Of a DNA stretch of 64,000 bases, positions 1 through 64,000 are shown piece after piece (position 1 is the stretch's first letter; each line of letters starts with the position of its first letter). Below the pieces are notes generated by a model that saw only the letters and a list, made by a program, of their open reading frames with translations, searched no databases and had not been told where the DNA came from. The DNA is from Cupriavidus respiraculi (lineage in GTDB: Bacteria; Pseudomonadota; Gammaproteobacteria; Burkholderiales; Burkholderiaceae). Made by a program: the position numbers and the translations under genes. The stretch is taken from assembly GCF_914271545.1 (NCBI RefSeq), contig NZ_CAJZAH010000010.1:89732-153731 (forward strand). Direction: 5' to 3'.

Positions 1-1053
1 GAGGCTCAAAAGATCAAGAATCCAGCGGCCATGGTCACGCGTTCCGCGAAGAAGCAAAAGGTCCGGTTTCGCATCGCCTGCACCGGCACGCCGGTCGAGA
101 ATACCCTGGCAGATCTCTGGTGCCTGTTCGACTTCGTTCAGCCGGGAATGCTCGGAGCACTGAACCACTTCTCGCGCACGTATCGGCAGCCGATCGAGGT
201 GAAGACAAACGAGCAGCAGCAGAAAGTGGAGGAGTTGCGGGCGTTGATACGGCCGCAAATCCTTCATCGCCGGAAGACGGACGTTGCGAAGGATTTGCCG
301 CCGCTGCTGGAAGACGCCGACTGCAAACAGTTGCCGATGTCGGCGTACCAGCAGCGGTTGTACGAAGGGGCTTTGGCGTCGTTGCGCGAGCAGCGTGCCA
401 CCAATCCTTCCGCGCAGCTTCAGGCTTTGCACGCCATTCGGAAGATCTGCTCAGATCCTCACGGTCATGCCGAACAGGACAGCGCTTCCATTCCGATAGA
501 GAGGCTCGTCAATGAGTCACCTAAACTTGGCTGGCTTGTTCGGCATCTTCGGCGTCTGGCCGCCGATACCGATGGGAATCACAAGGTCATTGTCTTCTGC
601 GAATTCCGGCAGCTGCAACTACAGCTGCAGAGGGTCATCGCTGCCTTCTTTGGCTTTGCCCCGAGCATCGTGAACGGTGATACTTCCGCGGATCCGAGGG
701 TGGGGGAGAACCGGCAACAACTCATCGATGCTTTCCAGGCCAAGGAAGGCTTTGGGGTCATCATTCTTTCGCCTCTGGCAGTGGGATTCGGCGTCAACAT
801 CCAGGCGGCAAACCATGTTGTTCACTTCACAAGGACCTGGAATCCCGCCAAGGAAGACCAGGCCACCGCCCGCGCGTATCGGATCGGGCAGCAGCGCACG
901 GTAACGGTCCACTACCCCGGTGTGGTCAGCGATCGGTTCCCGAGCTTCGACGTCAAGTTGGACGCATTGCTGGGCAGCAAGCGCGCCTTGGCGCATGACA
1001 TGCTGAATGGATGCAGCGATCTGAAGGCGTCCGACTTCGCCGATTTTGGATAA
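1..1053 (+). CDS. SNF2/SWI2-type DEAD-like helicase, C-terminal part (5' end outside window)
   Basis: The reading frame is open from base 1 and begins with EAQKIKNP, the tail of the SNF2 Walker B motif (DEAQKIKN), so the gene starts upstream of the window. Next come motif III (CTGTPVEN), the linker typical of SNF2 proteins (LADLWCLFDFVQPG), and a helicase C-terminal lobe with SPLAVGFGVNIQAANHV and motif VI (QATARAYRIGQQRTV). These ATPases move along or remodel DNA-protein complexes; bacterial ones occur in repair, in RapA-like roles and in phage-defence systems. The N-terminal lobe and any extra domain are not visible, so the exact role is open. It faces a NERD-helicase gene with about 100 bp between them. 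Confidence 0.88.
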   Translation, partial: EAQKIKNPAAMVTRSAKKQKVRFRIACTGTPVENTLADLWCLFDFVQPGMLGALNHFSRTYRQPIEVKTNEQQQKVEELRALIRPQILHRRKTDVAKDLPPLLEDADCKQLPMSAYQQRLYEGALASLREQRATNPSAQLQALHAIRKICSDPHGHAEQDSASIPIERLVNESPKLGWLVRHLRRLAADTDGNHKVIVFCEFRQLQLQLQRVIAAFFGFAPSIVNGDTSADPRVGENRQQLIDAFQAKEGFGVIILSPLAVGFGVNIQAANHVVHFTRTWNPAKEDQATARAYRIGQQRTVTVHYPGVVSDRFPSFDVKLDALLGSKRALAHDMLNGCSDLKASDFADFG

Positions 1054-1160
1054 GGCCAGCGAGGCGAGGGCAGCGACATGCTTGAACGTTGCCGGTGCGC
1101 CTTCCGAGCGCGCGCTGTGCGGGCGCGCGGCAGCGCCACGTCGGTAGCCGTCCAGGCTTG

Positions 1161-2792
1161 CTAAAGCCGCTCGAGCAGGATCTGCGCTGCCCGCTCGGAT
1201 AGCACCAGGACGAGCTTCATCGTCGCCCGTGTCGCCCCGACAAAGAGGCGTCGGATCTCGTTGTCGCTCAGCTCCGCGAAGTCGATTTCGGCGAAGACGA
1301 TGGCGGGAGCGGATTGCCCTTTGAACCGGAAGACCGATTCGGCTAGCACGTCACCCTCCGAGTAGACGGGGTGCCCCGCAGCGTCGTACTTGCCTGTGAA
1401 GGACCGCAGGTGGTTCGGGCCAATGCGATCGTAGTGCAGCAGCGCCGAACTCTCCCGGCCGCGGTAGCTCAGCAGCGCGACATCATGCGTCTTGAAGCCT
1501 GCGGCGTAGCATTGACGAAGAGCGTCTTTGACGCCGTGTAGCAGGCCCGCATGGTCGCCATACACGACAAACTCGACCTCTTCCGTCGAGATCGGTGCGC
1601 TGGCCTCGATAACGTTGTCACCCGACAGCAGCGGCTGGAGCATTCGCACAACGGGCCGCGGGCTGCGGTAGTTGTTGTTCGCGCGAAGTCGTACCCATCC
1701 CGGCAGGACGGCAGGGGAGTGCCCATACAGGTTCTGCATCGGGTCTTCGAGCCACAGCATGCGGGCTGACGGTCTGGCATGGCGTAACGCCTGTTCGTAC
1801 CAATCCGGTGAGAAATCCTGCCCTTCATCGATGATCAAGGTGTCAAAGAGAAATGCGTCTGACACCGGGACCCGGGCCGCGTCTGCGACTAGTCTGGCGA
1901 ACGCATCCGGCTGTGAAAAGTCAGAAGCCTGCCCGGCATCCCGAAGCAGCAGATCGCACAGCGTATGGAAGGTACATACGAGGCCTCCCGCGGGCGCAAT
2001 TCGCGCGAAATGATCCGCCAGCGGCCGGTTGAAGCAGAGATAGAGGGGACGCTTGCCGTTCCGGATGGCATCGCGGTATTCGGCCAACGCCAACTGCGTC
2101 TTTCCGGAACCTGCGGTGCCGGTGACACGCAGGCGGAACGGTTCCATCTCGATCCGGCGAGCCCAGTGCGCAAGTCCTTCCGAGACGCGCGTGACCATTG
2201 CCCGCGCCTGACCGATCAATGCGCTTACGTCCGTCTCGAGCTCGATGGTGTCGCGCAGGAACTGATGCACCCGGGCGGTATGGGCGTGCGCCTCGCCGAC
2301 CGGCAAGATCTCCTGGATCGTCTCGCAAAGACCGCCGCGTCGCTGCGCATCGATGATGCGCTCCGGCGTAAGGCCCGCGGTCGTCGGATGCTTGACCGTG
2401 TGGTCAGGGCAGTAGAGCAGGTGCTCGATGATCACGGGCTGATTGCTAAGCGCCCGCATCAGTTTGCCGCGCAGCCCATCCACGGTACGTCCCATCTGCG
2501 CAGCAACGAGCTTTGAGCGTCCGGCGTAGTTCTTGGCGAGCCCCTCCGCCGTCTCGTCAAGGAAGCCGCTCTTCTGCTCGATGACGAGCAGATGACCAGC
2601 AGCGTTGACGATCACAAAATCGATCTCGCCGTAGATCGCGTGCTTGCGCGAAACATTGGTCCAGTGGACGGAGTGATAGACCGTGTAGTCGTCAGGAAGC
2701 CCGGCGTGTAGCGTCCTGAGTGTCTCCAGTTCCCGCTGCAGCGGGCCGACCGCCTCCATGGTTTCCCAACCATCTGGAATGACACACGCCAC
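1161..2792 (-). CDS. NERD nuclease-related domain / superfamily-1 (UvrD-like) helicase fusion
   Basis: The N-terminal 90 or so residues form a NERD domain, with GEID near residues 55-58 and IEQK near 71-74, the D/E-xK pattern of PD-(D/E)XK-related nucleases. A P-loop (GTAGSGKT, about residue 222), a Walker B-like motif (LIIDEGQDF) and a C-terminal motif (FVGATRATMKLVLVLS) mark a superfamily-1 helicase. I chose GTG at 2792 because GGAGAGAAAG lies directly before it; an upstream in-frame start at 2876 has no such site. NERD-helicase fusions are common on mobile DNA and are thought to process DNA; a defence or repair role is inference. It lies downstream of rep on the same strand. Confidence 0.82.
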   Translation of the reverse strand: MACVIPDGWETMEAVGPLQRELETLRTLHAGLPDDYTVYHSVHWTNVSRKHAIYGEIDFVIVNAAGHLLVIEQKSGFLDETAEGLAKNYAGRSKLVAAQMGRTVDGLRGKLMRALSNQPVIIEHLLYCPDHTVKHPTTAGLTPERIIDAQRRGGLCETIQEILPVGEAHAHTARVHQFLRDTIELETDVSALIGQARAMVTRVSEGLAHWARRIEMEPFRLRVTGTAGSGKTQLALAEYRDAIRNGKRPLYLCFNRPLADHFARIAPAGGLVCTFHTLCDLLLRDAGQASDFSQPDAFARLVADAARVPVSDAFLFDTLIIDEGQDFSPDWYEQALRHARPSARMLWLEDPMQNLYGHSPAVLPGWVRLRANNNYRSPRPVVRMLQPLLSGDNVIEASAPISTEEVEFVVYGDHAGLLHGVKDALRQCYAAGFKTHDVALLSYRGRESSALLHYDRIGPNHLRSFTGKYDAAGHPVYSEGDVLAESVFRFKGQSAPAIVFAEIDFAELSDNEIRRLFVGATRATMKLVLVLSERAAQILLERL

Positions 2793-2996
2793 CTTTCTCT
2801 CCAATGTTCTAAAGCGCCAGCAAAAACCCTGAAAGACTTGGCAGCCGCGACCGCTTTGTCTAGTAACTACGTGCAACGAGCCGCACGCCAGGCATGTTCC
2901 ACCTCGTACGCGGCCCGCGATCAGATGTCGTCAACAGCAAGCAAGGGACAGAACGTTGGCGCAGCGAAGGGATGCTTGGTGCTGTCTGTGGTGCCT

Positions 2997-4349
2997 TCAG
3001 GAGGCCAAGCGCGGACCAGTGGCCTTGCGGTTCATGAAGGCGCCCAGTTCGACCTTCAACGCCTTCCTGGCAAAGATGGTTTCCTCGTCCGGCGCAGCCT
3101 TGACCTTGGCCCGCTTGACGGCCAGCTTGAACGTGACTTCACGGTAGAGGGCATCGCGCACGCGCGTGCGTGCCTCCGGATCCAGTGCGAGATACGCTTC
3201 GATCCCGGCTTCGGTATTTTTCTCGATCGTTTCGTCCAGCCTTTGCACTGCCTCGACGTGTACGGGAGGCAGCTGTGGCGTCTCTACCTGCGCTGTTGTG
3301 CCGGCCGCGGCTTCACGCTCGAGCTCGCTCAACATCCAGCCTTCCTTGATGGCTCGCATCAGGTACGCGGCGGGAGACTTGATTTCGCTACCCTTGGTCT
3401 TGACCCGGTGCTTGACGAGTTCGATGGCGTTGCGTACCCGCACATCGGTGTACACGTCACGGTTCGCCATGATCTCGCCGATTTGCCGGGTACTGAGGCC
3501 GAACACCCGAACGAGAGTGTCGTAGAGGTCCTTGAGTTCGTGCGGCCGCGCCAGGTCAAGCACCAGTTTGCCGTTCGCGTTGGGTCGCAGCCTGAAACGG
3601 ATTGCCGCCACACGCCGGGTGCCAGGAGCGTTCTTGGTCTCGAACTCGGCGTCCAGGTCAGTCAGATCGTTGATTTGCTTCAGGCTCTTGTCGAGCACAA
3701 GACGCTTGAACTGCTTGTACTCGGTGAGGGACTTCACCGCGTCAGCATTGACCCAGCGACGGACTTCTTCGAGGGGAATCCAGTCCGTCGTTCCCATGAA
3801 GCGCATGGAACTGAGCCGCTCGTACAGGATGTACGCATAGTTCGTCAGCGCTGCAGACATGCGCAGCGAAAGATAGGTGTACCGCTGGGGATCTTTGAGC
3901 TGGCGCCGGATGAGGTCATCGACCTTGAAGACCACACGGCCACTGGCGATCGCGACGGAGCCCAGCAGGGGCACGGAGGCCCATTGCGGCCCACTATGGG
4001 CGTTACCTTCGACTGTGACCTGGACGGAGGCACTCTGGCATTCGCGTAGCGCTTTCTTCAGGTGAGCCAGGTTGTTGGAGGTCTCGTACTTGGCGAGCCA
4101 CTTGAAGTAGCCCAGCTCAATGTCGAAATGGTCCTGGTGCGGTTTCTGCGAAACCTCGAGCCACAGCGCGTTGATGGCACGCCTGGCCAGCAACGACAGC
4201 GACGTGACGTCGATCAGGACGTTGGTCTTGCGGTATCCGATCTCGCGCGTGGACTCCGTAATCGCGGTATTGGGTCCCAATTCCTCGCGCACGGCGGTAA
4301 AGATATCGAAGCCGAGCTGCTCGGGGATATTCTTTACGATGTTGGACAT
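2997..4349 (-). CDS. Plasmid replication initiator protein, Rep_3-like
   Basis: About 450 residues with the layout of Rep_3/RepB-type initiators: a first winged-helix region (LLARRAINALWLEVSQ, then YFKWLAKYETSNNLAHLKKA) and a second (WIPLEEVRRWVNA, then YKQFKRLVLDKSLKQIN). Such proteins bind iterons and open the origin. Directly upstream is a long array of 14 related 17-bp repeats, which supports this role strongly. The start is uncertain: ATG at 4349 (MSNIVKNIPEQ) reads like the natural N-terminus, while an in-frame GTG at 4400 lies next to a half-iteron; neither has a clear ribosome binding site. A half-iteron (AAGGTGTAA) at 4404-4412 next to the start suggests that Rep may repress its own synthesis. 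Confidence 0.8.
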   Translation of the reverse strand: MSNIVKNIPEQLGFDIFTAVREELGPNTAITESTREIGYRKTNVLIDVTSLSLLARRAINALWLEVSQKPHQDHFDIELGYFKWLAKYETSNNLAHLKKALRECQSASVQVTVEGNAHSGPQWASVPLLGSVAIASGRVVFKVDDLIRRQLKDPQRYTYLSLRMSAALTNYAYILYERLSSMRFMGTTDWIPLEEVRRWVNADAVKSLTEYKQFKRLVLDKSLKQINDLTDLDAEFETKNAPGTRRVAAIRFRLRPNANGKLVLDLARPHELKDLYDTLVRVFGLSTRQIGEIMANRDVYTDVRVRNAIELVKHRVKTKGSEIKSPAAYLMRAIKEGWMLSELEREAAAGTTAQVETPQLPPVHVEAVQRLDETIEKNTEAGIEAYLALDPEARTRVRDALYREVTFKLAVKRAKVKAAPDEETIFARKALKVELGAFMNRKATGPRLAS

Positions 4350-4777
4350 GGCGCGCGGGCGGGTGCATCGGACCAAAAATGGAATGCCGCTAATATCCAC
4401 GCTAAGGTGTAAGGCGTCAAGTTAACCATTACACCTTCGCCGGGATCTGCGGCAGGTCCGCAACGGGTGATAGCGCAAGGTGTAATCGGTTGGTGCCGCA
4501 GAAGGACAAAGGCGGTGCCGCACCTTGCAGACCAAAAAATGCCACCCTGGCACCAATGGATTGCACCTTCTCAAGGCGGGATACCAGTGAAGCCTAGCCT
4601 GGCAACGGCCCAGGCCCAAAGGGCACCCGGGCCAATGTATTGCACCTAAGGCCAAAAAACGCCACCAAGTGACCAATGAATATCACCTTGCCGCACCAAT
4701 GCATTACACCTTGCGGCACCAATCGAATGCACTTTCCGACCAACCACTTGCACCTTACGACCAATCGTTAACACTTT

Positions 4778-4870
4778 GCTTGTCGCAACCTCTTGATTTA
4801 GAAGCGAAAAAAGAGCCCTGTAAACGTTAGTTAGCTTTGTAAACAATAAGCCGCTAGCTTCTGCGGAAGA
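4778..4870. other. AT-rich stretch next to the dense iterons, candidate unwinding region
   Basis: Right after the last tightly spaced iteron, the sequence becomes clearly AT-rich (runs such as GATTTAGAAGCGAAAAAAG and TTTGTAAACAATAAG) in an otherwise GC-rich window. Iteron plasmids usually melt at such a stretch. I did not find a convincing DnaA box (TTATNCACA). Function is inferred from position and base composition. Confidence 0.5.
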
Positions 4871-5216
4871 AAAGCAACATCAACACCGGTGGCGGGAACG
4901 AGCCTTGACGGCCATCCGGGGCAGCAACAGACCCCCATCGGCCACCAATCGAGTACACCGTAGCCCTTTCCCTTTCCTTAAGTGCATTGATTTGGTGGAC
5001 AGCAGGGCGTTGCGGATATGCATATCACGACACATTGGCGGTGCCGCAAGGTGTAATTGGTTGGTGCATGCGCGGGGCAAACGATGTGCCGAGTGGGATG
5101 GCCAGCGTATTCCCTGCCGCAAACAGCCTAAGGTGCAACGGATTGGTGCGGAATCAGTTGAGATTTTTCTTTGAGAGAATCGGCTAAGTGGTTGTTCCAC
5201 AGCGGTTTTTCGTCAA

Positions 5217-5232
5217 ATCCGCACATGCGGAT
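5217..5232. promoter_or_regulatory. 16-bp palindrome within the origin region
   Basis: ATCCGCA-CA-TGCGGAT is a perfect inverted repeat, with further TGCGGA/TCCGCA words in the 50 bp to its right (around 5240-5270). It could be an operator or a secondary Rep-binding element. No binding protein can be assigned from the sequence. Confidence 0.35.
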
Positions 5233-5888
5233 CGTGGAAATGCGGAACCCGCGGACGCTGTACTTCCGCAGTTCGTCCCAATCCATTGCACCTTTGCCAG
5301 CCAACGCCCCGGTCGGGGCAACACCATGGCAACACAGTCGCGATAGAAAATGGCTTCAGCGAAAGTGGCCGCTCACCTCTACGAATCCGATGACGCAGGG
5401 CAGCACGCGGCAGTGCTGAACCAATGCTTTGCACCTTGGCATCAGCACCGTGGCCAAGCGTCGCTGGGCGCCGCAACTAGGCGCCAGCTTTCGGGCATGC
5501 AGGCCGACGGCGCGGTGTGTTGCGGGCGCTGGCTGCGGCAGGCGTGAATGCACACACGGATGCCACCAGCGCACTTCGTCTGGGAGCCCATCGCCGCAGG
5601 CCGCATACCCGCACCAATACGTATCACCTTGCGGAAACGAGTCCCCGTCGACTCCACAGTGGAGGCCAGCACCGGCCCGGCAGCGGCCGGCCCTGGTCGG
5701 GCCTGCGGGTGGTGGCGCGCAACGAAAGCACGGAGCGTGAAAATCACAGGGTCAAAGCGCACCGTTGTGGCCCGCGGGGCCGATGTTCCTTCGTATGCAT
5801 GCGCTGGTAAGATGTTGCGCTCCAGCCGCGACGTGTTGAGGCATCTGCTTGTCTTTGCGGATGCGCCTTGCGCCCAACTTCGTACCCC

Positions 5889-6956
5889 ATGACGCTTTCG
5901 CTTCCCGGCACCCCTCCCTCCGACGAATCAGCCCTTGTTGCGGAGTTGCAGCAGCTGATCGACCGGGCCAGGCAACGCACAGCGGCTGCCGTCAATGCCG
6001 AGATCTCGATGCTGTACTGGCGGGTGGGCGACCGGATCCATCGCGAAATACTGGGAAGCACCCGGGCAAACTATGGCGACGAGGTTGTTGTGTCGCTGGC
6101 GCGGCAGCTGACGGCTAGCTATGGGCGAGGATGGGGTGCCCGCCACCTTCGCCTCTGTGTGCGCTTCGCCCAGTCTTTTCCAGACGTCACGATTGTGCAC
6201 ACGCTGTGTACCAAATTGAGTTGGTCTCACCTGAGACTGATTGCGGCCGTTGACGACGCGGTGAAGCGCGAGTTCTACATTGAGCTGAGCCAACTGGAGG
6301 GGTGGAGCGTCCGGCAGCTCCAGGAGCGCATGCAATCGATGCTCTTCGAGCGCAGCGCGATCTCCAGGCAGCCTGAAGCAACCATCAGACAAGAGTTGCA
6401 GCGTTTGCGCCAGGACGCCGCGCCCGCACCTGCCTTGCTCCTGAAAGACCCCTATGTGCTGGACTTTCTCGGACTCAATGATCGCTATCTGGAGCGTGAT
6501 CTGGAGGACGCCATCCTGCGCGAGATAGAACAGTTTCTTCTCGAGATGGGAGCCGGCTTTACTTTCGTCGCGCGCCAGAAACGGGTGCAGATCGATTCGG
6601 ACGATTTTTATATCGACCTCCTGTTCTACAACCGCAAGCTGCGCCGTCTGGTCGCCGTCGAGCTGAAGATCGGCGAGTTCCGTGCCGAGTACAAGGGCCA
6701 GATGGAGCTGTATCTCCGGTGGCTGGCCAAACATGAGCAGGAGGCCGGCGAGAATCCGCCTCTAGGCATCATTCTCTGTACCGGCAAGAAGCGAGAGCAG
6801 ATTGAGCTGTTGGAACTGGACAAGAGTGGTATTCACGTAGCAGAGTATCTGACTGTGCTTCCGCCGCGCGAAACGCTTCAGGCCAAGCTGCATGCCTCCA
6901 TCGCGGCCGCACGGGAGCGTCTGCTGTCCGGAGGCGACGAGCCGCAAGGCTCTTGA
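5889..6956 (+). CDS. DUF1016 / YhcG-type PD-(D/E)XK nuclease family protein
   Basis: A 355-residue protein with the two-part layout of the YhcG/DUF1016 family. The N-terminal helical half has VNAEISMLYWRVGDRI, LARQLTASYGRGWGARHLR and LSWSHLRLI. The C-terminal nuclease domain has DFYIDLLFYNRKLRRLVAVE followed by LKIGEF, giving the D...E-x-K catalytic pattern near residues 240-260. Family members are common on mobile elements and next to restriction loci; their target is mostly unknown. ATG at 5889 is preferred over a TTG seven codons earlier; neither has a strong ribosome binding site. The gene lies just downstream of the last iteron and runs away from rep. Confidence 0.85.
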   Translation: MTLSLPGTPPSDESALVAELQQLIDRARQRTAAAVNAEISMLYWRVGDRIHREILGSTRANYGDEVVVSLARQLTASYGRGWGARHLRLCVRFAQSFPDVTIVHTLCTKLSWSHLRLIAAVDDAVKREFYIELSQLEGWSVRQLQERMQSMLFERSAISRQPEATIRQELQRLRQDAAPAPALLLKDPYVLDFLGLNDRYLERDLEDAILREIEQFLLEMGAGFTFVARQKRVQIDSDDFYIDLLFYNRKLRRLVAVELKIGEFRAEYKGQMELYLRWLAKHEQEAGENPPLGIILCTGKKREQIELLELDKSGIHVAEYLTVLPPRETLQAKLHASIAAARERLLSGGDEPQGS

Positions 6957-7119
6957 GCCTAGGGCTATTGCGGCCATCTAAGTTAGATCGTGGCATCCAG
7001 ATATCACCAATAGGCTGTGCCGGCGAATCGAAAGCAGGCAGCGACGCTGTGGCTCGACCCAATTCAATTTCATTCCTGACGATCGAAAAGTCTCGCCCCG
7101 TGGCCTCGCATAACCGTTT

Positions 7120-7326
7120 GATCGACGGCCAGTTTCGCGCCGGCTACGAAGCGGCCGGGAAACCGTTGGGAGCGTCAGACATGATGATCGCACTCACGCC
7201 AAGGCGCTGTCTGCCGACACAGGAGAAACGACCATCCTCATTACGTCTGACCGGGCTTTCTCCAACATACCTGGCGGTCTCCACATCGAGGATTGGACCA
7301 CCGCCACCCAGGGCTTGAGCCGATGA
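7120..7326 (+). pseudogene. vapC: Remnant of a VapC-type PIN-domain toxin gene
   Basis: In one frame, bases 7125-7195 encode GQFRAGYEAAGKPLGASDMM, a typical VapC stretch with the third acidic PIN residue. After GCACTCACGCC the frame is lost by a 1-2 base change. The next frame continues with AKALSADTGETTILITSDRA and then FSNIPGGLHIEDWT, the usual C-terminus of VapC (F..VPGL..ENW). The N-terminal half of the PIN domain and any vapB antitoxin are absent. PIN proteins are RNases of toxin-antitoxin pairs; this copy cannot be functional. Confidence 0.6.
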
Positions 7327-7574
7327 CCCGCAAGTTCGCCCCCATTGATCCGCTGCCACCAGGCCGCTATATCGTGACCGCCAGGGAGAGTATCGCCCAC
7401 GGCGAAGTCGCGTCGTGGAACACAAATGGAACGGCACAAGCGGCCCTCTGTGTCAGTGATGGAAAATGGTGCACGTTCTTTGTGAACGGCGCCGAGGTTT
7501 GGGGGTGCAACGCGCACTACGCCGCTGCCCATTTCGACACGGCGCCGGCCGAAGCGGACGACGTTACCGTATAG
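7323..7574 (+). CDS. Hypothetical protein, 83 aa
   Basis: The open frame begins with ATG at 7323, overlapping the stop of the vapC remnant (ATGA). The product starts MTRKFAPIDPLPPGRYIV and has two cysteines flanking a hydrophobic centre (CTFFVNGAEVWGC). I recognise no family. Codon use fits the surroundings but the reading frame is short, so it may be spurious. Confidence 0.35.
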   Translation: MTRKFAPIDPLPPGRYIVTARESIAHGEVASWNTNGTAQAALCVSDGKWCTFFVNGAEVWGCNAHYAAAHFDTAPAEADDVTV

Positions 7575-7937
7575 GTCGGGCCGCACACAAACGCTCGGAC
7601 ATCTCCGCTTTCCACGTCGCCCACGGTGCTAGGCTGCGCCGCTCGTCGCCTCGAGCTAGTTCGGCAGTCCGGCCTATACAGGCCGAGACGCCAACACATT
7701 GCGAGGGTGAGAACGGATCCGCGGCTTTGTCCCCCCGAAGCCGTTGACGCCGTCCCACGGCGGTTCCACCGCCCATGTCCTCCGCGTCGACGCTTGGGAC
7801 AAAAACCGCATGTCGCACACCTTTCCGAAATGTTTCCGTAACGATTTCGCCGACCATGGCTCAACGCAGCGGAGAACTAGGCCGCGCGCGTTGACCGAGC
7901 GGCAGGGGAGGGGCGCCGCACGATTGAGGTGAGGCGC
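7575..7937. other. Intergenic region upstream of the sensor operon
   Basis: No gene seen. It contains a 16-bp perfect inverted repeat, CGGCCT-ATAC-AGGCCG, at 7670-7685, about 250 bp upstream of the first gene of the sensor operon. This could be an operator, but promoter elements were not recognised with confidence. Confidence 0.4.
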
Positions 7938-8441
7938 ATGACAAAGCATCGAGGGAGACAGTGGGGGTGTCTGGCGTTGGCGTTGACGATCACGGTTTCC
8001 ATCAACGCCAACGCTCAGACAGCCACGCTGGATGTCTCCGGGAAGATCTCCCGCTACACGGACCGGACGACTGGTACCTACCGCTTCAGTGAGGTGGAAC
8101 TGCTGGGGCTGCCGCAGTACCACATCGTCACCGCGACCAGTTGGACGCCGAAATCGGAGTTCGTCGGGCCTCTGCTGCTGGACGTGCTGGCACGGGTCGG
8201 GGCGCACGGGAGCACCCTCGAGTTCCACAGCCTGAACCAGTACACCTTCGCGATCCCTGTCGGGGACGCCGCCCGCTACGGTGTGATTCTCGCCCTGAGT
8301 CGAGACGGCAAGCGCCTCACGCCCAGCGATTTCGGCCCGATCTTTGTCGTCTATCCGCGGGACCAGTATCCGCGCGAATTGAAGACGCCCATCACCGAGG
8401 CAAAGTATGTGTGGCAGGTGACGGGCTTCCGTGTCCAATGA
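7938..8441 (+). CDS. Periplasmic SUOX/molybdopterin-fold protein, PruR-like pterin-binding candidate
   Basis: A 167-residue secreted protein. After KHRGRQW comes a hydrophobic signal core (CLALALTITVSINANAQ) with probable cleavage after ANA. The mature part resembles the central domain of sulfite-oxidase-type molybdoenzymes: FSEVELLGLPQYHI, LLLDVLARVGAHGSTL, YTFAIPVGDAARYGVILAL, FGPIFVVYPRD and a final YVWQVTGFRVQ. It contains no cysteine, so it lacks the molybdenum ligand and is unlikely to be an enzyme. In Agrobacterium the homologous periplasmic protein PruR binds reduced pterins and controls the membrane partner encoded beside it. Its stop overlaps the start of the sensor kinase (ATGA), fitting a binder/sensor pair. 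ATG at 7938 follows GAGGTGAGG. The pterin ligand is inferred. Confidence 0.72.
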   Translation: MTKHRGRQWGCLALALTITVSINANAQTATLDVSGKISRYTDRTTGTYRFSEVELLGLPQYHIVTATSWTPKSEFVGPLLLDVLARVGAHGSTLEFHSLNQYTFAIPVGDAARYGVILALSRDGKRLTPSDFGPIFVVYPRDQYPRELKTPITEAKYVWQVTGFRVQ

Positions 8442-10279
8442 TTCGCGCAGGCCGTATTGGAAGGCACCTCTCCATCATCCTGGTCGCTGCGGCGCTGGTG
8501 ATTTGCGCGACGTGGATGTATGTCCTGTGCCGCGTGCTCCTGGCACCCGTCGACCTGGCGCTGGTGCTGGGTCCGGGAGAAGGGTACGTCTGGACGGCCA
8601 CGCGCTATCAGATTGCCTACTCGCGGTTCGAACGCCAGTTGCTTGTATACGCGCTCCGCCACGACACCCAACTCGGCGAACTGTCACACCTGCACGACAA
8701 CCTGAGGGCCTCGTTCGGTATTCTGACGAGGCCATCCGAGTTGTCGGCCTACTTTGTTGGCATTCCGCAGTACGAGGCGGCGGTTCGGCAGCTCAACATG
8801 ATGATGGGCAAGCTCGACACGGGGATGTCTCATCTTGAGCGCGATCCTCTGGACCACCACGCGCTGGAAGACATGCTCGCCACCACCCAGCAGTACTGGT
8901 CGCCGATCCAGGGATTGCTCAACAGCTTTCGGCTGATCGAGATCAACCAGCGCGATCGCGCGTTCTGGGACTATCAGCAGAAGCGCGAAACGCTATTCCA
9001 CATCAGCACGTTTGTCGTCCTTCTGTTCGGCGCGTCGCTCGTGCAGCTGGCATTGGTGCTCCGGCGCCGGCAGCTCGTCATCCAGCAGCAGCGCACGACG
9101 CTTATTGCCGAGCGTCAGGCCGCGATCGAGGCCCGTGCCAGCGTCCAGGCACGCAACACGTTGCTGGCGATGGTGAGCCACGAATTGCGCACGCCCTTGC
9201 AGGCTATTACCGCCGCGGCCGATCTCCTGCTGTCCCGGCAGCAGCAGGAGCGCGATGCCGTGGCCGTCGGGCGCATCCACGCCGCTGCCGCGGATCTCCT
9301 CGAACTCATTACGGACCTGACGGACTACGCGCGCCTTGAGGCGGGCAAGCTCGAGTTCAAGCGCATGGAGTTCGATATTGCGGCGCTGGTGCGCGAGTTG
9401 GTGGAGGAGGCAAAGGGTCTGGCCGACGGCAAGGCGGTAGAGGTCAGCTGCGAGATTGAGGCCTATGCAACCCGGTTGGTATCGGACCCGCATCGGGTCC
9501 GCCAGATACTGGCCAATCTGCTAGCCAATGCCATCCGCTATACCGACAACGGGTCCGTGATTGTCACGCTCCGTCTTGGCTCGACGTCAGACATCCCGGT
9601 GCCTTCGCTCGAGATCTCGGTGGCCGATACCGGTCCCGGCATTGCCGAAGCCGACCAGGGCCGGGTATTCGAGCCGTTCACGCGCCTGGATCCGTCCAAC
9701 ACGCGGGCGCACGACGGGCTCGGCATGGGACTGTCCATCGTCCGGGCCCTGACGCTGGCGTTGGGCGGGCACATCGCCGTGCGCAGCGAACTCGGGCGGG
9801 GCACTACGTTCTGCCTGTCGCTGCCGCTCGAGCAGCCGACGGAGGACGCCGCCGCGCGGAAGTGTGACGCGCCGTTCTCCCCCTTGGACTTGCGAAATCT
9901 CCGCGTGCTGGTGGTGGACGACCATGCGCAAGCACGCGAGGCGATCACCTCCTTGCTGGACCTTTGGGGCGTGGTGAGCGATGCGTGCGCTAGCGCGGAC
10001 GAGGCGTGCCAGAGGCTGGCCGGGCATGTCTATGACGCGTTGCTGCTGGACATTGCGATGCCCGGTAGAGACGGCATCGCGGTCGCGCGCTGGTTGCGCC
10101 ATAACGCGCCGTTGAACGAAACCATTCCGATCATCGCCATCAGCGCCCATCTGCCGGCATGGCTGACGGACGAACAACGCCGCGACTTCGACGCGTATCT
10201 GGCCAAGCCGGTCCGTGCCAGCGAGCTCGCGGCGTCCTTGCAGCAATTGACTTCCAGGAGCGATGCCAGTGGGCCGTAG
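8438..10279 (+). CDS. Hybrid sensor histidine kinase with periplasmic domain and C-terminal receiver
   Basis: A 613-residue inner-membrane sensor. Transmembrane helices lie at about residues 11-33 and 187-208, enclosing a roughly 150-residue helical periplasmic domain that has no family I recognise. A dimerisation/phosphoacceptor domain follows, with H248 in MVSHELRTPLQ, then an HATPase domain (N box LANLLANAIRYTDNG, G1 box VADTGPGIAE, G2 box GLGMGLSIV). A receiver domain starts near residue 487 (RVLVVDDHAQ) with the phosphoaspartate in ALLLDIAMPG and the lysine in YLAKPV. There is no HAMP domain. The gene overlaps the upstream secreted binder by 4 bp and the downstream reductase by 17 bp, so all three are probably made together. 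Periplasmic ligand sensing through the binder is inferred. Confidence 0.92.
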   Translation: MIRAGRIGRHLSIILVAAALVICATWMYVLCRVLLAPVDLALVLGPGEGYVWTATRYQIAYSRFERQLLVYALRHDTQLGELSHLHDNLRASFGILTRPSELSAYFVGIPQYEAAVRQLNMMMGKLDTGMSHLERDPLDHHALEDMLATTQQYWSPIQGLLNSFRLIEINQRDRAFWDYQQKRETLFHISTFVVLLFGASLVQLALVLRRRQLVIQQQRTTLIAERQAAIEARASVQARNTLLAMVSHELRTPLQAITAAADLLLSRQQQERDAVAVGRIHAAAADLLELITDLTDYARLEAGKLEFKRMEFDIAALVRELVEEAKGLADGKAVEVSCEIEAYATRLVSDPHRVRQILANLLANAIRYTDNGSVIVTLRLGSTSDIPVPSLEISVADTGPGIAEADQGRVFEPFTRLDPSNTRAHDGLGMGLSIVRALTLALGGHIAVRSELGRGTTFCLSLPLEQPTEDAAARKCDAPFSPLDLRNLRVLVVDDHAQAREAITSLLDLWGVVSDACASADEACQRLAGHVYDALLLDIAMPGRDGIAVARWLRHNAPLNETIPIIAISAHLPAWLTDEQRRDFDAYLAKPVRASELAASLQQLTSRSDASGP

Positions 10280-11051
10280 AGTGGTGCTTGTTACCGGGGC
10301 AGCGAAGCGGGCCGGCCGCGCCTTCGCGGAATACTTCAGTGAGCGCGGTGATGCGCTGGTGGTGCACTATGGGGCGTCGGCCAGCGAGGCGGCAAGTCTG
10401 GTCGCATCCATTCGCCTTCGAGGCGGAACGGCGGTGGCGATGCAGGCCGACCTGCGCGACCCCGAGCAGATACGAGTTCTCGTCGAACGTGCCTATCGGC
10501 ACTACGGCAAAGTGGACGTGCTGATCAACAACGCGTCGGTGTTTGGCCAGGACGCTTTCTCGGATTTCAATGTCGAGACACTGGAGGAGGCCTGGCTCGT
10601 CAACTACCGCGCACCGATTCTACTGGCACGCGCCTTCTATGATCTGGCGAAGGCGGCCAATGCGACCGGTGTCGTGGTCAACGTTGTGGATCAGAAGGTC
10701 AAGGGCTCGTTCCACAAGGATCATTTCACCTACACGGTGGGCAAGGCCGGCATAGGTAACCTCACGCAGATGCTGGCGATATCGGCGCACCCAGTCCTGC
10801 GCGTCAATGCGGTTTTTCCGGGACTCATGCTGGAGAGCGACGACCAGACCGCCGACGATTTTGCCTATGCCTCTCGGCACGCTACGCCGTTGGGGGTGAT
10901 CGCAACGCCGGAGGATGTCGCTGGTGCGATCGACCTGCTGACGAGTCCGGCCTACAACGGCTTCGACTTTCTCGTCGACGGGGGGCAGCATCTGGTCAAG
11001 CGCACGCAGGACGTGCTGTACGAGCATCGCGCACCAAAGAATGACGAGTAA
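10263..11051 (+). CDS. Short-chain dehydrogenase/reductase, pteridine-reductase-like (FolM/PruA type)
   Basis: A 262-residue Rossmann enzyme. The cofactor motif is VTGAAKRAGRAFA (TGxxxRxG, with the early arginine usual for NADPH), followed by NNAS, NVVDQKVKG at the place of the usual catalytic serine, and YTVGK with catalytic Tyr and Lys. The pattern (TGAAKRxGR, VNYRAPILLARAF, D-Q-K, YTVGKAG, NAVFPGLML) fits dihydropteridine/pteridine reductases such as FolM, which makes tetrahydromonapterin, and PruA, which supplies the pterin signal in Agrobacterium. It overlaps the kinase gene by 17 bp. Other SDR substrates cannot be excluded from sequence alone. Confidence 0.75.
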   Translation: MPVGRRVVLVTGAAKRAGRAFAEYFSERGDALVVHYGASASEAASLVASIRLRGGTAVAMQADLRDPEQIRVLVERAYRHYGKVDVLINNASVFGQDAFSDFNVETLEEAWLVNYRAPILLARAFYDLAKAANATGVVVNVVDQKVKGSFHKDHFTYTVGKAGIGNLTQMLAISAHPVLRVNAVFPGLMLESDDQTADDFAYASRHATPLGVIATPEDVAGAIDLLTSPAYNGFDFLVDGGQHLVKRTQDVLYEHRAPKNDE

Positions 11052-11303
11052 TGTCAGAAAAGCGAAAGGTGCCGCGGTCCCATCGTGCTCAGATGTCATC
11101 CTCTCAAATCTGCTAGCGGCCTGTCGCCCCGTCAGTCTGCGATCTATGCTGTATCCGTGCAGCCGTAGTATCACAATGGCGGGGTAGAGACAGGGTATAC
11201 AAGACCGCAAGGGAAGCCCTGACGCGGCTTCTAGCAGAGCCGAGAGTGCGCCCGCCTTCCCCGCACGAGCGGAAGGTCTCTCTGATGACCTCAGGAGGCC
11301 ACC
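11052..11303 (+). promoter_or_regulatory. Structured leader region before the 164-aa gene
   Basis: This 250-bp stretch has no gene but several adjacent hairpin-forming pieces: CCGC...GCGG enclosing GGG...CCC around 11202-11224, GGCT...AGCC around 11225-11240, and CCTTCC...GGAAGG around 11254-11275 with a CACGAG loop. A strong ribosome binding site (CAGGAGG) follows at about 11291. It may be a regulatory 5' leader; I could not match it to a known riboswitch. Confidence 0.3.
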
Positions 11304-11798
11304 ATGAGCCACTCCGCAAAACGCCGCCGCGCTCGCTTGAGCGCGACACGCGGCAATCCCGCCAGACGCTCCGCTACGCCTTTCCCGACTTCCTCACGCG
11401 CGCCGTCCGTGCCCGCCGAACGGTCGCTGCGGCAGACGCCACGATCGCCCCATCGGGACTCGGCGAGCACGATTTCTCCCGCAATCTTCCACCCCTATCG
11501 ATCCGCCATCAGCGAGGCTGCAGAAGCCGCACTTGTCGATGCCGCGCAGCTGCTGACCTTGATGGATACGCTGGTCGGTGCGTTGGCGGAAGCGGAAGCT
11601 GAGTGCGCAATCCCGGCGGACTCGCTGGCGGCCATCACGCGTACGCTGCGCTTGCTCGCTAAGCGTGCCTGCGATGGCATCGAGGCGATGCAGCCGGCGG
11701 TGCAGGCGGCCTGGCAGGCGGAGCTGGATGCCTGGCAAGACATGGATCGAGGCACGGCAGCGGAGGGTGGTGCTGACCCTGCGCAGCGGCACGCCTGA
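11304..11798 (+). CDS. Hypothetical helical protein, 164 aa
   Basis: ATG at 11304 follows a strong ribosome binding site (TCAGGAGGCCACC). The first 60 residues are rich in Arg, Ser and Pro (MSHSAKRRRARLSATRG) and look disordered and basic. Residues 65-150 are predicted helical, with alanine-rich heptads (AEAALVDAAQLLTLMDTLVG). A basic tail plus helical bundle could mean nucleic-acid binding, but I recognise no family. It sits between the sensor operon and the convergent BetR-receiver gene. Confidence 0.6.
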   Translation: MSHSAKRRRARLSATRGNPARRSATPFPTSSRAPSVPAERSLRQTPRSPHRDSASTISPAIFHPYRSAISEAAEAALVDAAQLLTLMDTLVGALAEAEAECAIPADSLAAITRTLRLLAKRACDGIEAMQPAVQAAWQAELDAWQDMDRGTAAEGGADPAQRHA

Positions 11799-11818
11799 TG
11801 CTCAGGCTTGCCGTCCGC

Positions 11819-12718
11819 TTACCGCCGTGATGCACCTCTGCCGTGGGGCTGCAGTGCCTGCGTCAGCTGCGCGAGCAGGATGGCGAGCTTGAGCGGCTTC
11901 TCGGCGTAGAACACGTTGAAGGTGTCCACGAGGCGTGCGATCTCGGCCTCGCTGTCCTGGCCACGGCCGGTCAGCAGGATCACCGGGGCATCGGCATTCT
12001 CGCTGCGCCGGATGCGTTCGATCGGCTCGGCGGCGGTGTGGTGTCCCACGCTCCAGTCGAGGATAAAGCCGTCGAAGTCGACGCCATGCAGCGCCTGCAG
12101 GAACGATGGCATGTCGTAGTACGGTCGCGTGTCGAAGCCCTGCTCGTTCAGGTACTCGCACAGCGTGTCGGTGACCGCGGGGGCATCGTCGACCACCGCG
12201 ATCACCGGCTTGTCCGGGTCGGCGCAACGGCTCGGTATGACGATGCGCTCGACCTGGAACAGCGCGCTAGCAGGAGCCGCCGCGACGTCGTACACCGACC
12301 ATTGCTCGCCGACCTTCGTCGCCACAAACTCTCCCACCACGGGATCCTCCGTCGGTTGCCGCACGGCGTGGCGTCGGCCCGCCAGACCACTCGCGAGGGG
12401 CTGTCCGATCCAAACCTCGCACACCAGGCGCAGTGGCCCAAGCGCCAGCACGCCGGGGCACGGCTGGCACGCCGCTTCTCCGACGCCGTCCAGCAGCGTT
12501 CGGGACGGCTCTCCATAGTGTTCTGCCACGGCCTTCAGTTGCGACAGCGTCCATGGCAACTGACCCTTCAACTTGCGGCTGGCGGCGGAGAAGCTCACGC
12601 CGAGCAGACGGCCGAGCTCGCCGGCGTGGCTGCGTTTGGCCACGCCGTGCCGGACCATGATGTCCCTGACCTGATTCGCGATGGATAGCCAGTCGATAGC
12701 GGATTGATCTTGCTGCAT
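11819..12718 (-). CDS. BetR-type HTH / response-regulator receiver protein
   Basis: A 299-residue two-domain protein. Residues 1-80 (WLSIANQVRDIMVRHGVAKR, then ELGRLLGVSFSAASRKLKG, LKAVAEHYGEPSRTLLDG) form a BetR/Cro-like helix-turn-helix. After a linker, a receiver domain starts near residue 175 (VIAVVDDAPAVTDTL), with the phosphoaspartate in FDGFILDWSVG, the conserved threonine in VILLTGRG and the lysine in YAEKPLK. ATG at 12718 (MQQDQSAIDWL) is chosen because the HTH begins there; the open frame upstream to 13210 looks non-coding. It is encoded between the hybrid kinase and the adhesin and is the obvious candidate response regulator for that kinase (inference). An autotransporter gene is divergent from it. 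Confidence 0.8.
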   Translation of the reverse strand: MQQDQSAIDWLSIANQVRDIMVRHGVAKRSHAGELGRLLGVSFSAASRKLKGQLPWTLSQLKAVAEHYGEPSRTLLDGVGEAACQPCPGVLALGPLRLVCEVWIGQPLASGLAGRRHAVRQPTEDPVVGEFVATKVGEQWSVYDVAAAPASALFQVERIVIPSRCADPDKPVIAVVDDAPAVTDTLCEYLNEQGFDTRPYYDMPSFLQALHGVDFDGFILDWSVGHHTAAEPIERIRRSENADAPVILLTGRGQDSEAEIARLVDTFNVFYAEKPLKLAILLAQLTQALQPHGRGASRR

Positions 12719-13109
12719 CCCGATTCCGTTCCACGCCTCACGAAACAAATGCGCAAAAGCTTTCGAGTTTGATCCGCGAGCGGTCCAAATCCGAGGCTGC
12801 ACGCTGCATGCATGACGCACAGCTTCAGGTTGACGACCTAAGCTGACCGTCAGCGTCAGGTTGCTGGCGTCCAGATCGATAGAAGGTAGGACATCGGCCG
12901 CGAGACAGCTACCACTTTGCTGCACGCGTTGCTCAGGACGTCGAGGGTTCCGTTCATGCCGTTCACCGTCGATCGGCGAGATGGCGACGCGCTGGACCCG
13001 CGCCGGGGATGGAGTGACTGCAGGCGCTGCAACGAGACGGTCAGAAGCGGTGTCGGCGCACCGCCTCTGCCCTAACCATAACAAGCAAGGCTGAGAGGAC
13101 CTTTTCAAT
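12719..13109. promoter_or_regulatory. Divergent intergenic region between BetR-receiver and adhesin genes
   Basis: About 390 bp with no gene. It must hold the promoters of both flanking genes. Direct repeats of the type AGGTTG / CAGGTTG and GACCGTCAGCGTCAGG occur near 12825-12860, but no convincing -35/-10 pair was found. A GAGAGGA ribosome binding site precedes the adhesin ATG. Confidence 0.45.
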
Positions 13110-15119
13110 ATGGCTTCGAGGATTGTAGGACAGGCGCGGCATCGTGCGTGTGCGGCAAGGTTGTTACCGATCGCGATGGCGGCAACGTGTCTGCTCTTCG
13201 CCGGAGGCACCAGCGGGGCGACGATCTGTCTGCGAAACAGCGACGGGACTTACGACACGCTGCGCACCGGTGGCGACACGCTTTACACGGGCAACGGCAA
13301 TCAGGCGGGCATCGTTGGGGGCTCCATCTCCTTTACGCCAGAAGTCGGCGAGGGCAGCGGCGGCACGATGAATTCCTTTATTACGGGGTTGGGCTCGGGT
13401 GGAATGCCGCTCAGTGTGGTGCAGGGTGGGCGATCGGGAATGGGCGTTGTCGGCAAGGGCGACACGACGCTCGCGCAGACGAGCTTCGGCGGAGGCGCCG
13501 GCAATCCCTGCGGAGTGGGAGGGGCGAACGCGTCCAACACCGCGGCCATGGTCGCCGATGTGCAGGCGATGGCTGAAGCGGTGGCCGCGACACAGGGGGA
13601 AATCATCACCAATGCACCGCGCTCCGCGGCGGCGGCGCTGGCCACGGGGCAGAATGCCACCGCGGTCGGCCGGGGTTCGGTCGCGGACCGCGACAACGCG
13701 GTGTCGATGGGTGTCGCTGGCGGCGAGCGGCAGATCACGCATGTCGCGCCCGGCACCAGCGGCACGGACGCGACCAATCTGGCGCAGATGCAGGCGGCCG
13801 ACGCCGCCACGTTGTACAAATCACGCGCCTATACCGACGCGAAGACCGCGCACGTCGTGCGCTATGACGTCGATGCGAGCGGCCAGCCGTTGCACACGGT
13901 GACGCTTTCGGACGGCGATGGCGTGCCCATGCGCCTGCGCAACGTCGCCGCAGGCGTGGCGGAGACCGACGCCGCGAACGTCGGCCAGGTCCAGGCCGGT
14001 GATCGGCAGACGCTCAGCGATGCCAATCGCTATACCGACTGGAGAACCAGGAACGCCATCGAGTACGACGTGGATGCGATGGGACAGCGCGCTGGATCGG
14101 TGACGCTGGCGGGTGGTGGTGCTGGGCCTGTCACGATCCGGAACGTGGCCGCAGCCGTCACGGACAACGAGGCGGTGAATCTTGCGCAGATGCGGGCCGG
14201 TGATGCGGCAACGCTGGATGCGGGCGAGCGCTATACCGACCGGCGGCTCCGGCATGTCCGTCTCACTTCCGCACTCGACGATGCGCAGGCTGCCGGCAAT
14301 GAGTCTGTGGCCATCGGCGGGAACGCGTCGGCCTCGGGTGCCAACTCGGTGGCGATCGGCACAGCGGCGATGGCGGCGCAGGCAGGCAGCGTTGCCCTGG
14401 GTGTCGACGCGCACGCCACCGCAGCGGATTCCGTTGCTTTGGGGAACCGCGCCATTGCGTCGCGCGGTGCGGAGCAGTACGTCGATCCGATCAGCGGGCA
14501 GGCAAGGCGGTCCGCGGGTGAGGTGTCGGTTGGCACGTCGGGGGCCGAACGGCAGATCACGCATGTCGCGGATGGGCATCAGGCGAGCGATGCGGTGAAC
14601 CTGCGCCAACTGCAGTCAGGGCTGTCCAGCGCGCGCGGCTATGTCGACGAACGGATTGCGATCTATCCCGGCGGTTCGATGCCGGCGCCCGTGGCCACCG
14701 CGGACAACGCGGTGGCCATCGGCCCCGGCTCGGTCGCGGACCGCGCCAACAGCGTGTCGGTGGGCGCGGCCGGCAACGCGCGCCAACTGACCAATGTCGC
14801 GCCTGGCACGGCGCCAACCGATGCGGTCACGGTTCAGCAGCTCGGCGCCGTCTCGGAGCAGGCGCGCCGGCTGGTCAGCGCATCGGGGGCAATGTCGGCG
14901 GCGATGGCCGCCATGCAGCCCAACGCGCGGGCGGAAGGGCCGCTATCCGTCTCGGTTGGCACCGGCACCTATGGGGGCACCGCCGCGCTCGCGGCGGGGA
15001 TCAACTACTACGCGTCCAATCGGGTGCTGGTCAATTTGAAGGCCTCGGCCGCGGTGGGCTCGGGCCTGTCGGGAAACCAGCTGTTCGCCGTGGGGGCGGG
15101 CGCGACGTTCGGCTTCTGA
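13110..15119 (+). CDS. Trimeric autotransporter adhesin (YadA-like)
   Basis: A 669-residue secreted protein. A long signal sequence (basic start, then RLLPIAMAATCLLFAGG) is followed by a glycine-rich head. Repeated YadA/Hep_Hag units follow: NSVAIGTAAMAAQAGSVALG, DSVALGNRAIA and NAVAIGPGSVADRANSVSVG. Neck-like motifs recur (ERQITHVAPGTSGTDATNL, ERQITHVADGHQASDAVNL, ARQLTNVAPGTAPTDAV), as does a RNVAA...YTD unit. The last 70 residues form the YadA membrane anchor (GTYGGTAALAAGINYYASNR, ending in GATFGF with a C-terminal Phe). Such proteins trimerise in the outer membrane and bind surfaces or other cells. It is followed by ompA-like and virB genes, which suggests a role in cell contact during conjugation. 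Confidence 0.9.
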   Translation: MASRIVGQARHRACAARLLPIAMAATCLLFAGGTSGATICLRNSDGTYDTLRTGGDTLYTGNGNQAGIVGGSISFTPEVGEGSGGTMNSFITGLGSGGMPLSVVQGGRSGMGVVGKGDTTLAQTSFGGGAGNPCGVGGANASNTAAMVADVQAMAEAVAATQGEIITNAPRSAAAALATGQNATAVGRGSVADRDNAVSMGVAGGERQITHVAPGTSGTDATNLAQMQAADAATLYKSRAYTDAKTAHVVRYDVDASGQPLHTVTLSDGDGVPMRLRNVAAGVAETDAANVGQVQAGDRQTLSDANRYTDWRTRNAIEYDVDAMGQRAGSVTLAGGGAGPVTIRNVAAAVTDNEAVNLAQMRAGDAATLDAGERYTDRRLRHVRLTSALDDAQAAGNESVAIGGNASASGANSVAIGTAAMAAQAGSVALGVDAHATAADSVALGNRAIASRGAEQYVDPISGQARRSAGEVSVGTSGAERQITHVADGHQASDAVNLRQLQSGLSSARGYVDERIAIYPGGSMPAPVATADNAVAIGPGSVADRANSVSVGAAGNARQLTNVAPGTAPTDAVTVQQLGAVSEQARRLVSASGAMSAAMAAMQPNARAEGPLSVSVGTGTYGGTAALAAGINYYASNRVLVNLKASAAVGSGLSGNQLFAVGAGATFGF

Positions 15120-15135
15120 TCGCCGCTTCGTGAGC

Positions 15136-15162
15136 AGGAAGCGCGGCCCTTCGTCGCTTCCT
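15136..15162 (+). terminator. Hairpin between adhesin and OmpA-family genes
   Basis: AGGAAGCG at 15136-15143 pairs perfectly with CGCTTCCT at 15155-15162, leaving an 11-nt loop. No T-run follows, so it may be a partial terminator or a processing/stability element that sets the adhesin apart from the downstream operon. Confidence 0.35.
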
Positions 15163-15217
15163 GGCCATTTCCACGGTCTTCCCCACGGTCTCCGCATTCC
15201 TCCAAAAGGAACAAGCC

Positions 15218-16357
15218 ATGTCACGCAATATCTCCGCCGGGCTGCTCCTGTCGGCCCTGGCCTGCGCGGCTTCCGGTGTCCTCGCGATGCCCCTTGCGCA
15301 TCCCACTAGCGGGTCGCAGACGGACAAGGGGGCGCCGGCCGCGCTGCAGGCTCGGCTGGACCGCCTTGCGCATCTTTCCGCGTCGCCGTCGCGCACCCGG
15401 GCGCAGTGCTGGATTGATCTGGCTCGCCGGGAGCGGCAGCAGAGCGCGACCCATGCAAACCGCACGCCGGACAAGGCGCTTCACAACGCCGATGCGCTGA
15501 TTGGCGCGCTGGAGGAGGGGCGGGGCAACGCGCCGGTGGAGCCGATCTTTACGGAGCGTGTGTATCCCTCCACCGATCCGCGTCACGGTCGGCCCAGCTG
15601 GTTCGCCGATATCCGGCAGATCGAGGACGCGCTGGCGGCGTACCGCGACCGCCATTGCGAAACGCCGCTGTCGGCCTGCCTGGACGTGGCGTACCAGAGC
15701 GTGATGGAGAACATGGAGGAAAGCCGGGGCGGGCGGTGGCATCACGGTCGCACGGAAGTCGACCACGCCCTCGCCCTGGCGCGCCGAACGCCCGATGACC
15801 TGGCCGCGTGTGCGGGTCGGCCGACCGCCACGCCGCTGGCGGATCCGGCGCCGGTTGCTACGGCTCCTAGGCAACGGGTTGTGATCGCGCAGCGCCTGGC
15901 CGCTGACGCGCTGTTTGGATTTGATCGCGCGGATCTCACCACGGCGGGCAGGGAAGCGCTCGATCGGTTCGTGTCGGGGCTGGCGCAGCGTTCGGACGTG
16001 GTCCGGATCCGGGTGGTCGGCTACACCGACCGCTTCGGCGGCGACGCCTACAACGTGGCGCTGTCCCGGCGAAGGGCGCAGGCGGTACGTCGGTATCTGC
16101 AGGCGCGGGCGGTCAAGCTGCCGATCGTGGAGATTGGTGCCGGCGCGTCAAGACCCCGTGCGGATTGTCCCGGGCGGGCGGATGAGGCGACGGTCGCTTG
16201 CCTGCAGCCGAACCGGCGCGTCGAGTTGACGGCGGAGTCCTCTGCGGAGCTTGAGACTTCGTCCGGGTTCCCCCCGCACGAGTCTGCGTTCGCAAGCGGT
16301 GCTATTGAGGCCGAGCGCCAGTTGGCCGAGACCGTTGCCGGAGGGGACCAGCCATGA
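15218..16357 (+). CDS. OmpA-family outer-membrane / peptidoglycan-binding protein
   Basis: A 379-residue protein with a signal peptide (SAGLLLSALACAASGVLA) after an AAGGA ribosome binding site. The middle part is cysteine-containing and of unknown fold. Residues 225-345 form an OmpA C-terminal domain: DALFGFDRADLTTAGREALD, IRVVGYTDRFGGDAYNVALS, RRRAQAVRRYLQ and QPNRRVEL, which binds peptidoglycan. Its stop overlaps the start of virB2 (ATGA at 16354-16357), so it is probably co-translated with the T4SS genes. It may anchor the adhesin/T4SS to the wall; this is inference. Confidence 0.85.
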   Translation: MSRNISAGLLLSALACAASGVLAMPLAHPTSGSQTDKGAPAALQARLDRLAHLSASPSRTRAQCWIDLARRERQQSATHANRTPDKALHNADALIGALEEGRGNAPVEPIFTERVYPSTDPRHGRPSWFADIRQIEDALAAYRDRHCETPLSACLDVAYQSVMENMEESRGGRWHHGRTEVDHALALARRTPDDLAACAGRPTATPLADPAPVATAPRQRVVIAQRLAADALFGFDRADLTTAGREALDRFVSGLAQRSDVVRIRVVGYTDRFGGDAYNVALSRRRAQAVRRYLQARAVKLPIVEIGAGASRPRADCPGRADEATVACLQPNRRVELTAESSAELETSSGFPPHESAFASGAIEAERQLAETVAGGDQP

Positions 16358-16719
16358 GGGTCCGGGATATTTGCGCTTTAACGCGCTTGGCGAGGACGGT
16401 CGAGCGTGCGGAGCCGGTCTTCCACGCTGCCTCGCACGTCGTGATCGCGGCGGCGCTGGTGCTGCCGCAATGCGCCCATGCGCAAGGGGTAGGTGGCATC
16501 GGCTCAGGGGTCACCGATCTGCTGAAGATGGTGGCCAACCTCGTGGTGTTCGAGTGGGGCTACTACCTCGGCATCATCCTCCTCGCCTTCCAGGGCTATC
16601 GCTGGAAGACCGGCCGCTGCGATCTGATGGAACTGGGCAGGTGGGCGTTCGGGATCATTCTGGTGTTCTTCGCCCCGAATATCGTGACGGAGTTCCGTGG
16701 TCGGGCGGGCGGGATATGA
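16354..16719 (+). CDS. virB2: VirB2-like major pilin of the type IV secretion system
   Basis: A 121-residue protein. A long signal sequence ends near CAHAQ (residue 44); the mature part has two hydrophobic segments (LKMVANLVVFEWGYYLGIIL and WAFGIILVFFAPNIV) joined by a short basic loop (YRWKTGRCD). This is the TrbC/VirB2 pilin layout. Pilins of this family form the conjugative pilus. It overlaps both neighbours by 4 bp. Confidence 0.82.
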   Translation: MRVRDICALTRLARTVERAEPVFHAASHVVIAAALVLPQCAHAQGVGGIGSGVTDLLKMVANLVVFEWGYYLGIILLAFQGYRWKTGRCDLMELGRWAFGIILVFFAPNIVTEFRGRAGGI

Positions 16720-17015
16720 GCACAGCGACGCTGACTTTCGATGAGGGGGAGGCGCTGGTCGTCTCGATGACACGGCCGACGATGATCGGCGGGTTGACGC
16801 TGAACAGCATCGCGCTGAGCCTGTATCTGCCTGGGATCGCGATGCTGCTGACACGCTCGGTCGTGCCGGCGGTGCTGGTGCCGGCGCTGCTGCTGGCGAG
16901 CTATCTGGTCTGTCTCAGGGACGTATATCTGTTCGATGTGGCGTTGGCCGCGATGCATCTGAAGCCGGGCCGCAACACGCCGTTATGGGGGTGCCGCCGC
17001 TATGCCCCTCGCTGA
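16716..17015 (+). CDS. virB3: VirB3-like inner-membrane protein of the T4SS
   Basis: A 99-residue protein beginning MSTATLTFDEGEALVVSMTR with the family motif RPTMIGGLTLNS, followed by two transmembrane segments near residues 35-70 (LYLPGIAMLL, PALLLASYLVCLRD). VirB3 works with VirB4 at the inner membrane in pilus assembly. It overlaps the virB4 start by 14 bp. Confidence 0.85.
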   Translation: MSTATLTFDEGEALVVSMTRPTMIGGLTLNSIALSLYLPGIAMLLTRSVVPAVLVPALLLASYLVCLRDVYLFDVALAAMHLKPGRNTPLWGCRRYAPR

Positions 17016-19668
17016 TCTGCTGCGACGCCATTGCGATATGGCGTTGTCGATGCCGGCACCGGCGGGCGCGCGCCTGGACCCGCGGGAACTGATCGCCAGC
17101 GACATGATCCCGTACACGGTCCACTACGACGACCACACGGTGGTGACCAAGGACGACGGTCTGCTGCAGGTGATCAGGATTGATGGCCTGCATTTCGAGT
17201 CGCTGAGCGCGGAGCAGATCCGTCAGTTCGAGCGGCGGCGCAATACCGTGCTGCGGGCGATCGCCGGCAGCGATCGTATGGTCTACGTGCACCTGATCCG
17301 GCGCAAGGTCGCCGCGTATCCCGATGGCGATGGGGAGGTCTGGTTTGCGCGCGAGTTCAATGCGGCGTGGCGGGCGCGCTACGCGTCCCGGGCGTTCTAT
17401 GTGAACGAGATCTATGTGTCGATCGTGTGCACGCGCTTTCGGCGGGGTGCGCCGGGGCTGCTCGACCGAGCCTTTGGCGCGCTGTCGGGCGGCAAGGGTG
17501 GCGGGGATGACGCGCTCGCGGGCTATGCCCAGCTGGCCAAGGATCTGTATGCCGCCTCCCAGTTGCTGCTGCAGTCGTTGTCGGACTATGGGGCGCGGCG
17601 GCTATGCGTTCAGCGCAGGCCCGTCTTCGCGGAGGCACGTGTGGCGCGCACGGCCGCGCGGCGGGAGATTGTCCGCTGTCATCGGCATTGGGACGATTTC
17701 CTGCGGCTGTATGGGGAGGCGGAGGACTACAGCCGGGAGGAAGTGGAGGACTTCCTGGGGGAGGAGGTCTCGGAGATCGCCAGTTTTCTGCACTACTTGG
17801 TCAATCTGCAGCAGGCGCGAGTGCCCGTGAGCAGCATGCCGCTGGACCGCGCGCTGGCGGCGTCGTGGCTCGATTTCGGGTTGCTGGGCAACACGATGGT
17901 GGCCGAGGGGCTTGGCGAGCGGCGCGCCGCCGCGGTATTGAGCATGGCGGAATGGCCGGCGCGCACGCCGTCGCGGATGCTGGACGAGTTTCTGCGCCAG
18001 CCGGTGGAAGCCATCATCACGCAGTCGTTTGCCTTCACGGATCGCATCAGCGCGGAGCAGGCGCTGCGTCAGGAGCGGCGGCGCGTTACGGTCAACGATC
18101 GCGAGGGGCTCGCCACGGAGGATCGCGACGAGCTGGCCCGGGGCCTGCAGGAGCTAGCCAGCGGTCGCTCGGTCAATGGCCTGCATCACCTGACCATGCT
18201 GGTGCATGTGCCGGTGGCCACGGGCCATGGCGATGCGGTGGCGGACCGGCGGCAGACCTTTGCGAAGCTCGACGCCGCCGTTGCCATGTTCAAGAAGGCA
18301 TTCGTCAATCTGGGCGTGCGACCGGTGCGCGAGCGCTTTGCGCTGGAGACGTTCTTCTGGGCACAGCTGCCCGGGCAGGCGCAGCACTTTCTGGGGCGCA
18401 GGGGCAAGATTGCATCGGCGAACTTTGCGGGCTTCGCGTCGCTTCACAACTTTGCCCAGGGGCGGATCGACGGCAATCTGTGGGGGCCCGCAATCATGCC
18501 GTTCGAGACCGAGAGCGGCACCGCGCACTACTTCAATTTCCATCGGGAGATGGACGGCATGGTGTCGGGCCATACCGCGATCACGGCGGATACCGGGTCG
18601 GGCAAGACCACGATCCTGTCGGCGCTGATCGCGATGGCCGACAAGGTCCGGCCACGGGTGGTCTGGTTCGACAATCGTGAAGGCGCCCGGGTCTTTATGG
18701 AGGCGATGGGCGCGCGGCATACGACGCTGACGGTCCAGGGCAGGACTGGCTGGAATCCCTTCCAGCTGCCGGACACGGCGGAGAACCGCGCCTACCTGGT
18801 CGAGCTGCAGATGCTGATGCGCACCTGCTATGGCGGCGCGGCGAGCGCCGACGATATCGAACGCTTCCAGCATGCCGTCTCGGAAAACTATTCCCTGCCG
18901 CCGGCGGACCGGCGACTGCGCAATGTCGCGTGGTGCTATGGCCAGGGCGGGCTTGCACGCGACATGCGCGTTTGGCACGGCGCCAGAGGCGAGGAGGGCG
19001 CCAACGCCGGGGTGTTCGACAACGCCGACGACAACCTCGACCTGGCGGCCTGCCGCTACCACTGCTACGAGATGCGGCAGCTGATCCGCGACGGCGTGGC
19101 GCGGCCGGAACTGCCGGTCGTGCTGAGCTATCCCTTCCACCGAATCGCGCAGGCGATGAACGGGGAGCCCTTCATTCTGGTGCTGGAGGAGGGGCAGAAC
19201 CTGGTGCGGCATCCGTACTGGCGCGACAAGATCGACAGCTACATCATGCAGATGCGTCGCAACAACGGTGTGCTGATCTTCGTTACGCCGGATCCCAAGT
19301 ATCTCTACTGCGAAACCGACGCGATCCTTAAGCAGACGGCGACCAAGATCTATCTGCCCAATGCGGAAGCGCGGCGGGCCGACTATGTCGACGCGCTGGG
19401 TCTGACCGAAGCGGAGTTTCGGTTTATCCGGGACACGCCCCCGGGACAGCGCAAGTTCCTGATCCGCCGGGGCAACGAATCAGTGCGTGCCGCCTTCGAT
19501 CTGTCCGACCTCCCGCAGTTTATCCCGGTGCTGTCGTCCAACGACAAGGGCGTCGCGCTGATGAAAGCCATCCAGACGGAGCTCGGGACCGACGACCCGG
19601 CGCAATGGGTGCCGGTGTTTATGGCACGCGCGCTGGCGCAGAACACGCACAACGTGGGGCGGGGCTGA
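17002..19668 (+). CDS. virB4: VirB4 ATPase of the type IV secretion system
   Basis: An 888-residue protein of the usual length. The N-terminal CagE/TrbE-type region (HYDDHTVVTKDDGLLQVIRI, FLRQPVEAIITQSFAF) leads into a P-loop ATPase with Walker A ADTGSGKTT near residue 529 and Walker B FILVLEEGQN near 723. The C-terminus has the typical KQTATKIYLPNAEA and GLTEAEFRFIRDTPPGQRKF motifs. VirB4 powers pilus biogenesis and substrate transfer at the inner membrane. The gene overlaps virB3 and is 1 bp from virB5. Confidence 0.95.
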   Translation: MPLADLLRRHCDMALSMPAPAGARLDPRELIASDMIPYTVHYDDHTVVTKDDGLLQVIRIDGLHFESLSAEQIRQFERRRNTVLRAIAGSDRMVYVHLIRRKVAAYPDGDGEVWFAREFNAAWRARYASRAFYVNEIYVSIVCTRFRRGAPGLLDRAFGALSGGKGGGDDALAGYAQLAKDLYAASQLLLQSLSDYGARRLCVQRRPVFAEARVARTAARREIVRCHRHWDDFLRLYGEAEDYSREEVEDFLGEEVSEIASFLHYLVNLQQARVPVSSMPLDRALAASWLDFGLLGNTMVAEGLGERRAAAVLSMAEWPARTPSRMLDEFLRQPVEAIITQSFAFTDRISAEQALRQERRRVTVNDREGLATEDRDELARGLQELASGRSVNGLHHLTMLVHVPVATGHGDAVADRRQTFAKLDAAVAMFKKAFVNLGVRPVRERFALETFFWAQLPGQAQHFLGRRGKIASANFAGFASLHNFAQGRIDGNLWGPAIMPFETESGTAHYFNFHREMDGMVSGHTAITADTGSGKTTILSALIAMADKVRPRVVWFDNREGARVFMEAMGARHTTLTVQGRTGWNPFQLPDTAENRAYLVELQMLMRTCYGGAASADDIERFQHAVSENYSLPPADRRLRNVAWCYGQGGLARDMRVWHGARGEEGANAGVFDNADDNLDLAACRYHCYEMRQLIRDGVARPELPVVLSYPFHRIAQAMNGEPFILVLEEGQNLVRHPYWRDKIDSYIMQMRRNNGVLIFVTPDPKYLYCETDAILKQTATKIYLPNAEARRADYVDALGLTEAEFRFIRDTPPGQRKFLIRRGNESVRAAFDLSDLPQFIPVLSSNDKGVALMKAIQTELGTDDPAQWVPVFMARALAQNTHNVGRG

Positions 19669-19669
19669 C

Positions 19670-20359
19670 ATGGGTGCCAGTGCCCGCGTAAGGGGCCGAG
19701 CGGCGATGGTCGCCGTGATCCTTGCCGCCGTGGTACTCGCAGTAGGTCCCCTGCCTGCGCGGGCGAGCGGCATCCCGACTGTGGATGTGGCCGCGATCGT
19801 GCAGCTGAAGCTGCAGTACGACCAGTTGCTGCAGCAGTACGACACGCTGCGGCATCAGTACGAGGCCGTGACGGGGCATTACGGCCGCGGCGCCGGCTTT
19901 GGCGAGGCGGTCACGGCCGCGTCGGTCGTTCCAGGGTCGTGGCAGGCCGTGGTGGCGGAGCAGTCCAGAGGCGCGTTCGGGGCGCGCCAGGCGCAGGCCG
20001 AGGCGCTGATCCGCACCGCGCCGCCGGATAGCTTCGCGGATCCGGCTTCGCCGGCAGCGACCAGCTATCGGTTCGGCACGGACGCGGTGCGCAGCGCGAT
20101 GGCTGGCGGCGACGCGCTGTACGCCCAGGCGCAGGTGCATCTGGCCAATCTGTCTCGGCTCGGCCAGCAGGTCGACACGACGGAAAATATCAAGGACGGG
20201 CAGGACCTGCAGAACCGCATCGCCGCAGAGAGCGGCCTGCTGCAAAGCGCGCTGGCCAAGCTGGCGACGCTCAACATGAATCTGCAGGCCTCGGTGGCCA
20301 ATCAGGTGAATCAGGCGACGGCGCAGCGCCAGCGGTACTTCGCGCCGACGACGAAATAG
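19670..20359 (+). CDS. virB5: VirB5-like minor pilin / adhesin of the T4SS
   Basis: A 229-residue secreted protein with signal peptide (AAMVAVILAAVVLAVG...ARA) and the VirB5/TrwJ start GIPTVDVAAIVQLKLQYDQL, rich in glutamine coiled-coil heptads. The C-terminal helix (LNMNLQASVANQVNQATAQR) is also typical. VirB5 caps the pilus tip and helps in contact with the recipient cell. Confidence 0.85.
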   Translation: MGASARVRGRAAMVAVILAAVVLAVGPLPARASGIPTVDVAAIVQLKLQYDQLLQQYDTLRHQYEAVTGHYGRGAGFGEAVTAASVVPGSWQAVVAEQSRGAFGARQAQAEALIRTAPPDSFADPASPAATSYRFGTDAVRSAMAGGDALYAQAQVHLANLSRLGQQVDTTENIKDGQDLQNRIAAESGLLQSALAKLATLNMNLQASVANQVNQATAQRQRYFAPTTK

Positions 20360-20408
20360 CTCGGTTCCTTCGTTCAGCACACGCCCCGGGCGGGGCAGGG
20401 AGTCTTCG

Positions 20409-20636
20409 ATGAAGCGATGCATGACCTTGCTGGCGGTGGTGACGGCCCCCGTCTGGCTGCCGATCTGGTTGCCGCTGTGGTTGTTGCGGCGGTGCTGGCG
20501 CGCGCTGGCGGCGCTCACGCTGGCGGGTTTTCTGGGTGGCTGCGCGGCGGCCTCGAATCGATTCGACACGTCTCCGTGCGCGTGCGCCTTCCTGCCGGTC
20601 AATGTGTCGGCGGCCGAGGTAACGGGCCATGCCTGA
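20409..20636 (+). CDS. Small lipoprotein in the VirB7 position
   Basis: A 75-residue protein whose hydrophobic start runs to a lipobox LAGFLGGC (Cys near residue 45), followed by a short mature part (AAASNRFDTSPCACAFLPVN). Position between virB5 and virB6 fits VirB7/TrwH or an exclusion lipoprotein; sequence alone does not decide. A double cysteine (CAC) in the mature part could pair with VirB9. It overlaps the next gene by 8 bp. Confidence 0.65.
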   Translation: MKRCMTLLAVVTAPVWLPIWLPLWLLRRCWRALAALTLAGFLGGCAAASNRFDTSPCACAFLPVNVSAAEVTGHA

Positions 20637-21006
20637 GATCCGTGGGCGTGACATCCGCTTGATGCTGATCGGCGGCGCGCTTGGGGCCTTGGGCGCGATG
20701 GGCGGCCTTGGGGCGCTGGGTGCGATGGCGGGCCTGAGTGCAGGCGGGAGGCAACCGTTGTCCCCGTCGGCGCTAGGGCAGCCGTGCGGGCTTTCGTCGG
20801 GGCGGGCGCGGGCGTATTTCGGTGGGGCCGGAGAGGACGGTGCGGCGTCGCGCACGGAAGGGTCGGCAGATGCCGCAGAGTCGGTGCCGGGGGACGGGGC
20901 CGCGCAGAATACGACGCCGGATTGCGATGACAATGCCCATGACGAGGCGGCGTTCGTCCCGCTGCGGTGCCGGCGCGATTCTCTGCCCGGCGAGGTATCG
21001 CGATGA
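20629..21006 (+). CDS. Hypothetical T4SS-operon protein with Gly/Ala-rich membrane segment
   Basis: A 125-residue protein. A hydrophobic stretch with repeated GALGAMGGLGALGAMAGLSAG (residues 15-37) resembles a membrane helix, followed by an acidic, probably disordered tail with four cysteines. I recognise no family. It overlaps the genes on both sides by 4-8 bp, so it is part of the operon. Confidence 0.6.
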   Translation: MPEIRGRDIRLMLIGGALGALGAMGGLGALGAMAGLSAGGRQPLSPSALGQPCGLSSGRARAYFGGAGEDGAASRTEGSADAAESVPGDGAAQNTTPDCDDNAHDEAAFVPLRCRRDSLPGEVSR

Positions 21007-21887
21007 GCGCGGTGACACTGGGGGGCATGCTGGGCGCGGCCGACGGCATGACGCGCTCGTTTCTGGCCAGCACGTATCCGGCGGTGGCCCGCAGCGTCGC
21101 GGCTCCGGTGTATTGCGGGGCGGTCCTGTACTGGGCGCTGCATGGGTACAAGGTGATGGCGGGCCACGCGGCGCTCGACTGGAGCGAGCTGGTCACCAAG
21201 GCGGCGATGACGGCGATCGTGTTCGGCACGTTGAACTGGGGCGGTCTGGCGGGCGAGATCTACCAGGCGTTCGTCTCGACGATGAACGGAACCGCGGCCA
21301 CGATCATGGCAGGCGAGCCGACGGTCGACATGCTCGATGCCTTGTGGGTCAACGTCAATGCGGTGTCCGACACGCTGCGCAACAGCAGTCTGTACGAGAT
21401 GGGCATGATCCTGGACGGCTTCGGTCTGTGGATCGTCAACACGATCCTGTTTGCCATTGCGCTGGGTTATCTCACCCTCGCCAAATTCGGCCTGGCGATC
21501 ACGATGGTGCTGTTGCCCCTGTTTGTCGGCTTCGGGATGTTTCCACTCACGCGCCAGTGGCTGATGAACTGGCTCGGCTACATGATGTCGTTCGCCTTTC
21601 TCTACATCCTGGTGATCGCCATCGTGCGGTTCGGCTTTGCCGCGTTCGGCGATGCCGTGCGCGAGGCGGGGCAGGCGGCGGGCGTGATCGGATCGAAGGG
21701 CGTGCGCAGTGCGCTGACGGCCGAGCTGTTTTTGCTCGAGACCTCGCTGTGCATTTTCATGTGGCGGGCCCGGGAATGGGCAGGCAGCCTGGCCGGCGCG
21801 ACTACGTCGTCTTCCGGCGCGCTGATGCTGGTGATGCGCGGGGCGTTGCCCCGGGGAGGGCAGGGTGCGAGCCGCGGCAAACGTTGA
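21003..21887 (+). CDS. virB6: VirB6/TrbL-like polytopic membrane protein of the T4SS
   Basis: A 294-residue protein with several transmembrane segments (VYCGAVLYWALHGYKVM, AMTAIVFGTLNWGG, WIVNTILFAIALGYLTLA, AITMVLLPLFVGFGMFPLTR, MSFAFLYILVIAIVRFGFA) and the conserved family tryptophans (LNWGG, NWLGYMMS). VirB6 forms part of the inner-membrane channel. ATG at 21003 overlaps the stop of the previous gene. Confidence 0.88.
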   Translation: MSAVTLGGMLGAADGMTRSFLASTYPAVARSVAAPVYCGAVLYWALHGYKVMAGHAALDWSELVTKAAMTAIVFGTLNWGGLAGEIYQAFVSTMNGTAATIMAGEPTVDMLDALWVNVNAVSDTLRNSSLYEMGMILDGFGLWIVNTILFAIALGYLTLAKFGLAITMVLLPLFVGFGMFPLTRQWLMNWLGYMMSFAFLYILVIAIVRFGFAAFGDAVREAGQAAGVIGSKGVRSALTAELFLLETSLCIFMWRAREWAGSLAGATTSSSGALMLVMRGALPRGGQGASRGKR

Positions 21888-21912
21888 TGGCGCGGGCAGT
21901 GGCCGGGGAACC

Positions 21913-22566
21913 ATGGTGGGCGATCCGACGACGCGCGCGTTGCAGTTGGGCGGGACGAACAAGCTGCGGCAGCAGCGCAACCGCGCCTATCTGTTCAACG
22001 GCCTGCAGGCGGTTTGCCTGGTGGCGCTGTCCGCGGCGGTATGGCGGCTGGCGGATGTGCATACCGTGATCCCGGTGGTGTCGGTGATCGACGCCAATGG
22101 CCACGTGACCCGGCAGTCGGTCGTCAGTCCTCAGACGATCGCGGGCCACGAGAGTTTCGTGCAAAGCCAGGTGTTCAACTTTGTGACGTACTGCAATACG
22201 TTCGATCCGGCCTGGCGGCAGCACTACGCGGATCTGTGCCGGCTGCACGCGACCACGGCCGTGGCGCGCCAGTACGAGGCCGAGACCGCTGCCGACAACC
22301 CGGACAACCCGTATTACGCGGTGGGCCCTGGCGGTCGCCGCTATCCGCGCATCACGGCGGTGACGTCGTTGGGGCGGGATGCCTATCAGGTGTCGTTCCG
22401 CTCGATCACGGAGCGGCCGGGGGCGGAGGCGACGACGGAGTATTTCACGGCATTGGTTCACTACACCATCACCTATCAGCCGCTGGCGCTGGGCGACCGT
22501 TGGGTCAATCCTCTGGGGTTCGCCGCCACGGCGTATCGCAAGGATCAGGAGCTGGCGCGCCAGTAG
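21913..22566 (+). CDS. virB8: VirB8-like T4SS assembly factor
   Basis: About 217 residues. A cytoplasmic tail and one transmembrane segment (LQAVCLVALSAAVWRLA) are followed by the periplasmic VirB8 domain (VQSQVFNFVTYCNTFDPAWR, YQVSFRSITERPG, FTALVHYTITYQPLALGDRW, NPLGFAATAYRKDQEL). VirB8 nucleates the core complex. I chose ATG at 21913; an in-frame GTG at 21865 overlaps virB6 and has no better signal. Confidence 0.88.
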   Translation: MVGDPTTRALQLGGTNKLRQQRNRAYLFNGLQAVCLVALSAAVWRLADVHTVIPVVSVIDANGHVTRQSVVSPQTIAGHESFVQSQVFNFVTYCNTFDPAWRQHYADLCRLHATTAVARQYEAETAADNPDNPYYAVGPGGRRYPRITAVTSLGRDAYQVSFRSITERPGAEATTEYFTALVHYTITYQPLALGDRWVNPLGFAATAYRKDQELARQ

Positions 22567-22594
22567 GCGCTGCCACGATATCGGGGATACCACC

Positions 22595-23398
22595 ATGACA
22601 TGGCAGGGCAGGCGGGTGTCAATCGGGATGCTGTCGGGGCTGGGGCTCGCTCTCGGGCTTGTTGCGAGTCCGGCCGTGTATGCCGCAAAGGCGCCGCGGC
22701 CCGTGCTGACGGACACCCGTGTCAGGCAGGTTCTATTCGATCCGAATCAGGTGTACGAGGTCGCCGGCACCTACGGGTATCAGACGGCCATCGAATTCAG
22801 CCAGGGCGAGTCGATCAAGGTGGTGTCGCTTGGCGACAGCATCGCCTGGCAGGCCGTGCCGTACCGCAATCGCCTGTTCCTCAAGCCGGTGGAGCCCAAC
22901 GCGTCGACCAACCTGACCGTGATCACGGACAAGCGGACGTATTTTTTCCGGCTGCGGGGTGCCGCGGCGTCGCAGCCGATGACCTTCGTGGTTCGGTTCG
23001 TCTATCCGGGCAGCGGCGGCCGGGACGCGCAGGGCCGCCATGGGGATGGCGACGCGCCGGGCGGGCGCGCCGGCGGGCAGAGCGTCGACATCGGCAGGCT
23101 CAACTTCGACTACGGGCAGTCCGGAGACCGGGCGGCGATTCCGCTGATTCGGGCGTTCGACGACGGGCAGTTCACCTATCTGTTGTTCGACAAGGACGGC
23201 GACGTGCCGGCGGTGTACCTGGTGGCGGCGGACGGCACGGAGTCGGTGGTCAATACCCGGCGCGAAGGTGAGTACCTGGTGGTGGAGCGCGTCGGCGCGC
23301 GCTTCACGCTGCGCAGTGGCAAGGCTTACCTGTGTCTGCAGAATCGCCGCCTCGCCGGGCGCGGGGCGGCGCCGACGGAGGGAGGCGGCAATGGATGA
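22595..23398 (+). CDS. virB9: VirB9-like outer-membrane core component of the T4SS
   Basis: A 267-residue secreted protein: signal peptide to about VYAAK, N-terminal domain (DTRVRQVLFDPNQVYEV, FSQGESIKVVSLGDS, RLFLKPVEPNASTNLTVITD, RTYFFRL) and C-terminal domain (FDDGQFTYLLFDKDGDVPAVY). A Gly/Asp/Arg-rich linker sits between them. VirB9 forms the outer ring with VirB7 and VirB10. It overlaps virB10 by 8 bp. Confidence 0.9.
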   Translation: MTWQGRRVSIGMLSGLGLALGLVASPAVYAAKAPRPVLTDTRVRQVLFDPNQVYEVAGTYGYQTAIEFSQGESIKVVSLGDSIAWQAVPYRNRLFLKPVEPNASTNLTVITDKRTYFFRLRGAAASQPMTFVVRFVYPGSGGRDAQGRHGDGDAPGGRAGGQSVDIGRLNFDYGQSGDRAAIPLIRAFDDGQFTYLLFDKDGDVPAVYLVAADGTESVVNTRREGEYLVVERVGARFTLRSGKAYLCLQNRRLAGRGAAPTEGGGNG

Positions 23399-24788
23399 GC
23401 CGGCTTCGTCGGAGCGCGGGGTCGGTACCGATCTCCGCCAAGGGTCGGGACCACGTGCGGGCGGCCGGAATGGGCGGCCCGACGTCGAGCGCCCTGACGG
23501 GGGTGCGTTCGATGCGCAGGATAGGGCGGTCGCCGACGCATCGCGCGGTCCGTCGGCGTCCGGACACGAGGAGCGGGAGGCGGCGATCCGCGCTTGGGAA
23601 GTGCAGTGCGATCGGCCGCTGTTGGCCGAAGGGGGCAGGGCGCGGCGTGGCGCGATCTGGGCCGGCGCCCTGTTGCTGGGTGCGGTGGGCGGGGGATGGC
23701 TGCTTTGGCGCGGCGAGCCTCCGGCAGCGCCACGCGCGGGCAGCGACTCCGCCATCGCGGAGCGCAAGCCGGTGCCCAAGCTGCACCAGATGCCGTTCGC
23801 GGGCGCTTCAGCGGCCTCTGCGGCCGGTGCCGCGCCGGCGGCTTCCACTTCGCCGCCTTTTTCGGCGGTTGACGTTGCTGTGCCCCCGGACGACCCGCTG
23901 CGGTCCCGGCGCGATGAGCTGGCGCTGCAGCGTGAGGAGCAGGCCCGCAAGCTGGCCGCGGCACGGCTCAAGTCCGCGATTCTGGTACCGGTCCACGGCG
24001 AGGCGGAGCTTGCGTCGGGGGAGGGTGGGGCGGCGCCGGCCTTGGGGGCCGATGGCGGACAGTCAGGGGCCCGTGCGGATGTCCATGCCGAGGACGGCAA
24101 TGCGCGCTTTGCGGACCGGGCGGGCGGCACCGGGGTTGCGATGAGCATGGCGAGCCGGATCGGCGATCTGGACCAAAAGGTGCTGCGTGGCAAGTGGATC
24201 GAGGCGGTGCTGGTGCCGCGGGCGGTGTCGGATCTGCCCGGCACGCTCTGCGCGACGGTGCAGCGCGATGTGTATGGCGAGCGGGGCAGGGTGGTGCTGA
24301 TTCCGTGGGGCTCGCGGGTGTGCGGCGTCTATCGCGCGGAACTACGCAAGGGCCAGGACCGATTGTTCGTGGTCTGGCAGTCGCTGCGCGCGCCCGACGG
24401 GGCGCAGGTGTCTCTCGACAGCGCCGGCGCCGATCAGCTCGGCTCGGCCGGCATGGGCGGCCAGGTGGACACGCATTTTGCGCAGATCTTTGGCATCTCG
24501 GCGCTGCTGTCGATCATCGGGGCGGGCGCTTCCACTGCGGGCGTCGCTTCCCAGGATCCTTACAACTCGGTCTCGTCCTACCGGCAGTCGGTGCAGCAGG
24601 CCGCGGCGCAGAGTGCGCAGCAGGCATTGCAGCCGTATCTCGGTATTGCGCCGACCGTCACCGTGCCGGCCGGCGATCGGATCCGCATTCTGGTCAATCG
24701 CGATCTGGATTTCTCGCGGGTGTTCGCGCGCGCCGATGCTGCGGACGCGCAGGGGTCCCAGGCGTCCGGCGTGACGTTTGTTCCTTAG
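23391..24788 (+). CDS. virB10: VirB10-like channel protein of the T4SS
   Basis: A 465-residue protein: charged cytoplasmic N-terminus, one transmembrane helix near residues 88-107 (AIWAGALLLGAVGGGWLLW), an Ala/Pro-rich periplasmic linker, and the conserved C-terminal beta-barrel domain (KWIEAVLVPRAVSDLPG, RGRVVLIPWGSRVCGVY, TVPAGDRIRILVNRDLDF). VirB10 spans both membranes and gates the channel. A GGAGGGAGG ribosome binding site precedes ATG 23391. Confidence 0.92.
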   Translation: MDEPASSERGVGTDLRQGSGPRAGGRNGRPDVERPDGGAFDAQDRAVADASRGPSASGHEEREAAIRAWEVQCDRPLLAEGGRARRGAIWAGALLLGAVGGGWLLWRGEPPAAPRAGSDSAIAERKPVPKLHQMPFAGASAASAAGAAPAASTSPPFSAVDVAVPPDDPLRSRRDELALQREEQARKLAAARLKSAILVPVHGEAELASGEGGAAPALGADGGQSGARADVHAEDGNARFADRAGGTGVAMSMASRIGDLDQKVLRGKWIEAVLVPRAVSDLPGTLCATVQRDVYGERGRVVLIPWGSRVCGVYRAELRKGQDRLFVVWQSLRAPDGAQVSLDSAGADQLGSAGMGGQVDTHFAQIFGISALLSIIGAGASTAGVASQDPYNSVSSYRQSVQQAAAQSAQQALQPYLGIAPTVTVPAGDRIRILVNRDLDFSRVFARADAADAQGSQASGVTFVP

Positions 24789-24835
24789 CCTGGGTGTCCA
24801 TCCACGCGCCACCCCGTCGATCCCGGAGACCGCCC

Positions 24836-25909
24836 ATGTCGCATGCCGCTTCCTTTCGCGCCAAGTTGTCGCTGCTGGCCCCTTTGTTGGACGATCCCGA
24901 CGTGACGGAAATTGCAGTTAACCGCCCGGGCGAAGTCTGGCTGGGATGCCGCGGGACGCGGGGCATGCAGCGGGTGGCGATACCAGAGATGTCGCTGGCG
25001 TGGCTGCGCTCGCTGGCCGATGTCACGGCGTCCTATACCAGCCAGGAGATCACTCGCGAGCGGCCCCTGTTGTCGACGACGATGCCGATCGATCTGCGCG
25101 AAGGCGTGGACGACGCCGCGCGCGGCGGCTATCGCGTGCAGCTGGTGATCCCGCCCGCGGTGGAGGAGCAGACGATCGCGCTGTGCATCCGCAAGCCGGC
25201 GCAGGTCGATATCGGCCTGGCCGATTACCGGGGGCAGGGTGCATTCGAGCGGGTCAATCGCGCGGACGCCTGGGAAGCGCTGTGCAGCGACGCGTGTGCG
25301 CCGGACCGGTGCGAGCTGGCGTTGGCGCCGTGCTCGCACGAGGCGTTGAGGGAGCTCTATCGGCGCGGCCAGTGGGAAGCGTTCCTTGTTGGCGCGGTGC
25401 GCGCGCGCAAGAACATCGTGATCTCCGCGGGGACAAACAGCGGCAAGACGACCCTGCTCAATGCGCTGCTCAAGATAGTGCCCGACTCCGAGCGGCTGGT
25501 GACGATCGAGGACAGCAGGGAGGTCCTTCCACCTCAGCCCAATTGCGTCCACCTGCTGTATTCGCGAGGCGGGCAGGGCGTGGCGCGGACCACGGCGGTC
25601 GACTTGCTGGAGGCAACCCTGCGGCTGGCGCCTGACCGGGCCATCATGGGGGAGCTGCGCGGTGCCGAGGCCTTCGCCTATCTGGAGCTGCTCAACTCCG
25701 GGCACGAAGGCTCGATGACCACGATCCATGCCGACAGCCCGACGCTGATGTACGACCGTCTGGCCCAGATGGTGATGCGCTCGGGCACGCCGATGCGCAA
25801 GTCAGAAATCATCGACTACGCCCGCTCGCTGATCCATGTGGTGATCCAGCTCAAGCGTGGGATGGACGGCCGCCGCTATGTCTCGGAGATCCGCTATGAC
25901 GGCGCGTGA
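24836..25909 (+). CDS. virB11: VirB11 traffic ATPase
   Basis: A 357-residue hexameric ATPase. Walker A is SAGTNSGKTTLLNALL near residue 196, followed by the Asp box (LVTIEDSREV), Walker B (APDRAIMGELRGAEAF) and the His box (GHEGSMTTIHADSP). VirB11 drives pilus assembly and substrate transfer with VirB4 and the coupling protein. GGAG precedes the ATG; it overlaps virB1. Confidence 0.95.
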   Translation: MSHAASFRAKLSLLAPLLDDPDVTEIAVNRPGEVWLGCRGTRGMQRVAIPEMSLAWLRSLADVTASYTSQEITRERPLLSTTMPIDLREGVDDAARGGYRVQLVIPPAVEEQTIALCIRKPAQVDIGLADYRGQGAFERVNRADAWEALCSDACAPDRCELALAPCSHEALRELYRRGQWEAFLVGAVRARKNIVISAGTNSGKTTLLNALLKIVPDSERLVTIEDSREVLPPQPNCVHLLYSRGGQGVARTTAVDLLEATLRLAPDRAIMGELRGAEAFAYLELLNSGHEGSMTTIHADSPTLMYDRLAQMVMRSGTPMRKSEIIDYARSLIHVVIQLKRGMDGRRYVSEIRYDGA

Positions 25910-26846
25910 CATCCGGATTGGTGGCCGTACGGACACGCTTGTCGCCGGGGTGCGGCTCCACGTCTTATCGATCAGTATGGGATTGTTGGGAATCGTGGCT
26001 ACGCTTGCTGTCCAGCCGGTCGCTGCGATGGTGCGGTCGTCCGTCGAGCGCGGCTTTGAACGGATGGCCGCGGAATGCGCGCCCACGGTTCCTGCGCAGA
26101 CCTTGCGCGCCGTGGTGCGTACCGAGTCGTCGTGGAATCCGTATGCGATCGGCATGGTCGGCGGCCGTCTGGTGCGCCAACCCGTGACGCATGCGGAGGC
26201 CGTCGCGACGGCGCGGGCGTTGTTCGCGCGGGGCTACAACTTCTCGCTGGGCTTGACCCAGGTGAACCGCACCAATCTCGCCGCCTACGGCGAGACGCTG
26301 GAGACAGTGCTGAAGCCATGCCGCAACCTGCGTGTGGGTGGCGCCATTCTCGCGGACTGTTTTGAACGTGCGCGGCCGCGGTTCTTGGAGCAGGCGGCGG
26401 CATGGCGCGCGGCGCTGAGCTGCTACTACTCGGGCGACTTTGCGCGCGGCCTGCGACCGGATGTGGCGGGTGGTACGAGCTATGTGGAGCGGGTACTGGC
26501 GAATGCGGCCACTGCGGAGGCTGATGCAGCCGCCAATGCCGATGCGTCCGTGCCGATGCCCATTCCGGTGGTGCCGTCGGTTCCTCGGACCCCGCTATCT
26601 GCAGCGGGAGCGCGAAGCAGCGGGGCGACCGATAGGGTTCGCGCACGTCCCGGTCGTCCGGTCGAAGCCAGCGGCCAGACGCCGCCATCGTGGATCGTGT
26701 TCGTGGACGAGGTGAGCCCGACGGATGGCGTCTTGCCTGCCGCTGGCACTGGAGGCGGGTCACAGGCCAAGTCTGCGGCGCCGGTGGTGCGCGCGCTTCC
26801 CTCTCCCGCGGGGTCGGACGAGGCATTCGTCCGGATCTCGCCATGA
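25896..26846 (+). CDS. virB1: VirB1-like lytic transglycosylase
   Basis: A 316-residue protein. After an N-terminal hydrophobic segment (VLSISMGLLGIVATLAVQPV) comes a SLT domain with the catalytic glutamate in VVRTESSWNPYAIG, followed by NFSLGLTQVNRTNL and ALSCYYSGDF. The C-terminal 100 residues are Ala/Pro/Ser-rich and likely disordered. It cuts peptidoglycan to let the secretion apparatus through. It is placed after virB11 rather than first in the operon, and overlaps both neighbours. Confidence 0.88.
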   Translation: MTARDIRIGGRTDTLVAGVRLHVLSISMGLLGIVATLAVQPVAAMVRSSVERGFERMAAECAPTVPAQTLRAVVRTESSWNPYAIGMVGGRLVRQPVTHAEAVATARALFARGYNFSLGLTQVNRTNLAAYGETLETVLKPCRNLRVGGAILADCFERARPRFLEQAAAWRAALSCYYSGDFARGLRPDVAGGTSYVERVLANAATAEADAAANADASVPMPIPVVPSVPRTPLSAAGARSSGATDRVRARPGRPVEASGQTPPSWIVFVDEVSPTDGVLPAAGTGGGSQAKSAAPVVRALPSPAGSDEAFVRISP

Positions 26847-27427
26847 CGATGCGCCGGGCGTGCGGGCGCTGGTTCCGGGCGATTGCCTTGTCGGCGGCGT
26901 GGGTGGTGGCGGCTGCGCCGCTGCAAGCGTCCGAATACGGGTGCCGGGTGCTGCTGTGCCTGGACAATCCGGCGGACAACGGTGGGCCGAAGGGCGTGGC
27001 GGCGTGCGTGCCGACGATCGATCGGCTGTATCGGGATTTGCATCTGGGCAGGCCGTTTCCTCGTTGTGACGAGGCGGGTTCCGACACCTATGCGGTCCAG
27101 GTTTTCGATCCGTATGACCCCTGCCCTGCGCCACTGCAGCCCGCAGCGGCAGGCGTGCTGGTCGCGCCGGGCCGGATGGAGGTGCGGGAGGGCCGGCGGC
27201 GCATGGTGGCGACGGGGCCCGCGCGCCCGTCCATGGCCACGCACGGCGACGGTGCTCTTGGTGAGCGGGCGTGCGTCGGGCAGTGGCTGGGCAGCGACGC
27301 GATGGGAGACGCGGATTCGCCGCAGACGGTACTGGTCTACGGGGTGGTGCACTGGCAGCCTGCGCAGAACCCGCGGGCGGTGGACGTGTTCGTTGACGGG
27401 CGATGGCAACAGCGGCTGCACGGGTAG
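26843..27427 (+). CDS. trbM: TrbM/KikA-family conjugal transfer protein
   Basis: A 194-residue secreted protein with signal peptide (IALSAAWVVAAAPLQA). The mature start YGCRVLLCLDNPADNGGP, then AACVPTIDRLYRDLHLGRPF and PRC, matches the TrbM/KikA pattern (CxxxLCL...C.P.I.R......G.P...C), with cysteines likely forming disulphides. Family members are needed for conjugation or pilus function. The C-terminal half (YGVVHWQPAQNPRAVDVFVD) is less conserved. ATGA overlap with virB1. Confidence 0.65.
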   Translation: MTMRRACGRWFRAIALSAAWVVAAAPLQASEYGCRVLLCLDNPADNGGPKGVAACVPTIDRLYRDLHLGRPFPRCDEAGSDTYAVQVFDPYDPCPAPLQPAAAGVLVAPGRMEVREGRRRMVATGPARPSMATHGDGALGERACVGQWLGSDAMGDADSPQTVLVYGVVHWQPAQNPRAVDVFVDGRWQQRLHG

Positions 27428-27494
27428 GCCAGCGGACGAGTCGGCGAGCGTTGGGCGGCGTAAATGGGGCGTAGTCGGAAGCGGAGGCGTGTCG

Positions 27495-28250
27495 ATGAAG
27501 ATTGCCGTGATCAATTTCAGTGGGAATGTGGGCAAGACGACGGTGGCCCGGCAGCTGCTGGCGCCGCGCCTGGGTGCGCCGGAGTTTGCAGTGGAGTCCA
27601 TCAACGCGGGGGCGGGGGACGAGGGCGGGGCGGCCGAGCGCATCCAGGGCCGGGACTTCGGGACGCTGCAGGAGTCGCTGATGCTGCTCGATTCGGCGGT
27701 GGTCGATGTGGGTGCTTCCAATGTCGAGGATTTTGTGCGGCTGATGGCGCAGTTCGAGGGCTCGCACGAGGAGTTCGACCGCTTTGTGGTGCCAGCGGTC
27801 AGCGAGCGAAAGCAGCAGGCCGATACGGTCAACACGATCCGCACGCTTGCCAGCCTCGGCGTCCCCCCCTGGAAAATCCGCGTGGTGCTGAACAAGGTGG
27901 ATCTGGGCGACGCCTATATCCTGGGGGAGCGCTTCAGCATCCTGTCCGGCTTTCACGCAAAGAATCCGTGCTTTCAGCTCAATGCGCAGGCGGTGATCTT
28001 CTACAACGAGGTCTACGAGCGCCTGCGCGGGCTGAACCTGAGTGTGGCGGAGGCGGCCGCGGATACCACTAACTATCGCGCCCGCGTCCGCGAGGAGACC
28101 GACGAGCAGGTGCGGGCCGAGGCGGTCAGCATGATTTCGGTACAGCGGTTGGCGCGCTGGGCGCACCGCAATCTCGATGCGGCGTATGCCGCGCTATTTG
28201 AGGAGCAGGCATGGGCGACACATCCCTCTCGACCGCGCGCGAAGCGCTGA
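27495..28250 (+). CDS. stbB: StbB-like P-loop ATPase (plasmid stability)
   Basis: A 251-residue protein with Walker A INFSGNVGKTTVARQLL at the N-terminus and a second conserved motif (SAVVDVGASNVEDFVRL), as in the StbB proteins encoded near the relaxase in R388-type plasmids. StbB belongs to the deviant-Walker ParA/MinD-like group and affects plasmid location and conjugation. GGAGG precedes the ATG. It overlaps the next gene by 40 bp. In R388 it works with StbA; no stbA is found at this locus (see the HTH-like gene at 59185-59613). Confidence 0.72.
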   Translation: MKIAVINFSGNVGKTTVARQLLAPRLGAPEFAVESINAGAGDEGGAAERIQGRDFGTLQESLMLLDSAVVDVGASNVEDFVRLMAQFEGSHEEFDRFVVPAVSERKQQADTVNTIRTLASLGVPPWKIRVVLNKVDLGDAYILGERFSILSGFHAKNPCFQLNAQAVIFYNEVYERLRGLNLSVAEAAADTTNYRARVREETDEQVRAEAVSMISVQRLARWAHRNLDAAYAALFEEQAWATHPSRPRAKR

Positions 28251-28606
28251 TGGCGCAGTTGCTGGACGATATCGACGCGATGGTCACGCGGCTGGAATCG
28301 CTGGACAGCGAGATGGCGGCCCGCATGCAGGCCGCCGTCAGCGACGCCGTGGGCAGTGCGTCACTGCAGGCCCGGCTCGGTTTTATGGCGATGATTCAGG
28401 ACCAGGAGCAGCGCCTGACGACGGCTGGTCGCTATGCCGCGGCGGTGATCGGCAACGAATTGGCGCACGGCGCGGTCGCCACCATGGCGAACGTGACGGC
28501 GATGGAGCGCGTGGCGATCCGGCTCGCATGGCGCCTGGGCTGCGTGGCGTTGGGCAGCGCTGCGCTGGGTGGGGTCCTGGTGGCCGTGGTCAGCCGGTGG
28601 CTGTGA
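28211..28606 (+). CDS. StbC-position protein with C-terminal membrane anchor
   Basis: A 131-residue protein: helical N-terminal part (EALMAQLLDDIDAMVTRLES) and a C-terminal transmembrane segment (LGCVALGSAALGGVLVAVVS). Position and size match StbC of R388-like stability operons, whose function is unknown. The sequence is not informative enough to be sure. Confidence 0.5.
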   Translation: MGDTSLSTAREALMAQLLDDIDAMVTRLESLDSEMAARMQAAVSDAVGSASLQARLGFMAMIQDQEQRLTTAGRYAAAVIGNELAHGAVATMANVTAMERVAIRLAWRLGCVALGSAALGGVLVAVVSRWL

Positions 28607-28692
28607 GGCGTCGTATAGCCGGCGCCGGGACGGCCGTGCATCCGGTTTCGCAGCCGCGTACTTGACCGCCATGTCCTTCAAGCGTGGGTGAC

Positions 28693-30240
28693 ATGCAGCG
28701 CCACGAGATCGACAGCGCGGCCGCGGCGCTGTGGCTGGTGTTGCCGGCTGCGGGGTGGCTGGCGGCCGCCTATGCTTTGGGGCTGCCTTTGCGGCCAATG
28801 CCGCAGGCGTTGACTATCGCGTTGCGGTCGACGCCGGCAAGCTCGGTGCTGATGGCAGGCCTGCTGACCGGGGGTGTCCTGGCGGCGGCCGGGGCATGGC
28901 TGCTACGGGAGTTCGGGGACGATGGCTTCCGGGGAGAAGCGTATCGCCGCTGGCTGCGTGGTGCGCGGCTGGCGAACTGGCACACGGTTGCTGCACGTGT
29001 TCGCGCCGCCAATCGGCGGGAGAACGCACGCCGGCGGCGGTGTGAGCCGTCCCGTCCGGCGCTGTCGGCTATCCGCATCGGGCCGATGCCGATGCCCCTT
29101 CATCTGGAGAACCGCAATCTGCTGATCTGCGCGTCGGTGGGCGCCGGCAAGTCGGTGGCGATGGAAAGCATGATGGCTTCGACCGTGCGGCGGCGTGACA
29201 GGATGGTGGTGGTGGATCCGAATGGCACGTTTCTCTCCAAGTTCGGTTTCCCGGGGGATGTCGTGCTCAACCCGTTCGACCGCCGCTCGGTCGGCTGGTC
29301 GGTCTTCAACGAGGTGCATGCGGTGCACGACTTCGATCGCATTGCCAGGAGTGTGATCCCGCCGCAGCGAGACGTGACCGAGGAGCAGTGGTGCGCCTAC
29401 GCGCGGGACGTGCTGGCCGACACCATGCGCAAGCTGGTGGAGACGAACCGGCCGGATCAGGAGGCGCTGGTGGATCTGCTGGTGCGCGAGGACGGCGAGG
29501 CGATCCGGGCGTTTCTGGTCAACACGGATTCGCAGGGGTACTTCCGCGACAACGCGGAGAAGGCCATAGCCTCGGTCCAGTTCATGATGAACAAGTATGT
29601 CCGTCCTCTGCGCCATCTGCGGGCGGGTGACTTCTCGCTGCATCGCTGGGTGCAGGATCCGGGCGGCGGCAACCTGTTCCTGACGTGGCGCGAGGACATG
29701 CGGGCCGCGCAGCGGCCGCTGATCGCGACGTGGATCGACACCATCTGCGCGACGATGCTCAGCACGCCGGCCGGGGCCGACACACGTCTCTGGCTCTATC
29801 TGGATGAGCTCGATGCGCTCGGCATGCTCGAGTCATTTGTGCCAGCGGCGACCCGAGGACGAAAGCACGGTGTGCGGATGGTGGCCAGCATTCAGGATTG
29901 GGCACAGCTCGACCAGACGTATGGCAGGGATGCTGCGAGGACGGTGCTGGCGTGCTTCCGGAATTATCTGATCTTTGGGGCTTCGAATGCCTGCAATGCG
30001 CAGAAGGCCAGCGAGATTCTCGGCAGGCAGCATGTGGAGCGCCGCCGTGTCACTGCCAGTCAACGCGGCGCGAGTCGTCAGGTACAGGCTTCGCCGCCCG
30101 AGCCCGCGGTGCTGGATGCCGAGATTGCCAATCTGAAGGACCTGACCGGCTATGTGGCGTTCGCCGAGGATTTCCCTGTCGCGAGGATCTCCATCCCGTA
30201 TGTGGACTATCCCGAGCGGATGGCGCCCATCCAGACATGA
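28693..30240 (+). CDS. trwB: VirD4/TrwB-type coupling protein (T4CP)
   Basis: A 515-residue inner-membrane ATPase: two N-terminal transmembrane segments (ALWLVLPAAGWLAAAYALG; SVLMAGLLTGGVLAAAGAWL), Walker A SVGAGKSVAMES near residue 147, and Walker B TRLWLYLDELDAL near residue 366, then GRKHGVRMVASIQDWAQLD. T4CPs bring the relaxase-DNA complex to the VirB channel. ATG at 28693 is preferred to a GTG three codons upstream; both have weak ribosome binding sites. The relaxase gene follows after 60 bp. Confidence 0.93.
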   Translation: MQRHEIDSAAAALWLVLPAAGWLAAAYALGLPLRPMPQALTIALRSTPASSVLMAGLLTGGVLAAAGAWLLREFGDDGFRGEAYRRWLRGARLANWHTVAARVRAANRRENARRRRCEPSRPALSAIRIGPMPMPLHLENRNLLICASVGAGKSVAMESMMASTVRRRDRMVVVDPNGTFLSKFGFPGDVVLNPFDRRSVGWSVFNEVHAVHDFDRIARSVIPPQRDVTEEQWCAYARDVLADTMRKLVETNRPDQEALVDLLVREDGEAIRAFLVNTDSQGYFRDNAEKAIASVQFMMNKYVRPLRHLRAGDFSLHRWVQDPGGGNLFLTWREDMRAAQRPLIATWIDTICATMLSTPAGADTRLWLYLDELDALGMLESFVPAATRGRKHGVRMVASIQDWAQLDQTYGRDAARTVLACFRNYLIFGASNACNAQKASEILGRQHVERRRVTASQRGASRQVQASPPEPAVLDAEIANLKDLTGYVAFAEDFPVARISIPYVDYPERMAPIQT

Positions 30241-30301
30241 CGGTCAGGGTGGGCGGCGTGATGGGCGTCGTGATGAGGCGAGCGCGTTCAGCGATGTGTG
30301 G

Positions 30302-33277
30302 ATGACCATGATCAATCTGACACCGATCTCCGGGAATAACGAGCGGGCCGCTGCGCGGTATTTCTCCGAGGCGGACGACTACTACCTGGAGGAAGCGTGC
30401 GGGGAGTGGCACGGCAAGGGGGCTGGCGCGCTCGGCCTTGCCGGTGCGGTGGAGCGGGAAGCGTTTGCGCGGCTGCTGGCGGGGCACCTGCCCGACGGCT
30501 CGCGGATCCAGACGTCGTTCGATGCCAGCGCGGGAAAGAAGCGGATGGCGCTGGATATCACGTTGTCGGCGCCCAAGTCGGTGTCAATGCAGGCGCTGGT
30601 TGCGGGGGATGCCGCGGTGGTTGCGGCGCACGATCGCGCGGTCGCGGCGGTGCTAGAGCGCGTGGAGCAGCTGGCGCAGGCGAGAAGGAAGGAGCGCGGC
30701 AAAAGCTATCGTGAGCGGACCGGCAATGTGGTGATCGCCACGTTTCGACATGAGATGAGCCGGGCCAAGGATCCGCAGTTGCACACTCATGCGGTGGTGC
30801 TGAACATGACGCAGCGCGCCGACGGCGCATGGCGGGCACTGTCGAACGAGGAGATTTTCAGGGCGAAGAAGGCGCTGGACGGGATCTACCAGGCGGAGCT
30901 CGCCCACGGTCTGCAGCAGCTTGGCTATCGGATCCGGGTGGTCGATGACCGGGGCAACTTCGAGTTGGCGCATATCACGCGGGACCAGATCGAGGCGTTC
31001 TCGGCGCGCAGCGCCAGAATCGAGCAGGCGCTGGCGGAACGGGGCAAGACGCGCGCGAGCGCCAGCACGCGGGAGAAGCAGGCGATTGCGCTGTCCACGC
31101 GGCCGCGCAAGGCGGCGGGCGATCGGGAGGCCGTCAAGGCGTACTGGCGCGAGGCCAGCCACGAGCTGGGCATTGTGTATGGGGAAGGGCGGGACGGGGC
31201 GGTGGTCGGCAGCGTCGCTGCGCGCGTCAGGGAAGCCGAGTTGGAGAGGGCCGGCTCGGGCAGTGCGGCCGCCGCCCGACACGGGGTCCCTGCCCACTTG
31301 CCGCCGGGGCCGCCGGAGCCGACGCTGGCTTATCGGGTCGTCCGATACGCCGTGCGGCATCTGACGGAGCGGGAGGCGGTGGTCGGCGAGGCCGAGCTGT
31401 TCGCCGTGGCGTTGCGGCGAGCCGTCGGGCGGACTGGGGCGGAGGCCGTGCGCGCCGAGATCGAGCGGTGGATCGAGAAGGGTGCGCTCATCGAGGGCCC
31501 GCCCACCTTCACTATTGCTGGCGACAAGGACAGTCCCAAGCTGACGCAGGCAGGCTGGATTGCGTTTCTGAAGGAGCGGTATGGCAGGTCGGCGCCAAGC
31601 GCTGCGTCGTTTGTGAGTGGAGCGATCGCAAAAGGGTCGCTGGTGCGGCAGGAGCGGCGTTTAACGACGCCGCACGCGCTCAAGCGCGAGAAGGCGATCC
31701 TGGCCATGGAGCGTGATGGGCGCGGCAAGCTGGAGCCGCTGGTGGATAGGGCGACCCTGGCGGCCGCATTGGCCACGGGGACGCTCGGGGCGGAGCAGCG
31801 CATGGCGGTCCAGACGATGATCGGCTCGCAGGATCGCTTTGTGGGGATCCAGGGGGATGCCGGTACTGGGAAGACCTATGCCGTGACGCAGGCGGTGGCT
31901 TTGATACGGCATGCGACACAGGTCCGGCAGGCATACCGGGCGATCGCCGTGGCGCCGTACCGCTCGCAGGTTGCGGCGCTGAAGAAGGAAGGGATGGAGG
32001 CCCAGACGCTGGCGAGCTTCCTGAGGTCCGGACATCGTGCGATCGATCCGCGAACGGTGGTCGTCCTGGACGAGGCCGGCGTGGTCGGCGCCCGGCAGTT
32101 GGAGCAGGCCATGCGTCTGGTCGAGCGGGCCGGGGCCCGCATGGTGATGATCGGCGACCCCAAGCAGTTGGGCGCGATCGAGGCGGGTAAGCCGTTCGCC
32201 CAGTTGCAGGGCGCTGGCATGCGCACCGCGCGGATCAGCGAGATTCAGCGGCAGGCCGATCCGGAGCTCAGGCGCGCGGTGGAGCGGGCGGCCGCGGGTG
32301 AGCCAGGCCGATCGCTCCATCACCTTAGGGAGATTCGCGAATATGCGGATGCGACCGCGCGTCACAGCGCAATCGCTCGGGACTATGTCAGCCTGCAGGA
32401 AGAGCTGCGCCAGGCGACCATAATTGTCGCTGGTACCAATGCGGCCCGGCGCGAGCTCAATGAGCTGGTCCGCGCATCGCTGGGGCTGGCCGGGAAGGGC
32501 TGCACCTTCGAGACGCTGACCCGTGTCGATATGACTGCGGCCCAGCGGAGTAGCGCTGTCAGCTACCAGGCGGGGATGGTGGTGCAGCCCGAGCGTAACT
32601 ATCCCGCTCAGGGATTGGTTCGCGGCGAGCTCTATCGCGTTCGGGAGGCGCTGGACGGGAACCGACTGAACGTAGTGTGCCCCGATGGAAGTGCGGCGAC
32701 CCTTGACCCCCGTAAGCTCAAGCAGGTCAGCGTCTATCGGCTTGAGAAGAGCGAGCTATCCGTAGGTGACATCGTGCGGATCAACAGGAACGATGCCCAA
32801 AACGGTCTGACGCTCGGGGACAGGCGACGCGTCATCGGTGTGGAGGGGGGCGTTGTTTTGCTTGGAACGATAGATGGCGCCGGAGAAGACCGCCGCGCAA
32901 TGCGACTATCGGCAGCGAAGCCGTTGCACCTGGAGCACGCCTATGCGACGACTGTGCACAGTGCGCAAGGCATTACCTGTGATCGGGTTCTGATTGCTTT
33001 GGACACCAGAAGCCGGACGACATCGTTCAACCTGTACTACGTGGCGATCAGCCGGGCACGACATGAGGCTCGCATCTATACGGATTCACGCGATCAGCTG
33101 CCTCGCGCCATTGCCGCGGAGATGGAGAAGCGAGCGGCGCTTGACTTACGCCCTCCGATCGGTGGGAAAAGCGGTTTCGCCAGGGGCATGGGAAAAACGG
33201 CGTTAGGCCATGGGATGCGACCCTTGACGGAGCCGCGGGTGAACCCGTTGGAGTTGGGATACCGCTTTGAGAGGTGA
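30302..33277 (+). CDS. trwC: MobF relaxase-helicase (TrwC/TraI family)
   Basis: A 991-residue protein. The N-terminal relaxase starts MTMINLTPISGNNERAAARY with candidate catalytic tyrosines (YF..ADDYY, residues 20-30), an ALDITLSAPKSVSM motif, and the metal-binding three-histidine motif (FRHEMSRAKDPQLHTHAVVL, near residues 148-165). The helicase half has Walker A GDAGTGKTYAV near residue 518, VVLDEAGVVG, and a C-terminal UvrD-type motif (EHAYATTVHSAQGITCD; YYVAISRARHEARIY). It nicks oriT and unwinds the strand for transfer. No R388-like oriT nick sequence was recognised in the neighbouring gaps. Confidence 0.95.
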   Translation: MTMINLTPISGNNERAAARYFSEADDYYLEEACGEWHGKGAGALGLAGAVEREAFARLLAGHLPDGSRIQTSFDASAGKKRMALDITLSAPKSVSMQALVAGDAAVVAAHDRAVAAVLERVEQLAQARRKERGKSYRERTGNVVIATFRHEMSRAKDPQLHTHAVVLNMTQRADGAWRALSNEEIFRAKKALDGIYQAELAHGLQQLGYRIRVVDDRGNFELAHITRDQIEAFSARSARIEQALAERGKTRASASTREKQAIALSTRPRKAAGDREAVKAYWREASHELGIVYGEGRDGAVVGSVAARVREAELERAGSGSAAAARHGVPAHLPPGPPEPTLAYRVVRYAVRHLTEREAVVGEAELFAVALRRAVGRTGAEAVRAEIERWIEKGALIEGPPTFTIAGDKDSPKLTQAGWIAFLKERYGRSAPSAASFVSGAIAKGSLVRQERRLTTPHALKREKAILAMERDGRGKLEPLVDRATLAAALATGTLGAEQRMAVQTMIGSQDRFVGIQGDAGTGKTYAVTQAVALIRHATQVRQAYRAIAVAPYRSQVAALKKEGMEAQTLASFLRSGHRAIDPRTVVVLDEAGVVGARQLEQAMRLVERAGARMVMIGDPKQLGAIEAGKPFAQLQGAGMRTARISEIQRQADPELRRAVERAAAGEPGRSLHHLREIREYADATARHSAIARDYVSLQEELRQATIIVAGTNAARRELNELVRASLGLAGKGCTFETLTRVDMTAAQRSSAVSYQAGMVVQPERNYPAQGLVRGELYRVREALDGNRLNVVCPDGSAATLDPRKLKQVSVYRLEKSELSVGDIVRINRNDAQNGLTLGDRRRVIGVEGGVVLLGTIDGAGEDRRAMRLSAAKPLHLEHAYATTVHSAQGITCDRVLIALDTRSRTTSFNLYYVAISRARHEARIYTDSRDQLPRAIAAEMEKRAALDLRPPIGGKSGFARGMGKTALGHGMRPLTEPRVNPLELGYRFER

Positions 33278-33803
33278 CGGCTGTTGCCATGTGCTAGTGC
33301 CTTTAGGGGCAGACCGCCTCCCATGGTTCATGGAGACGGGGGTAGAGTCGTTAGCCGGCTATCGGGTCCGATGTGCTTCTCCCCCTCTTCAGAAGGGTTC
33401 AGGTTTGCAGCGGCCAGCCGTTCTTTGGAGCGTGATGGTCAGCGGCCGGCGAGCTCAGATGCTCACCGAGAAGCAAGATGCAGCAAACTCGCGGACCCTA
33501 TGGCGCGATAGCGATCGAGGTGGCCGACGCGGTGGGACGACAGCCGATGGAGCTTCCGGAAGGCTGAGGGTCGTTTCACGACGCGCTTCGATTGTCTTGG
33601 CGCCGCCGCCGATCCTTCATGGGCGGCGCTTACGGATGTGTCTGCCAGGGCTGAGGAGCTGGCAAATGTCGGACGGGGCCTCGCCACGAGCTCACCCTAG
33701 CGGTATGCGTGCAGATGCGTGCGGGCCATACTTCATCGCCACGCCGATCGCGATGAGCCAGCGATGCGCCCGCCGGGCTTACCGCCGGGTCTGCCCTACA
33801 ACG
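33278..33803. other. Intergenic region after the relaxase gene
   Basis: About 525 bp. An open frame runs through it into the next gene, but its composition (Arg/Ser-rich, no family) suggests no coding. No recognisable oriT, promoter or terminator. Confidence 0.35.
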
Positions 33804-33995
33804 ATGAAACGCAGATTCCTCGCAATCCTTCTCTCCCTACTACCGATCCTCTCCCAGGCTCAAGGCCTGACGATGCCAAGTATTAATGAAGCGCCCAGTC
33901 CGAACTGGAAGGTGAAAGACAGCGCATTCGCCACGACCGTGTTCGATCGGTTTGACTTCGACGCGGAAGCGCGAAGGCATTTCGCAGGCAAATGA
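33804..33995 (+). CDS. Small secreted protein, 63 aa
   Basis: Begins MKRRFLAILLSLLPILSQAQ, a clear signal peptide, followed by a 43-residue mature part (APSPNWKVKDSAFATTVFDR). The stop overlaps the start of the next gene (AATGA). No family recognised. It could be the N-terminal piece of a once longer protein whose remainder is the next gene. Confidence 0.5.
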   Translation: MKRRFLAILLSLLPILSQAQGLTMPSINEAPSPNWKVKDSAFATTVFDRFDFDAEARRHFAGK

Positions 33996-34351
33996 AAATG
34001 CGAATGTTTGCGATTCTGCAGAGCGAATGCGGGGTTCCCGCGAGCGAACTAGCTTCATGGCCTTACAAGCTCTTCGGGACAGGCGAATTCGACGAGCCGG
34101 CAAACCGGCTTGTGGACGGGACGCGTGCGGTCGCGAATGCCCGGGTCATCTCGGCCGTGATGCGGCTCGATCCGCTCGAGCAGGGTCAGAAGGCCGATCT
34201 CGTCTCCCTTCCGTCGACACCGATGGCGAACACTGTCGTGGCCACGTGGTTGCTCTCGTCGTATGAGTATCAGCCAATCCACGACAAGGTGTTTCCCGCG
34301 CTGGCGAAGGGGTATCTGCTGTCAAGGGGACTGTGCCATGCCGCTCAATAG
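33992..34351 (+). CDS. Hypothetical protein, 119 aa
   Basis: Starts MKMRMFAILQSECGVPASEL and has no signal peptide or membrane segment. It overlaps the preceding secreted protein by 4 bp and the following lipoprotein by 14 bp, so the three genes form a tight operon. I recognise no family. Confidence 0.5.
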   Translation: MKMRMFAILQSECGVPASELASWPYKLFGTGEFDEPANRLVDGTRAVANARVISAVMRLDPLEQGQKADLVSLPSTPMANTVVATWLLSSYEYQPIHDKVFPALAKGYLLSRGLCHAAQ

Positions 34352-35078
34352 CACGTTGTCCCCGCGCACGCCAGGCCATCCTACGTCGCCGCCGGGATCC
34401 TTCCGTCCTGTTCGACTCCTATGCGCAGCCGTGGCATTCCTGCTTGGTGGTTGCAGCGTGCTCGTGGCGGGAACCATGACGTTGGCCAACGGGCTTGACC
34501 AATCGACGACCCAGAGTACGGTATCGGCATTGCGCGCGGAACAGGTAAGGGATATCAAGGCACTGCAAGCGGCCGGCGACCCGATGGGGGACTACTTTTT
34601 CGCGTTGGCAAATGCCGAAGGGTGGATTGGTGAAGGTCGAGTCGCCGATCCACTCGTGATCATGGATATGTACAGCCGCGCGGCGGATAGAGGTTCCAGC
34701 GACGCGATGATTGCGCTTGGCTTGATGCTGTTCGACGGACGCGGCGCGCCGCAGTACACGAAAGGTGTCTATCTACCGCGCGAGAAGCAGGACTGGAAGC
34801 GAGGTCTGGAGCTGGTAGAACGGGGGATGAGGCACCGGTGCTCTTATGCACAACCCCTTTACAGTGCGACTACCTCGCCAGGCCGGCGATGCGTCGTATA
34901 TCGATCGCCTGCCGAATGGATATGGCCGGATTTCCGAGATGGGCGGTACAAGGGCGACAAGATCAACGGCTATGTCCCTATCATCGAGAAGAACAAAACC
35001 CTCGAAGATGAATGGCGAGACCGTGATGTGATGTGCAAGATATCCCGGGAGGTAAGGCAGACGGAGCGCGGATGCTAG
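34338..35078 (+). CDS. Lipoprotein with a Sel1-like repeat
   Basis: A 246-residue protein. After a Pro/Ser-rich start comes a lipoprotein signal (LLCAAVAFLLGGC). Residues 90-150 resemble Sel1/TPR-like repeats (MDMYSRAADRGSSDAMIALG, LMLFDGRG). AAGGGGA precedes the ATG. Sel1 domains mediate protein contacts. The role is unknown; operon context gives no clear function. Confidence 0.6.
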   Translation: MPLNSTLSPRTPGHPTSPPGSFRPVRLLCAAVAFLLGGCSVLVAGTMTLANGLDQSTTQSTVSALRAEQVRDIKALQAAGDPMGDYFFALANAEGWIGEGRVADPLVIMDMYSRAADRGSSDAMIALGLMLFDGRGAPQYTKGVYLPREKQDWKRGLELVERGMRHRCSYAQPLYSATTSPGRRCVVYRSPAEWIWPDFRDGRYKGDKINGYVPIIEKNKTLEDEWRDRDVMCKISREVRQTERGC

Positions 35079-35542
35079 CGGAGAGCAAGCGAAAGACTTC
35101 GTCCCTCGGGGGCGATGCCACCGTTGGCGGGAGCGACGTGGGCTTTTGCTCTTGGCGACTGCGTTATCTGCCGACGGTCCCGTTGCTGAGTTTCGGTCTA
35201 CAGACGATGGTTCTCAACGCGCAGCCGTCATTCCAGGTTGGCTTCTGAATGACTGCTGTCGACCCATTACGGCCGTTGGGCGAGGCAGTTTGATCGGCTG
35301 CAATGCAGCGATAGCGGACGTTGGTCGGTCCACGCACGCCCCACGAGCGCGCCTCGGTTTCTTCAGCGAGATTCCGGGGGGCATACAAACGCGCGCGCGG
35401 CATGCACCGTGGCAGCAACAGGCGGTAGCGCGCGCATGTCTCAACGACACTACATCGTTTGATCGCGCAGGAATTTTTTCGCTCGAGCGAATCACACTTT
35501 CTGTTACAACTCTAATCCGATGAACAACGGGCCCGAGAACCC
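35079..35542. other. Intergenic region before the glycosyltransferase genes
   Basis: About 460 bp with overlapping short open frames but no recognisable protein. The last 60 bp (TTTTTTCGCTCGAGCG...TTCTGTTACAACTC) are less GC-rich and may hold the promoter of the glycosyltransferase pair. Confidence 0.35.
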
Positions 35543-36385
35543 ATGCACCTCGAAGACGACAGCCCCAGCCATCACCTGCAACGATCAGACTTCATTCGAC
35601 GGCTTGTTCAAGCACCACCACCATCAACGGCCCCGGACAACCAGGGACCATCAATTCCCAGGCGAATCGTGCAGTACTGGCATGACTTGCAGGCGCTGCC
35701 TGCTGACGTGCTGGAGTGCATGGATTCTTGGTCGAGGTGGGGATCACGCGGATTCGAATACCGTATCTTCGATGCGCGCAGCGCGGCTCGCTTCATTGAA
35801 CAATCGCTGGGAAGGGAGCATCTGCGGGCGTTCATGCGCTGCTACCACCCCGCGATGCAGGCAGACTACTTCCGATTGTGCTATCTCGTCATCAATGGAG
35901 GAATGTACGTCGATGCCGATGACGTGTGCATCGCCAAGGACATCTCGGAGCTGTTCGTCGGGAACGGCGTTAAGGTTCAGCCACTTTGCTACGACATCGC
36001 TGCGGACTCCATGGTTCAGTGCGAGGTCTTCCTGCAAGCGGGAACCAACCGGGACGGGTTGATTTTCTACGTCAATAACAACCCGTTGATCGCTTGCGAG
36101 GGAGACCCCATCATCAGTCGAGCACTTGAGCGTGCAACCCTGCGCTTGAACTTCGCAGCCGAGGGTGAGCTGCTGGAGATTCAATCAACTACCGGCCCGG
36201 GCAACCTGTCGCGCATCATCTTCGAGATGTGCGCGCAATGCCTTGATGAGCACCGGCTGACCGTACTCCGGACCTGGGACTCGATCGGCATATCCAAGTG
36301 GCCGCTGAGCTATCGTGCCGACGGGAGAAACTGGCGAATATCAAATGGCAAGCGGTTTGCCTTTGATGAGGAGGGGGCACCATGA
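35543..36385 (+). CDS. GT32-like glycosyltransferase (DXD family)
   Basis: A 280-residue protein with the pattern of family GT32: IPRRIVQYWHD near residue 38, MQADYFRLCYLVINGGMYVD followed by the metal-binding D-x-D (YVDADDVC, near residue 121-128). Such enzymes transfer a sugar from a nucleotide donor. No signal peptide, so it acts in the cytosol. Its stop overlaps the start of the large fusion gene (ATGA), so they probably act together on the same glycan. Confidence 0.75.
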   Translation: MHLEDDSPSHHLQRSDFIRRLVQAPPPSTAPDNQGPSIPRRIVQYWHDLQALPADVLECMDSWSRWGSRGFEYRIFDARSAARFIEQSLGREHLRAFMRCYHPAMQADYFRLCYLVINGGMYVDADDVCIAKDISELFVGNGVKVQPLCYDIAADSMVQCEVFLQAGTNRDGLIFYVNNNPLIACEGDPIISRALERATLRLNFAAEGELLEIQSTTGPGNLSRIIFEMCAQCLDEHRLTVLRTWDSIGISKWPLSYRADGRNWRISNGKRFAFDEEGAP

Positions 36386-38583
36386 ACCTCTTCGAGCCGC
36401 TGAGGGGCATCCGCCACCTATTGCACACCATGTTCTTGCGCTTGCGCGTGCTGTTGCCGAAACAAAAGACCTACGCGTTCGGGCCAGTGGGCGGAGCCTA
36501 CCCGGGCAGGATCAGCGACATCTATGTGATCAATCTAGATCGGCAGCCGCAGCGCTTGGTGGCTGTTTCCCGAGAGCTGGATTGCATCGTGGATTGCACG
36601 GGGCAACCACTGTCAAAGCGACTCATCCGGCATGCAGCCTGCGACGCGCGGGCCCTACCGGCCGCAACGCTTGCTGGTGTCGATATCGAGCCCTACTACA
36701 CGCTTGCGGATCAATTGTCCGTCGACCCGTACCCACAGGTTCTACCGGACACGTTCGATCTGACGCGGGAAATTCGAATGAGCAATGCAGAAATTGCGGT
36801 GGCTCAATCGCACATTGACATCTGGAAAAAGATAGCCAGTTCTAAGGCACCATACACGCTGGTGCTGGAGGATGACGTTTGGTTCGAACAGAGCTTTGGC
36901 CGCCTTGTCGACACGGCGTGGCAGGAGATGCGGGAGAGCGACGGGACCGATCCTGACTTTGACGTGCTCTACCTGTCGTTCAAAGAGGTGAAGCACGGTG
37001 CTCCCAAGGTTGTGCTCTCGCGCAGCGTCTTTCGACCGGAGCGCGGGCTTTGGTATCTCTCGGGCTATGTGTTGTCCAAGCGCGGCGCTCAGCGGCTTCT
37101 TGCACGCCTGCCGTGCCGCGGACCAATCGACCTTTGGATCAACCAGCAGTTCTCAGTGACAGACGTTCGCGCGCTGCGCCGCTCTGTCATCCCTCAGCGC
37201 GTCGATCTGCTGTCCACGAACTCCTACTCGATTCTCCCCGTTTTGAGCCAGATTGGGATTCTTTCCGATACAACGCCTGGCACGTTCCATCAGCGTCCCA
37301 CGGAAACACCGGTGTTTGCCTTTGGCCCTCGGAACACTGGCCTATCCTCCCTGGCTATAGCCTTGTCTATGCTGGGCTATCGCTGCTGCAGCGACTTGGA
37401 CGACCTTCCGCCTGTGGAGAAAGGTCGCTTGCTTCGAGGTCAGCGTGGACGCGTTTTTGATGCCTACGTCAATGTCGCAGCGCTTGAGCCCCACATCGCG
37501 CAGCTCAAGGAAAGATATCCCGGGGCGAAGTTCATCTTCGTCGGCGAGATCCCGAAGAACTTACCTCTGCCCCCTGAGAGCGTCTTGCACCAGCGTGCCT
37601 TTCCCGAGGGGTGGGTAGAACTGTGCGAGTACTTGCGCATGCCGCCACCCAGTGCTAGTTATCCTTGCGCTGCGGAGCGAGGCGTTCGTCGTCTTCGCCC
37701 TCTTCCGCCCGCAGGTGAAAGACTGGCAAGAGGCAAGCGGCTGGAGCACGATGTTTCGCCGTGGGTTGCCCCGCCATCGCGCCACTGGCACGGTATCGAC
37801 GTGGAGCTATGCGAGCCTGGGCCGTGGTCGGAGGCATCTCGCGTCCGGTTTGACGACCAGTTGAGCGAACTAGACGCGTCTCGTTGGCTGTCGCGCGACG
37901 ATACGTTCCCCGGGAACCTTGCACTCTTTAGGCCTGGCAGCGTGCGAGTTCTGCCTTCTGGTGGTTTAGATCTGGTGGTCGCAAGTGCGTCGCTTGGTGT
38001 TCGTGAACTGAGCGCAGGTGCTGTTTCCAGCCGCGGCCGGTTCCTGTATGGACGCTTTGAGGCAACTCTGCGAGCGACCAACGTTCCTGGCCTGGTCTCG
38101 GGCTTCTTCCTCCACAGAGATCTTCCGCGCCAGGAGATTGATGTGGAGATTACCGGTAACCGTCCAGACCAGATGCTGGCCAACGTCTTCTTCAACCCAG
38201 GCTGCGATGGCGCAAAGTTCGACTACGGTTACCGGGGGACACCTTTTGCCATCGAGCTTGGGTTCGACGCCTCTGAGGCGTTTCACACCTACGCAATTGA
38301 GTGGGCCCCTGACGAGATCCGATGGTTCGTCGACGATCGCCTTGTGCATCGGAGAGTGCTCTGGGACCCTACGCCGATTCCCGATCTGCCCATGACGCTG
38401 CATGTCAACACCTGGCCCACACGGTCCGAAGAACTTGCAGGAAGACTTGTGCGCGAGTCTTTGCCGGCTGTTGCTGCGATTCGGCGAATCGCGGTGGATG
38501 CGAATAGCACCGACGCGCAGGGCGATGCCGTCTCGGACGGCGAAGAGTTGGGGTGGCTGGTCGATACGGCGCAAGAAGGATAG
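36382..38583 (+). CDS. GT25 glycosyltransferase - sulfotransferase-like - GH16 fusion protein
   Basis: A 733-residue protein with three regions. Residues 40-270 match glycosyltransferase family 25 (IYVINLDRQPQR near 46; NAEIAVAQSHIDIWKKI; LVLEDDVWFE near 159). Residues 310-420 look like a sulfotransferase, with a PAPS-type P-loop (FAFGPRNTGLSSLAIALSML) and YPGAKFIFVGEIPKN. Residues 480-715 resemble a GH16 hydrolase: GRFLYGRFEATLRA, the ExDxE-type catalytic motif EIDVEITG near residue 583, and FHTYAIEWAPDEIRWFVDD. No signal peptide was seen, so the GH16 part may act inside the cell or be catalytically repurposed. A GAGGGGG ribosome binding site precedes the start. The three-domain order is unusual to my knowledge. 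Confidence 0.75.
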   Translation: MNLFEPLRGIRHLLHTMFLRLRVLLPKQKTYAFGPVGGAYPGRISDIYVINLDRQPQRLVAVSRELDCIVDCTGQPLSKRLIRHAACDARALPAATLAGVDIEPYYTLADQLSVDPYPQVLPDTFDLTREIRMSNAEIAVAQSHIDIWKKIASSKAPYTLVLEDDVWFEQSFGRLVDTAWQEMRESDGTDPDFDVLYLSFKEVKHGAPKVVLSRSVFRPERGLWYLSGYVLSKRGAQRLLARLPCRGPIDLWINQQFSVTDVRALRRSVIPQRVDLLSTNSYSILPVLSQIGILSDTTPGTFHQRPTETPVFAFGPRNTGLSSLAIALSMLGYRCCSDLDDLPPVEKGRLLRGQRGRVFDAYVNVAALEPHIAQLKERYPGAKFIFVGEIPKNLPLPPESVLHQRAFPEGWVELCEYLRMPPPSASYPCAAERGVRRLRPLPPAGERLARGKRLEHDVSPWVAPPSRHWHGIDVELCEPGPWSEASRVRFDDQLSELDASRWLSRDDTFPGNLALFRPGSVRVLPSGGLDLVVASASLGVRELSAGAVSSRGRFLYGRFEATLRATNVPGLVSGFFLHRDLPRQEIDVEITGNRPDQMLANVFFNPGCDGAKFDYGYRGTPFAIELGFDASEAFHTYAIEWAPDEIRWFVDDRLVHRRVLWDPTPIPDLPMTLHVNTWPTRSEELAGRLVRESLPAVAAIRRIAVDANSTDAQGDAVSDGEELGWLVDTAQEG

Positions 38584-38880
38584 CCGACATTCTAGCGAGA
38601 TGGACCTGCTTATCGGGACGCCCATGCGAGAGAGGGAACCCTATTGCTCAAGCTGGGGCCGGGACGCTAACGCCTTGATCCGCCGCGCGCATTGATGATT
38701 TGCTCCATATGGAGGCATCACGGTCTGAGGGATGCGCCCCGGCGCTCCCTGGCCTCCGAGGGGCCGTTTTCAGTCTGAAGCCGTCGCTCGGAAGTTTGCC
38801 CTGGCTGACCGCTCCTGGCCGGTTTCCGCCCTCGGCCTATCCGCGCACGGACTTCTTTGTGCCAGCGGACTTCTGGCCCG

Positions 38881-39483
38881 CTAAACTCTGGTGCTTCCCG
38901 CCCCGGTACCGATTGCCGTCCGGACATCGAGGGCAAGGCGACTAGCTAGTTCGTGGCTCCATCCGCGTGAGAAGTGTTTGGCCTCGATGAGAGTCATCGG
39001 CAACGATTTTCGCCGGAGGTGACGGATCGCGTCCTCACCGTGAACAACAAGAACCCTTGGCTTGATCCGTTCAAGGAGAAAATCGAACGGGGCGGTGATC
39101 CGGCGCTCGAGCTCAAGGTCGGCGATCTCTTCGGTGGCCGCAGAGTAGATATTCGTTTCGAGACATCTGATGGGAGCCAGCGCGGGAAGCATCCACTCGA
39201 TGACTCTGCGGGTGTTACTGACGGCGTTTCGGCGCGTTCTTCCTGGCTTTAATGGACGCGCCGCGCGGTCTGCCTTGTATGCCTCCAACCATCTTTCCTT
39301 ATTGAAACCTGTCGCTGAGTCCCAGAACTCCCAGAAATCAGCTCTCATAGGCGAGGCCGGATTCAGGCCGGCAATGAACACCTCGCACTCCAAGGGCGAT
39401 CCCTCACAGACAAATGGACGAAGGTCCGTTGGTCTACCTATCAGCGAACCCAAGTCTTCTGCGAACCGCTCCAGATTATTCAA
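38881..39483 (-). CDS. Uracil-DNA-glycosylase-like superfamily protein
   Basis: A 200-residue protein. EVFIAGLNPASPMRADFW resembles motif A of the UDG superfamily and KHFSRGWSHELA resembles the late His-containing motif. The start is TTG at 39483, supported by AAGGACAGATC directly before it. Another UDG-like gene lies 3 kb away. Function (base excision, or a DNA-modification role as for some phage- and defence-linked members) is inferred. Confidence 0.5.
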   Translation of the reverse strand: MNNLERFAEDLGSLIGRPTDLRPFVCEGSPLECEVFIAGLNPASPMRADFWEFWDSATGFNKERWLEAYKADRAARPLKPGRTRRNAVSNTRRVIEWMLPALAPIRCLETNIYSAATEEIADLELERRITAPFDFLLERIKPRVLVVHGEDAIRHLRRKSLPMTLIEAKHFSRGWSHELASRLALDVRTAIGTGAGSTRV

Positions 39484-39995
39484 GATCTGTCCTTTTCGTA
39501 TTGATCGTCAACTACTGTTACGCCCGAGACGGCTCCGCATACGGCTTTCACCAGCTCCAGACCACACTTTACCTTCCACGCGAATGGCCGAGTCGGCCGA
39601 CGACACGCCTGCGGTTACGCGTACGAGCGTCATTGTGTAGACCAGCGTTGTCGTTCGAAGCCGGTGCGAAAGCCTGTGCGTGAGTCCTTATATGGCCGAG
39701 TGCCGACGCGCACCCACGCGGAAATGGCAGGCCGACGACGGGTGCGGTGGAAACAAGCCGCCGACCTGCAGGATTCTGAGGTGTTCGCGAGGTTCTCGGC
39801 GATCGGTTCGCTTCAGCGAAGATCTTGTTGCGGAGCCGAGGACGGGTCTCCGATGCAGCTGCTATTGTCGGACCGGACGATTTCTTCCTCAACCCCATCC
39901 TGGGGGTTAAGAGTTGGGGCTGCGGAACCGTAAATGTGGATTGGCTTGAATTTCGTCGGGCGAACGTCGCAAACTTCCTCGCAAGAGCAGACCAC
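39484..39995. other. Intergenic region before the lipoprotein pair
   Basis: About 510 bp. A short frame before the next start (39825-39995) reads like the end of some protein (NPILGVKSWGCGTVNVDWLE) but gives no recognisable family; it may be a remnant. A CCCCATCCTGGGGG hairpin lies near 39893-39906. Confidence 0.35.
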
Positions 39996-40580
39996 ATGCA
40001 ACACCAAATACGGATCGCAATCATTGGGTTGGCACTCATCCTCACCGGATGCGCACGACCGCCTCTCTCGCCCCCGGCTCCGCCCGCGTCAAGAGTTTGC
40101 TGTCAGTCATGGCAGGACATTCCCGTTGAGCCGCTGTCGTTCGACCAAACATTGTCGGTGTCTTTCGATGCCGAGACGTCGCCTGTCTTCTCATTTCCGG
40201 AGGGCAACGGCGTCTTTACGGCTTACAGCTTGCCGATGCCGGCAGAGGGCGCCTCGATCCAGGTCCGTGCATTTTTGAGCGGCGGCCCGATGCTGCCGAT
40301 GATGACTATCTTCAGGCCGAACGCTGTCTTTCTGGATGTGAAGAGAAACCCGCTGCCTGGACCGCGAGAAGCGCCCCTGATCACGCGGCGCGGTATGCTC
40401 ACATGGCGTATGTCCAAGATTGCGACCTACACAGTGCCGGCCGAAGCGCGCTATGTCGTTATCTACTCCGGAAGCCCGCAATCGATTCGGTCGACTATCG
40501 CTTCTGAGAACGGCACGGTCTATGGCATTCCATACTCGTATACCGGCGACGTAGATATCACGCTGAAGGCGGCCCCATGA
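39996..40580 (+). CDS. MalM-like periplasmic lipoprotein
   Basis: A 194-residue protein with a lipoprotein signal (IAIIGLALILTGC). The mature part (PVEPLSFDQTLSVSFDAETS, VFTAYSLPMPAEGASIQV, MMTIFRPNAVFLD) resembles MalM-family periplasmic proteins, which in the maltose operon have an unclear role. ATG at 39996 is chosen because the signal peptide begins there. It overlaps the next gene by 4 bp. Confidence 0.6.
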   Translation: MQHQIRIAIIGLALILTGCARPPLSPPAPPASRVCCQSWQDIPVEPLSFDQTLSVSFDAETSPVFSFPEGNGVFTAYSLPMPAEGASIQVRAFLSGGPMLPMMTIFRPNAVFLDVKRNPLPGPREAPLITRRGMLTWRMSKIATYTVPAEARYVVIYSGSPQSIRSTIASENGTVYGIPYSYTGDVDITLKAAP

Positions 40581-41143
40581 AGCGCAGGGTTTTTCCCCCA
40601 ATGCGCATCGGTGCAGCGTTGCTGATGAGCGGTGTTTTGCTCGCGGGTTGCGCGGAGATGATCGGTACGGTGGACCCTGGTCAAAGTGGGGCGCGAGTCC
40701 GATTTCGCCTGGCCGAGCCAGGGGACGTGATCGTCAGCGAAGCGACTCCGGCACCTTGTTTCTACACCACAGACGCGACAGTGGGTCGTGTTGTGCAGGT
40801 GAGCTACAACACCCGCGCCATTCAATGGATCGTTGAGAGCCGGCTGAGTCGGCTGGGCATGCCCGGGGGCGACCAATATCCATCGATATCCTATGCCGAA
40901 GCGCGTGTGCGGGCTGGTGTGCCGATTGCTCTTCGCTTTATGCTGATGGAAGGCCAGGGAACGATGAGCGCGTTCCCCCGTTATGCGCAATGGAACATGA
41001 CCCTTGCTCCGGGCGAGGACTACGAGATATTGGTCGGCAATGGGCTCGGGTCGATAGCAGTGTCGCGGATTGTCAACGGTGAATACGGGCATCGGTTAGT
41101 CCCCGATGGTGATGCCATGCGAACACCTTACTGCCCGTCGTAG
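40577..41143 (+). CDS. Hypothetical lipoprotein, 188 aa
   Basis: Starts MKRRVFPPMRIGAALLMSGV and has a lipobox LLAGC near residue 25. The mature part has two separated cysteines and no family I recognise. Its start overlaps the MalM-like gene's stop (ATGA), so the two lipoproteins are co-expressed. Confidence 0.6.
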   Translation: MKRRVFPPMRIGAALLMSGVLLAGCAEMIGTVDPGQSGARVRFRLAEPGDVIVSEATPAPCFYTTDATVGRVVQVSYNTRAIQWIVESRLSRLGMPGGDQYPSISYAEARVRAGVPIALRFMLMEGQGTMSAFPRYAQWNMTLAPGEDYEILVGNGLGSIAVSRIVNGEYGHRLVPDGDAMRTPYCPS

Positions 41144-41158
41144 CGGCCCGTAGGGCCG
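41144..41158 (+). terminator. Hairpin after the lipoprotein pair
   Basis: CGGCCC-GTA-GGGCCG is a perfect 6-bp stem with a 3-nt loop starting directly after the stop codon. No T-run follows, so it is only a candidate terminator. Confidence 0.35.
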
Positions 41159-41351
41159 TAGGGAACGGACCGACCCATGGCGGAGCCGGGTCTTCGAGCG
41201 GCATCGATTTCCACGGATGCTACGTAGCCCGCGGGATCTTGTCCTGCGCGCGGCCGGTTTGAGGCCTTGCGCCGATGGCCAAAGTCTGTCGTGTTTCGGC
41301 GCCCTTGGCCTGGGAGTACGCTCCATGTTCCGGTGAGCCGTGGTGCGGCTG

Positions 41352-41812
41352 TTACGTGAGATGCAATCCTCCATCCAGAAGCATGATCTCGCCTGTCAGA
41401 TAGTCGGAGGCGATGAGCATTGAGACTGCGTGAGAGTATCTTCGGGTCTGGCCGCTCGGCGCATCGGGGAACGCTCTTTCCAGAGTTCCTGGGCTTGCGT
41501 CCATGTCGCCGTGAGCGGCGTATCTACCAGTCCCGGCGCAACAGCGTTGACCCGTATCTCGGGTGCGAGCGTGAGTGCCAACAGGCGAGTTACATGATTC
41601 AGCGCTGCCTTGCTCGCCGAGTAGGGGATAGAGGCGCCCTTTGGCCGGATCCCCGCATGAGAACTCACGTTGACAACACAGCCCGCCCTACCGTTGGCGG
41701 CGGCCTCACGCAGTGCGGCCTGTGCTTCAGCGACCAGGCGGAACGGGGCGACAACATTGACTTCGTACATCTGCCGCCATACGTCCGAGGTGGACGCGGA
41801 AAGGTCTGCGAT
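41352..41812 (-). pseudogene. Truncated, frameshifted short-chain dehydrogenase gene
   Basis: The frame contains SDR motifs MYEVNVVAPFRLVAEAQAAL, VVNVSSHAGI, the catalytic Y-x-x-x-K (PYSASKAALNH) and VNAVAPGLVDTPL. It then shifts frame near 41425: the C-terminus continues in another frame as AVSMLIASDYLTGEIMLLDG and GLHLT, with a stop at 41352. The N-terminal cofactor-binding third (TGxxxGIG) is missing. The upstream break lies inside another gene fragment (41811-41919). Confidence 0.75.
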
Positions 41813-41919
41813 ACCTTAAGAATGAGCCATCCAGGCCAGTAGCCGCAACCCAGGAAAATCACTTCGAGTACGAACCACGCTATTGCCCGCACCACTGTAT
41901 CGATTGCCGCATCAAGCAT
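41811..41919 (-). pseudogene. N-terminal fragment of a small membrane protein gene
   Basis: The first 36 codons read MLDAAIDTVVRAIAWFVLEV IFLGCGYWPGWLILKV in two blocks, a hydrophobic start of the kind seen in small hypothetical membrane proteins of Burkholderiales. After LILKV the sequence switches abruptly into the SDR fragment, marking a recombination junction near 41810. Confidence 0.5.
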
Positions 41920-42110
41920 CGCCTATCCCATCAGTTCGCTGCGTTGAAGGTTGATGCGGGTCCTGTGCATCCTGGTGGTGGACAGTCGTAGGCGCGTTTC
42001 CCGTGGCAGCTCAAAACCTGTTGATTTCCAATTCGGCCATGTAATCGCTCGCCGGTGGATCGGGGAGGGTTGCTGCACTATAGCGACTGGCACAGTAGCC
42101 GGCGCCGCCA

Positions 42111-42893
42111 CTACAGGGCGTGGAAGTACTGTACCTTCGCGGAGAGCGCTTGTCGCACGGCGTCCAATTTGTCCGGGTCTGTCTTCCTGGACAGATGCTC
42201 GCGTGACTTGCGCCCGAGGAAGTATGCGATCCGTTCGGCGTTCGCGCCGGACGGGTGGGGCAAGCCATGCAGGATTCTGTCGGCAGATAGCTTGCCTTGG
42301 GCTATCAGCCAATCCAGGCCTTCGCTGACACGGGGGCCCAATGGGATGAGAAGCGCATGGGGTACCTGAGCTGCTTCGTCCGCGAAGTCGGTGAGGATCT
42401 GCTGCCTTAGCATGCCACAGCGCGTCATGTTGGGCGCGCCGTTATAGTTCTGTCCATTTACAAAGACAGGATGCCGCAGGATCGACGTGCTTTGCACGAG
42501 ATGTGTCGCGGAACTGAAAAGGGCGGCGCAGCTTGTGAGTCCCAACAGACTATGCAGTCCGATGCGGTCGAGTAACGCGACGAGATTCGGACGCATTGCG
42601 CCACTGAACGCGCCCGTCTGCTTGGCGCGCTCGTGGGCGTCGTCCAGGGAGGCGCCCGCCATCAGCTGACGTTGGACTTCCTTTACGGCGTTCTTCCACT
42701 GTGTGAAGCCTGGAGTGATGCCGACCAGCACCAGGCGGGCGGAAGGGTTGACGCGATCGAACGGAATGTAGTGGCTGGTGAGTGTGCCTTCCTTGGCCAA
42801 CAGAAAGCTGGCAGGGATGTCTGCCGGGTAATTGATACCTTCGATCTGAAGAGAGCGGATGACGGGTGCGAACTCTGCAAACTGCTTGGACAT
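42111..42893 (-). CDS. Uracil-DNA-glycosylase-like superfamily protein
   Basis: A 260-residue protein. LVLVGITPGFTQWKNAVKEV resembles motif A, and ILHGLPHPSGANAERIAYFL resembles the HPSxxN-type motif B of UDG-superfamily enzymes. ATG at 42893 (MSKQFAEFAPVIRSL) is chosen as the natural N-terminus; upstream codons look non-coding. It may excise modified bases; this is inference. Confidence 0.6.
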   Translation of the reverse strand: MSKQFAEFAPVIRSLQIEGINYPADIPASFLLAKEGTLTSHYIPFDRVNPSARLVLVGITPGFTQWKNAVKEVQRQLMAGASLDDAHERAKQTGAFSGAMRPNLVALLDRIGLHSLLGLTSCAALFSSATHLVQSTSILRHPVFVNGQNYNGAPNMTRCGMLRQQILTDFADEAAQVPHALLIPLGPRVSEGLDWLIAQGKLSADRILHGLPHPSGANAERIAYFLGRKSREHLSRKTDPDKLDAVRQALSAKVQYFHAL

Positions 42894-43170
42894 AGTTTGA
42901 TTGGGCGGACGGCGCGGGCAAGTACGTGTCAATGGAGAACGGAAGGCCTGCTCGCGAACGTTACGGCGATGACGGAGCGCAGATCTTCGCGCGTTCGCTG
43001 TCACCGCGTCGGCAAGGGATTGTAAGCGAGGAGGCGGTCCACTCAGCGCGCCCGTGCCTGTCGTGTCAAGGGTGCAGCCATACGGTGTCCGGCGTCGTCT
43101 ATGATCGGCCGCACTTCTAGCGGTGCGCTACCAGGATTCCGATGATTTTGCATATGAGAGAGAATGCGCC

Positions 43171-43803
43171 ATGACTGCAGGCAACGATTTCTACGGACGC
43201 GTGGCGGCCTTCCACAATGCGGCACTGGCCTGCATCGCGATGGTCCAGCCGATGGACGACCGTCGTGCCATCGCGGCATTCCGCTGCGGCCTGATGTCGG
43301 TAGAGCATGCCAGCGGAGCGTTGGCCTTGCTGAGCATCGGACTGCCGAGTCCCGCACTGGCGCTGCTGCGTCCGCAGTTCGAGACGCTGGTGCGCGGCAT
43401 CTGGCTGCTCTATGCCGCCGATGAGAAGTGGGTAGCGCAGTATTTCGAGCCGCTGACCGAGACCTCGGCGGTCGCAGGTGACAAAGCGCCCGGAATGGCT
43501 TTGATGCTTGACGCGTTGTCTGCCGTGGAGGAACCGTCTGCCAGAGCCGTGATTGGGCAGCTGCTCCAGTACCGGGACCTGAATTGGAAGGCGCTGAACA
43601 GCTATACGCACGGAGGCATGCACCCCATGGCGCGATCCGGCGACGGCTATCCCGATGAACTCGTCGAGAATGTCCTGAAGAATGCAAATGGACTCGTCTG
43701 CGTGGCTGCGCAGCTGGCCGCGGTTGTATCGGGGGATGCCGACAGAATGGAGCCCGTCCGCCAGCTGCACCGTGACTTTGCGGACTGCATTCCCTTGGCT
43801 TAG
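43171..43803 (+). CDS. Conserved hypothetical helical protein, 210 aa
   Basis: Starts MTAGNDFYGRVAAFHNAALA after GAGAGAGAATG; the product is all-helical by pattern, with SVEHASGALALLSIGLPSPA, LALLRPQFETLVRGIWLLYA and a conserved-looking NSYTHGGMHPMAR. It resembles uncharacterised plasmid and mobile-element proteins (DUF6988/DUF5677-type helical families), but I cannot fix the family. The His-rich HGGMHP may matter for function. Confidence 0.55.
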   Translation: MTAGNDFYGRVAAFHNAALACIAMVQPMDDRRAIAAFRCGLMSVEHASGALALLSIGLPSPALALLRPQFETLVRGIWLLYAADEKWVAQYFEPLTETSAVAGDKAPGMALMLDALSAVEEPSARAVIGQLLQYRDLNWKALNSYTHGGMHPMARSGDGYPDELVENVLKNANGLVCVAAQLAAVVSGDADRMEPVRQLHRDFADCIPLA

Positions 43804-44051
43804 GGAGGCACGGATCGTCCGGCGGATGTCGGGCTGACGTCGTTGCAACGTGGGAGAGCAGACCGATCTGGGAGCCGCTGTATGGTCAGGCGGTCGGACC
43901 ATGAGCGGGCCTCCGCATGTGCGCCGCGGGCTCGCTGAAGACGGTGGGTCTACTGATTCGAGCCTGGAGAGTAGCGGTGTCCCGACCTCGTGACGGGCTT
44001 GGGTAAGCGCGAAGGCACAACGGTTGGCGTGTCGGGCGCCTTGTCTCTGCC

Positions 44052-44768
44052 CTAGATGTCTAGGGGGCCGTCATCGTCGGGCGGCGTTTCCAAGAGATGC
44101 TCATTGCTCGCCCGAAGCGCGCGAATAATGGCGCTGCCCAACTGGCGGGTATTGCGCTTGTTTCCGCTTGCGTTGAGTATGCTGATCTGCAAGGGTTCGG
44201 CCAGTTCTCTAAGGACCGGCAACGCTGGCTCTATGAGTTGGCCATCGCGCGCGACTTCGATCGTGCCCGTCTCCAGCTCGCGAACGTCGTATCCATTGTA
44301 GGCGGCCGCCCTCAGCTCTTTCACGGGCTTCTTGACACTGCTGCGCTGGACGAGCTGTGCATAGGTCAGGCACAGTTTCCCGTCGATCGACTTCATCAAC
44401 GGCTGGGCCTCTTGGATTGGCAGATCGAGCAACGTTTCGATCTGCATCTCTTCCACATTGATTCTAAGCACGATCACCCGTTGCACGAGAGAAAGTGTGC
44501 TCGGATTGAAAGCCACCCGCATGCTCGGTGACATGACGGCGGTTGTCTTGACGGAAATGTAGTCCCCGTTCTTTGCGACGACGTCGTAGCCTTTCTGATT
44601 GACCGACGTCGCCATCTGCCCGTCCGTGATCAGGGCGGCGTAGAGCTCTCCGATTCGCCCGCACAGGTGTCTGAGTTCGGTGGGCGGCACACCCCAGTTG
44701 ATCTCTCGCTCGAACCAGTTCATTGCCTCACCCAGTGATTGGATGATCTGCATTTGGGTCAGGGCCAT
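44052..44768 (-). CDS. Hypothetical protein, possible PD-(D/E)XK-like fold
   Basis: A 238-residue protein. Residues 35-80 (RIGELYAALITDGQMATSVN, GYDVVAKNGDYISVKTTAVM) resemble the core of restriction-endonuclease-like folds (E, then G-x-D, then a strand ending x-V-K), though the usual D/E before the lysine is Ser-Val. It could be a DUF6998-like protein. Function unknown. No strong ribosome binding site was seen before ATG 44768. Confidence 0.5.
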   Translation of the reverse strand: MALTQMQIIQSLGEAMNWFEREINWGVPPTELRHLCGRIGELYAALITDGQMATSVNQKGYDVVAKNGDYISVKTTAVMSPSMRVAFNPSTLSLVQRVIVLRINVEEMQIETLLDLPIQEAQPLMKSIDGKLCLTYAQLVQRSSVKKPVKELRAAAYNGYDVRELETGTIEVARDGQLIEPALPVLRELAEPLQISILNASGNKRNTRQLGSAIIRALRASNEHLLETPPDDDGPLDI

Positions 44769-45146
44769 AGGGTGGATACTTTAGAGGTCATTGCTGCTAT
44801 GCATTGTCCCATAGGCGCCAGGGCACCAAGCAATTCCGGAGGTGCGACATCACGGTGCACCGAATGCTTTCCCAATGGGCTCGAAAGCGGAAGTATCGGC
44901 TGTCTTGAACACTTCCGGTCGTTACGACCTTTCTGTGGTAAAGCATGGCGCGCCGCGCGCTTTGGCGCCACACTGGTTTGCCGCCGCATTGCCGCTCTTA
45001 GTTCCGGTCGAGCTTCCCGGGCGTTGATATCGGCCTCGTGTGCCAATTCCGAGAGATGTTTTTGGTGGCGGCCCCTAACTGGCCAATCGGCCGGAATTTC
45101 CTTTAGACTCAGTTGTCCAACTCGCGGTTACCTCTAGGAGATTTAA
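44769..45146. other. Intergenic region upstream of the H-NS family gene
   Basis: About 380 bp, with a lower-GC last 70 bp (GGAATTTCCTTTAGACTCAG) that may carry the H-NS-gene promoter. The divergent gene at 44052-44768 must also have its promoter here. No recognised binding sites. Confidence 0.35.
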
Positions 45147-45446
45147 GTGACGACATACAAAGAGCTATTGGCGCAAAAGGAAGCATTGGAGGTGCAACTG
45201 GAAGAAGCGCGCCAGGCAGAAGTCGGTGCGGCAATCGAGCATATTCGCGAACTGATGGATCAATATGGCCTGACGGTCGACGATTTGGCTCGCCGGCGCG
45301 GTAGGGGCCGTCCGCGCACTAGGGCGCCATCCGAATCGGTCCCGATGTACCAGGACCCGAAAACCGGAAAGACCTGGTCGGGCCGGGGACGCGCTCCGGG
45401 CTGGCTCGGAAAGAACCGGGAGAAGTTCCGCATTGAGCAGGGTTGA
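45147..45446 (+). CDS. H-NS family nucleoid-associated protein
   Basis: A 99-residue protein. The N-terminal coiled coil (KELLAQKEALEVQLEEARQA) gives oligomerisation; the C-terminal DNA-binding part has a basic RRRGRGRPR patch and the motif YQDPKTGKTWSGRGRAPGWL. These proteins silence AT-rich foreign DNA. Start is GTG at 45147 with TAGGAGATTTAA before it. Plasmid-borne H-NS proteins can reduce the cost of plasmid entry. Confidence 0.92.
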   Translation: MTTYKELLAQKEALEVQLEEARQAEVGAAIEHIRELMDQYGLTVDDLARRRGRGRPRTRAPSESVPMYQDPKTGKTWSGRGRAPGWLGKNREKFRIEQG

Positions 45447-46003
45447 GACGTAAGGGCCAAGAACCTCAGATTGCAAGCTCCTTTGCGACTGTTGTAGTTG
45501 ATCACCGCATGGTTGCGCGACGCCATTCGCATGAGGCGCCGGCGGTCGATCCGCGACGATTCGCCGTTCGGCAGCCTTTGTCCGAACGAATCTGCCGGAA
45601 ATCAATGCCTATACCCGGCCGGATGGTGGAGGTTGTCGGCGTAATTGAGCCCTGTTTGGGAACGCCAAACTTATAGTTGCGGGTGCGTTGCCCGAGTGGT
45701 TCGCAATCAGCTGCGAACCTGCCTGGTATTTGGCTCTCGACCGGTGAAGGCAAGGTCGTGCATCCGTTGAAGGGTATCCAAGGTCGGAAGGAGTTAGCTG
45801 GTAGTGACCGCTTTATGACGGACGCCAGTCCGCTAGCAAAAGCGGACAGTCGCCGCCTCCCGGTCTCGCGCAGAACCCTACCGCCAAATCCGGAGTGGTG
45901 CGTGAAACAAGTGGGATTAGGTTCGTGGCGTAGGCAAGGCCGTGATCTGCTGACCGGCCTGTCATATCTGTCCATAGTTTCCGGGTAACGGCTGACGGCG
46001 CGC
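45447..46003. other. Intergenic region between H-NS and AAA_13 ATPase genes
   Basis: About 555 bp. Two short open frames lie here (45443-45676 and 45677-45988), neither with a recognisable family. A perfect 8-bp inverted repeat (GGTTCGCA...TGCGAACC) lies at 45698-45719. I see no clear gene. Confidence 0.35.
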
Positions 46004-48298
46004 CTACCGTCTGGCAAAAGCAAGCGTGCGCCGAGCGAAGTCAACGAGCGCCTGGTCATTGATGACCTGCGATGCCCACGCAGGGTTGCTGTCGTGGTGG
46101 AACAGGTTGGCATAGTCCAGCAGCGCCCGAAGCTCCGCGATGTCGGCCTGGCCCAGGATCTGCGCCGGCGTGTTTACTCGCTGCTCGCAGATGCCAAGGA
46201 ACGGCCCGAGCAGCGCACCTGGCGGAAATGTGGAAGGGAAGGCAACGCGCGCAAACGCCTCGAGGATGTGGCGCAAGGCAGCAGCTACCTGACGTTCGAC
46301 AGCCGGATCAGCGGCTTGCAGATAGGCGGTTACGAGTTCGTGACGACGATCATGCTCCGTGATGCAGTCCTGACGGACATCCCAGGTGGCGAATGTGGAG
46401 CCCGCTGCCGCGCGAACAAGCCTGATAGCCGAGCGGTCGGCTCCGTTCGCGCCCTCCCACAGGTTGCAAAGAAAGGGCTTCGAGTGCGAAAGCACGATCA
46501 GCTGGGCAACGCGGGGAAGCAGGCGACGCATCTCCTGCACGGTGGTCAACGAACGATGTTCATCGAGGCTCGTCATCGGGTCATCGATGACCACGATCTT
46601 CTGCGCGAGCTGGTGGTCTTGCTCCAGTGAAGTAAAGAAGAATGCAAGCGCAAGCGCATTGCGATCCCCGGCGCTAAGCGTGTTGCGGAACGAAGGACCT
46701 GCATCGGCAGTCTGGGGAACCGCTGAGTTGTTGATCAACACGCTGTACGAGCACGCCGACCCTCCTCGTGTATTGACTGAGTCGACTTGGTCAAGGCGAA
46801 AGCCGGCATTGAAGCGACCAAGGTAGTCGTTAATTACACCCTGGTAAGCCGGAAAGATGTTCCGTCGGTAGTTGTCTAGCGCGTCGCGCGCCTGCGCTCT
46901 CAGTCCTTCGGTTTGGGTCTTTGCCCGCTTCTCCGCCAGGTATGCGTCGCAGTGCGGCGCCACTGCCGCTGCGTGACGCGCTCGAGTGCTCCGCAGTCTT
47001 GCCAGATCGGTGGTCAGTGCTGCTACGTTGGCCGTTGCCGCGCGCTCTTTGACGAGGGCGATCTGGGCATTGCAAGCCAGCAGCGCTTCCGAACAGGCGG
47101 TGATGTCCACCTTGGCCCTCTCGTATGCGGCGATGGCGGCCAGCGCAGGTTCGGGCAGCACGCTGCCTTCCAGAGGCGCGGCCTGCTTTGCGGCGAGCGC
47201 TTCTGCGACCGCATCTCTTGCTTCAATCCAGGCACGTGTCAGTACGGCGGCGTCGACTGTGATCTCCGGCGCCTGCAGGAAGGTGCCCCAAAAGGTGCGA
47301 CGCTGCTCCGCATCGCGTACAGACCGTTCAAAGGTGAGAGCCGCAAGTCCGCCATGAGTGTCGTTCAACGCCTGGATCTGCTGTGCTACATCGCGTTTCA
47401 ACCCGTCGTAGGCCGCGCTGAAATATGCCTGGTAGTGGCGCAATAGCGGCGAGCCGGCCAAGTCCTGAGCACAGAACGGGCAGATCTTGTGGTCCAGGCC
47501 GGCAGAAGCGCTGGCAACCCCCTGCATGCCTTCACTGATCCAGGTTGCCCCTTCACGACCGAGCTTGGCCAGATGGGCCTGGACGGCGGCGGCAGCGGCG
47601 GCCTCAAGATCAGGCAGCGTGCGGGCGAGAAGCGCGTCGATGGCTTGGGTGTCGATAGCAGGCAAGCTGAAAGCGATAAACGGCTCAGCCTGTCGCACGG
47701 CATCGGCCGACTGCGCCGCAGCCAAGTTGCGCTCCGCCTCGCGGATCGCGCCGTCGATGTTTGCGTCGGCCACTAAAGCGCAAAATGCGTCAACTGCCAT
47801 GACGCCACGCGCTTCGGCCGGGATCGCATCGCTGAGCGCGCGCAAGGTGCGGTTGTGCTCCTCGATACGAGCCACGTGGGCTTGAAGGGCGGCGTTCAAC
47901 GCAACGCCCTGCGCTCCAAGAATCAACTCATGCAGATTCTGTCGGTGTGACGGGCCGATCTCGACGCCTGCGCAGACATTCTGCGCGACGAAGTGGTCAT
48001 CGAAGACAGCGATGCCGGGCAGCGTGGTTGACCATGTACCGTTCTGAAAGACAAGCGGTGGACCTGCCCGAGGAGCGAGGACCAAGTGTGGTGGATGCTG
48101 AGACCCAAGGCGATGGCGCTCGGTGACAAGCTGGGCGTCGCCGGTGCCTGCGGATCGCAGGATGGAGGCAAGGGTCGTCTTTCCGCGACCGTTCTCTGCG
48201 TAGATCAGCGTCAAGCGCGTGAGCGGTAGTTGAGCCCCTTCGTTCACCGAGTCGAATTGCCCCACATTCCGGAGCAGCTGGATGCGATCAAGGCTCAT
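46004..48298 (-). CDS. AAA_13-family ATPase, RloC/PrrC-like
   Basis: A 764-residue protein. The N-terminal ATPase half-site has Walker A YAENGRGKTTLASIL (about residues 33-47). Long coiled-coil regions surround a CPFC motif near residue 271, comparable to the zinc hook of Rad50/RloC. The signature (SAGDRNALALAFFFTSLEQD) and Walker B (KIVVIDDPMTSLDEHRS, near residue 566) are intact, followed by VLSHSKPFLCNLWEG. AAA_13 proteins include PrrC and RloC, tRNA anticodon nucleases of phage defence. The C-terminal nuclease residues (Arg/Glu/His) could not be assigned securely; a WDVRQDCITEHDRRHE region is a candidate. GGAG precedes the ATG. It stands alone, with no restriction-modification genes beside it. 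Confidence 0.8.
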   Translation of the reverse strand: MSLDRIQLLRNVGQFDSVNEGAQLPLTRLTLIYAENGRGKTTLASILRSAGTGDAQLVTERHRLGSQHPPHLVLAPRAGPPLVFQNGTWSTTLPGIAVFDDHFVAQNVCAGVEIGPSHRQNLHELILGAQGVALNAALQAHVARIEEHNRTLRALSDAIPAEARGVMAVDAFCALVADANIDGAIREAERNLAAAQSADAVRQAEPFIAFSLPAIDTQAIDALLARTLPDLEAAAAAAVQAHLAKLGREGATWISEGMQGVASASAGLDHKICPFCAQDLAGSPLLRHYQAYFSAAYDGLKRDVAQQIQALNDTHGGLAALTFERSVRDAEQRRTFWGTFLQAPEITVDAAVLTRAWIEARDAVAEALAAKQAAPLEGSVLPEPALAAIAAYERAKVDITACSEALLACNAQIALVKERAATANVAALTTDLARLRSTRARHAAAVAPHCDAYLAEKRAKTQTEGLRAQARDALDNYRRNIFPAYQGVINDYLGRFNAGFRLDQVDSVNTRGGSACSYSVLINNSAVPQTADAGPSFRNTLSAGDRNALALAFFFTSLEQDHQLAQKIVVIDDPMTSLDEHRSLTTVQEMRRLLPRVAQLIVLSHSKPFLCNLWEGANGADRSAIRLVRAAAGSTFATWDVRQDCITEHDRRHELVTAYLQAADPAVERQVAAALRHILEAFARVAFPSTFPPGALLGPFLGICEQRVNTPAQILGQADIAELRALLDYANLFHHDSNPAWASQVINDQALVDFARRTLAFARR

Positions 48299-48428
48299 GA
48301 ACGGGACTCCGAACGCCGGATCTTGCAGCTCATGTCTCGCTCCCTCGCTCTTGTTAGGGTTTCCATTATCGACGATTTTTTTCGTGCCTACGCCAAACGC
48401 TGACGGCTTTCGGTCTCAGCATCGACAG

Positions 48429-48452
48429 ACCGCTTCTGGCCGGCAAGCGACC
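48429..48452. repeat. Copy of a dispersed short repeat (CTGGCCGGCAAGCGAC type)
   Basis: The sequence around CTGGCCGGCAAGCGAC recurs at 51526-51549 and, in part, at 38808-38830 (ACCGCTCCTGGCCGG). All three copies lie in gaps. Such elements are common between genes of betaproteobacteria; the function is unknown. Confidence 0.4.
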
Positions 48453-48472
48453 GCTCGCCGGCCGTGGTGCTA

Positions 48473-48930
48473 TCAAACTTCAGTCTGCTCCGCCATCTCG
48501 AGAGCGTCGTCGACCTCGATGCCGAGATATCTGACCGTGCTTTCGATCTTCGTGTGCCCGAGTGGCAACTGGACTGCGCAGGTTCTTCCTACGCCGGTAG
48601 ATCAATGACACCTTCGTTCGGCGCAGGATGTGTGTTCCGTATGCCGAGTCATTTGGGCCGATAGACGCGATCCAACGATGAACCAAGCGGGCGTACTGTC
48701 GCGTAGAAAGACGGGCCGAGGCGTCGAGCCGACTGGTAAACAGGTAATCCGATTGCCGCAGGAGGGGCGTACTCGGATCCAGACATCAAGGCTATCGCGC
48801 GTTCGCCGACATCTGCAGCCTGGTTCGGATGGCCCGGATCTCCTTGAGCTTCAAGGGCGGTTTCTGACCCGTGAGCTTTGCCCTTGTTCCAAGGGACGCG
48901 ACGAACTGCAGGGGAGTTGAGCGCGTCCAT
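48473..48930 (-). pseudogene. Decayed tyrosine recombinase (phage-type integrase) gene
   Basis: Pieces of one integrase appear in successive frames: start MDALNSPAVRRVPWNKGK, then KLTGQKPPLKLKEIRAIRTR ending in a TAG, then (after loss of the central part) TSRLDASARLSTRQYARLVH and YGTHILRRTKVSLIYRR with the catalytic H-x-L-R-R, then AVQLPLGHTKIESTVRYLGI with the nucleophilic Tyr, ending IEVDDALEMAEQTEV. At least three frame changes, a stop and an internal deletion make it nonfunctional. It marks past integration next to the AAA_13 gene. Confidence 0.82.
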
Positions 48931-49270
48931 GACGGTCTTCAGATGAAGGGAGACCTAGCTGGCGCTTCCTCCAAGGGGCGCTGTACGCCCCTTAACTGCC
49001 GGTGAACATGTAGGCCGACGGTGGCCGCTCTTGAGCGTTCGCCGGTCGTTAGAGGCGACGCCAGTCGGCGTCGCCTCTCCACGGAACGGCTTTCGCTTAA
49101 CTGGCCGATTAGGTGAAATTCTCAGCCTTGTTCATATCCCGCTAAAGGGCTGTCAAGCCGGTGGATGCGGCCGTCTCCCCGCGCAGAGAGGGGTGCAACA
49201 AGGGAAGGCAGTTCAGCTACACTGCCAGTCGTTGCGGACCTAGCTCGCTAGGTAATCTATAACCTTGAAA
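48931..49270. other. Intergenic region before the COG3904-like gene
   Basis: About 340 bp without a recognisable gene. Contains GCGCTGTACGCCCC and GAGGCGACGCC...GGCGTCGCCTC, the latter a perfect 11-bp inverted repeat around 49053-49079, possibly a terminator or attachment-type palindrome. Confidence 0.35.
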
Positions 49271-50332
49271 ATGAAAATCTTCGCTAAGGCTTCGTTATTA
49301 GCCATTGCCCTGTCGGTGGGAAATGCAGATGCCATGACATTCTCCGCTCCGAAGCATGATGCGTATGACGCGCTGTCATGGATCAATCGCGGGGGCGGCG
49401 AAACGAGAATCTACGCGGATGGTGAGATTACCGCGTCCACGGCGATGGACTTTGAGCGGTTCGTCAAGGCAAACCATATAACCTCCGCGACCGTGCTGTT
49501 AAATTCCCCGGGCGGATCTCTGTTTGGTGGCATACAACTCGGCACCAAAATCCGCAGCCTCGGATTCGACACGGGCATCGCGACGTATTCGCAAGGCCAG
49601 ATGGTTGAACGGGGATATTGTGCGAGCGCGTGCGCCTACGCGTTTGCGGGCGGTCGTGGGCGATACTTCTCAGGTAAGGAGACAAAGCTGGGGCTTCATC
49701 AGTTTTCGGCCAAAAGCACAACGATAGACAATGGCACGAGCCAGGAAACGAGCGGTCTCATCGTGGCATATCTACAGAATATGGGCGTCGATGCCTTGGC
49801 ATTTTCGGCGTCAGCCTCAGTGCGTCCTGAGGACATTCTTTGGTTGACCGCGCAAGATGCGGCGAAGCTGCGATTCTCGAATAACGGGACACAGCCGGCA
49901 ACCGCGGAGCTGAAACAGGCCCAAGGTGCAACCTATTTGAAAGTGGAACAGGAGTATGCAAACTGGAGTGCCCGTTTCCTGTTCACGTGCTTTGATGGGA
50001 AGATGGGGTTGGGCGGTGGGCTGGTCACCACTGAAGCGGATGCCAAAGGTAAATTCGAGTGGGCCACGAACTCGTATTTCACGTTCGACGGAACAGAGAT
50101 TCAGCCTCAGAGAAAGGGGGCCACTGCACAGGGGCTCCAGAGCAGGGGGGCGGTCGTGTGGGTACATCGGGAATTGAGATCTGCCGACATGCGGACCTTG
50201 TTGTCATCCAAGACCATTACCGCCTGGATTGCTGCGGACGGGGCCGTGGGATACACGGCCTCAGTTGACATCAGCGGCGTCAAAGGCAAGATTCAGGACT
50301 ACGCGAAGAACTGCTACACCGCCAGGCGGTGA
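49271..50332 (+). CDS. COG3904-like periplasmic ClpP-fold protein
   Basis: A 353-residue secreted protein (signal peptide SLLAIALSVGNADA). The fold is ClpP/SppA-like: strand/loop LLNSPGGSLFGGIQLG near residue 77 and GYCASACAYAFAGGRGRYFS near residue 116, where the serine in SAC would be the nucleophile, followed by LGLHQFS with the likely catalytic His. Members of COG3904 are poorly known periplasmic proteins. The C-terminal half (VWVHRELRSADMRTLLSSKT) has no family I recognise. ATG 49271 is preferred to the in-frame TTG two codons earlier. Confidence 0.7.
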   Translation: MKIFAKASLLAIALSVGNADAMTFSAPKHDAYDALSWINRGGGETRIYADGEITASTAMDFERFVKANHITSATVLLNSPGGSLFGGIQLGTKIRSLGFDTGIATYSQGQMVERGYCASACAYAFAGGRGRYFSGKETKLGLHQFSAKSTTIDNGTSQETSGLIVAYLQNMGVDALAFSASASVRPEDILWLTAQDAAKLRFSNNGTQPATAELKQAQGATYLKVEQEYANWSARFLFTCFDGKMGLGGGLVTTEADAKGKFEWATNSYFTFDGTEIQPQRKGATAQGLQSRGAVVWVHRELRSADMRTLLSSKTITAWIAADGAVGYTASVDISGVKGKIQDYAKNCYTARR

Positions 50333-50473
50333 GTAGTGGAGGACTGGCGGCGAAGGACTCACTGCTGGGAGATGGAACGCACGACTCGCGTGCGATTCGC
50401 TTTCTTCGAACTCAGAAATGACAGCCACTCCGGTCTGGCTCGCTTCTACCCCCTTGGGTCTCTACAAGCAATC

Positions 50474-51028
50474 CTAACGGGTCGGCAACGAGCGTATGCC
50501 AGATACTGTGCATTTGTGAAGCCAATCGAATGCAGTTTTCGCATTCGAAAGATGCAAAGTGGACAAGCGGAATTTATCGGTTTTTTGGTTCGGCTTCATA
50601 ATCAGTGAAACTATGGGCGCTCTGGTGATGCTGCTTTGAAGTTTATTGCTGTTGTCAAGGCTTAGTACGAGCCAACCTTCTTTATCGAACATAACCTCGT
50701 TTGCCTGGAATTCGCTCCCTCCAATAAGCAGCCAAACTTTCACATCCTTGCCGAGTTCAACTCCCTGGAACATGCCTGCGACTTCCTTGTTATACAAGCC
50801 GGTAACTAGGGTCAGCTGATTTTGAGCCGGGTGAATGAGCTTCACGTTCCAGACGTAGTTATTCTGCGGGTCCAACGCCACACCGTCGGCGATGCAGTTC
50901 ATGTCGACATAGCTTGCTTCCCACCCATCGATACTCGCGGCAGAAGCCCCCGTGGAGTTCAGCAAAAGGGTGACCAAACAGGTGGACATTGCCGCAGTCT
51001 TGAGGAAAAGCACGGGCGAAAGTCGCAT
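50474..51028 (-). CDS. Hypothetical secreted protein, 184 aa
   Basis: ATG at 51028 starts MRLSPVLFLKTAAMSTCLVT, a signal peptide ending near NSTGASA. The mature part has two cysteines (MNCIAD near the start, HKCTVSG near the end) that may pair. I recognise no family. It is convergent with the COG3904-like gene. Confidence 0.55.
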   Translation of the reverse strand: MRLSPVLFLKTAAMSTCLVTLLLNSTGASAASIDGWEASYVDMNCIADGVALDPQNNYVWNVKLIHPAQNQLTLVTGLYNKEVAGMFQGVELGKDVKVWLLIGGSEFQANEVMFDKEGWLVLSLDNSNKLQSSITRAPIVSLIMKPNQKTDKFRLSTLHLSNAKTAFDWLHKCTVSGIRSLPTR

Positions 51029-51824
51029 TTTTGTAGATATCAAGCTCAGAATCCTCGAAAAGACCGCTATCGATTTCGGCACCGGCGTAGCGCTTCCACT
51101 GTCAAGCATGCCTGGCGTGCGCGCAGTCGTAAAGATTGCAAGTGTATCGGATGATCTGCGGCAGTTCGGAGTTCAGGTCCACCAATCGGTGGGGTCCGAC
51201 GGGACGTAAGGGTGCTAGTGCATGAGGGGTGGGCCAAGATGCGATGGCCCACGCAAGCGCAGGCGTCCAGCACAGAGCCGCCGTTTGTATGTCCGCGTGT
51301 GTGCGCGGGCTATCCGACCAAGCGCGAGATCGGTTAGGCCCAGGCAAGCCGGCACAAGCCGGTCCAAAGCGGTCCTTCAAGCTTGTAGAGTGCGGCCGGT
51401 CCATGCGTGCCGCTATCGCAGCTTAGTGGAGTCCTGACGGTCCGGCTTGAAACGGACACGCAAGGCGCCAGAGACAAGCCGCCTGTGGCGCGAACAATCG
51501 ACACTCTGGTGAACGCAGCTGAATGACCGCTCCTGGCCGGCAAGCGACGCACGACTACGTCTTCCGGCCAGATCTTTGCTTGATTTTTCAACGCCCTCAA
51601 TTTCGGTTGCACGAATCGCCGGCGCCAGCGCGCTGACTCGGAGCGACGCGTCTTAATCTCGCGCAAATGGACGTCCTTTGTTGTCTTCGCTCACGCTCGC
51701 AGCGGCGATGCATGGTGCGCAAGGAATACAAGATCCGGAACGACCGAGAGGTCACAAAACCTTCATTGTGATTCATGGTTAACGCCTGTCACCCGGAATG
51801 TGGGCTCAACTCGAGATCACAGTG
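51029..51824. other. Intergenic region with a dispersed repeat copy
   Basis: About 800 bp. No gene seen. It holds a second copy of the CTGGCCGGCAAGCGAC repeat (51526-51549). Confidence 0.35.
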
Positions 51825-52724
51825 ATGTCGTTGCTCGCAAAATCGGGTGTCGTTTTCTGCTGGCTCCTTTCCGCCGCAGTGCCGCTCTCCGCCATAGCTC
51901 AGACTCCGTCTGAGGGTGCGACCGATGCACAAATGCGGGGAATTTCTCGGCTATTCCTCGGCTTCTAGTTGGCCGATCGCTTCCTTGCAGAGGCTCGGCA
52001 ATCATCGCTGAACTATTCGCCCGATGTGCTCCAGTGTGTTCGGAACATCGATCCGGCGCAGTTGGGCGACGCCTTGGCAGACGGCCTCAGAGCCGACCTG
52101 AGCTCGCATGAGCAGCAATCTTTAGTTGCCATTCTAGAATCCGACGCCGGCCGTATGATGATCGGCATGATGGAGCGGCTTGCTGGTGATAGGGGCATGG
52201 CGCGAACGACCACGACCACTGTCACACTGACGGCCGCCGGCACGCGGGAGTATTTGGCATGGATGGGGATGCCGGTGATAGATCGGCTGATGCGTCTGCG
52301 TTTCGTGCCGAACGTGTTGGAAGCTCAAGCCAGATACCGCGCAGCGCTTTTTCAGCGTTGCGCGCCGAACGTTGAGCCTGAGATGATCGGAGGGCGCCAT
52401 CCCTGCACCAGGCCGATGCCCCCCTATCATGTTGGCTTGCCTCCGGGTCAGCAAGCTTCGGCCAGCGTTCGATTCACCACGGATCCGGACGGATTCGTCA
52501 GAAAAGCAGCGATCGTCACCTTGTCCGGCAACGAAGCAATGGATTTCGAAGCCGTACGCTCGGTCTATTCCATGCGATGTGCACCGGTCTATCAAGACGG
52601 CCAGCGCATTGCGTTCACTGCCATCCAGCCATGGACAGTCGTCGCTTGGCAGGATGGTGCTGAACCTAGCTCACATCCGGACGCACCGGGAGCGACAGTC
52701 CATCTTCATGACCGGTCGAATTAG
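51825..52724 (+). pseudogene. Secreted TonB-like protein gene broken by an in-frame amber codon
   Basis: ATG at 51825 begins a signal peptide (MSLLAKSGVVFCWLLSAAVP, then LSAIAQ) and 47 codons later the frame meets TAG at 51966-51968. The same frame then continues for 251 codons. Residues after the stop include a DUF2059-like helical part (LGDALADGLRADLSSHEQQS) and a TonB C-terminal-like domain (ASVRFTTDPDGFVRKAAIVT, MDFEAVRSVY). Either a recent nonsense mutation or readthrough; the former is more likely. A TTG at 51969 could start a leaderless product. Confidence 0.6.
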
Positions 52725-52966
52725 CCTTCGGTCGCCTGAGATGGACGTAGCAATCGTCGCCGATATCCGCCTCATAAACAAAATGAAGGAATCCGCTCTT
52801 CGATGGTCGCTAGTCTGTCTCGCATCTGATACCGAGGCCGCCATGCCGACGAGGGGTGCCAAATGGAACGGCGCTCCACAGCAACTGGACCGCGTGTCGC
52901 AGTGGGCGGAGAGCCTGTGCAAACGGCTTGCCCATGCGCTGGTCCGGCAAATGGTGCGTGGCGCGC

Positions 52967-53683
52967 TCAATGCGCTTCTTGCGCTCTAGCTGCCGGGTGT
53001 TCGAGATTCTGTTGCTGCGCGCGCGCGTTCGAAGGCGGCCGCCGCTCGTCGACCGCGGGCCAGCGAAACCAGATGTCGTGGGACAAGGCAATCGGGACCA
53101 CCCAGCCGATAAGCGCAACCCCCGCACTTCGGTGAACGCCCAGTAGCGTACCGTCCTGCGCCAATTGCAGTCCCTTCTGCGTGCTGTTGGTCCCGATCCC
53201 CGTGCCGTCTTTGATCACCTTGGTGACCATCGGCAGCCACAGCACGCCCTCCGAGCACCAGAATGTCTCCTGCTGCCTGTCGTCAGTGCCGCGCTCCAGC
53301 ACTTGGCTGCGCAGCACGCTTCCGGTGGCATCCAGCACCGTCACCTCTAGGCGCGTCTGGCTGCCGCCATAGCCCGCCAGGCGTAAATGGACACGCGCGC
53401 CACGGCCCGAAGGCATATAGCGCAGCAGCCAAACCGACAAACTAAGGTCCGATCGCAAGGCATCGCGATTAGCGGATTCCCCGCCATCATCGTAGAGACC
53501 CTCGAGACGCGGGCATGCCGCGTCGGGGGCTGTGACGGGCGGGGCCCAGTCAGGTGGGCGGGGATACTCTGATGCACAGCCCACGAGCAGTGCAGTGGTC
53601 AATGAGTAGAACAGTGCTCGCAACGGGCGGCATCGCCTGTTTCTCGGTCCGGCTGGCTGCTGGGGGAAACCTGACAGCTTCAT
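52967..53683 (-). CDS. Hypothetical lipoprotein, 238 aa
   Basis: Starts MKLSGFPQQPAGPRNRRCRP with a lipobox LLVGC near residue 36. The mature part includes WLLRYMPSGRGARVHLRLAG and FWCSEGVLWLPMVTKV; a hydrophobic segment GVALIGWVVPIALSHDIWF follows. No family recognised. Confidence 0.55.
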   Translation of the reverse strand: MKLSGFPQQPAGPRNRRCRPLRALFYSLTTALLVGCASEYPRPPDWAPPVTAPDAACPRLEGLYDDGGESANRDALRSDLSLSVWLLRYMPSGRGARVHLRLAGYGGSQTRLEVTVLDATGSVLRSQVLERGTDDRQQETFWCSEGVLWLPMVTKVIKDGTGIGTNSTQKGLQLAQDGTLLGVHRSAGVALIGWVVPIALSHDIWFRWPAVDERRPPSNARAQQQNLEHPAARAQEAH

Positions 53684-53857
53684 GTTGTTCGGTATCTGCT
53701 CGGGTTGGAACTCTTTGCGTCGGCGTGTGGAAGGCGGTCCGCCGCTTGGAGATTAGTTGTGGTCGCGAACCCGCGTCTTTAGAAGCTGGTCGGTTGTTGT
53801 GTCTGACGGCTGGACGCTGCCGACCCGATGCGGACGACTAACCGGGTCAAGGACACG

Positions 53858-54130
53858 TCAATCTCTTGGTGACCTCGTCAAAAGTCTGATGTCGGCATTC
53901 GTATAGCCGTCCGTTGTCCGGTCACTGTGGAGCACACGGCGGGCACCCTCGATCCACTCTGGGAATATCGCGGCATCCATCGGAACGCCTTTCCCATTGC
54001 GCTCATTCCACAACGCAAGGCTGCTGAGCAGTGCGCCAAGATCGTCCGGCCGGTTGAGCCGAACCCATTCCCTTTCGAGGAAATCGAACATGATGAGGTA
54101 CGCCTGGCGCAGCGTAACGGGCGTTTCCAT
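53858..54130 (-). CDS. Small hypothetical protein, about 90 aa
   Basis: The product starts METPVTLRQAYLIMFDFLER and continues EWVRLNRPDDLGALLSSLAL and MDAAIFPEWIEGARRVL. It resembles small uncharacterised proteins found in effector/immunity or plasmid loci, but I cannot name the family. An ATG five codons upstream (54145) is possible. Confidence 0.55.
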   Translation of the reverse strand: METPVTLRQAYLIMFDFLEREWVRLNRPDDLGALLSSLALWNERNGKGVPMDAAIFPEWIEGARRVLHSDRTTDGYTNADIRLLTRSPRD

Positions 54131-54145
54131 TGATGAATTGTCCAT

Positions 54146-55174
54146 TTTCTGGTGGTTGGTTCAGAGCCGACAGGCTAGCCTGGCCGGGAGCTTCTCGCCG
54201 AAAGGATCCAAGAAGAGCATCTCTACCGGTGATGCGCTTGTGGCGCAGTGGGGTCGACCGCTTTCTCGTCGCTCAACTGCGCGGTAGTCTCCGTCTCGCG
54301 GATTCAGGGCCGGTATGGGCCTGCTCGATGCCGAACAGTCATTAGTCGGCGAGTTTAGGGCGGACTTGACCCCCGCTTTGGGGGGTATAGAGATTGCCGT
54401 CCAGCGGCCGCGGGAATCGCGTTGCCGGACAGCATTGGGCTTTCAGCGGTAGTCTGCTTTGACGCCACGCATAAGAAGCGTCGGAAATTCTCTGATTAGA
54501 TGCAGAAGACGGCCATCGCTACAACGATGCCGGAGCCGGATTGGCGGAGAGACCATCAAGGAAGCCGGTTCTGGAGTCCCATAAAAAGGGGGTGCCGCGC
54601 GGTGACAGCGCGCCAGTCTTCTGCCGCGATGACCGACAAGCTCAGTCCGCACCCGACAGCGGCCGCCACGGGGCCACGTGGAGACGCTTCTGTTAGCTGG
54701 CTCATGATCTATGACGCTCAGCGGTAGCCACTAGGTGCGGTGCCTGAGCCCCGATGCCGAGATCTCCATGGCAAAAAAGAGAACCGAATTGCCTGCTCTC
54801 TACAGCGGCTGCACCGCCAGCTCGGCAAGCATGTCCCTACCAGTGCCATTCAGGACGATCAGCAGGAGAGCGGTGTGAGGTCATCCAGAAGTACCGTCGA
54901 TTCCAGTGTCTCGGTTCCCGACGGCGGCTGACCGGGAAAGCGGTCCAGGTGCCGCGGTATCTACGCGCTTTGCCACCGCTGGGCAGGGTTGGGCGAGTTG
55001 ATGGTCGCGCTGCACGGGTCCGCTTGGAACAGAGTTGAGTATCCCGAATCGCTGATCAGGCTGGCCGATGAGTTTTATTGCCTCGGTTCGACTGAGTGAT
55101 GACCGAACTGGTACGCGGGCGTCTGTAGTTTCCACGGCCGCCTCCTAAGGACAACGGAACTAGCAGGGGACTGC
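54146..55174. other. Long intergenic region upstream of the DNase lipoprotein gene
   Basis: About 1 kb. Several short open frames, none recognisable. A perfect hairpin ACCCCC-GCTTT-GGGGGGT lies at 54369-54386, a possible terminator. The immediate upstream region of the DNase gene carries AGGGGA. Confidence 0.35.
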
Positions 55175-56614
55175 ATGCGCTATGTCGATCGATGTACGGT
55201 CATTGGGGCCGTGCTGGCGGGGACGCTGCTGGCGAGTTGCGCGGGAAGTCCCGGCGTGCCAGGTCCGGTGGCTCGAATGACGGGCGTTGCCCCAATGCTA
55301 GCGGCGCCGGCTCCCCTGCCGGATGTGCCTTCGTTGACGGAGGAGCGGTGCATCGATGAGCGGGATTTTGTGCCGATGGCGGATCCGACGCCAGGCATCA
55401 ATCGGCTTCGGGCTCTGGTAAGCCGGCATGTCGATTGTCGGCAGGGTGAGAGTGCGCCCGTGGCCTTGCGCGTTGGAGACGCGGAAGCGGGGCGGGTACG
55501 GGCCGGACCCGATGGGGAGGAGGGCGGGAAGGGGAGCGTCGGGTCCATTGGGACCGCCAGGTTCGTATCCAGAGTCAGCGTGTACGGGCCTTCCAATGCC
55601 CTGCGAAAGCGGGTCAGTGTGGCGTTGCGCGCGGTGGATGTCACGCGGGGTCCGGTGTGGTCGGAAGGCGACGGGGTGCTCATGGTCCAGGTGAAGCCCG
55701 TGTTCACGTGCGGCCCGGCACAGGAGCTGTTTGATGAGCCGCCCGCCTGCCATGTCGCGTCCGGTGATCCGATCGCGGTACCGGTCGACGGGCGCGAAGT
55801 GTCGGGGGAATACGTCATCGAGTTCGACTGGACGCCGCGGCCGGGACAAGTCAAGGACGTGGTGACGTTCGACCTGGCGTTCAACACGTTCGCCTATTGG
55901 GTAAGGGATGCAAGTCATGCCGTCGGTAGTGGTGCGGGGAGCGGCAGATCGTCTGATGTGTCCCCCGGCGATGCTCCAGTGTTCGACGCGGGGCTGGATG
56001 CCGCGGGGGTCCGGATACGCTGCGATCGTGGCGTGGCAAGGGCGGGTACCAAGGGGTGCATCTTCCCGCAGGCTGCCGCCGTGTTCGTCGTGTCGAGCGG
56101 TGCGGAGGCTGGTGCCGAGGCGGTGGCGCACATGGACGATGCGCTGGGACATGGGGCGCCGGGGCGCTTCCGGATGCGGCCTGGCTTCCGGGCGATTGCC
56201 GATGAGAGCGCCATGGCCGAGCGTGGGGCGCTGCACCGGACGCAGATCGCTGCCATGCGCGACGCGAACCGTTATGCCTCCTGCTCGACGGTGAGCACTT
56301 CCGTCATCAGTTTGCATCCGCAGCACAGCGCATCCTGCCCGAACGAGCGGGCCGATCCCTGCGATTGCGATGAGTACCCATTCGCGAGCACCTATGAGGG
56401 CGCGTTTGCCGGCCGCACCACGACGTCGGCGCGCTTTGTCTCTCGCACGGACAATCGTGCGGTGGGTAGCGCGCTGGCAGACTTCTACGCCAGACAGCGC
56501 GTGATCGACATGTCGTACGAGACCGGACAGCGCGGGACGCTGAAGAATCCCTATTCCAGCTTTGTCTTCGATGGGAGCGGGGATGCCTTCTGGGTCCATA
56601 TCGCGCCGAGGTAG
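55175..56614 (+). CDS. Lipoprotein with C-terminal NucA/NucB-type DNase domain
   Basis: A 479-residue protein with a lipobox (LLASC near residue 22). The N-terminal 300 residues are a long domain of unknown fold with a beta-rich stretch (RKRVSVALRAVDVTRGPVWS, VIEFDWTPRPGQVKDVVTFD). The C-terminus carries a NucA/NucB-type nuclease pattern: MRDANRYASC near residue 365 and CDCDEYPFASTYEGA near residue 395, whose D-E-Y-P motif is the family signature. These are sporulation-type or toxin-type DNases. Being lipid-anchored outside the cytosol, it may degrade external DNA or act as a toxin. No immunity gene is identified. AGGGGA precedes the ATG. Confidence 0.75.
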   Translation: MRYVDRCTVIGAVLAGTLLASCAGSPGVPGPVARMTGVAPMLAAPAPLPDVPSLTEERCIDERDFVPMADPTPGINRLRALVSRHVDCRQGESAPVALRVGDAEAGRVRAGPDGEEGGKGSVGSIGTARFVSRVSVYGPSNALRKRVSVALRAVDVTRGPVWSEGDGVLMVQVKPVFTCGPAQELFDEPPACHVASGDPIAVPVDGREVSGEYVIEFDWTPRPGQVKDVVTFDLAFNTFAYWVRDASHAVGSGAGSGRSSDVSPGDAPVFDAGLDAAGVRIRCDRGVARAGTKGCIFPQAAAVFVVSSGAEAGAEAVAHMDDALGHGAPGRFRMRPGFRAIADESAMAERGALHRTQIAAMRDANRYASCSTVSTSVISLHPQHSASCPNERADPCDCDEYPFASTYEGAFAGRTTTSARFVSRTDNRAVGSALADFYARQRVIDMSYETGQRGTLKNPYSSFVFDGSGDAFWVHIAPR

Positions 56615-57864
56615 CGCAGCGCGTCCTCTAAGGCCGCAACAGTGGTCGGGCGCGTGTACATGGCTATCGGGCGGAGCATGCGTGCCTAGCTGATGTCGCC
56701 GTTCCGCCGGCGACGTTCCGCGTACCGCCAACGCAGCAAACTGGCGAACCGCGCCATCATCGGCGTCGATCCTGACTGGGAGTTGCCCGCTTCCGTGAGG
56801 TCGACAGCCGGCAGGACGCTTCGGCCACAATCGGTGGCGGCCATTGGCGCTTCTGGATCGATGATGCCAGGCTACCCCCAGTCCACGCGCGTCGCTTCAT
56901 GCTGAAGAGGCGTGCCTTTTCGCCCAGGTACCGTCCGCCGACGCCTGGTGGCTGTTGTCCCGTGTGCCTGGCGCCAATCCGCCGTCCCGCGAGCGGATGA
57001 CGGGAGCGCCCTCCAGGATCGCCCCTGCGGCTCTCCCCTTGGTGGAGGGCGGTCTGCTCGATGGGCTCTCTGGGCAGCACCAGTGCACGCACTGGACCGG
57101 CTTTCTTCCTATTAAGTTGGCCGTCCTTGGCTCCATGCGTTGCATCGCCCGGGCTGCGAGGTTCTGGTCGGTCCACTGCGTCTTTGCCGTAGCACCTGGG
57201 CAGGCCCAGTTCGGTCCACCTTAGCGTCTCCCTCCGCTGCGCTGCGGGCCGGGCTCTCGTGCTTCGCATCGAGCTCCGCTGACGCGGATCTCGCCCCTTC
57301 GGGCTTCCATCCCTGACGCCTCCGTGACGCCACCCTGCGGGCGTCGCCACTGCGCGCTATCGCTTGCCGGGCGTTGCCCTGCCGGCGTGCGCCGGCGCTG
57401 TTGTGCGCCGCGCGGCGGCGGGGGAGCGCGGGTCCTGCGGCCCCGCGCTGTGGTGCCGGGGTTGCGGACAGCGCATCGGTCCGCTCCGCCTCGCTGGTTT
57501 CGTCCAGGCGCGTCGCTTCTGCTCTTCGGAGCCGCCTCTTTCCGTCGCTTAGCACGGTCCGGCCTCAGTACAAGGGTTCGCTTCGCCGCGTCCTCACCCG
57601 TTCGGTGCTCGCCTGCGGCTGCGCTCCGCGTGCGGCCTCCGGGCGCGCCCTTGCACTGAGGCCGGACCGTGCTGCCCAAGCGCCGAGGCGGCTCCGAAGA
57701 GCAGAAGCGACAGGACGAAACCAGCGAGGCGAACCATGAGCACACCGACCATCCGCAACCCCGGCACCACCGACAACGCGGGCGTTCCCCCCGCACCCCC
57801 CGAGGCTCACCCAAGAGCATCCGATACGCGCCGCTCCGGCGCACTTTCGACAAGGAGCATCACC
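56615..57864. other. Intergenic region holding a large inverted repeat
   Basis: About 1.25 kb with no recognisable gene despite several open frames on both strands (their products are low-complexity Arg/Ala/Pro-rich). The right half carries a 125-bp inverted repeat (separate entry). Confidence 0.4.
57452..57768. repeat. Large imperfect inverted repeat, two arms of about 120-125 bp
   Basis: The arm 57452-57576 is complementary to 57648-57768, with small indels. Matched blocks include GGTGCCGGGGTTGCGGA (57452-57468 against 57752-57768), 57488-57505 against 57713-57730, 57513-57537 against 57686-57710 and 57552-57576 against 57648-57672. The spacer is about 71 bp. This could be a MITE-like element or an inverted duplication. 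It lies just upstream of the plasmid-related gene. Confidence 0.8.
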
Positions 57865-58173
57865 ATGCAAGACGATCGCATCAGCCATCTGTTACGCAGA
57901 CCTGCCCGTTTCGGTCTAGGCCTGCTTTGCATCACGACCGGCGCGTGGCAGGCGCTAAACGCCGGCGGGGAGGATCCGCTGGTCTATCTCGCGCGGCATG
58001 TGACCGGCGATTGGGGCGACCTCTGTGAGGAAGACCGCCGAGCCAACGAGAGCGCCGTCTCGAAAGGCGGCAGGTTGCATTCCGCGTACCGCATCGGCGA
58101 CGGGCCGCGCCTCTGGGTCATCACCGAGGCTGACCGCAGCATTACCACGCTGCTTTTACCGACGGAGTATTGA
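57865..58173 (+). CDS. Plasmid-related protein, about 100 aa
   Basis: ATG at 57865 follows CAAGGAGCATCACC, a strong ribosome binding site, so it is chosen over the upstream ATG at 57736, whose codons lie inside the large inverted repeat. The product has GDWGDLCEEDRRANESAVSK and LHSAYRIGDGPRLWVITEAD, then RSITTLLLPTEY, a conserved pattern found in many plasmid backbone genes of proteobacteria. Function unknown. Confidence 0.8.
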   Translation: MQDDRISHLLRRPARFGLGLLCITTGAWQALNAGGEDPLVYLARHVTGDWGDLCEEDRRANESAVSKGGRLHSAYRIGDGPRLWVITEADRSITTLLLPTEY

Positions 58174-58267
58174 CGCGGGCCCCGGAGCCTTCGGATCGGT
58201 GTGCGTTCCTCCGGTCCGAAAGCCCGGGCCACCTACCGAATTGGAACCCGACTTACAGGAGAGAGTG

Positions 58268-59122
58268 ATGCAACTGGCCAGCCGATTCACCCATACCGCG
58301 CATGCGCTGCAATCCGATGTGCCCCTGTCCGACGAGCAGATCCGGCTTGTCGCCCCGTCGATTTTTTCAGCGGAGAAGCACGCCAGCCGATCCGACCGCT
58401 ATGCGTATATCCCGACCGCAGCTGTCCTGTCCGAGCTGCGACGGGAGGGTTTCCAGCCGTTTATGGTGTGCCAGACCCGGGTCCGGCATGAACATCGGCG
58501 GGACCATACCAAGCACATGGTCCGGCTGCGCCATGCCAGCGACATCGCTGGCGAGGAAGCGAACGAGATCATCCTGATCAATTCGCATGACGGCACCAGC
58601 GCTTACCAGATGCTGGCGGGCATGTTCCGCTTTGTCTGCAAGAATGGACTCGTCTGCGGCACTGCGAGCGCCGATATTCGGGTCCCGCACAAGGGCGACA
58701 TCCTGACCGATGTCGTGCAGGGCGCGTATGACGTGCTGGAAGGTTTCCGGCCGATTGCGGAGGCCAAGGCGGGCATGAAGGCATTGCCGCTGGCAGGGGC
58801 GGAGCAGGCGGCGTTTGCCAGGGCCGCCCTGGCACTGCGATATGACAATGCGCAGGCGTGTGCCGGTTCCGCAGCCATTGCGCCCGTCACGCCCATCACG
58901 CCGGCCCAGCTGCTGGCGCCACGACGGCCGGACGATGTCGGCGGCGATCTTTGGACGACGCTCAATCGCGTGCAGGAAAACATGGTTCGCGGTGGCCTTG
59001 CCGGCCGCTCGCGGAGTGGAAGACGCATGCATACCCGGCCCGTGATGGGCATTGATTCGTCGATCCGCCTCAACCGCGCGCTATGGACGCTTGCCGAGGA
59101 GATGCGCCGGCTCAAGGGATAG
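58268..59122 (+). CDS. DUF932 family protein
   Basis: A 284-residue protein following ACAGGAGAGAG. The body (MQLASRFTHTAHALQSDVPL; RYAYIPTAAVLSELRREGFQ; HMVRLRHASD; EIILINSHDGTSAYQMLAGM; FRFVCKNGLVCG) is the standard DUF932 domain of plasmid and phage genes. Such proteins are found in leading regions; role unknown. Downstream is a clear terminator. Confidence 0.9.
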   Translation: MQLASRFTHTAHALQSDVPLSDEQIRLVAPSIFSAEKHASRSDRYAYIPTAAVLSELRREGFQPFMVCQTRVRHEHRRDHTKHMVRLRHASDIAGEEANEIILINSHDGTSAYQMLAGMFRFVCKNGLVCGTASADIRVPHKGDILTDVVQGAYDVLEGFRPIAEAKAGMKALPLAGAEQAAFARAALALRYDNAQACAGSAAIAPVTPITPAQLLAPRRPDDVGGDLWTTLNRVQENMVRGGLAGRSRSGRRMHTRPVMGIDSSIRLNRALWTLAEEMRRLKG

Positions 59123-59145
59123 GCGACGGATACCGAACCGTGTGA

Positions 59146-59170
59146 GAGCCCCGCAGCGCGGGGCTCTTAG
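59146..59170. terminator. Rho-independent-like terminator after the DUF932 gene
   Basis: GAGCCCCGC at 59146-59154 pairs with GCGGGGCTC at 59158-59166 (9-bp stem, 3-nt loop), followed by TTAG. It lies between two convergent genes and could serve both directions. Confidence 0.65.
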
Positions 59171-59184
59171 CATTGATGCGAAGG

Positions 59185-59613
59185 CTAGCCGCCGGACGGG
59201 TTCTGGCGCGCGAGCGCCTTGCCGAGCCGTTCGTACTGCGCCATGGACTCTGCCTGTGCCGCCGCGTCCGGGTACATCGCTTCATGAAGGCCGGCGATCG
59301 GTTGGGGCACGCGCGGCATGCCGGCGGAGGGGGGCATGGACAGCCTGGTGGACCGGCTATCGCGACCGAGCCGCACGGCTGAACGCAGCGTGCCGGCCGC
59401 AGCCTCATTATTGCGCCTGTATCGCGCGAGGTAATTGCGAAACGTGCCGAGGGACAGGGACAATCCGCCTCGCTCGAGCACAGCCACGACATCCTGCGCG
59501 CTCGCGCCGGTGGCGAGCTTCGCCTCGATGGCCGGCATCAGGGCGCGCAGGCGCGCTGCCTTCGTCCGCGGCGCGATGGCACTGATCTGCGCCAGTAGAT
59601 CGCTGTCCGACAT
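59185..59613 (-). CDS. HTH-like plasmid backbone protein
   Basis: A 142-residue protein. Start ATG 59613 follows GGGAGGAATGGCCA, a very strong ribosome binding site. The N-terminal 75 residues (SDLLAQISAIAPRTKAARLR, EAKLATGASAQDVVAVLERG, GLSLSLGTFRNYLARYRR) have the pattern of a DNA-binding helical domain found in small plasmid proteins; it might be the accessory partner (StbA/TraK-like) missing at the stbB locus. The rest is disordered. Assignment is tentative. Confidence 0.55.
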   Translation of the reverse strand: MSDSDLLAQISAIAPRTKAARLRALMPAIEAKLATGASAQDVVAVLERGGLSLSLGTFRNYLARYRRNNEAAAGTLRSAVRLGRDSRSTRLSMPPSAGMPRVPQPIAGLHEAMYPDAAAQAESMAQYERLGKALARQNPSGG

Positions 59614-60108
59614 TGGCCATTCCTCCCGATGCGCTTCCAAATTGCTATCGCGGTGCTGCCTTGCTGCCCGCATTGTGGAATTGTCTCGCCACCAGCCGCT
59701 ATCGATTTGGTGCGATTGCTATGCGAATCTGATCCGCGTTCGGTGCGGATGCGGTCGGGCTTCGCCCTGTGTGCCTGGACGCCCTTGGATTGTGGCTTCC
59801 CAGCCTCCGGCCGCGCCTTGCGAGTCCATACGCCGCAACAGCCAGCGACCTGCGAGGATCGATATATACACAGTACGCACCTCGAAGATTTCCCCGTTTA
59901 AAGGTATCGATGCGACGTCATTTTGATTAGGCAGCGACTTCAGAACGGATTGGGTGTGCCGTTAGATCATGGATAGAGGGCTTCTCCTCGCAGTCGTCCC
60001 GACGCGCGTGTTCTAGCCGGTGAACCGAGGGCGACCAGTGTCGGTCCGATGGGAGCATCACTTGCATCGGCCTGTCGATGCCAGCGCGTCAGAGGTCATC
60101 CGTGAGTT
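59614..60108. other. Intergenic region between divergent genes
   Basis: About 495 bp with no gene. It contains ATCCGC...GCGGAT near 59730-59750 and an AT-richer end (GATATATACACAGTACGCAC, near 59861-59880) that may hold a promoter. No clear function. Confidence 0.35.
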
Positions 60109-61374
60109 GTGCCTCATGACAATAAGGCAATAGATGTGAATTCGAGCGAAAACATTTCGAGTACCGCAAGAACCTACGTACTAAGCGCACTGGCTGTCCC
60201 GGTCGCCCAGTTCAGGAAAACGTATGAGTGGGCAGTTCGTGCAACAGCCCGCTATGACGGTATGCGCACGCCAGACGACGCGGTTCCATGGCCGCGTTTC
60301 CTGCTCGTCGCGTCCGTGTTGCAGGTGATTTCGATGGCGGGGTTCAATCTCTTCACTGTCCAGACGATCACATTCGCGCAGTCCTCCTATGGATCGACGG
60401 ATGTGATCCGCACTGTGATCGGGCAAGTTTTGGAAAGCGCGTCCCAGATCAACGAAGACCTGCAGACGGTCAAGTTGAGCAGCCTGTCGCTAGTGCTCAT
60501 CTTCGCCGTCGGGCTCTGGATGACGCTGATTGCATGTACCGCTGCGCTTGCCAATATAAACCTAAGGCGGTGGGCACTAAGCAAGCAGGGATTCGAGAGG
60601 ACGTGTCACGTACTATCCGCGCATACTGCGGATTGCGCGCTCGTGTGGGGAGCTACGGCACTTGCGGCGTTCGCGTTGCACGTGCTAGGAGTGCCGCTAC
60701 CGGAGATTATGAGCAGCGACGTCGGTGCCCTAGCATACGCGCTAGCAAACGTTGTTCTCGCTATTGGCGCCACCGTAGCGATTCAATGGCGTCGAGGAAA
60801 GGGCCGGACCGAGACCCTGCGAGTGCCGGCAACTACCGCGGCTCTGGCTTTATTCGCCGCCGTTTTTCCTGTCTGCATACTTCATATCAGTACGCGTGTT
60901 GGCCAGTCGATGCCGCCTATGTTGCATTGGAGTACGTCGATACAGTGCGATCAGAGCGACTGCTTTGCATACGTGCGATCGGAGAACACGCGCCGAATCA
61001 TCCTTGACTCGGACGTCAATGTGCAGGTGGAGGCCCGCTATCGGAATACGCAGACAAATCTGCCAGTGGTCGGATACTTCAATGCGCGAATTCGCGTTAG
61101 CGATCCGGACGCAAATCATGGGCCGCCCGATATCGAGCCTGGCGTGACCAAGGTCCTGCGGGTGCGCAGCGTCACGATCTTGTGCCCTATCGATATTGTC
61201 AAAGACCTATTGTATGAACCGGTCGCTGTCAGAGGCGGCGAGACGCTAGCCTATGTCGCCGGCGCAAGTCGCCGCAATGAGCGAGGGAGTGTGATGGTAG
61301 ATGTTTCACCTCGCTTCTTACACCCGCTATTTTCAAAAGCAGGAGGAGAATGCAGGGCTGGCATAGTCTCGTGA
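60109..61374 (+). CDS. Hypothetical polytopic membrane protein, 421 aa
   Basis: Starts at GTG 60109 (MPHDNKAIDVNSSEN) or a later in-frame GTG at 60136. Transmembrane segments lie near residues 64-85 (FLLVASVLQVISMAGFNLF), 125-148 (LSLVLIFAVGLWMTLIACTA), 177-196, 200-222 and 240-262. The last 140 residues, from about residue 281, are probably on one side of the membrane. No family recognised; GC content is lower than in neighbours, suggesting foreign origin. Confidence 0.6.
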   Translation: MPHDNKAIDVNSSENISSTARTYVLSALAVPVAQFRKTYEWAVRATARYDGMRTPDDAVPWPRFLLVASVLQVISMAGFNLFTVQTITFAQSSYGSTDVIRTVIGQVLESASQINEDLQTVKLSSLSLVLIFAVGLWMTLIACTAALANINLRRWALSKQGFERTCHVLSAHTADCALVWGATALAAFALHVLGVPLPEIMSSDVGALAYALANVVLAIGATVAIQWRRGKGRTETLRVPATTAALALFAAVFPVCILHISTRVGQSMPPMLHWSTSIQCDQSDCFAYVRSENTRRIILDSDVNVQVEARYRNTQTNLPVVGYFNARIRVSDPDANHGPPDIEPGVTKVLRVRSVTILCPIDIVKDLLYEPVAVRGGETLAYVAGASRRNERGSVMVDVSPRFLHPLFSKAGGECRAGIVS

Positions 61375-61586
61375 TGCGATGATGCGATGATGCGAGGGGC
61401 CTTTACTCCCGGGCAATGCAGCACTGGGGCGCTTTCAGATGAGGAACACGGGAGCAGCATTCCGAAATCATGAATCGCCTGCTGGGACCTCGCACATGCC
61501 CGCACTCCCTCTTTTAACTCTATTCACGCTGGTACAAATCAACAAGACGGCACTCGACTGTTCGGATGCCTCCACGGGGCACGCCT

Positions 61587-61970
61587 CTAAATTGCTATCT
61601 TTTTCGAGTCTATATCGCTTGGGCCCCGCGCGGTTTGCAGGACGAGAACCCAAAGGTTTTCCTCGGCAGCCCTTTCCAAGGCGAACTGCCGGGCTGTGTC
61701 CTGATAGCCCACCGGAAGTACTCTGTAGCAATTTTTGGGCACGGAGATGCATGCTCTGTCGCCGACAGGGATGAGATACTGGATAACGATAGTGCCGTCT
61801 TCGTTGATGCTTGCACGAGTTCTGTGCTGTAAGGCCCGGATGGCGTCTTCGCACGTTCGCACTCTTGTATCCGTACGCTTCTCAGCGGTCCCCCACCATC
61901 GGTCGAGCACGTATCCCATCACAACTTTTTCATAGTCAAGATGTCGGCGGGATGTAACTTGTACCTGCAT
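61587..61970 (-). CDS. Hypothetical protein, 127 aa
   Basis: ATG at 61970 starts MQVQVTSRRHLDYEKVVMGY and continues WWGTAEKRTDTRVRTCEDAI; GTIVIQYLIPVGDRACISVP; LPVGYQDTARQFALERA. It may be a small basic enzyme or nucleic-acid protein, but I recognise no family. An upstream extension of the frame to 62132 lies in IS-associated sequence. Confidence 0.4.
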   Translation of the reverse strand: MQVQVTSRRHLDYEKVVMGYVLDRWWGTAEKRTDTRVRTCEDAIRALQHRTRASINEDGTIVIQYLIPVGDRACISVPKNCYRVLPVGYQDTARQFALERAAEENLWVLVLQTARGPSDIDSKKIAI

Positions 61971-62119
61971 CCGATCCAACCGCGAGCTGGTTGGGGGCAG
62001 TTCTCTACGCAATGCGCCGTTCACCCGACCGTCAGAGCGACGATCGCATGCCCATCGGCAAAGCTTCTCCAGCGAGCTGTTAGCTTCGACTTCCAGCGAA
62101 ACCGCATGCACCCTTGCCG

Positions 62120-62215
62120 AGCCGGAGGCCAAGATCGATAGCGGCCGCAGGCCCGCCGAGCTTCGAGGCGGTCTACTTCACGCAGGCTCATGGTCATCCA
62201 GCCCCGATCGTTCAT
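62120..62215 (-). pseudogene. N-terminal fragment of a second transposase of ISNCY type
   Basis: MNDRGWMTMSLREVDRLEAR at 62215 downwards resembles the N-terminus of an ISNCY-type transposase (compare MGRADTITMSMRELDRC of the neighbouring intact one) but soon loses similarity. It is interpreted as an older element cut by later insertion. Confidence 0.4.
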
Positions 62216-62231
62216 GGCGCGCTTCCGATGC

Positions 62232-63847
62232 CGTGCTTTTTTTGTCGTTGGGCGTGATACGTAAGGCAGTCCAGCTGGCCGGTCTTGATGCCGTCTCAAC
62301 AGGGTGGGGCGGTTGACCCCGCGATGGCTCTTTCCAGGTCCAGCCGATTGATCTGCCGCTTGCGCTTGGCGCCCGGGGTTGGCTTCATGGCCATCGCCGC
62401 GCCACCGCTGAGCGTGCGTGCCGGGCCCGCCGTTTGTCGGTCCTCGCGCAACGCCTGCACCCGCGCCGCGATCTCCAGCACGTGCCCCAGCCGCTTGTGC
62501 TCCACGATGTCCGCCTGCCGGATCGTCTCGCGCGGATCGAACACGCTGTAGGGCAGGGCAGCGCCATCGGCCCATAACTCGATCCGCCCATCCGGGTATT
62601 CGGCCACCTCGATGGTCCGGTGGATCAGCTTGCGGTGTGCCACGCAGTCCTGCAGCAGGTACACGACCTTGTCGTACTGCAACGTCAGGTTCTGCGACAC
62701 CTTGCGCCATTCGCGCCAGGTAAAGATCCGCGTCAGGTCTTCATCGCCACGCACCGGCCGGTGCGCATCGAAGTCGCTGCGCGGCACCTTGGCAAAGCGG
62801 GCGTTAAAGTCGGCGATAAAGGCCGGCGCATAGGCATTCGCGGCCGCCGGCGAGTCGATCCCGCGCAGCCGCAGTTCCTTGACCAGCCGGTCCTGCAGCG
62901 TGCTATTCATTCGCTCCACGCGCCCCTTGGCCTGGCTCGAATTGGCGCACAGGATGTCGATGTTCAGCTCGAACAGCGCCCGCCCAAACTGCGTATAGCC
63001 GCGCCCGTCCGGCCCATCCTTCGCATTGACCCGGAACACCCCGGCCTTGTCGCTGTAGAAGGCCACCGGCTTGCCGTGCTGCTCGATATACGAGCGCGTC
63101 GCGGCAAAGTACGAGAAGGTCGACTCGGTCGGCACGAACCGCAGTTGCATCAGCTGCCCGGTCGCATCGTCGACGTAGACCAGCAGCGTGCAAGCCGGCC
63201 CCCGGTCCTCGAACCAGCGGTGATCGCTGCCATCGATCTGGATCAATTCCCCAAAGCAGGCGCGCCGGTGCCGCGGCTGGTGGACCTTGGGCGGGCGCAG
63301 CTTCCTCGGCACCCAGAAGCCGGCATCGATCATGATCCGGCGCACGCAGGCCGGGGAGATCTCAATGCCATGGCGCTCGCGCAGCTTCTCGCAGGCAAAC
63401 GTCGGGCCGAAGTCGGCGTAACTGTCGCGGATCAGGCCGCGTACACGAGACTCCAGACCGAGCGGCAAATGGCGATGCCCGGGCTGCCCCCATTTGCGGG
63501 AAACCAAGCCTCGGGGGCCATCCTCCCGATATCGCTGCACCAATCGTTCGACGTGGCGCCTGGACAGACCAAGCTTCTCCGCTGCACGCCAGACCATTAG
63601 GCCGTCGTGTACAACGGCCTGGATGACCTTGCACCGGTCCAGTTCCCGCATGCTCATGGTGATGGTATCGGCTCGTCCCATGATCGCGCTCCTGGCTCGG
63701 CGGCAAAGCCGCCAGCTTGGCACCACAGGCAGAGCTACGACATTTGAATTGATCTCAAGTACGACATTAGAAAAAACGGCCGACATCATTTGTCTAGGTG
63801 GTTTTCAAAGGTCTGCGCCCTGGCTACATTCAAATGTCAGTCCGATC
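62232..63847 (-). mobile_element. IS1202/ISNCY-type insertion sequence, first copy
   Basis: Bases 62232-62385 and 63847-64000 are nearly identical (offset 1,615 bp; for example GTGCTTTTTTTGTCGTTGGG in both), so a unit of about 1.6 kb is repeated in direct orientation. It holds one transposase gene. Exact termini were not found; inverted ends were not recognised, and the right end lies somewhere between 63730 and 63847. Confidence 0.75.
62296..63681 (-). CDS. ISNCY-family (IS1202-type) DDE transposase
   Basis: A 461-residue transposase. ATG 63681 follows CCAGGAGCGCGATC. The N-terminal HTH (AAEKLGLSRRHVERLVQRYR) precedes an integrase-type core with candidate catalytic residues D150 (ELIQIDGSDHRW), D211 (FYSDKAGVFR) and E256 (AKGRVERMNS). 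The C-terminus ends AIAGSTAPPC. Intact, so probably active. Confidence 0.93.
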   Translation of the reverse strand: MGRADTITMSMRELDRCKVIQAVVHDGLMVWRAAEKLGLSRRHVERLVQRYREDGPRGLVSRKWGQPGHRHLPLGLESRVRGLIRDSYADFGPTFACEKLRERHGIEISPACVRRIMIDAGFWVPRKLRPPKVHQPRHRRACFGELIQIDGSDHRWFEDRGPACTLLVYVDDATGQLMQLRFVPTESTFSYFAATRSYIEQHGKPVAFYSDKAGVFRVNAKDGPDGRGYTQFGRALFELNIDILCANSSQAKGRVERMNSTLQDRLVKELRLRGIDSPAAANAYAPAFIADFNARFAKVPRSDFDAHRPVRGDEDLTRIFTWREWRKVSQNLTLQYDKVVYLLQDCVAHRKLIHRTIEVAEYPDGRIELWADGAALPYSVFDPRETIRQADIVEHKRLGHVLEIAARVQALREDRQTAGPARTLSGGAAMAMKPTPGAKRKRQINRLDLERAIAGSTAPPC

Positions 63848-64000
63848 GTGCTTTTTTTGTCGTTGGGCGTGATACGTAAGGCAGTCCAGCTGGCCGGTCT
63901 CGGTGCCGTCTCAACAGGGTGGGGCGGTTGAGTTCGCGATGGCTCTTTCCAGGTCCAGCCGATTGATCTGCCGCTTGCGCTTGGCGCCCGGGGTTGGCTT
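63847..64000 (-). mobile_element. IS1202/ISNCY-type insertion sequence, second copy (cut by window edge)
   Basis: Nearly identical to 62232-62385, in the same orientation. Differences are few (for example TTGAGTTCG against TTGACCCCG near the transposase stop). It directly follows the first copy in tandem. Confidence 0.85.
63911..64000 (-). CDS. C-terminal part of a second ISNCY-type transposase (continues outside window)
   Basis: The stop (TGA) is at 63911-63913 and the last residues are AIANSTAPPC, one residue different from the first copy. The rest lies beyond base 64000. Confidence 0.85.
   Translation of the reverse strand, partial: KPTPGAKRKRQINRLDLERAIANSTAPPC

Follow-up and report, generated by a model that had tools for sequence, protein, structure and literature searches.

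A predicted pterin-sensing relay encoded beside the transfer genes of a Cupriavidus respiraculi plasmid

Three overlapping genes at positions 7938-11051 of a 64,000-nucleotide stretch of Cupriavidus respiraculi DNA (the window) were originally predicted to form a pterin-sensing set carried by a plasmid, which raises the question of what such a set would sense and control there. The coordinates and overlaps were confirmed, with 4 bp shared by the PruR-like and kinase genes and 17 bp by the kinase and SDR genes, and the features of this region are the following.

2997-4400, minus strand: Rep_3 plasmid replication initiator (profile match)
7938-8441, plus strand: predicted PruR-type periplasmic pterin-binding protein, putative signal peptide followed by a SUOX-type domain without Cys (167 aa)
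8438-10279, plus strand: membrane hybrid histidine kinase with helical periplasmic domain, HisKA, HATPase_c and receiver (613 aa)
10263-11051, plus strand: pteridine-reductase-type SDR (TGX3RXG, YX3K; 262 aa)
11819-12718, minus strand: response regulator with BetR and receiver domains, likely cognate (start codon assigned by hand)
12719-13109, no strand: intergenic stretch that separates the regulator gene from the adhesin/T4SS genes, putative site of the regulated promoter
13110-15119, plus strand: YadA-type trimeric autotransporter adhesin
15218-16357, plus strand: OmpA-family protein
17002-19668, plus strand: VirB4 ATPase of the conjugation T4SS (~70% identity to VirB4 of Pandoraea pPO70-2)
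20967-21887, plus strand: VirB6/TrbL (profile match)
21865-22566, plus strand: VirB8 (profile match)
22379-23398, plus strand: ORF with VirB9/CagX domain (overlaps virB8 as listed; start provisional)
23268-24788, plus strand: VirB10/TrbI (profile match; start provisional)
29761-30102, plus strand: T4SS coupling protein, partial (PF02534, E = 2.5e-12)
30152-33277, plus strand: TrwC-type relaxase (PF08751, 7.8e-83)

The Rep_3 initiator, the T4SS genes and the TrwC relaxase all lie on one contig of 153,731 bases, in agreement with the predicted plasmid location; with relaxase, coupling protein, T4SS and replication initiator together, the replicon is, to judge from its gene content, a conjugative plasmid (the T4SS profile tests on the window covered VirB4, VirB6, VirB8, VirB9 and VirB10). 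The original prediction stopped one gene short: the BetR-REC gene, convergent with the SDR gene and divergent from yadA-ompA-virB, is together with the adjoining transfer genes the informative part of the locus.

When the 7938-8441 product was compared with the PDB (phmmer, up to E = 10), four distinct sequences matched, three of them named as pterin-binding (7rkb, 2.9e-16; 7kos, 2.2e-15; 7kp2, 3.5e-13) and the fourth named an Oxidored_molyb domain protein (7kom, 2.8e-10). The protein scored 25.6 bits with PF00174 (cut-off 24), its N-terminus resembled a Sec signal by eye, and it had no Cys beyond residue 28, so that the molybdenum-ligating cysteine is absent, as expected of the secreted SUOX-fold protein lacking this ligand that had been proposed. 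It retained the pterin-site residues W159, Y102 and N100. In an alignment of 32 PruR rows (30 from loci and 2 PDB fragments), W159 was kept throughout (32/32), position 102 was Y in 30/32 and F in 2/32, and position 100 was N in 15/32 and D in 17/32. The fold model was poor (pLDDT 48.6, from a 5-row alignment); the match to solved pterin-binding proteins and the retained site residues identify the product as a predicted PruR-type pterin binder, which upholds the earlier assignment.

The downstream gene encodes HisKA, HATPase_c and Response_reg domains, with ~150 aa between the two TM segments read from the sequence, and thus the membrane hybrid histidine kinase with a 150-residue periplasmic domain that was predicted. 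This stretch was modelled as helices (mean pLDDT 77, 6-row alignment); Foldseek gave no match below E = 0.001 (best 0.26), and 4k0d, a kinase periplasmic sensor domain, aligned with a TM of 0.56-0.60 at E = 0.61, so the model carries the description "helical bundle" and nothing finer. The top NCBIfam model was TorS (TIGR02956, 254 bits, under its cut-off of 676.5). A kinase in the place of DcpA as membrane partner of PruR had been put forward for this locus; the proposal was sound but not new, since PruR signalling through a kinase has been published under the name PruR-DTB (PMC13259868), in which the gene immediately downstream of pruR codes for a membrane sensor kinase with a TorS/BaeS-like core. 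Like PruR-DTB, the window combines a DcpA-like periplasmic domain, a TorS-like kinase core and a pruR gene just upstream; it differs in lacking the E of the WX7E motif, in its companion BetR-REC, in a slot for a small-molecule enzyme and in adjoining conjugation genes. Within the periplasmic domain, alignable over its length, the W of WX7E is kept and the E is replaced by A; the full motif occurred at this site in 1/16 BetR-linked kinases (L061), 1/3 other PruR-linked kinases (L077) and 2/2 DcpAs (L065, L079). We therefore file the kinase, on sequence grounds, as a variant of the PruR-DTB kinase, predicted to work like one.

The SDR carries TGX3RXG as TGAAKRAG and YX3K as YTVGK, and its closest PDB match was 5tgd, "FolM" (5.9e-31). 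It stayed under the curated NCBIfam cut-offs (PRK09134, 225.8 against 281; PRK09135, 155.4 against 288; PRK06483, 95.7 against 249). The predicted FolM/PruA-type assignment thus held for the motifs and the 5tgd match and failed at the curated pteridine reductase cut-offs, and we regard the protein as of PruA-like pteridine-reductase type, with a predicted reductase role, rather than classing it as PruA. A further reductase-type gene, belonging to the host itself, lies on a contig of 1.58 Mb (L011; 46% to PDB 5tgd).

The regulator matched BetR (1.3e-27) and Response_reg (1e-8), and its receiver residues D222, T251 and K275 (phospho-acceptor Asp, Thr and Lys) were invariant in 14 BetR rows. Across 80 Burkholderiaceae genomes (drawn from the 91 besides the window's that bear PruR), a BetR-REC gene lay ≤8 kb from PruR at 82/87 loci, some second copies distant from PruR being omitted from this count; in a class-wide BetR profile search, 14/369 genomes matched, 13 of those 14 in the receiver part only. 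BetR-REC is the likely cognate regulator of the PruR/kinase set.

The reading we lean towards, with confidence a little better than even, is that the plasmid carries a pterin-sensing relay by which its transfer is controlled. The periplasmic PruR-type protein would bind a pterin, most likely in reduced (tetrahydro) form, and the SDR would serve as a plasmid-supplied pteridine reductase helping to make this signal. PruR is characterised in part by a preference for tetrahydromonapterin, and PruA/FolM reductases by activity on dihydropterins. Loaded PruR would then dock on the kinase's helical periplasmic domain and shift the enzyme's kinase/phosphatase balance, phosphate would pass to the receiver of BetR-REC, and the regulator would act between its own gene and the transfer genes (here yadA-ompA-virB...trwC). 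We infer this chain, from pterin binding and docking through phosphate flow (any Hpt step included) to the DNA target and the sign of control, from gene order, homology, the conserved pterin-site and receiver residues and the recurrent position near transfer genes.

That position was examined on other plasmids. The trio of binder, kinase and SDR, for which conservation elsewhere had been proposed as a check, was found in five other loci (L048, L068, L071, L076 and L090, the last two from one genus). The order PruR-HK-(GT2 in L068)-SDR-BetR|virB was common to the window, Pandoraea L048 and L068, despite VirB4 identities to the window of 69% (L048) and 53% (L068) over the aligned parts. Transfer, relaxase or relaxosome genes were present in the fetched stretch at 18/20 BetR-type plasmid loci, the window included, and at 0/6 plasmid loci that have PruR and lack BetR (Fisher p = 1.2e-4), the loci being hand-picked from match lists, with several near-copies and with short flanks (5-6 kb) at 3 of the 6. 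Stricter counting or removal of near-copies gave p = 4e-4 to 2.4e-3. L049 and L091, from a B. cenocepacia record of 3.2 Mb that is labelled "plasmid" and was treated as a chromosome, were left out, and L078, from a Vibrio record of 1.85 Mb, stayed in the group of six (p = 4e-4 when dropped). At L058 and L061, the set was present with no transfer genes within the stretch read. On the F-type plasmids L055, L080 and L082, the set fills the traM-traY interval as one tight run, BetR-(GT9 or GNAT)-PruR-HK, between the traM side and traY (gaps as listed: -4/-14/-4, 2/-14/-4 and 11/-4/-4). In E. coli, 68 places in 66/5426 genomes were recorded, every one on plasmids. A set confined to plasmids was nonetheless rejected by the genome-wide locus comparison.

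The same comparison yielded evidence counted against the relay reading, together with the kinase's missing WX7E glutamate. VirB4 (PF03135) was lacking within 15 kb at 77/82 PruR+BetR loci of the Burkholderiaceae set, a count based on 10 VirB4 rows that include every one on PruR-holding contigs, and subject to the caveat that F-type TraC may escape the VirB4 model; the relay is thus not dedicated to conjugation. Nor did a search upstream of betR (dyads of 4+4 and 5+5 bases, 24 regions) give a clear shared operator against shuffles: in some groups the raw maxima were above those of 8 shuffles (for example 9 versus 5-7 and 7 versus 3, over all regions), which we read as no clear result because the groups include near-copies. 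A GCAATAT-like element was noticed by eye. These VirB4 counts favour an alternative that we judge unlikely, in which the set is a general regulator of surface attachment or the envelope that rides on plasmids, controlling the YadA-type adhesin and OmpA here and transfer genes at most indirectly. The A. tumefaciens PruR pathway governs an adhesin polysaccharide (PMC13259868), yadA and ompA adjoin betR in the window and separate it from virB, so that the regulator might act directly on the adhesin. On the other side, the window's YadA and OmpA had no match in the loci compared (sets of 25 and 13, 7 shared, most with ~8 kb on each side), and the usual plasmid neighbours are the transfer genes, as counted above.

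The ligand invites a second alternative, which we consider quite improbable: real signalling by something other than a reduced pterin, such as a breakdown product of molybdopterin, a folate, some other heterocycle, or a derivative that the slot enzyme has glycosylated or acylated. The D found at pocket position 100 in about half of the rows may alter specificity (PMC13259868), and one slot holds several enzymes across loci (SDR, GT9, GT2+SDR, GNAT). The uniform W159 and near-uniform Y102 speak for a pterin; in the window itself, so do N100 and the pteridine-reductase R motif of its reductase. We rejected the notion that only reductases occupy the slot, GT9 and GNAT filling it as well. Within the Burkholderiaceae set, a slot enzyme was present in 4/4 of the sets linked to transfer genes, against 5/77 unlinked loci to the extent that these were read (4 loci read and 1 judged by gap size; p = 7.6e-5; 7/77 and p = 2e-4 with two further large gaps added); where betR lies upstream of pruR, the unlinked loci were mostly unread for a slot enzyme elsewhere.

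Conjugation genes make up a large share of many plasmids and the plasmid loci were chosen non-randomly, so a mobile regulatory cassette might have landed beside transfer genes by chance; this is very improbable. The position recurs (in the traM-traY interval or immediately ahead of virB2-4) on plasmids of Enterobacterales, Burkholderiales and, less directly, Rhizobium. On the BetR tree, the T4SS label must change 6 times, and well supported branches force at least 4 of these changes (several branches, the window's included, being long and unsure). Plasmids matching BetR-REC were also typed conjugative more often (361/397) than generic kinase core plasmids (2340/5000, among the matches listed). 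The 397 BetR-REC and 636 PruR plasmids are clonal, with Klebsiella alone giving 219 and 265, and only 261/397 BetR-REC matches cover 80% of BetR-REC.

The favoured relay, set beside known systems, resembles PruA-PruR-DcpA of A. tumefaciens in combining a predicted pteridine reductase with a PruR in the periplasm and a partner of PruR in the membrane (PMC13259868); in contrast, its output would be a phospho-relay rather than c-di-GMP turnover, and its reductase-type gene lies inside the same gene run, the host having a second one. The traM-traY interval of R1 and F holds the activator gene traJ. In R1, traJ ends just upstream of traY and its product activates the traY promoter, and ArcA, a host response regulator, also acts at the F-like PY (PMC7303359, PMC7690428). 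The BetR sets likewise place a regulator gene immediately before traY and the tra operon; BetR-REC differs from TraJ in bearing a receiver and having its own sensor genes, the comparison being one of gene position. Ti plasmid quorum sensing (PMC7690428) shares small-molecule control of conjugation, whereas the window would use a pterin, a periplasmic binding protein and a histidine kinase. A plasmid-made signal would be shared as well only under a bolder proposal, tentative and improbable in our judgement, of pheromone-like self-sensing: the slot enzyme would tailor a common cell pterin into the plasmid's own signal, and PruR, kinase and BetR-REC would read it and switch transfer by the number of donors, or the redox state, around the cell. 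The slot-enzyme counts of the Burkholderiaceae set, given above, bear on this proposal. A text search of the PruR review (PMC13259868) found none of the words "plasmid", "conjugat" and "BetR", and no literature tying pterins to conjugation was found in a search whose scope lay outside the primary PruR paper (PNAS 2024).

Of PruR signalling in bacteria, a single case has been worked out, and its output is c-di-GMP (PMC13259868). Here, a related sensor and its likely regulator are tied by position to transfer on several plasmid types, including those of Klebsiella, E. coli and Salmonella. Because similar sets occupy the same spot on distantly related plasmids, bacteria may use pterins, which are small redox-active molecules, as a cue for when to share plasmids. 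If true, this would add a new class of small-molecule control over gene exchange, give pterins an extracellular role and make the targets of kinase-type PruR systems directly testable.

Gene calls and translations bore out all three genes of the original prediction, together with their coordinates, and a fourth, convergent with the last of them, was recognised by its domain matches:

7938-8441: PruR-like candidate pterin binder (pruR)
8438-10279: hybrid histidine kinase
10263-11051: SDR
11819-12718, minus strand: regulator with a BetR domain plus a receiver (BetR-REC)

With an E limit of 10, the first product had matches to four distinct PDB sequences, of which three are named pterin-binding, and it carried no cysteine after residue 28, in agreement with the predicted absence of the molybdenum-ligand cysteine. 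Alignment showed that it retains the pterin-site Trp, Tyr and Asn, whose roles in PruR are those given in a review (PMC13259868). The second product contained HisKA, HATPase_c and receiver domains by profile search, as expected of a hybrid kinase; its periplasmic part, predicted to be helical, could be aligned to the DcpA proteins of Enterobacter (L065) and Phyllobacterium (L079), with the W of the DcpA-type WX7E motif kept and the E absent. The FolM/PruA assignment of the SDR held in part, since the pteridine-reductase arginine motif and YX3K were present while the best model, PRK09134, scored under its cut-off.

The top curated-model match of the kinase was TorS, which fits the kinase-type PruR signalling described in PMC13259868; thus the proposed configuration, a kinase in the place of DcpA, is already published. 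The review does not touch on plasmids, conjugation or BetR, and among the matches listed in the open-licence literature no title or abstract opening tied pterins or PruR to conjugation, although the primary PNAS 2024 paper may mention plasmid loci.

A PruR match was found in 92 of 299 Burkholderiaceae genomes, including the window's own, and distances were compared for 87 PruR loci in 80 of the other 91. BetR-REC lay at most 8 kb from PruR at 82 of these 87 loci, its receiver Asp, Thr and Lys were invariant across 14 aligned rows, and on three F-type plasmids betR, the slot enzyme (the set's small-molecule enzyme gene, which varies by locus), pruR and the kinase formed a single run, overlapping or almost touching. 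From these three observations we infer that BetR-REC is the cognate regulator of the PruR-kinase set. BetR-REC paralogues with no PruR in the stretch also occur (L083-L087, second copies in Burkholderiaceae genomes), and a dyad search of 24 regions upstream of betR brought out no clear operator. At one conjugation locus (L070, G201:C31, 12959-16316) two divergent PruR-kinase pairs stand back to back and only one BetR match lies in the stretch, as if two signals fed one regulator.

The window's regulator faces yadA and ompA, and behind these a T4SS that comes with a coupling protein and a TrwC relaxase; the YadA-type adhesin and OmpA-family genes (13110-16357) that separate the regulator from virB had no match in the compared loci. 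On Pandoraea pPO70-2 a trio and regulator of the same kind directly face virB2-virB4, and L068 has the same order with an extra GT2 gene. Paraburkholderia plasmids carry a GT9-type gene where the window has the SDR, and a GT9 homologue was found in most enterobacterial plasmids read (in Klebsiella L055, 35-36% identical to the Paraburkholderia protein; matched in L053, L054 and L081; RefSeq-named GT9 in Serratia), GNAT being the slot enzyme on the two Pantoea plasmids. The set is flanked by traM and traY in Serratia p2-125 and Pantoea pAJ2b_D, and in Klebsiella pKP424-5 the traM-side gene matches a Serratia protein annotated TraM (L054, 54%). Of 5426 complete E. coli genomes, 66 carried the Shigella-type set, at 68 places in total (63 covering 80% or more of it), all plasmid-borne and none chromosomal; RefSeq labelled two of eight E. 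coli rows listed 'putative pterin-binding protein'.

Homologues (46-50% identical) of the NERD/UvrD-like helicase gene at 1161-2876 (minus strand) lie upstream of pruR in L007, L008, L009, L088 and L089, and beside an orphan betR in L083; this gene may be part of the same neighbourhood. The window also carries a DUF1016/YhcG PDDEXK nuclease gene (5868-6956), in the interval that separates pruR from the replication gene. In L077 (3027-8739), on a pAt plasmid of Agrobacterium, a diguanylate cyclase gene, a PruR-kinase pair and an HD-domain phosphohydrolase gene follow one another, so that a kinase-type PruR here adjoins likely c-di-GMP enzymes.

The six SDR rows of the set and an unlinked B. cenocepacia SDR formed one clade (96/94). 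Another SDR of the host, on a 1.58 Mb contig, was 46% identical to solved FolM 5tgd and 39% to the window SDR; judged by sequence, the plasmid supplies a second, distinct reductase-type enzyme. Within the Burkholderiaceae genome set a slot enzyme was present at 4/4 transfer-linked sets and at 5/77 unlinked loci as far as read, one of the five judged solely by gap size; of the unlinked loci in which betR precedes pruR, a minority were read for it.

We examined 26 plasmid loci, window included, picked from hit lists and with unequal flanks. T4SS, tra, relaxase or relaxosome genes lay in the stretch at 18 of 20 loci with BetR (exceptions, L058 and L061) and at 0 of 6 PruR loci without it. Recounting as unlinked L053, scored only by relaxase and mobA, and L054, scored only by traM and transglycosylase, gave 16/20 (p=9e-4), or p=2.4e-3 with L078 also dropped; one row per near-copy group gave 13/14 versus 0/5 (p=5e-4). 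Plasmids were typed conjugative in 361/397 cases with BetR-REC, 400/636 with PruR and, among matches listed, 2340/5000 with a generic kinase core, the first two counts being less selected than the hand-picked loci, but clonal.

On a BetR tree of 36 rows, 17 of them transfer-linked, the transfer-linked label needed six changes, at least four of them being forced by well supported branches, against a mean of 12.3 for shuffled labels (1/500 equally low). The transfer link is thus clustered yet not of single origin on this tree, whose fine detail is unsure, some branches, the window's included, being long. At 77 of 82 PruR and BetR loci of the Burkholderiaceae genome set VirB4 was not nearby, and there the proposed relay must therefore do something other than transfer control.
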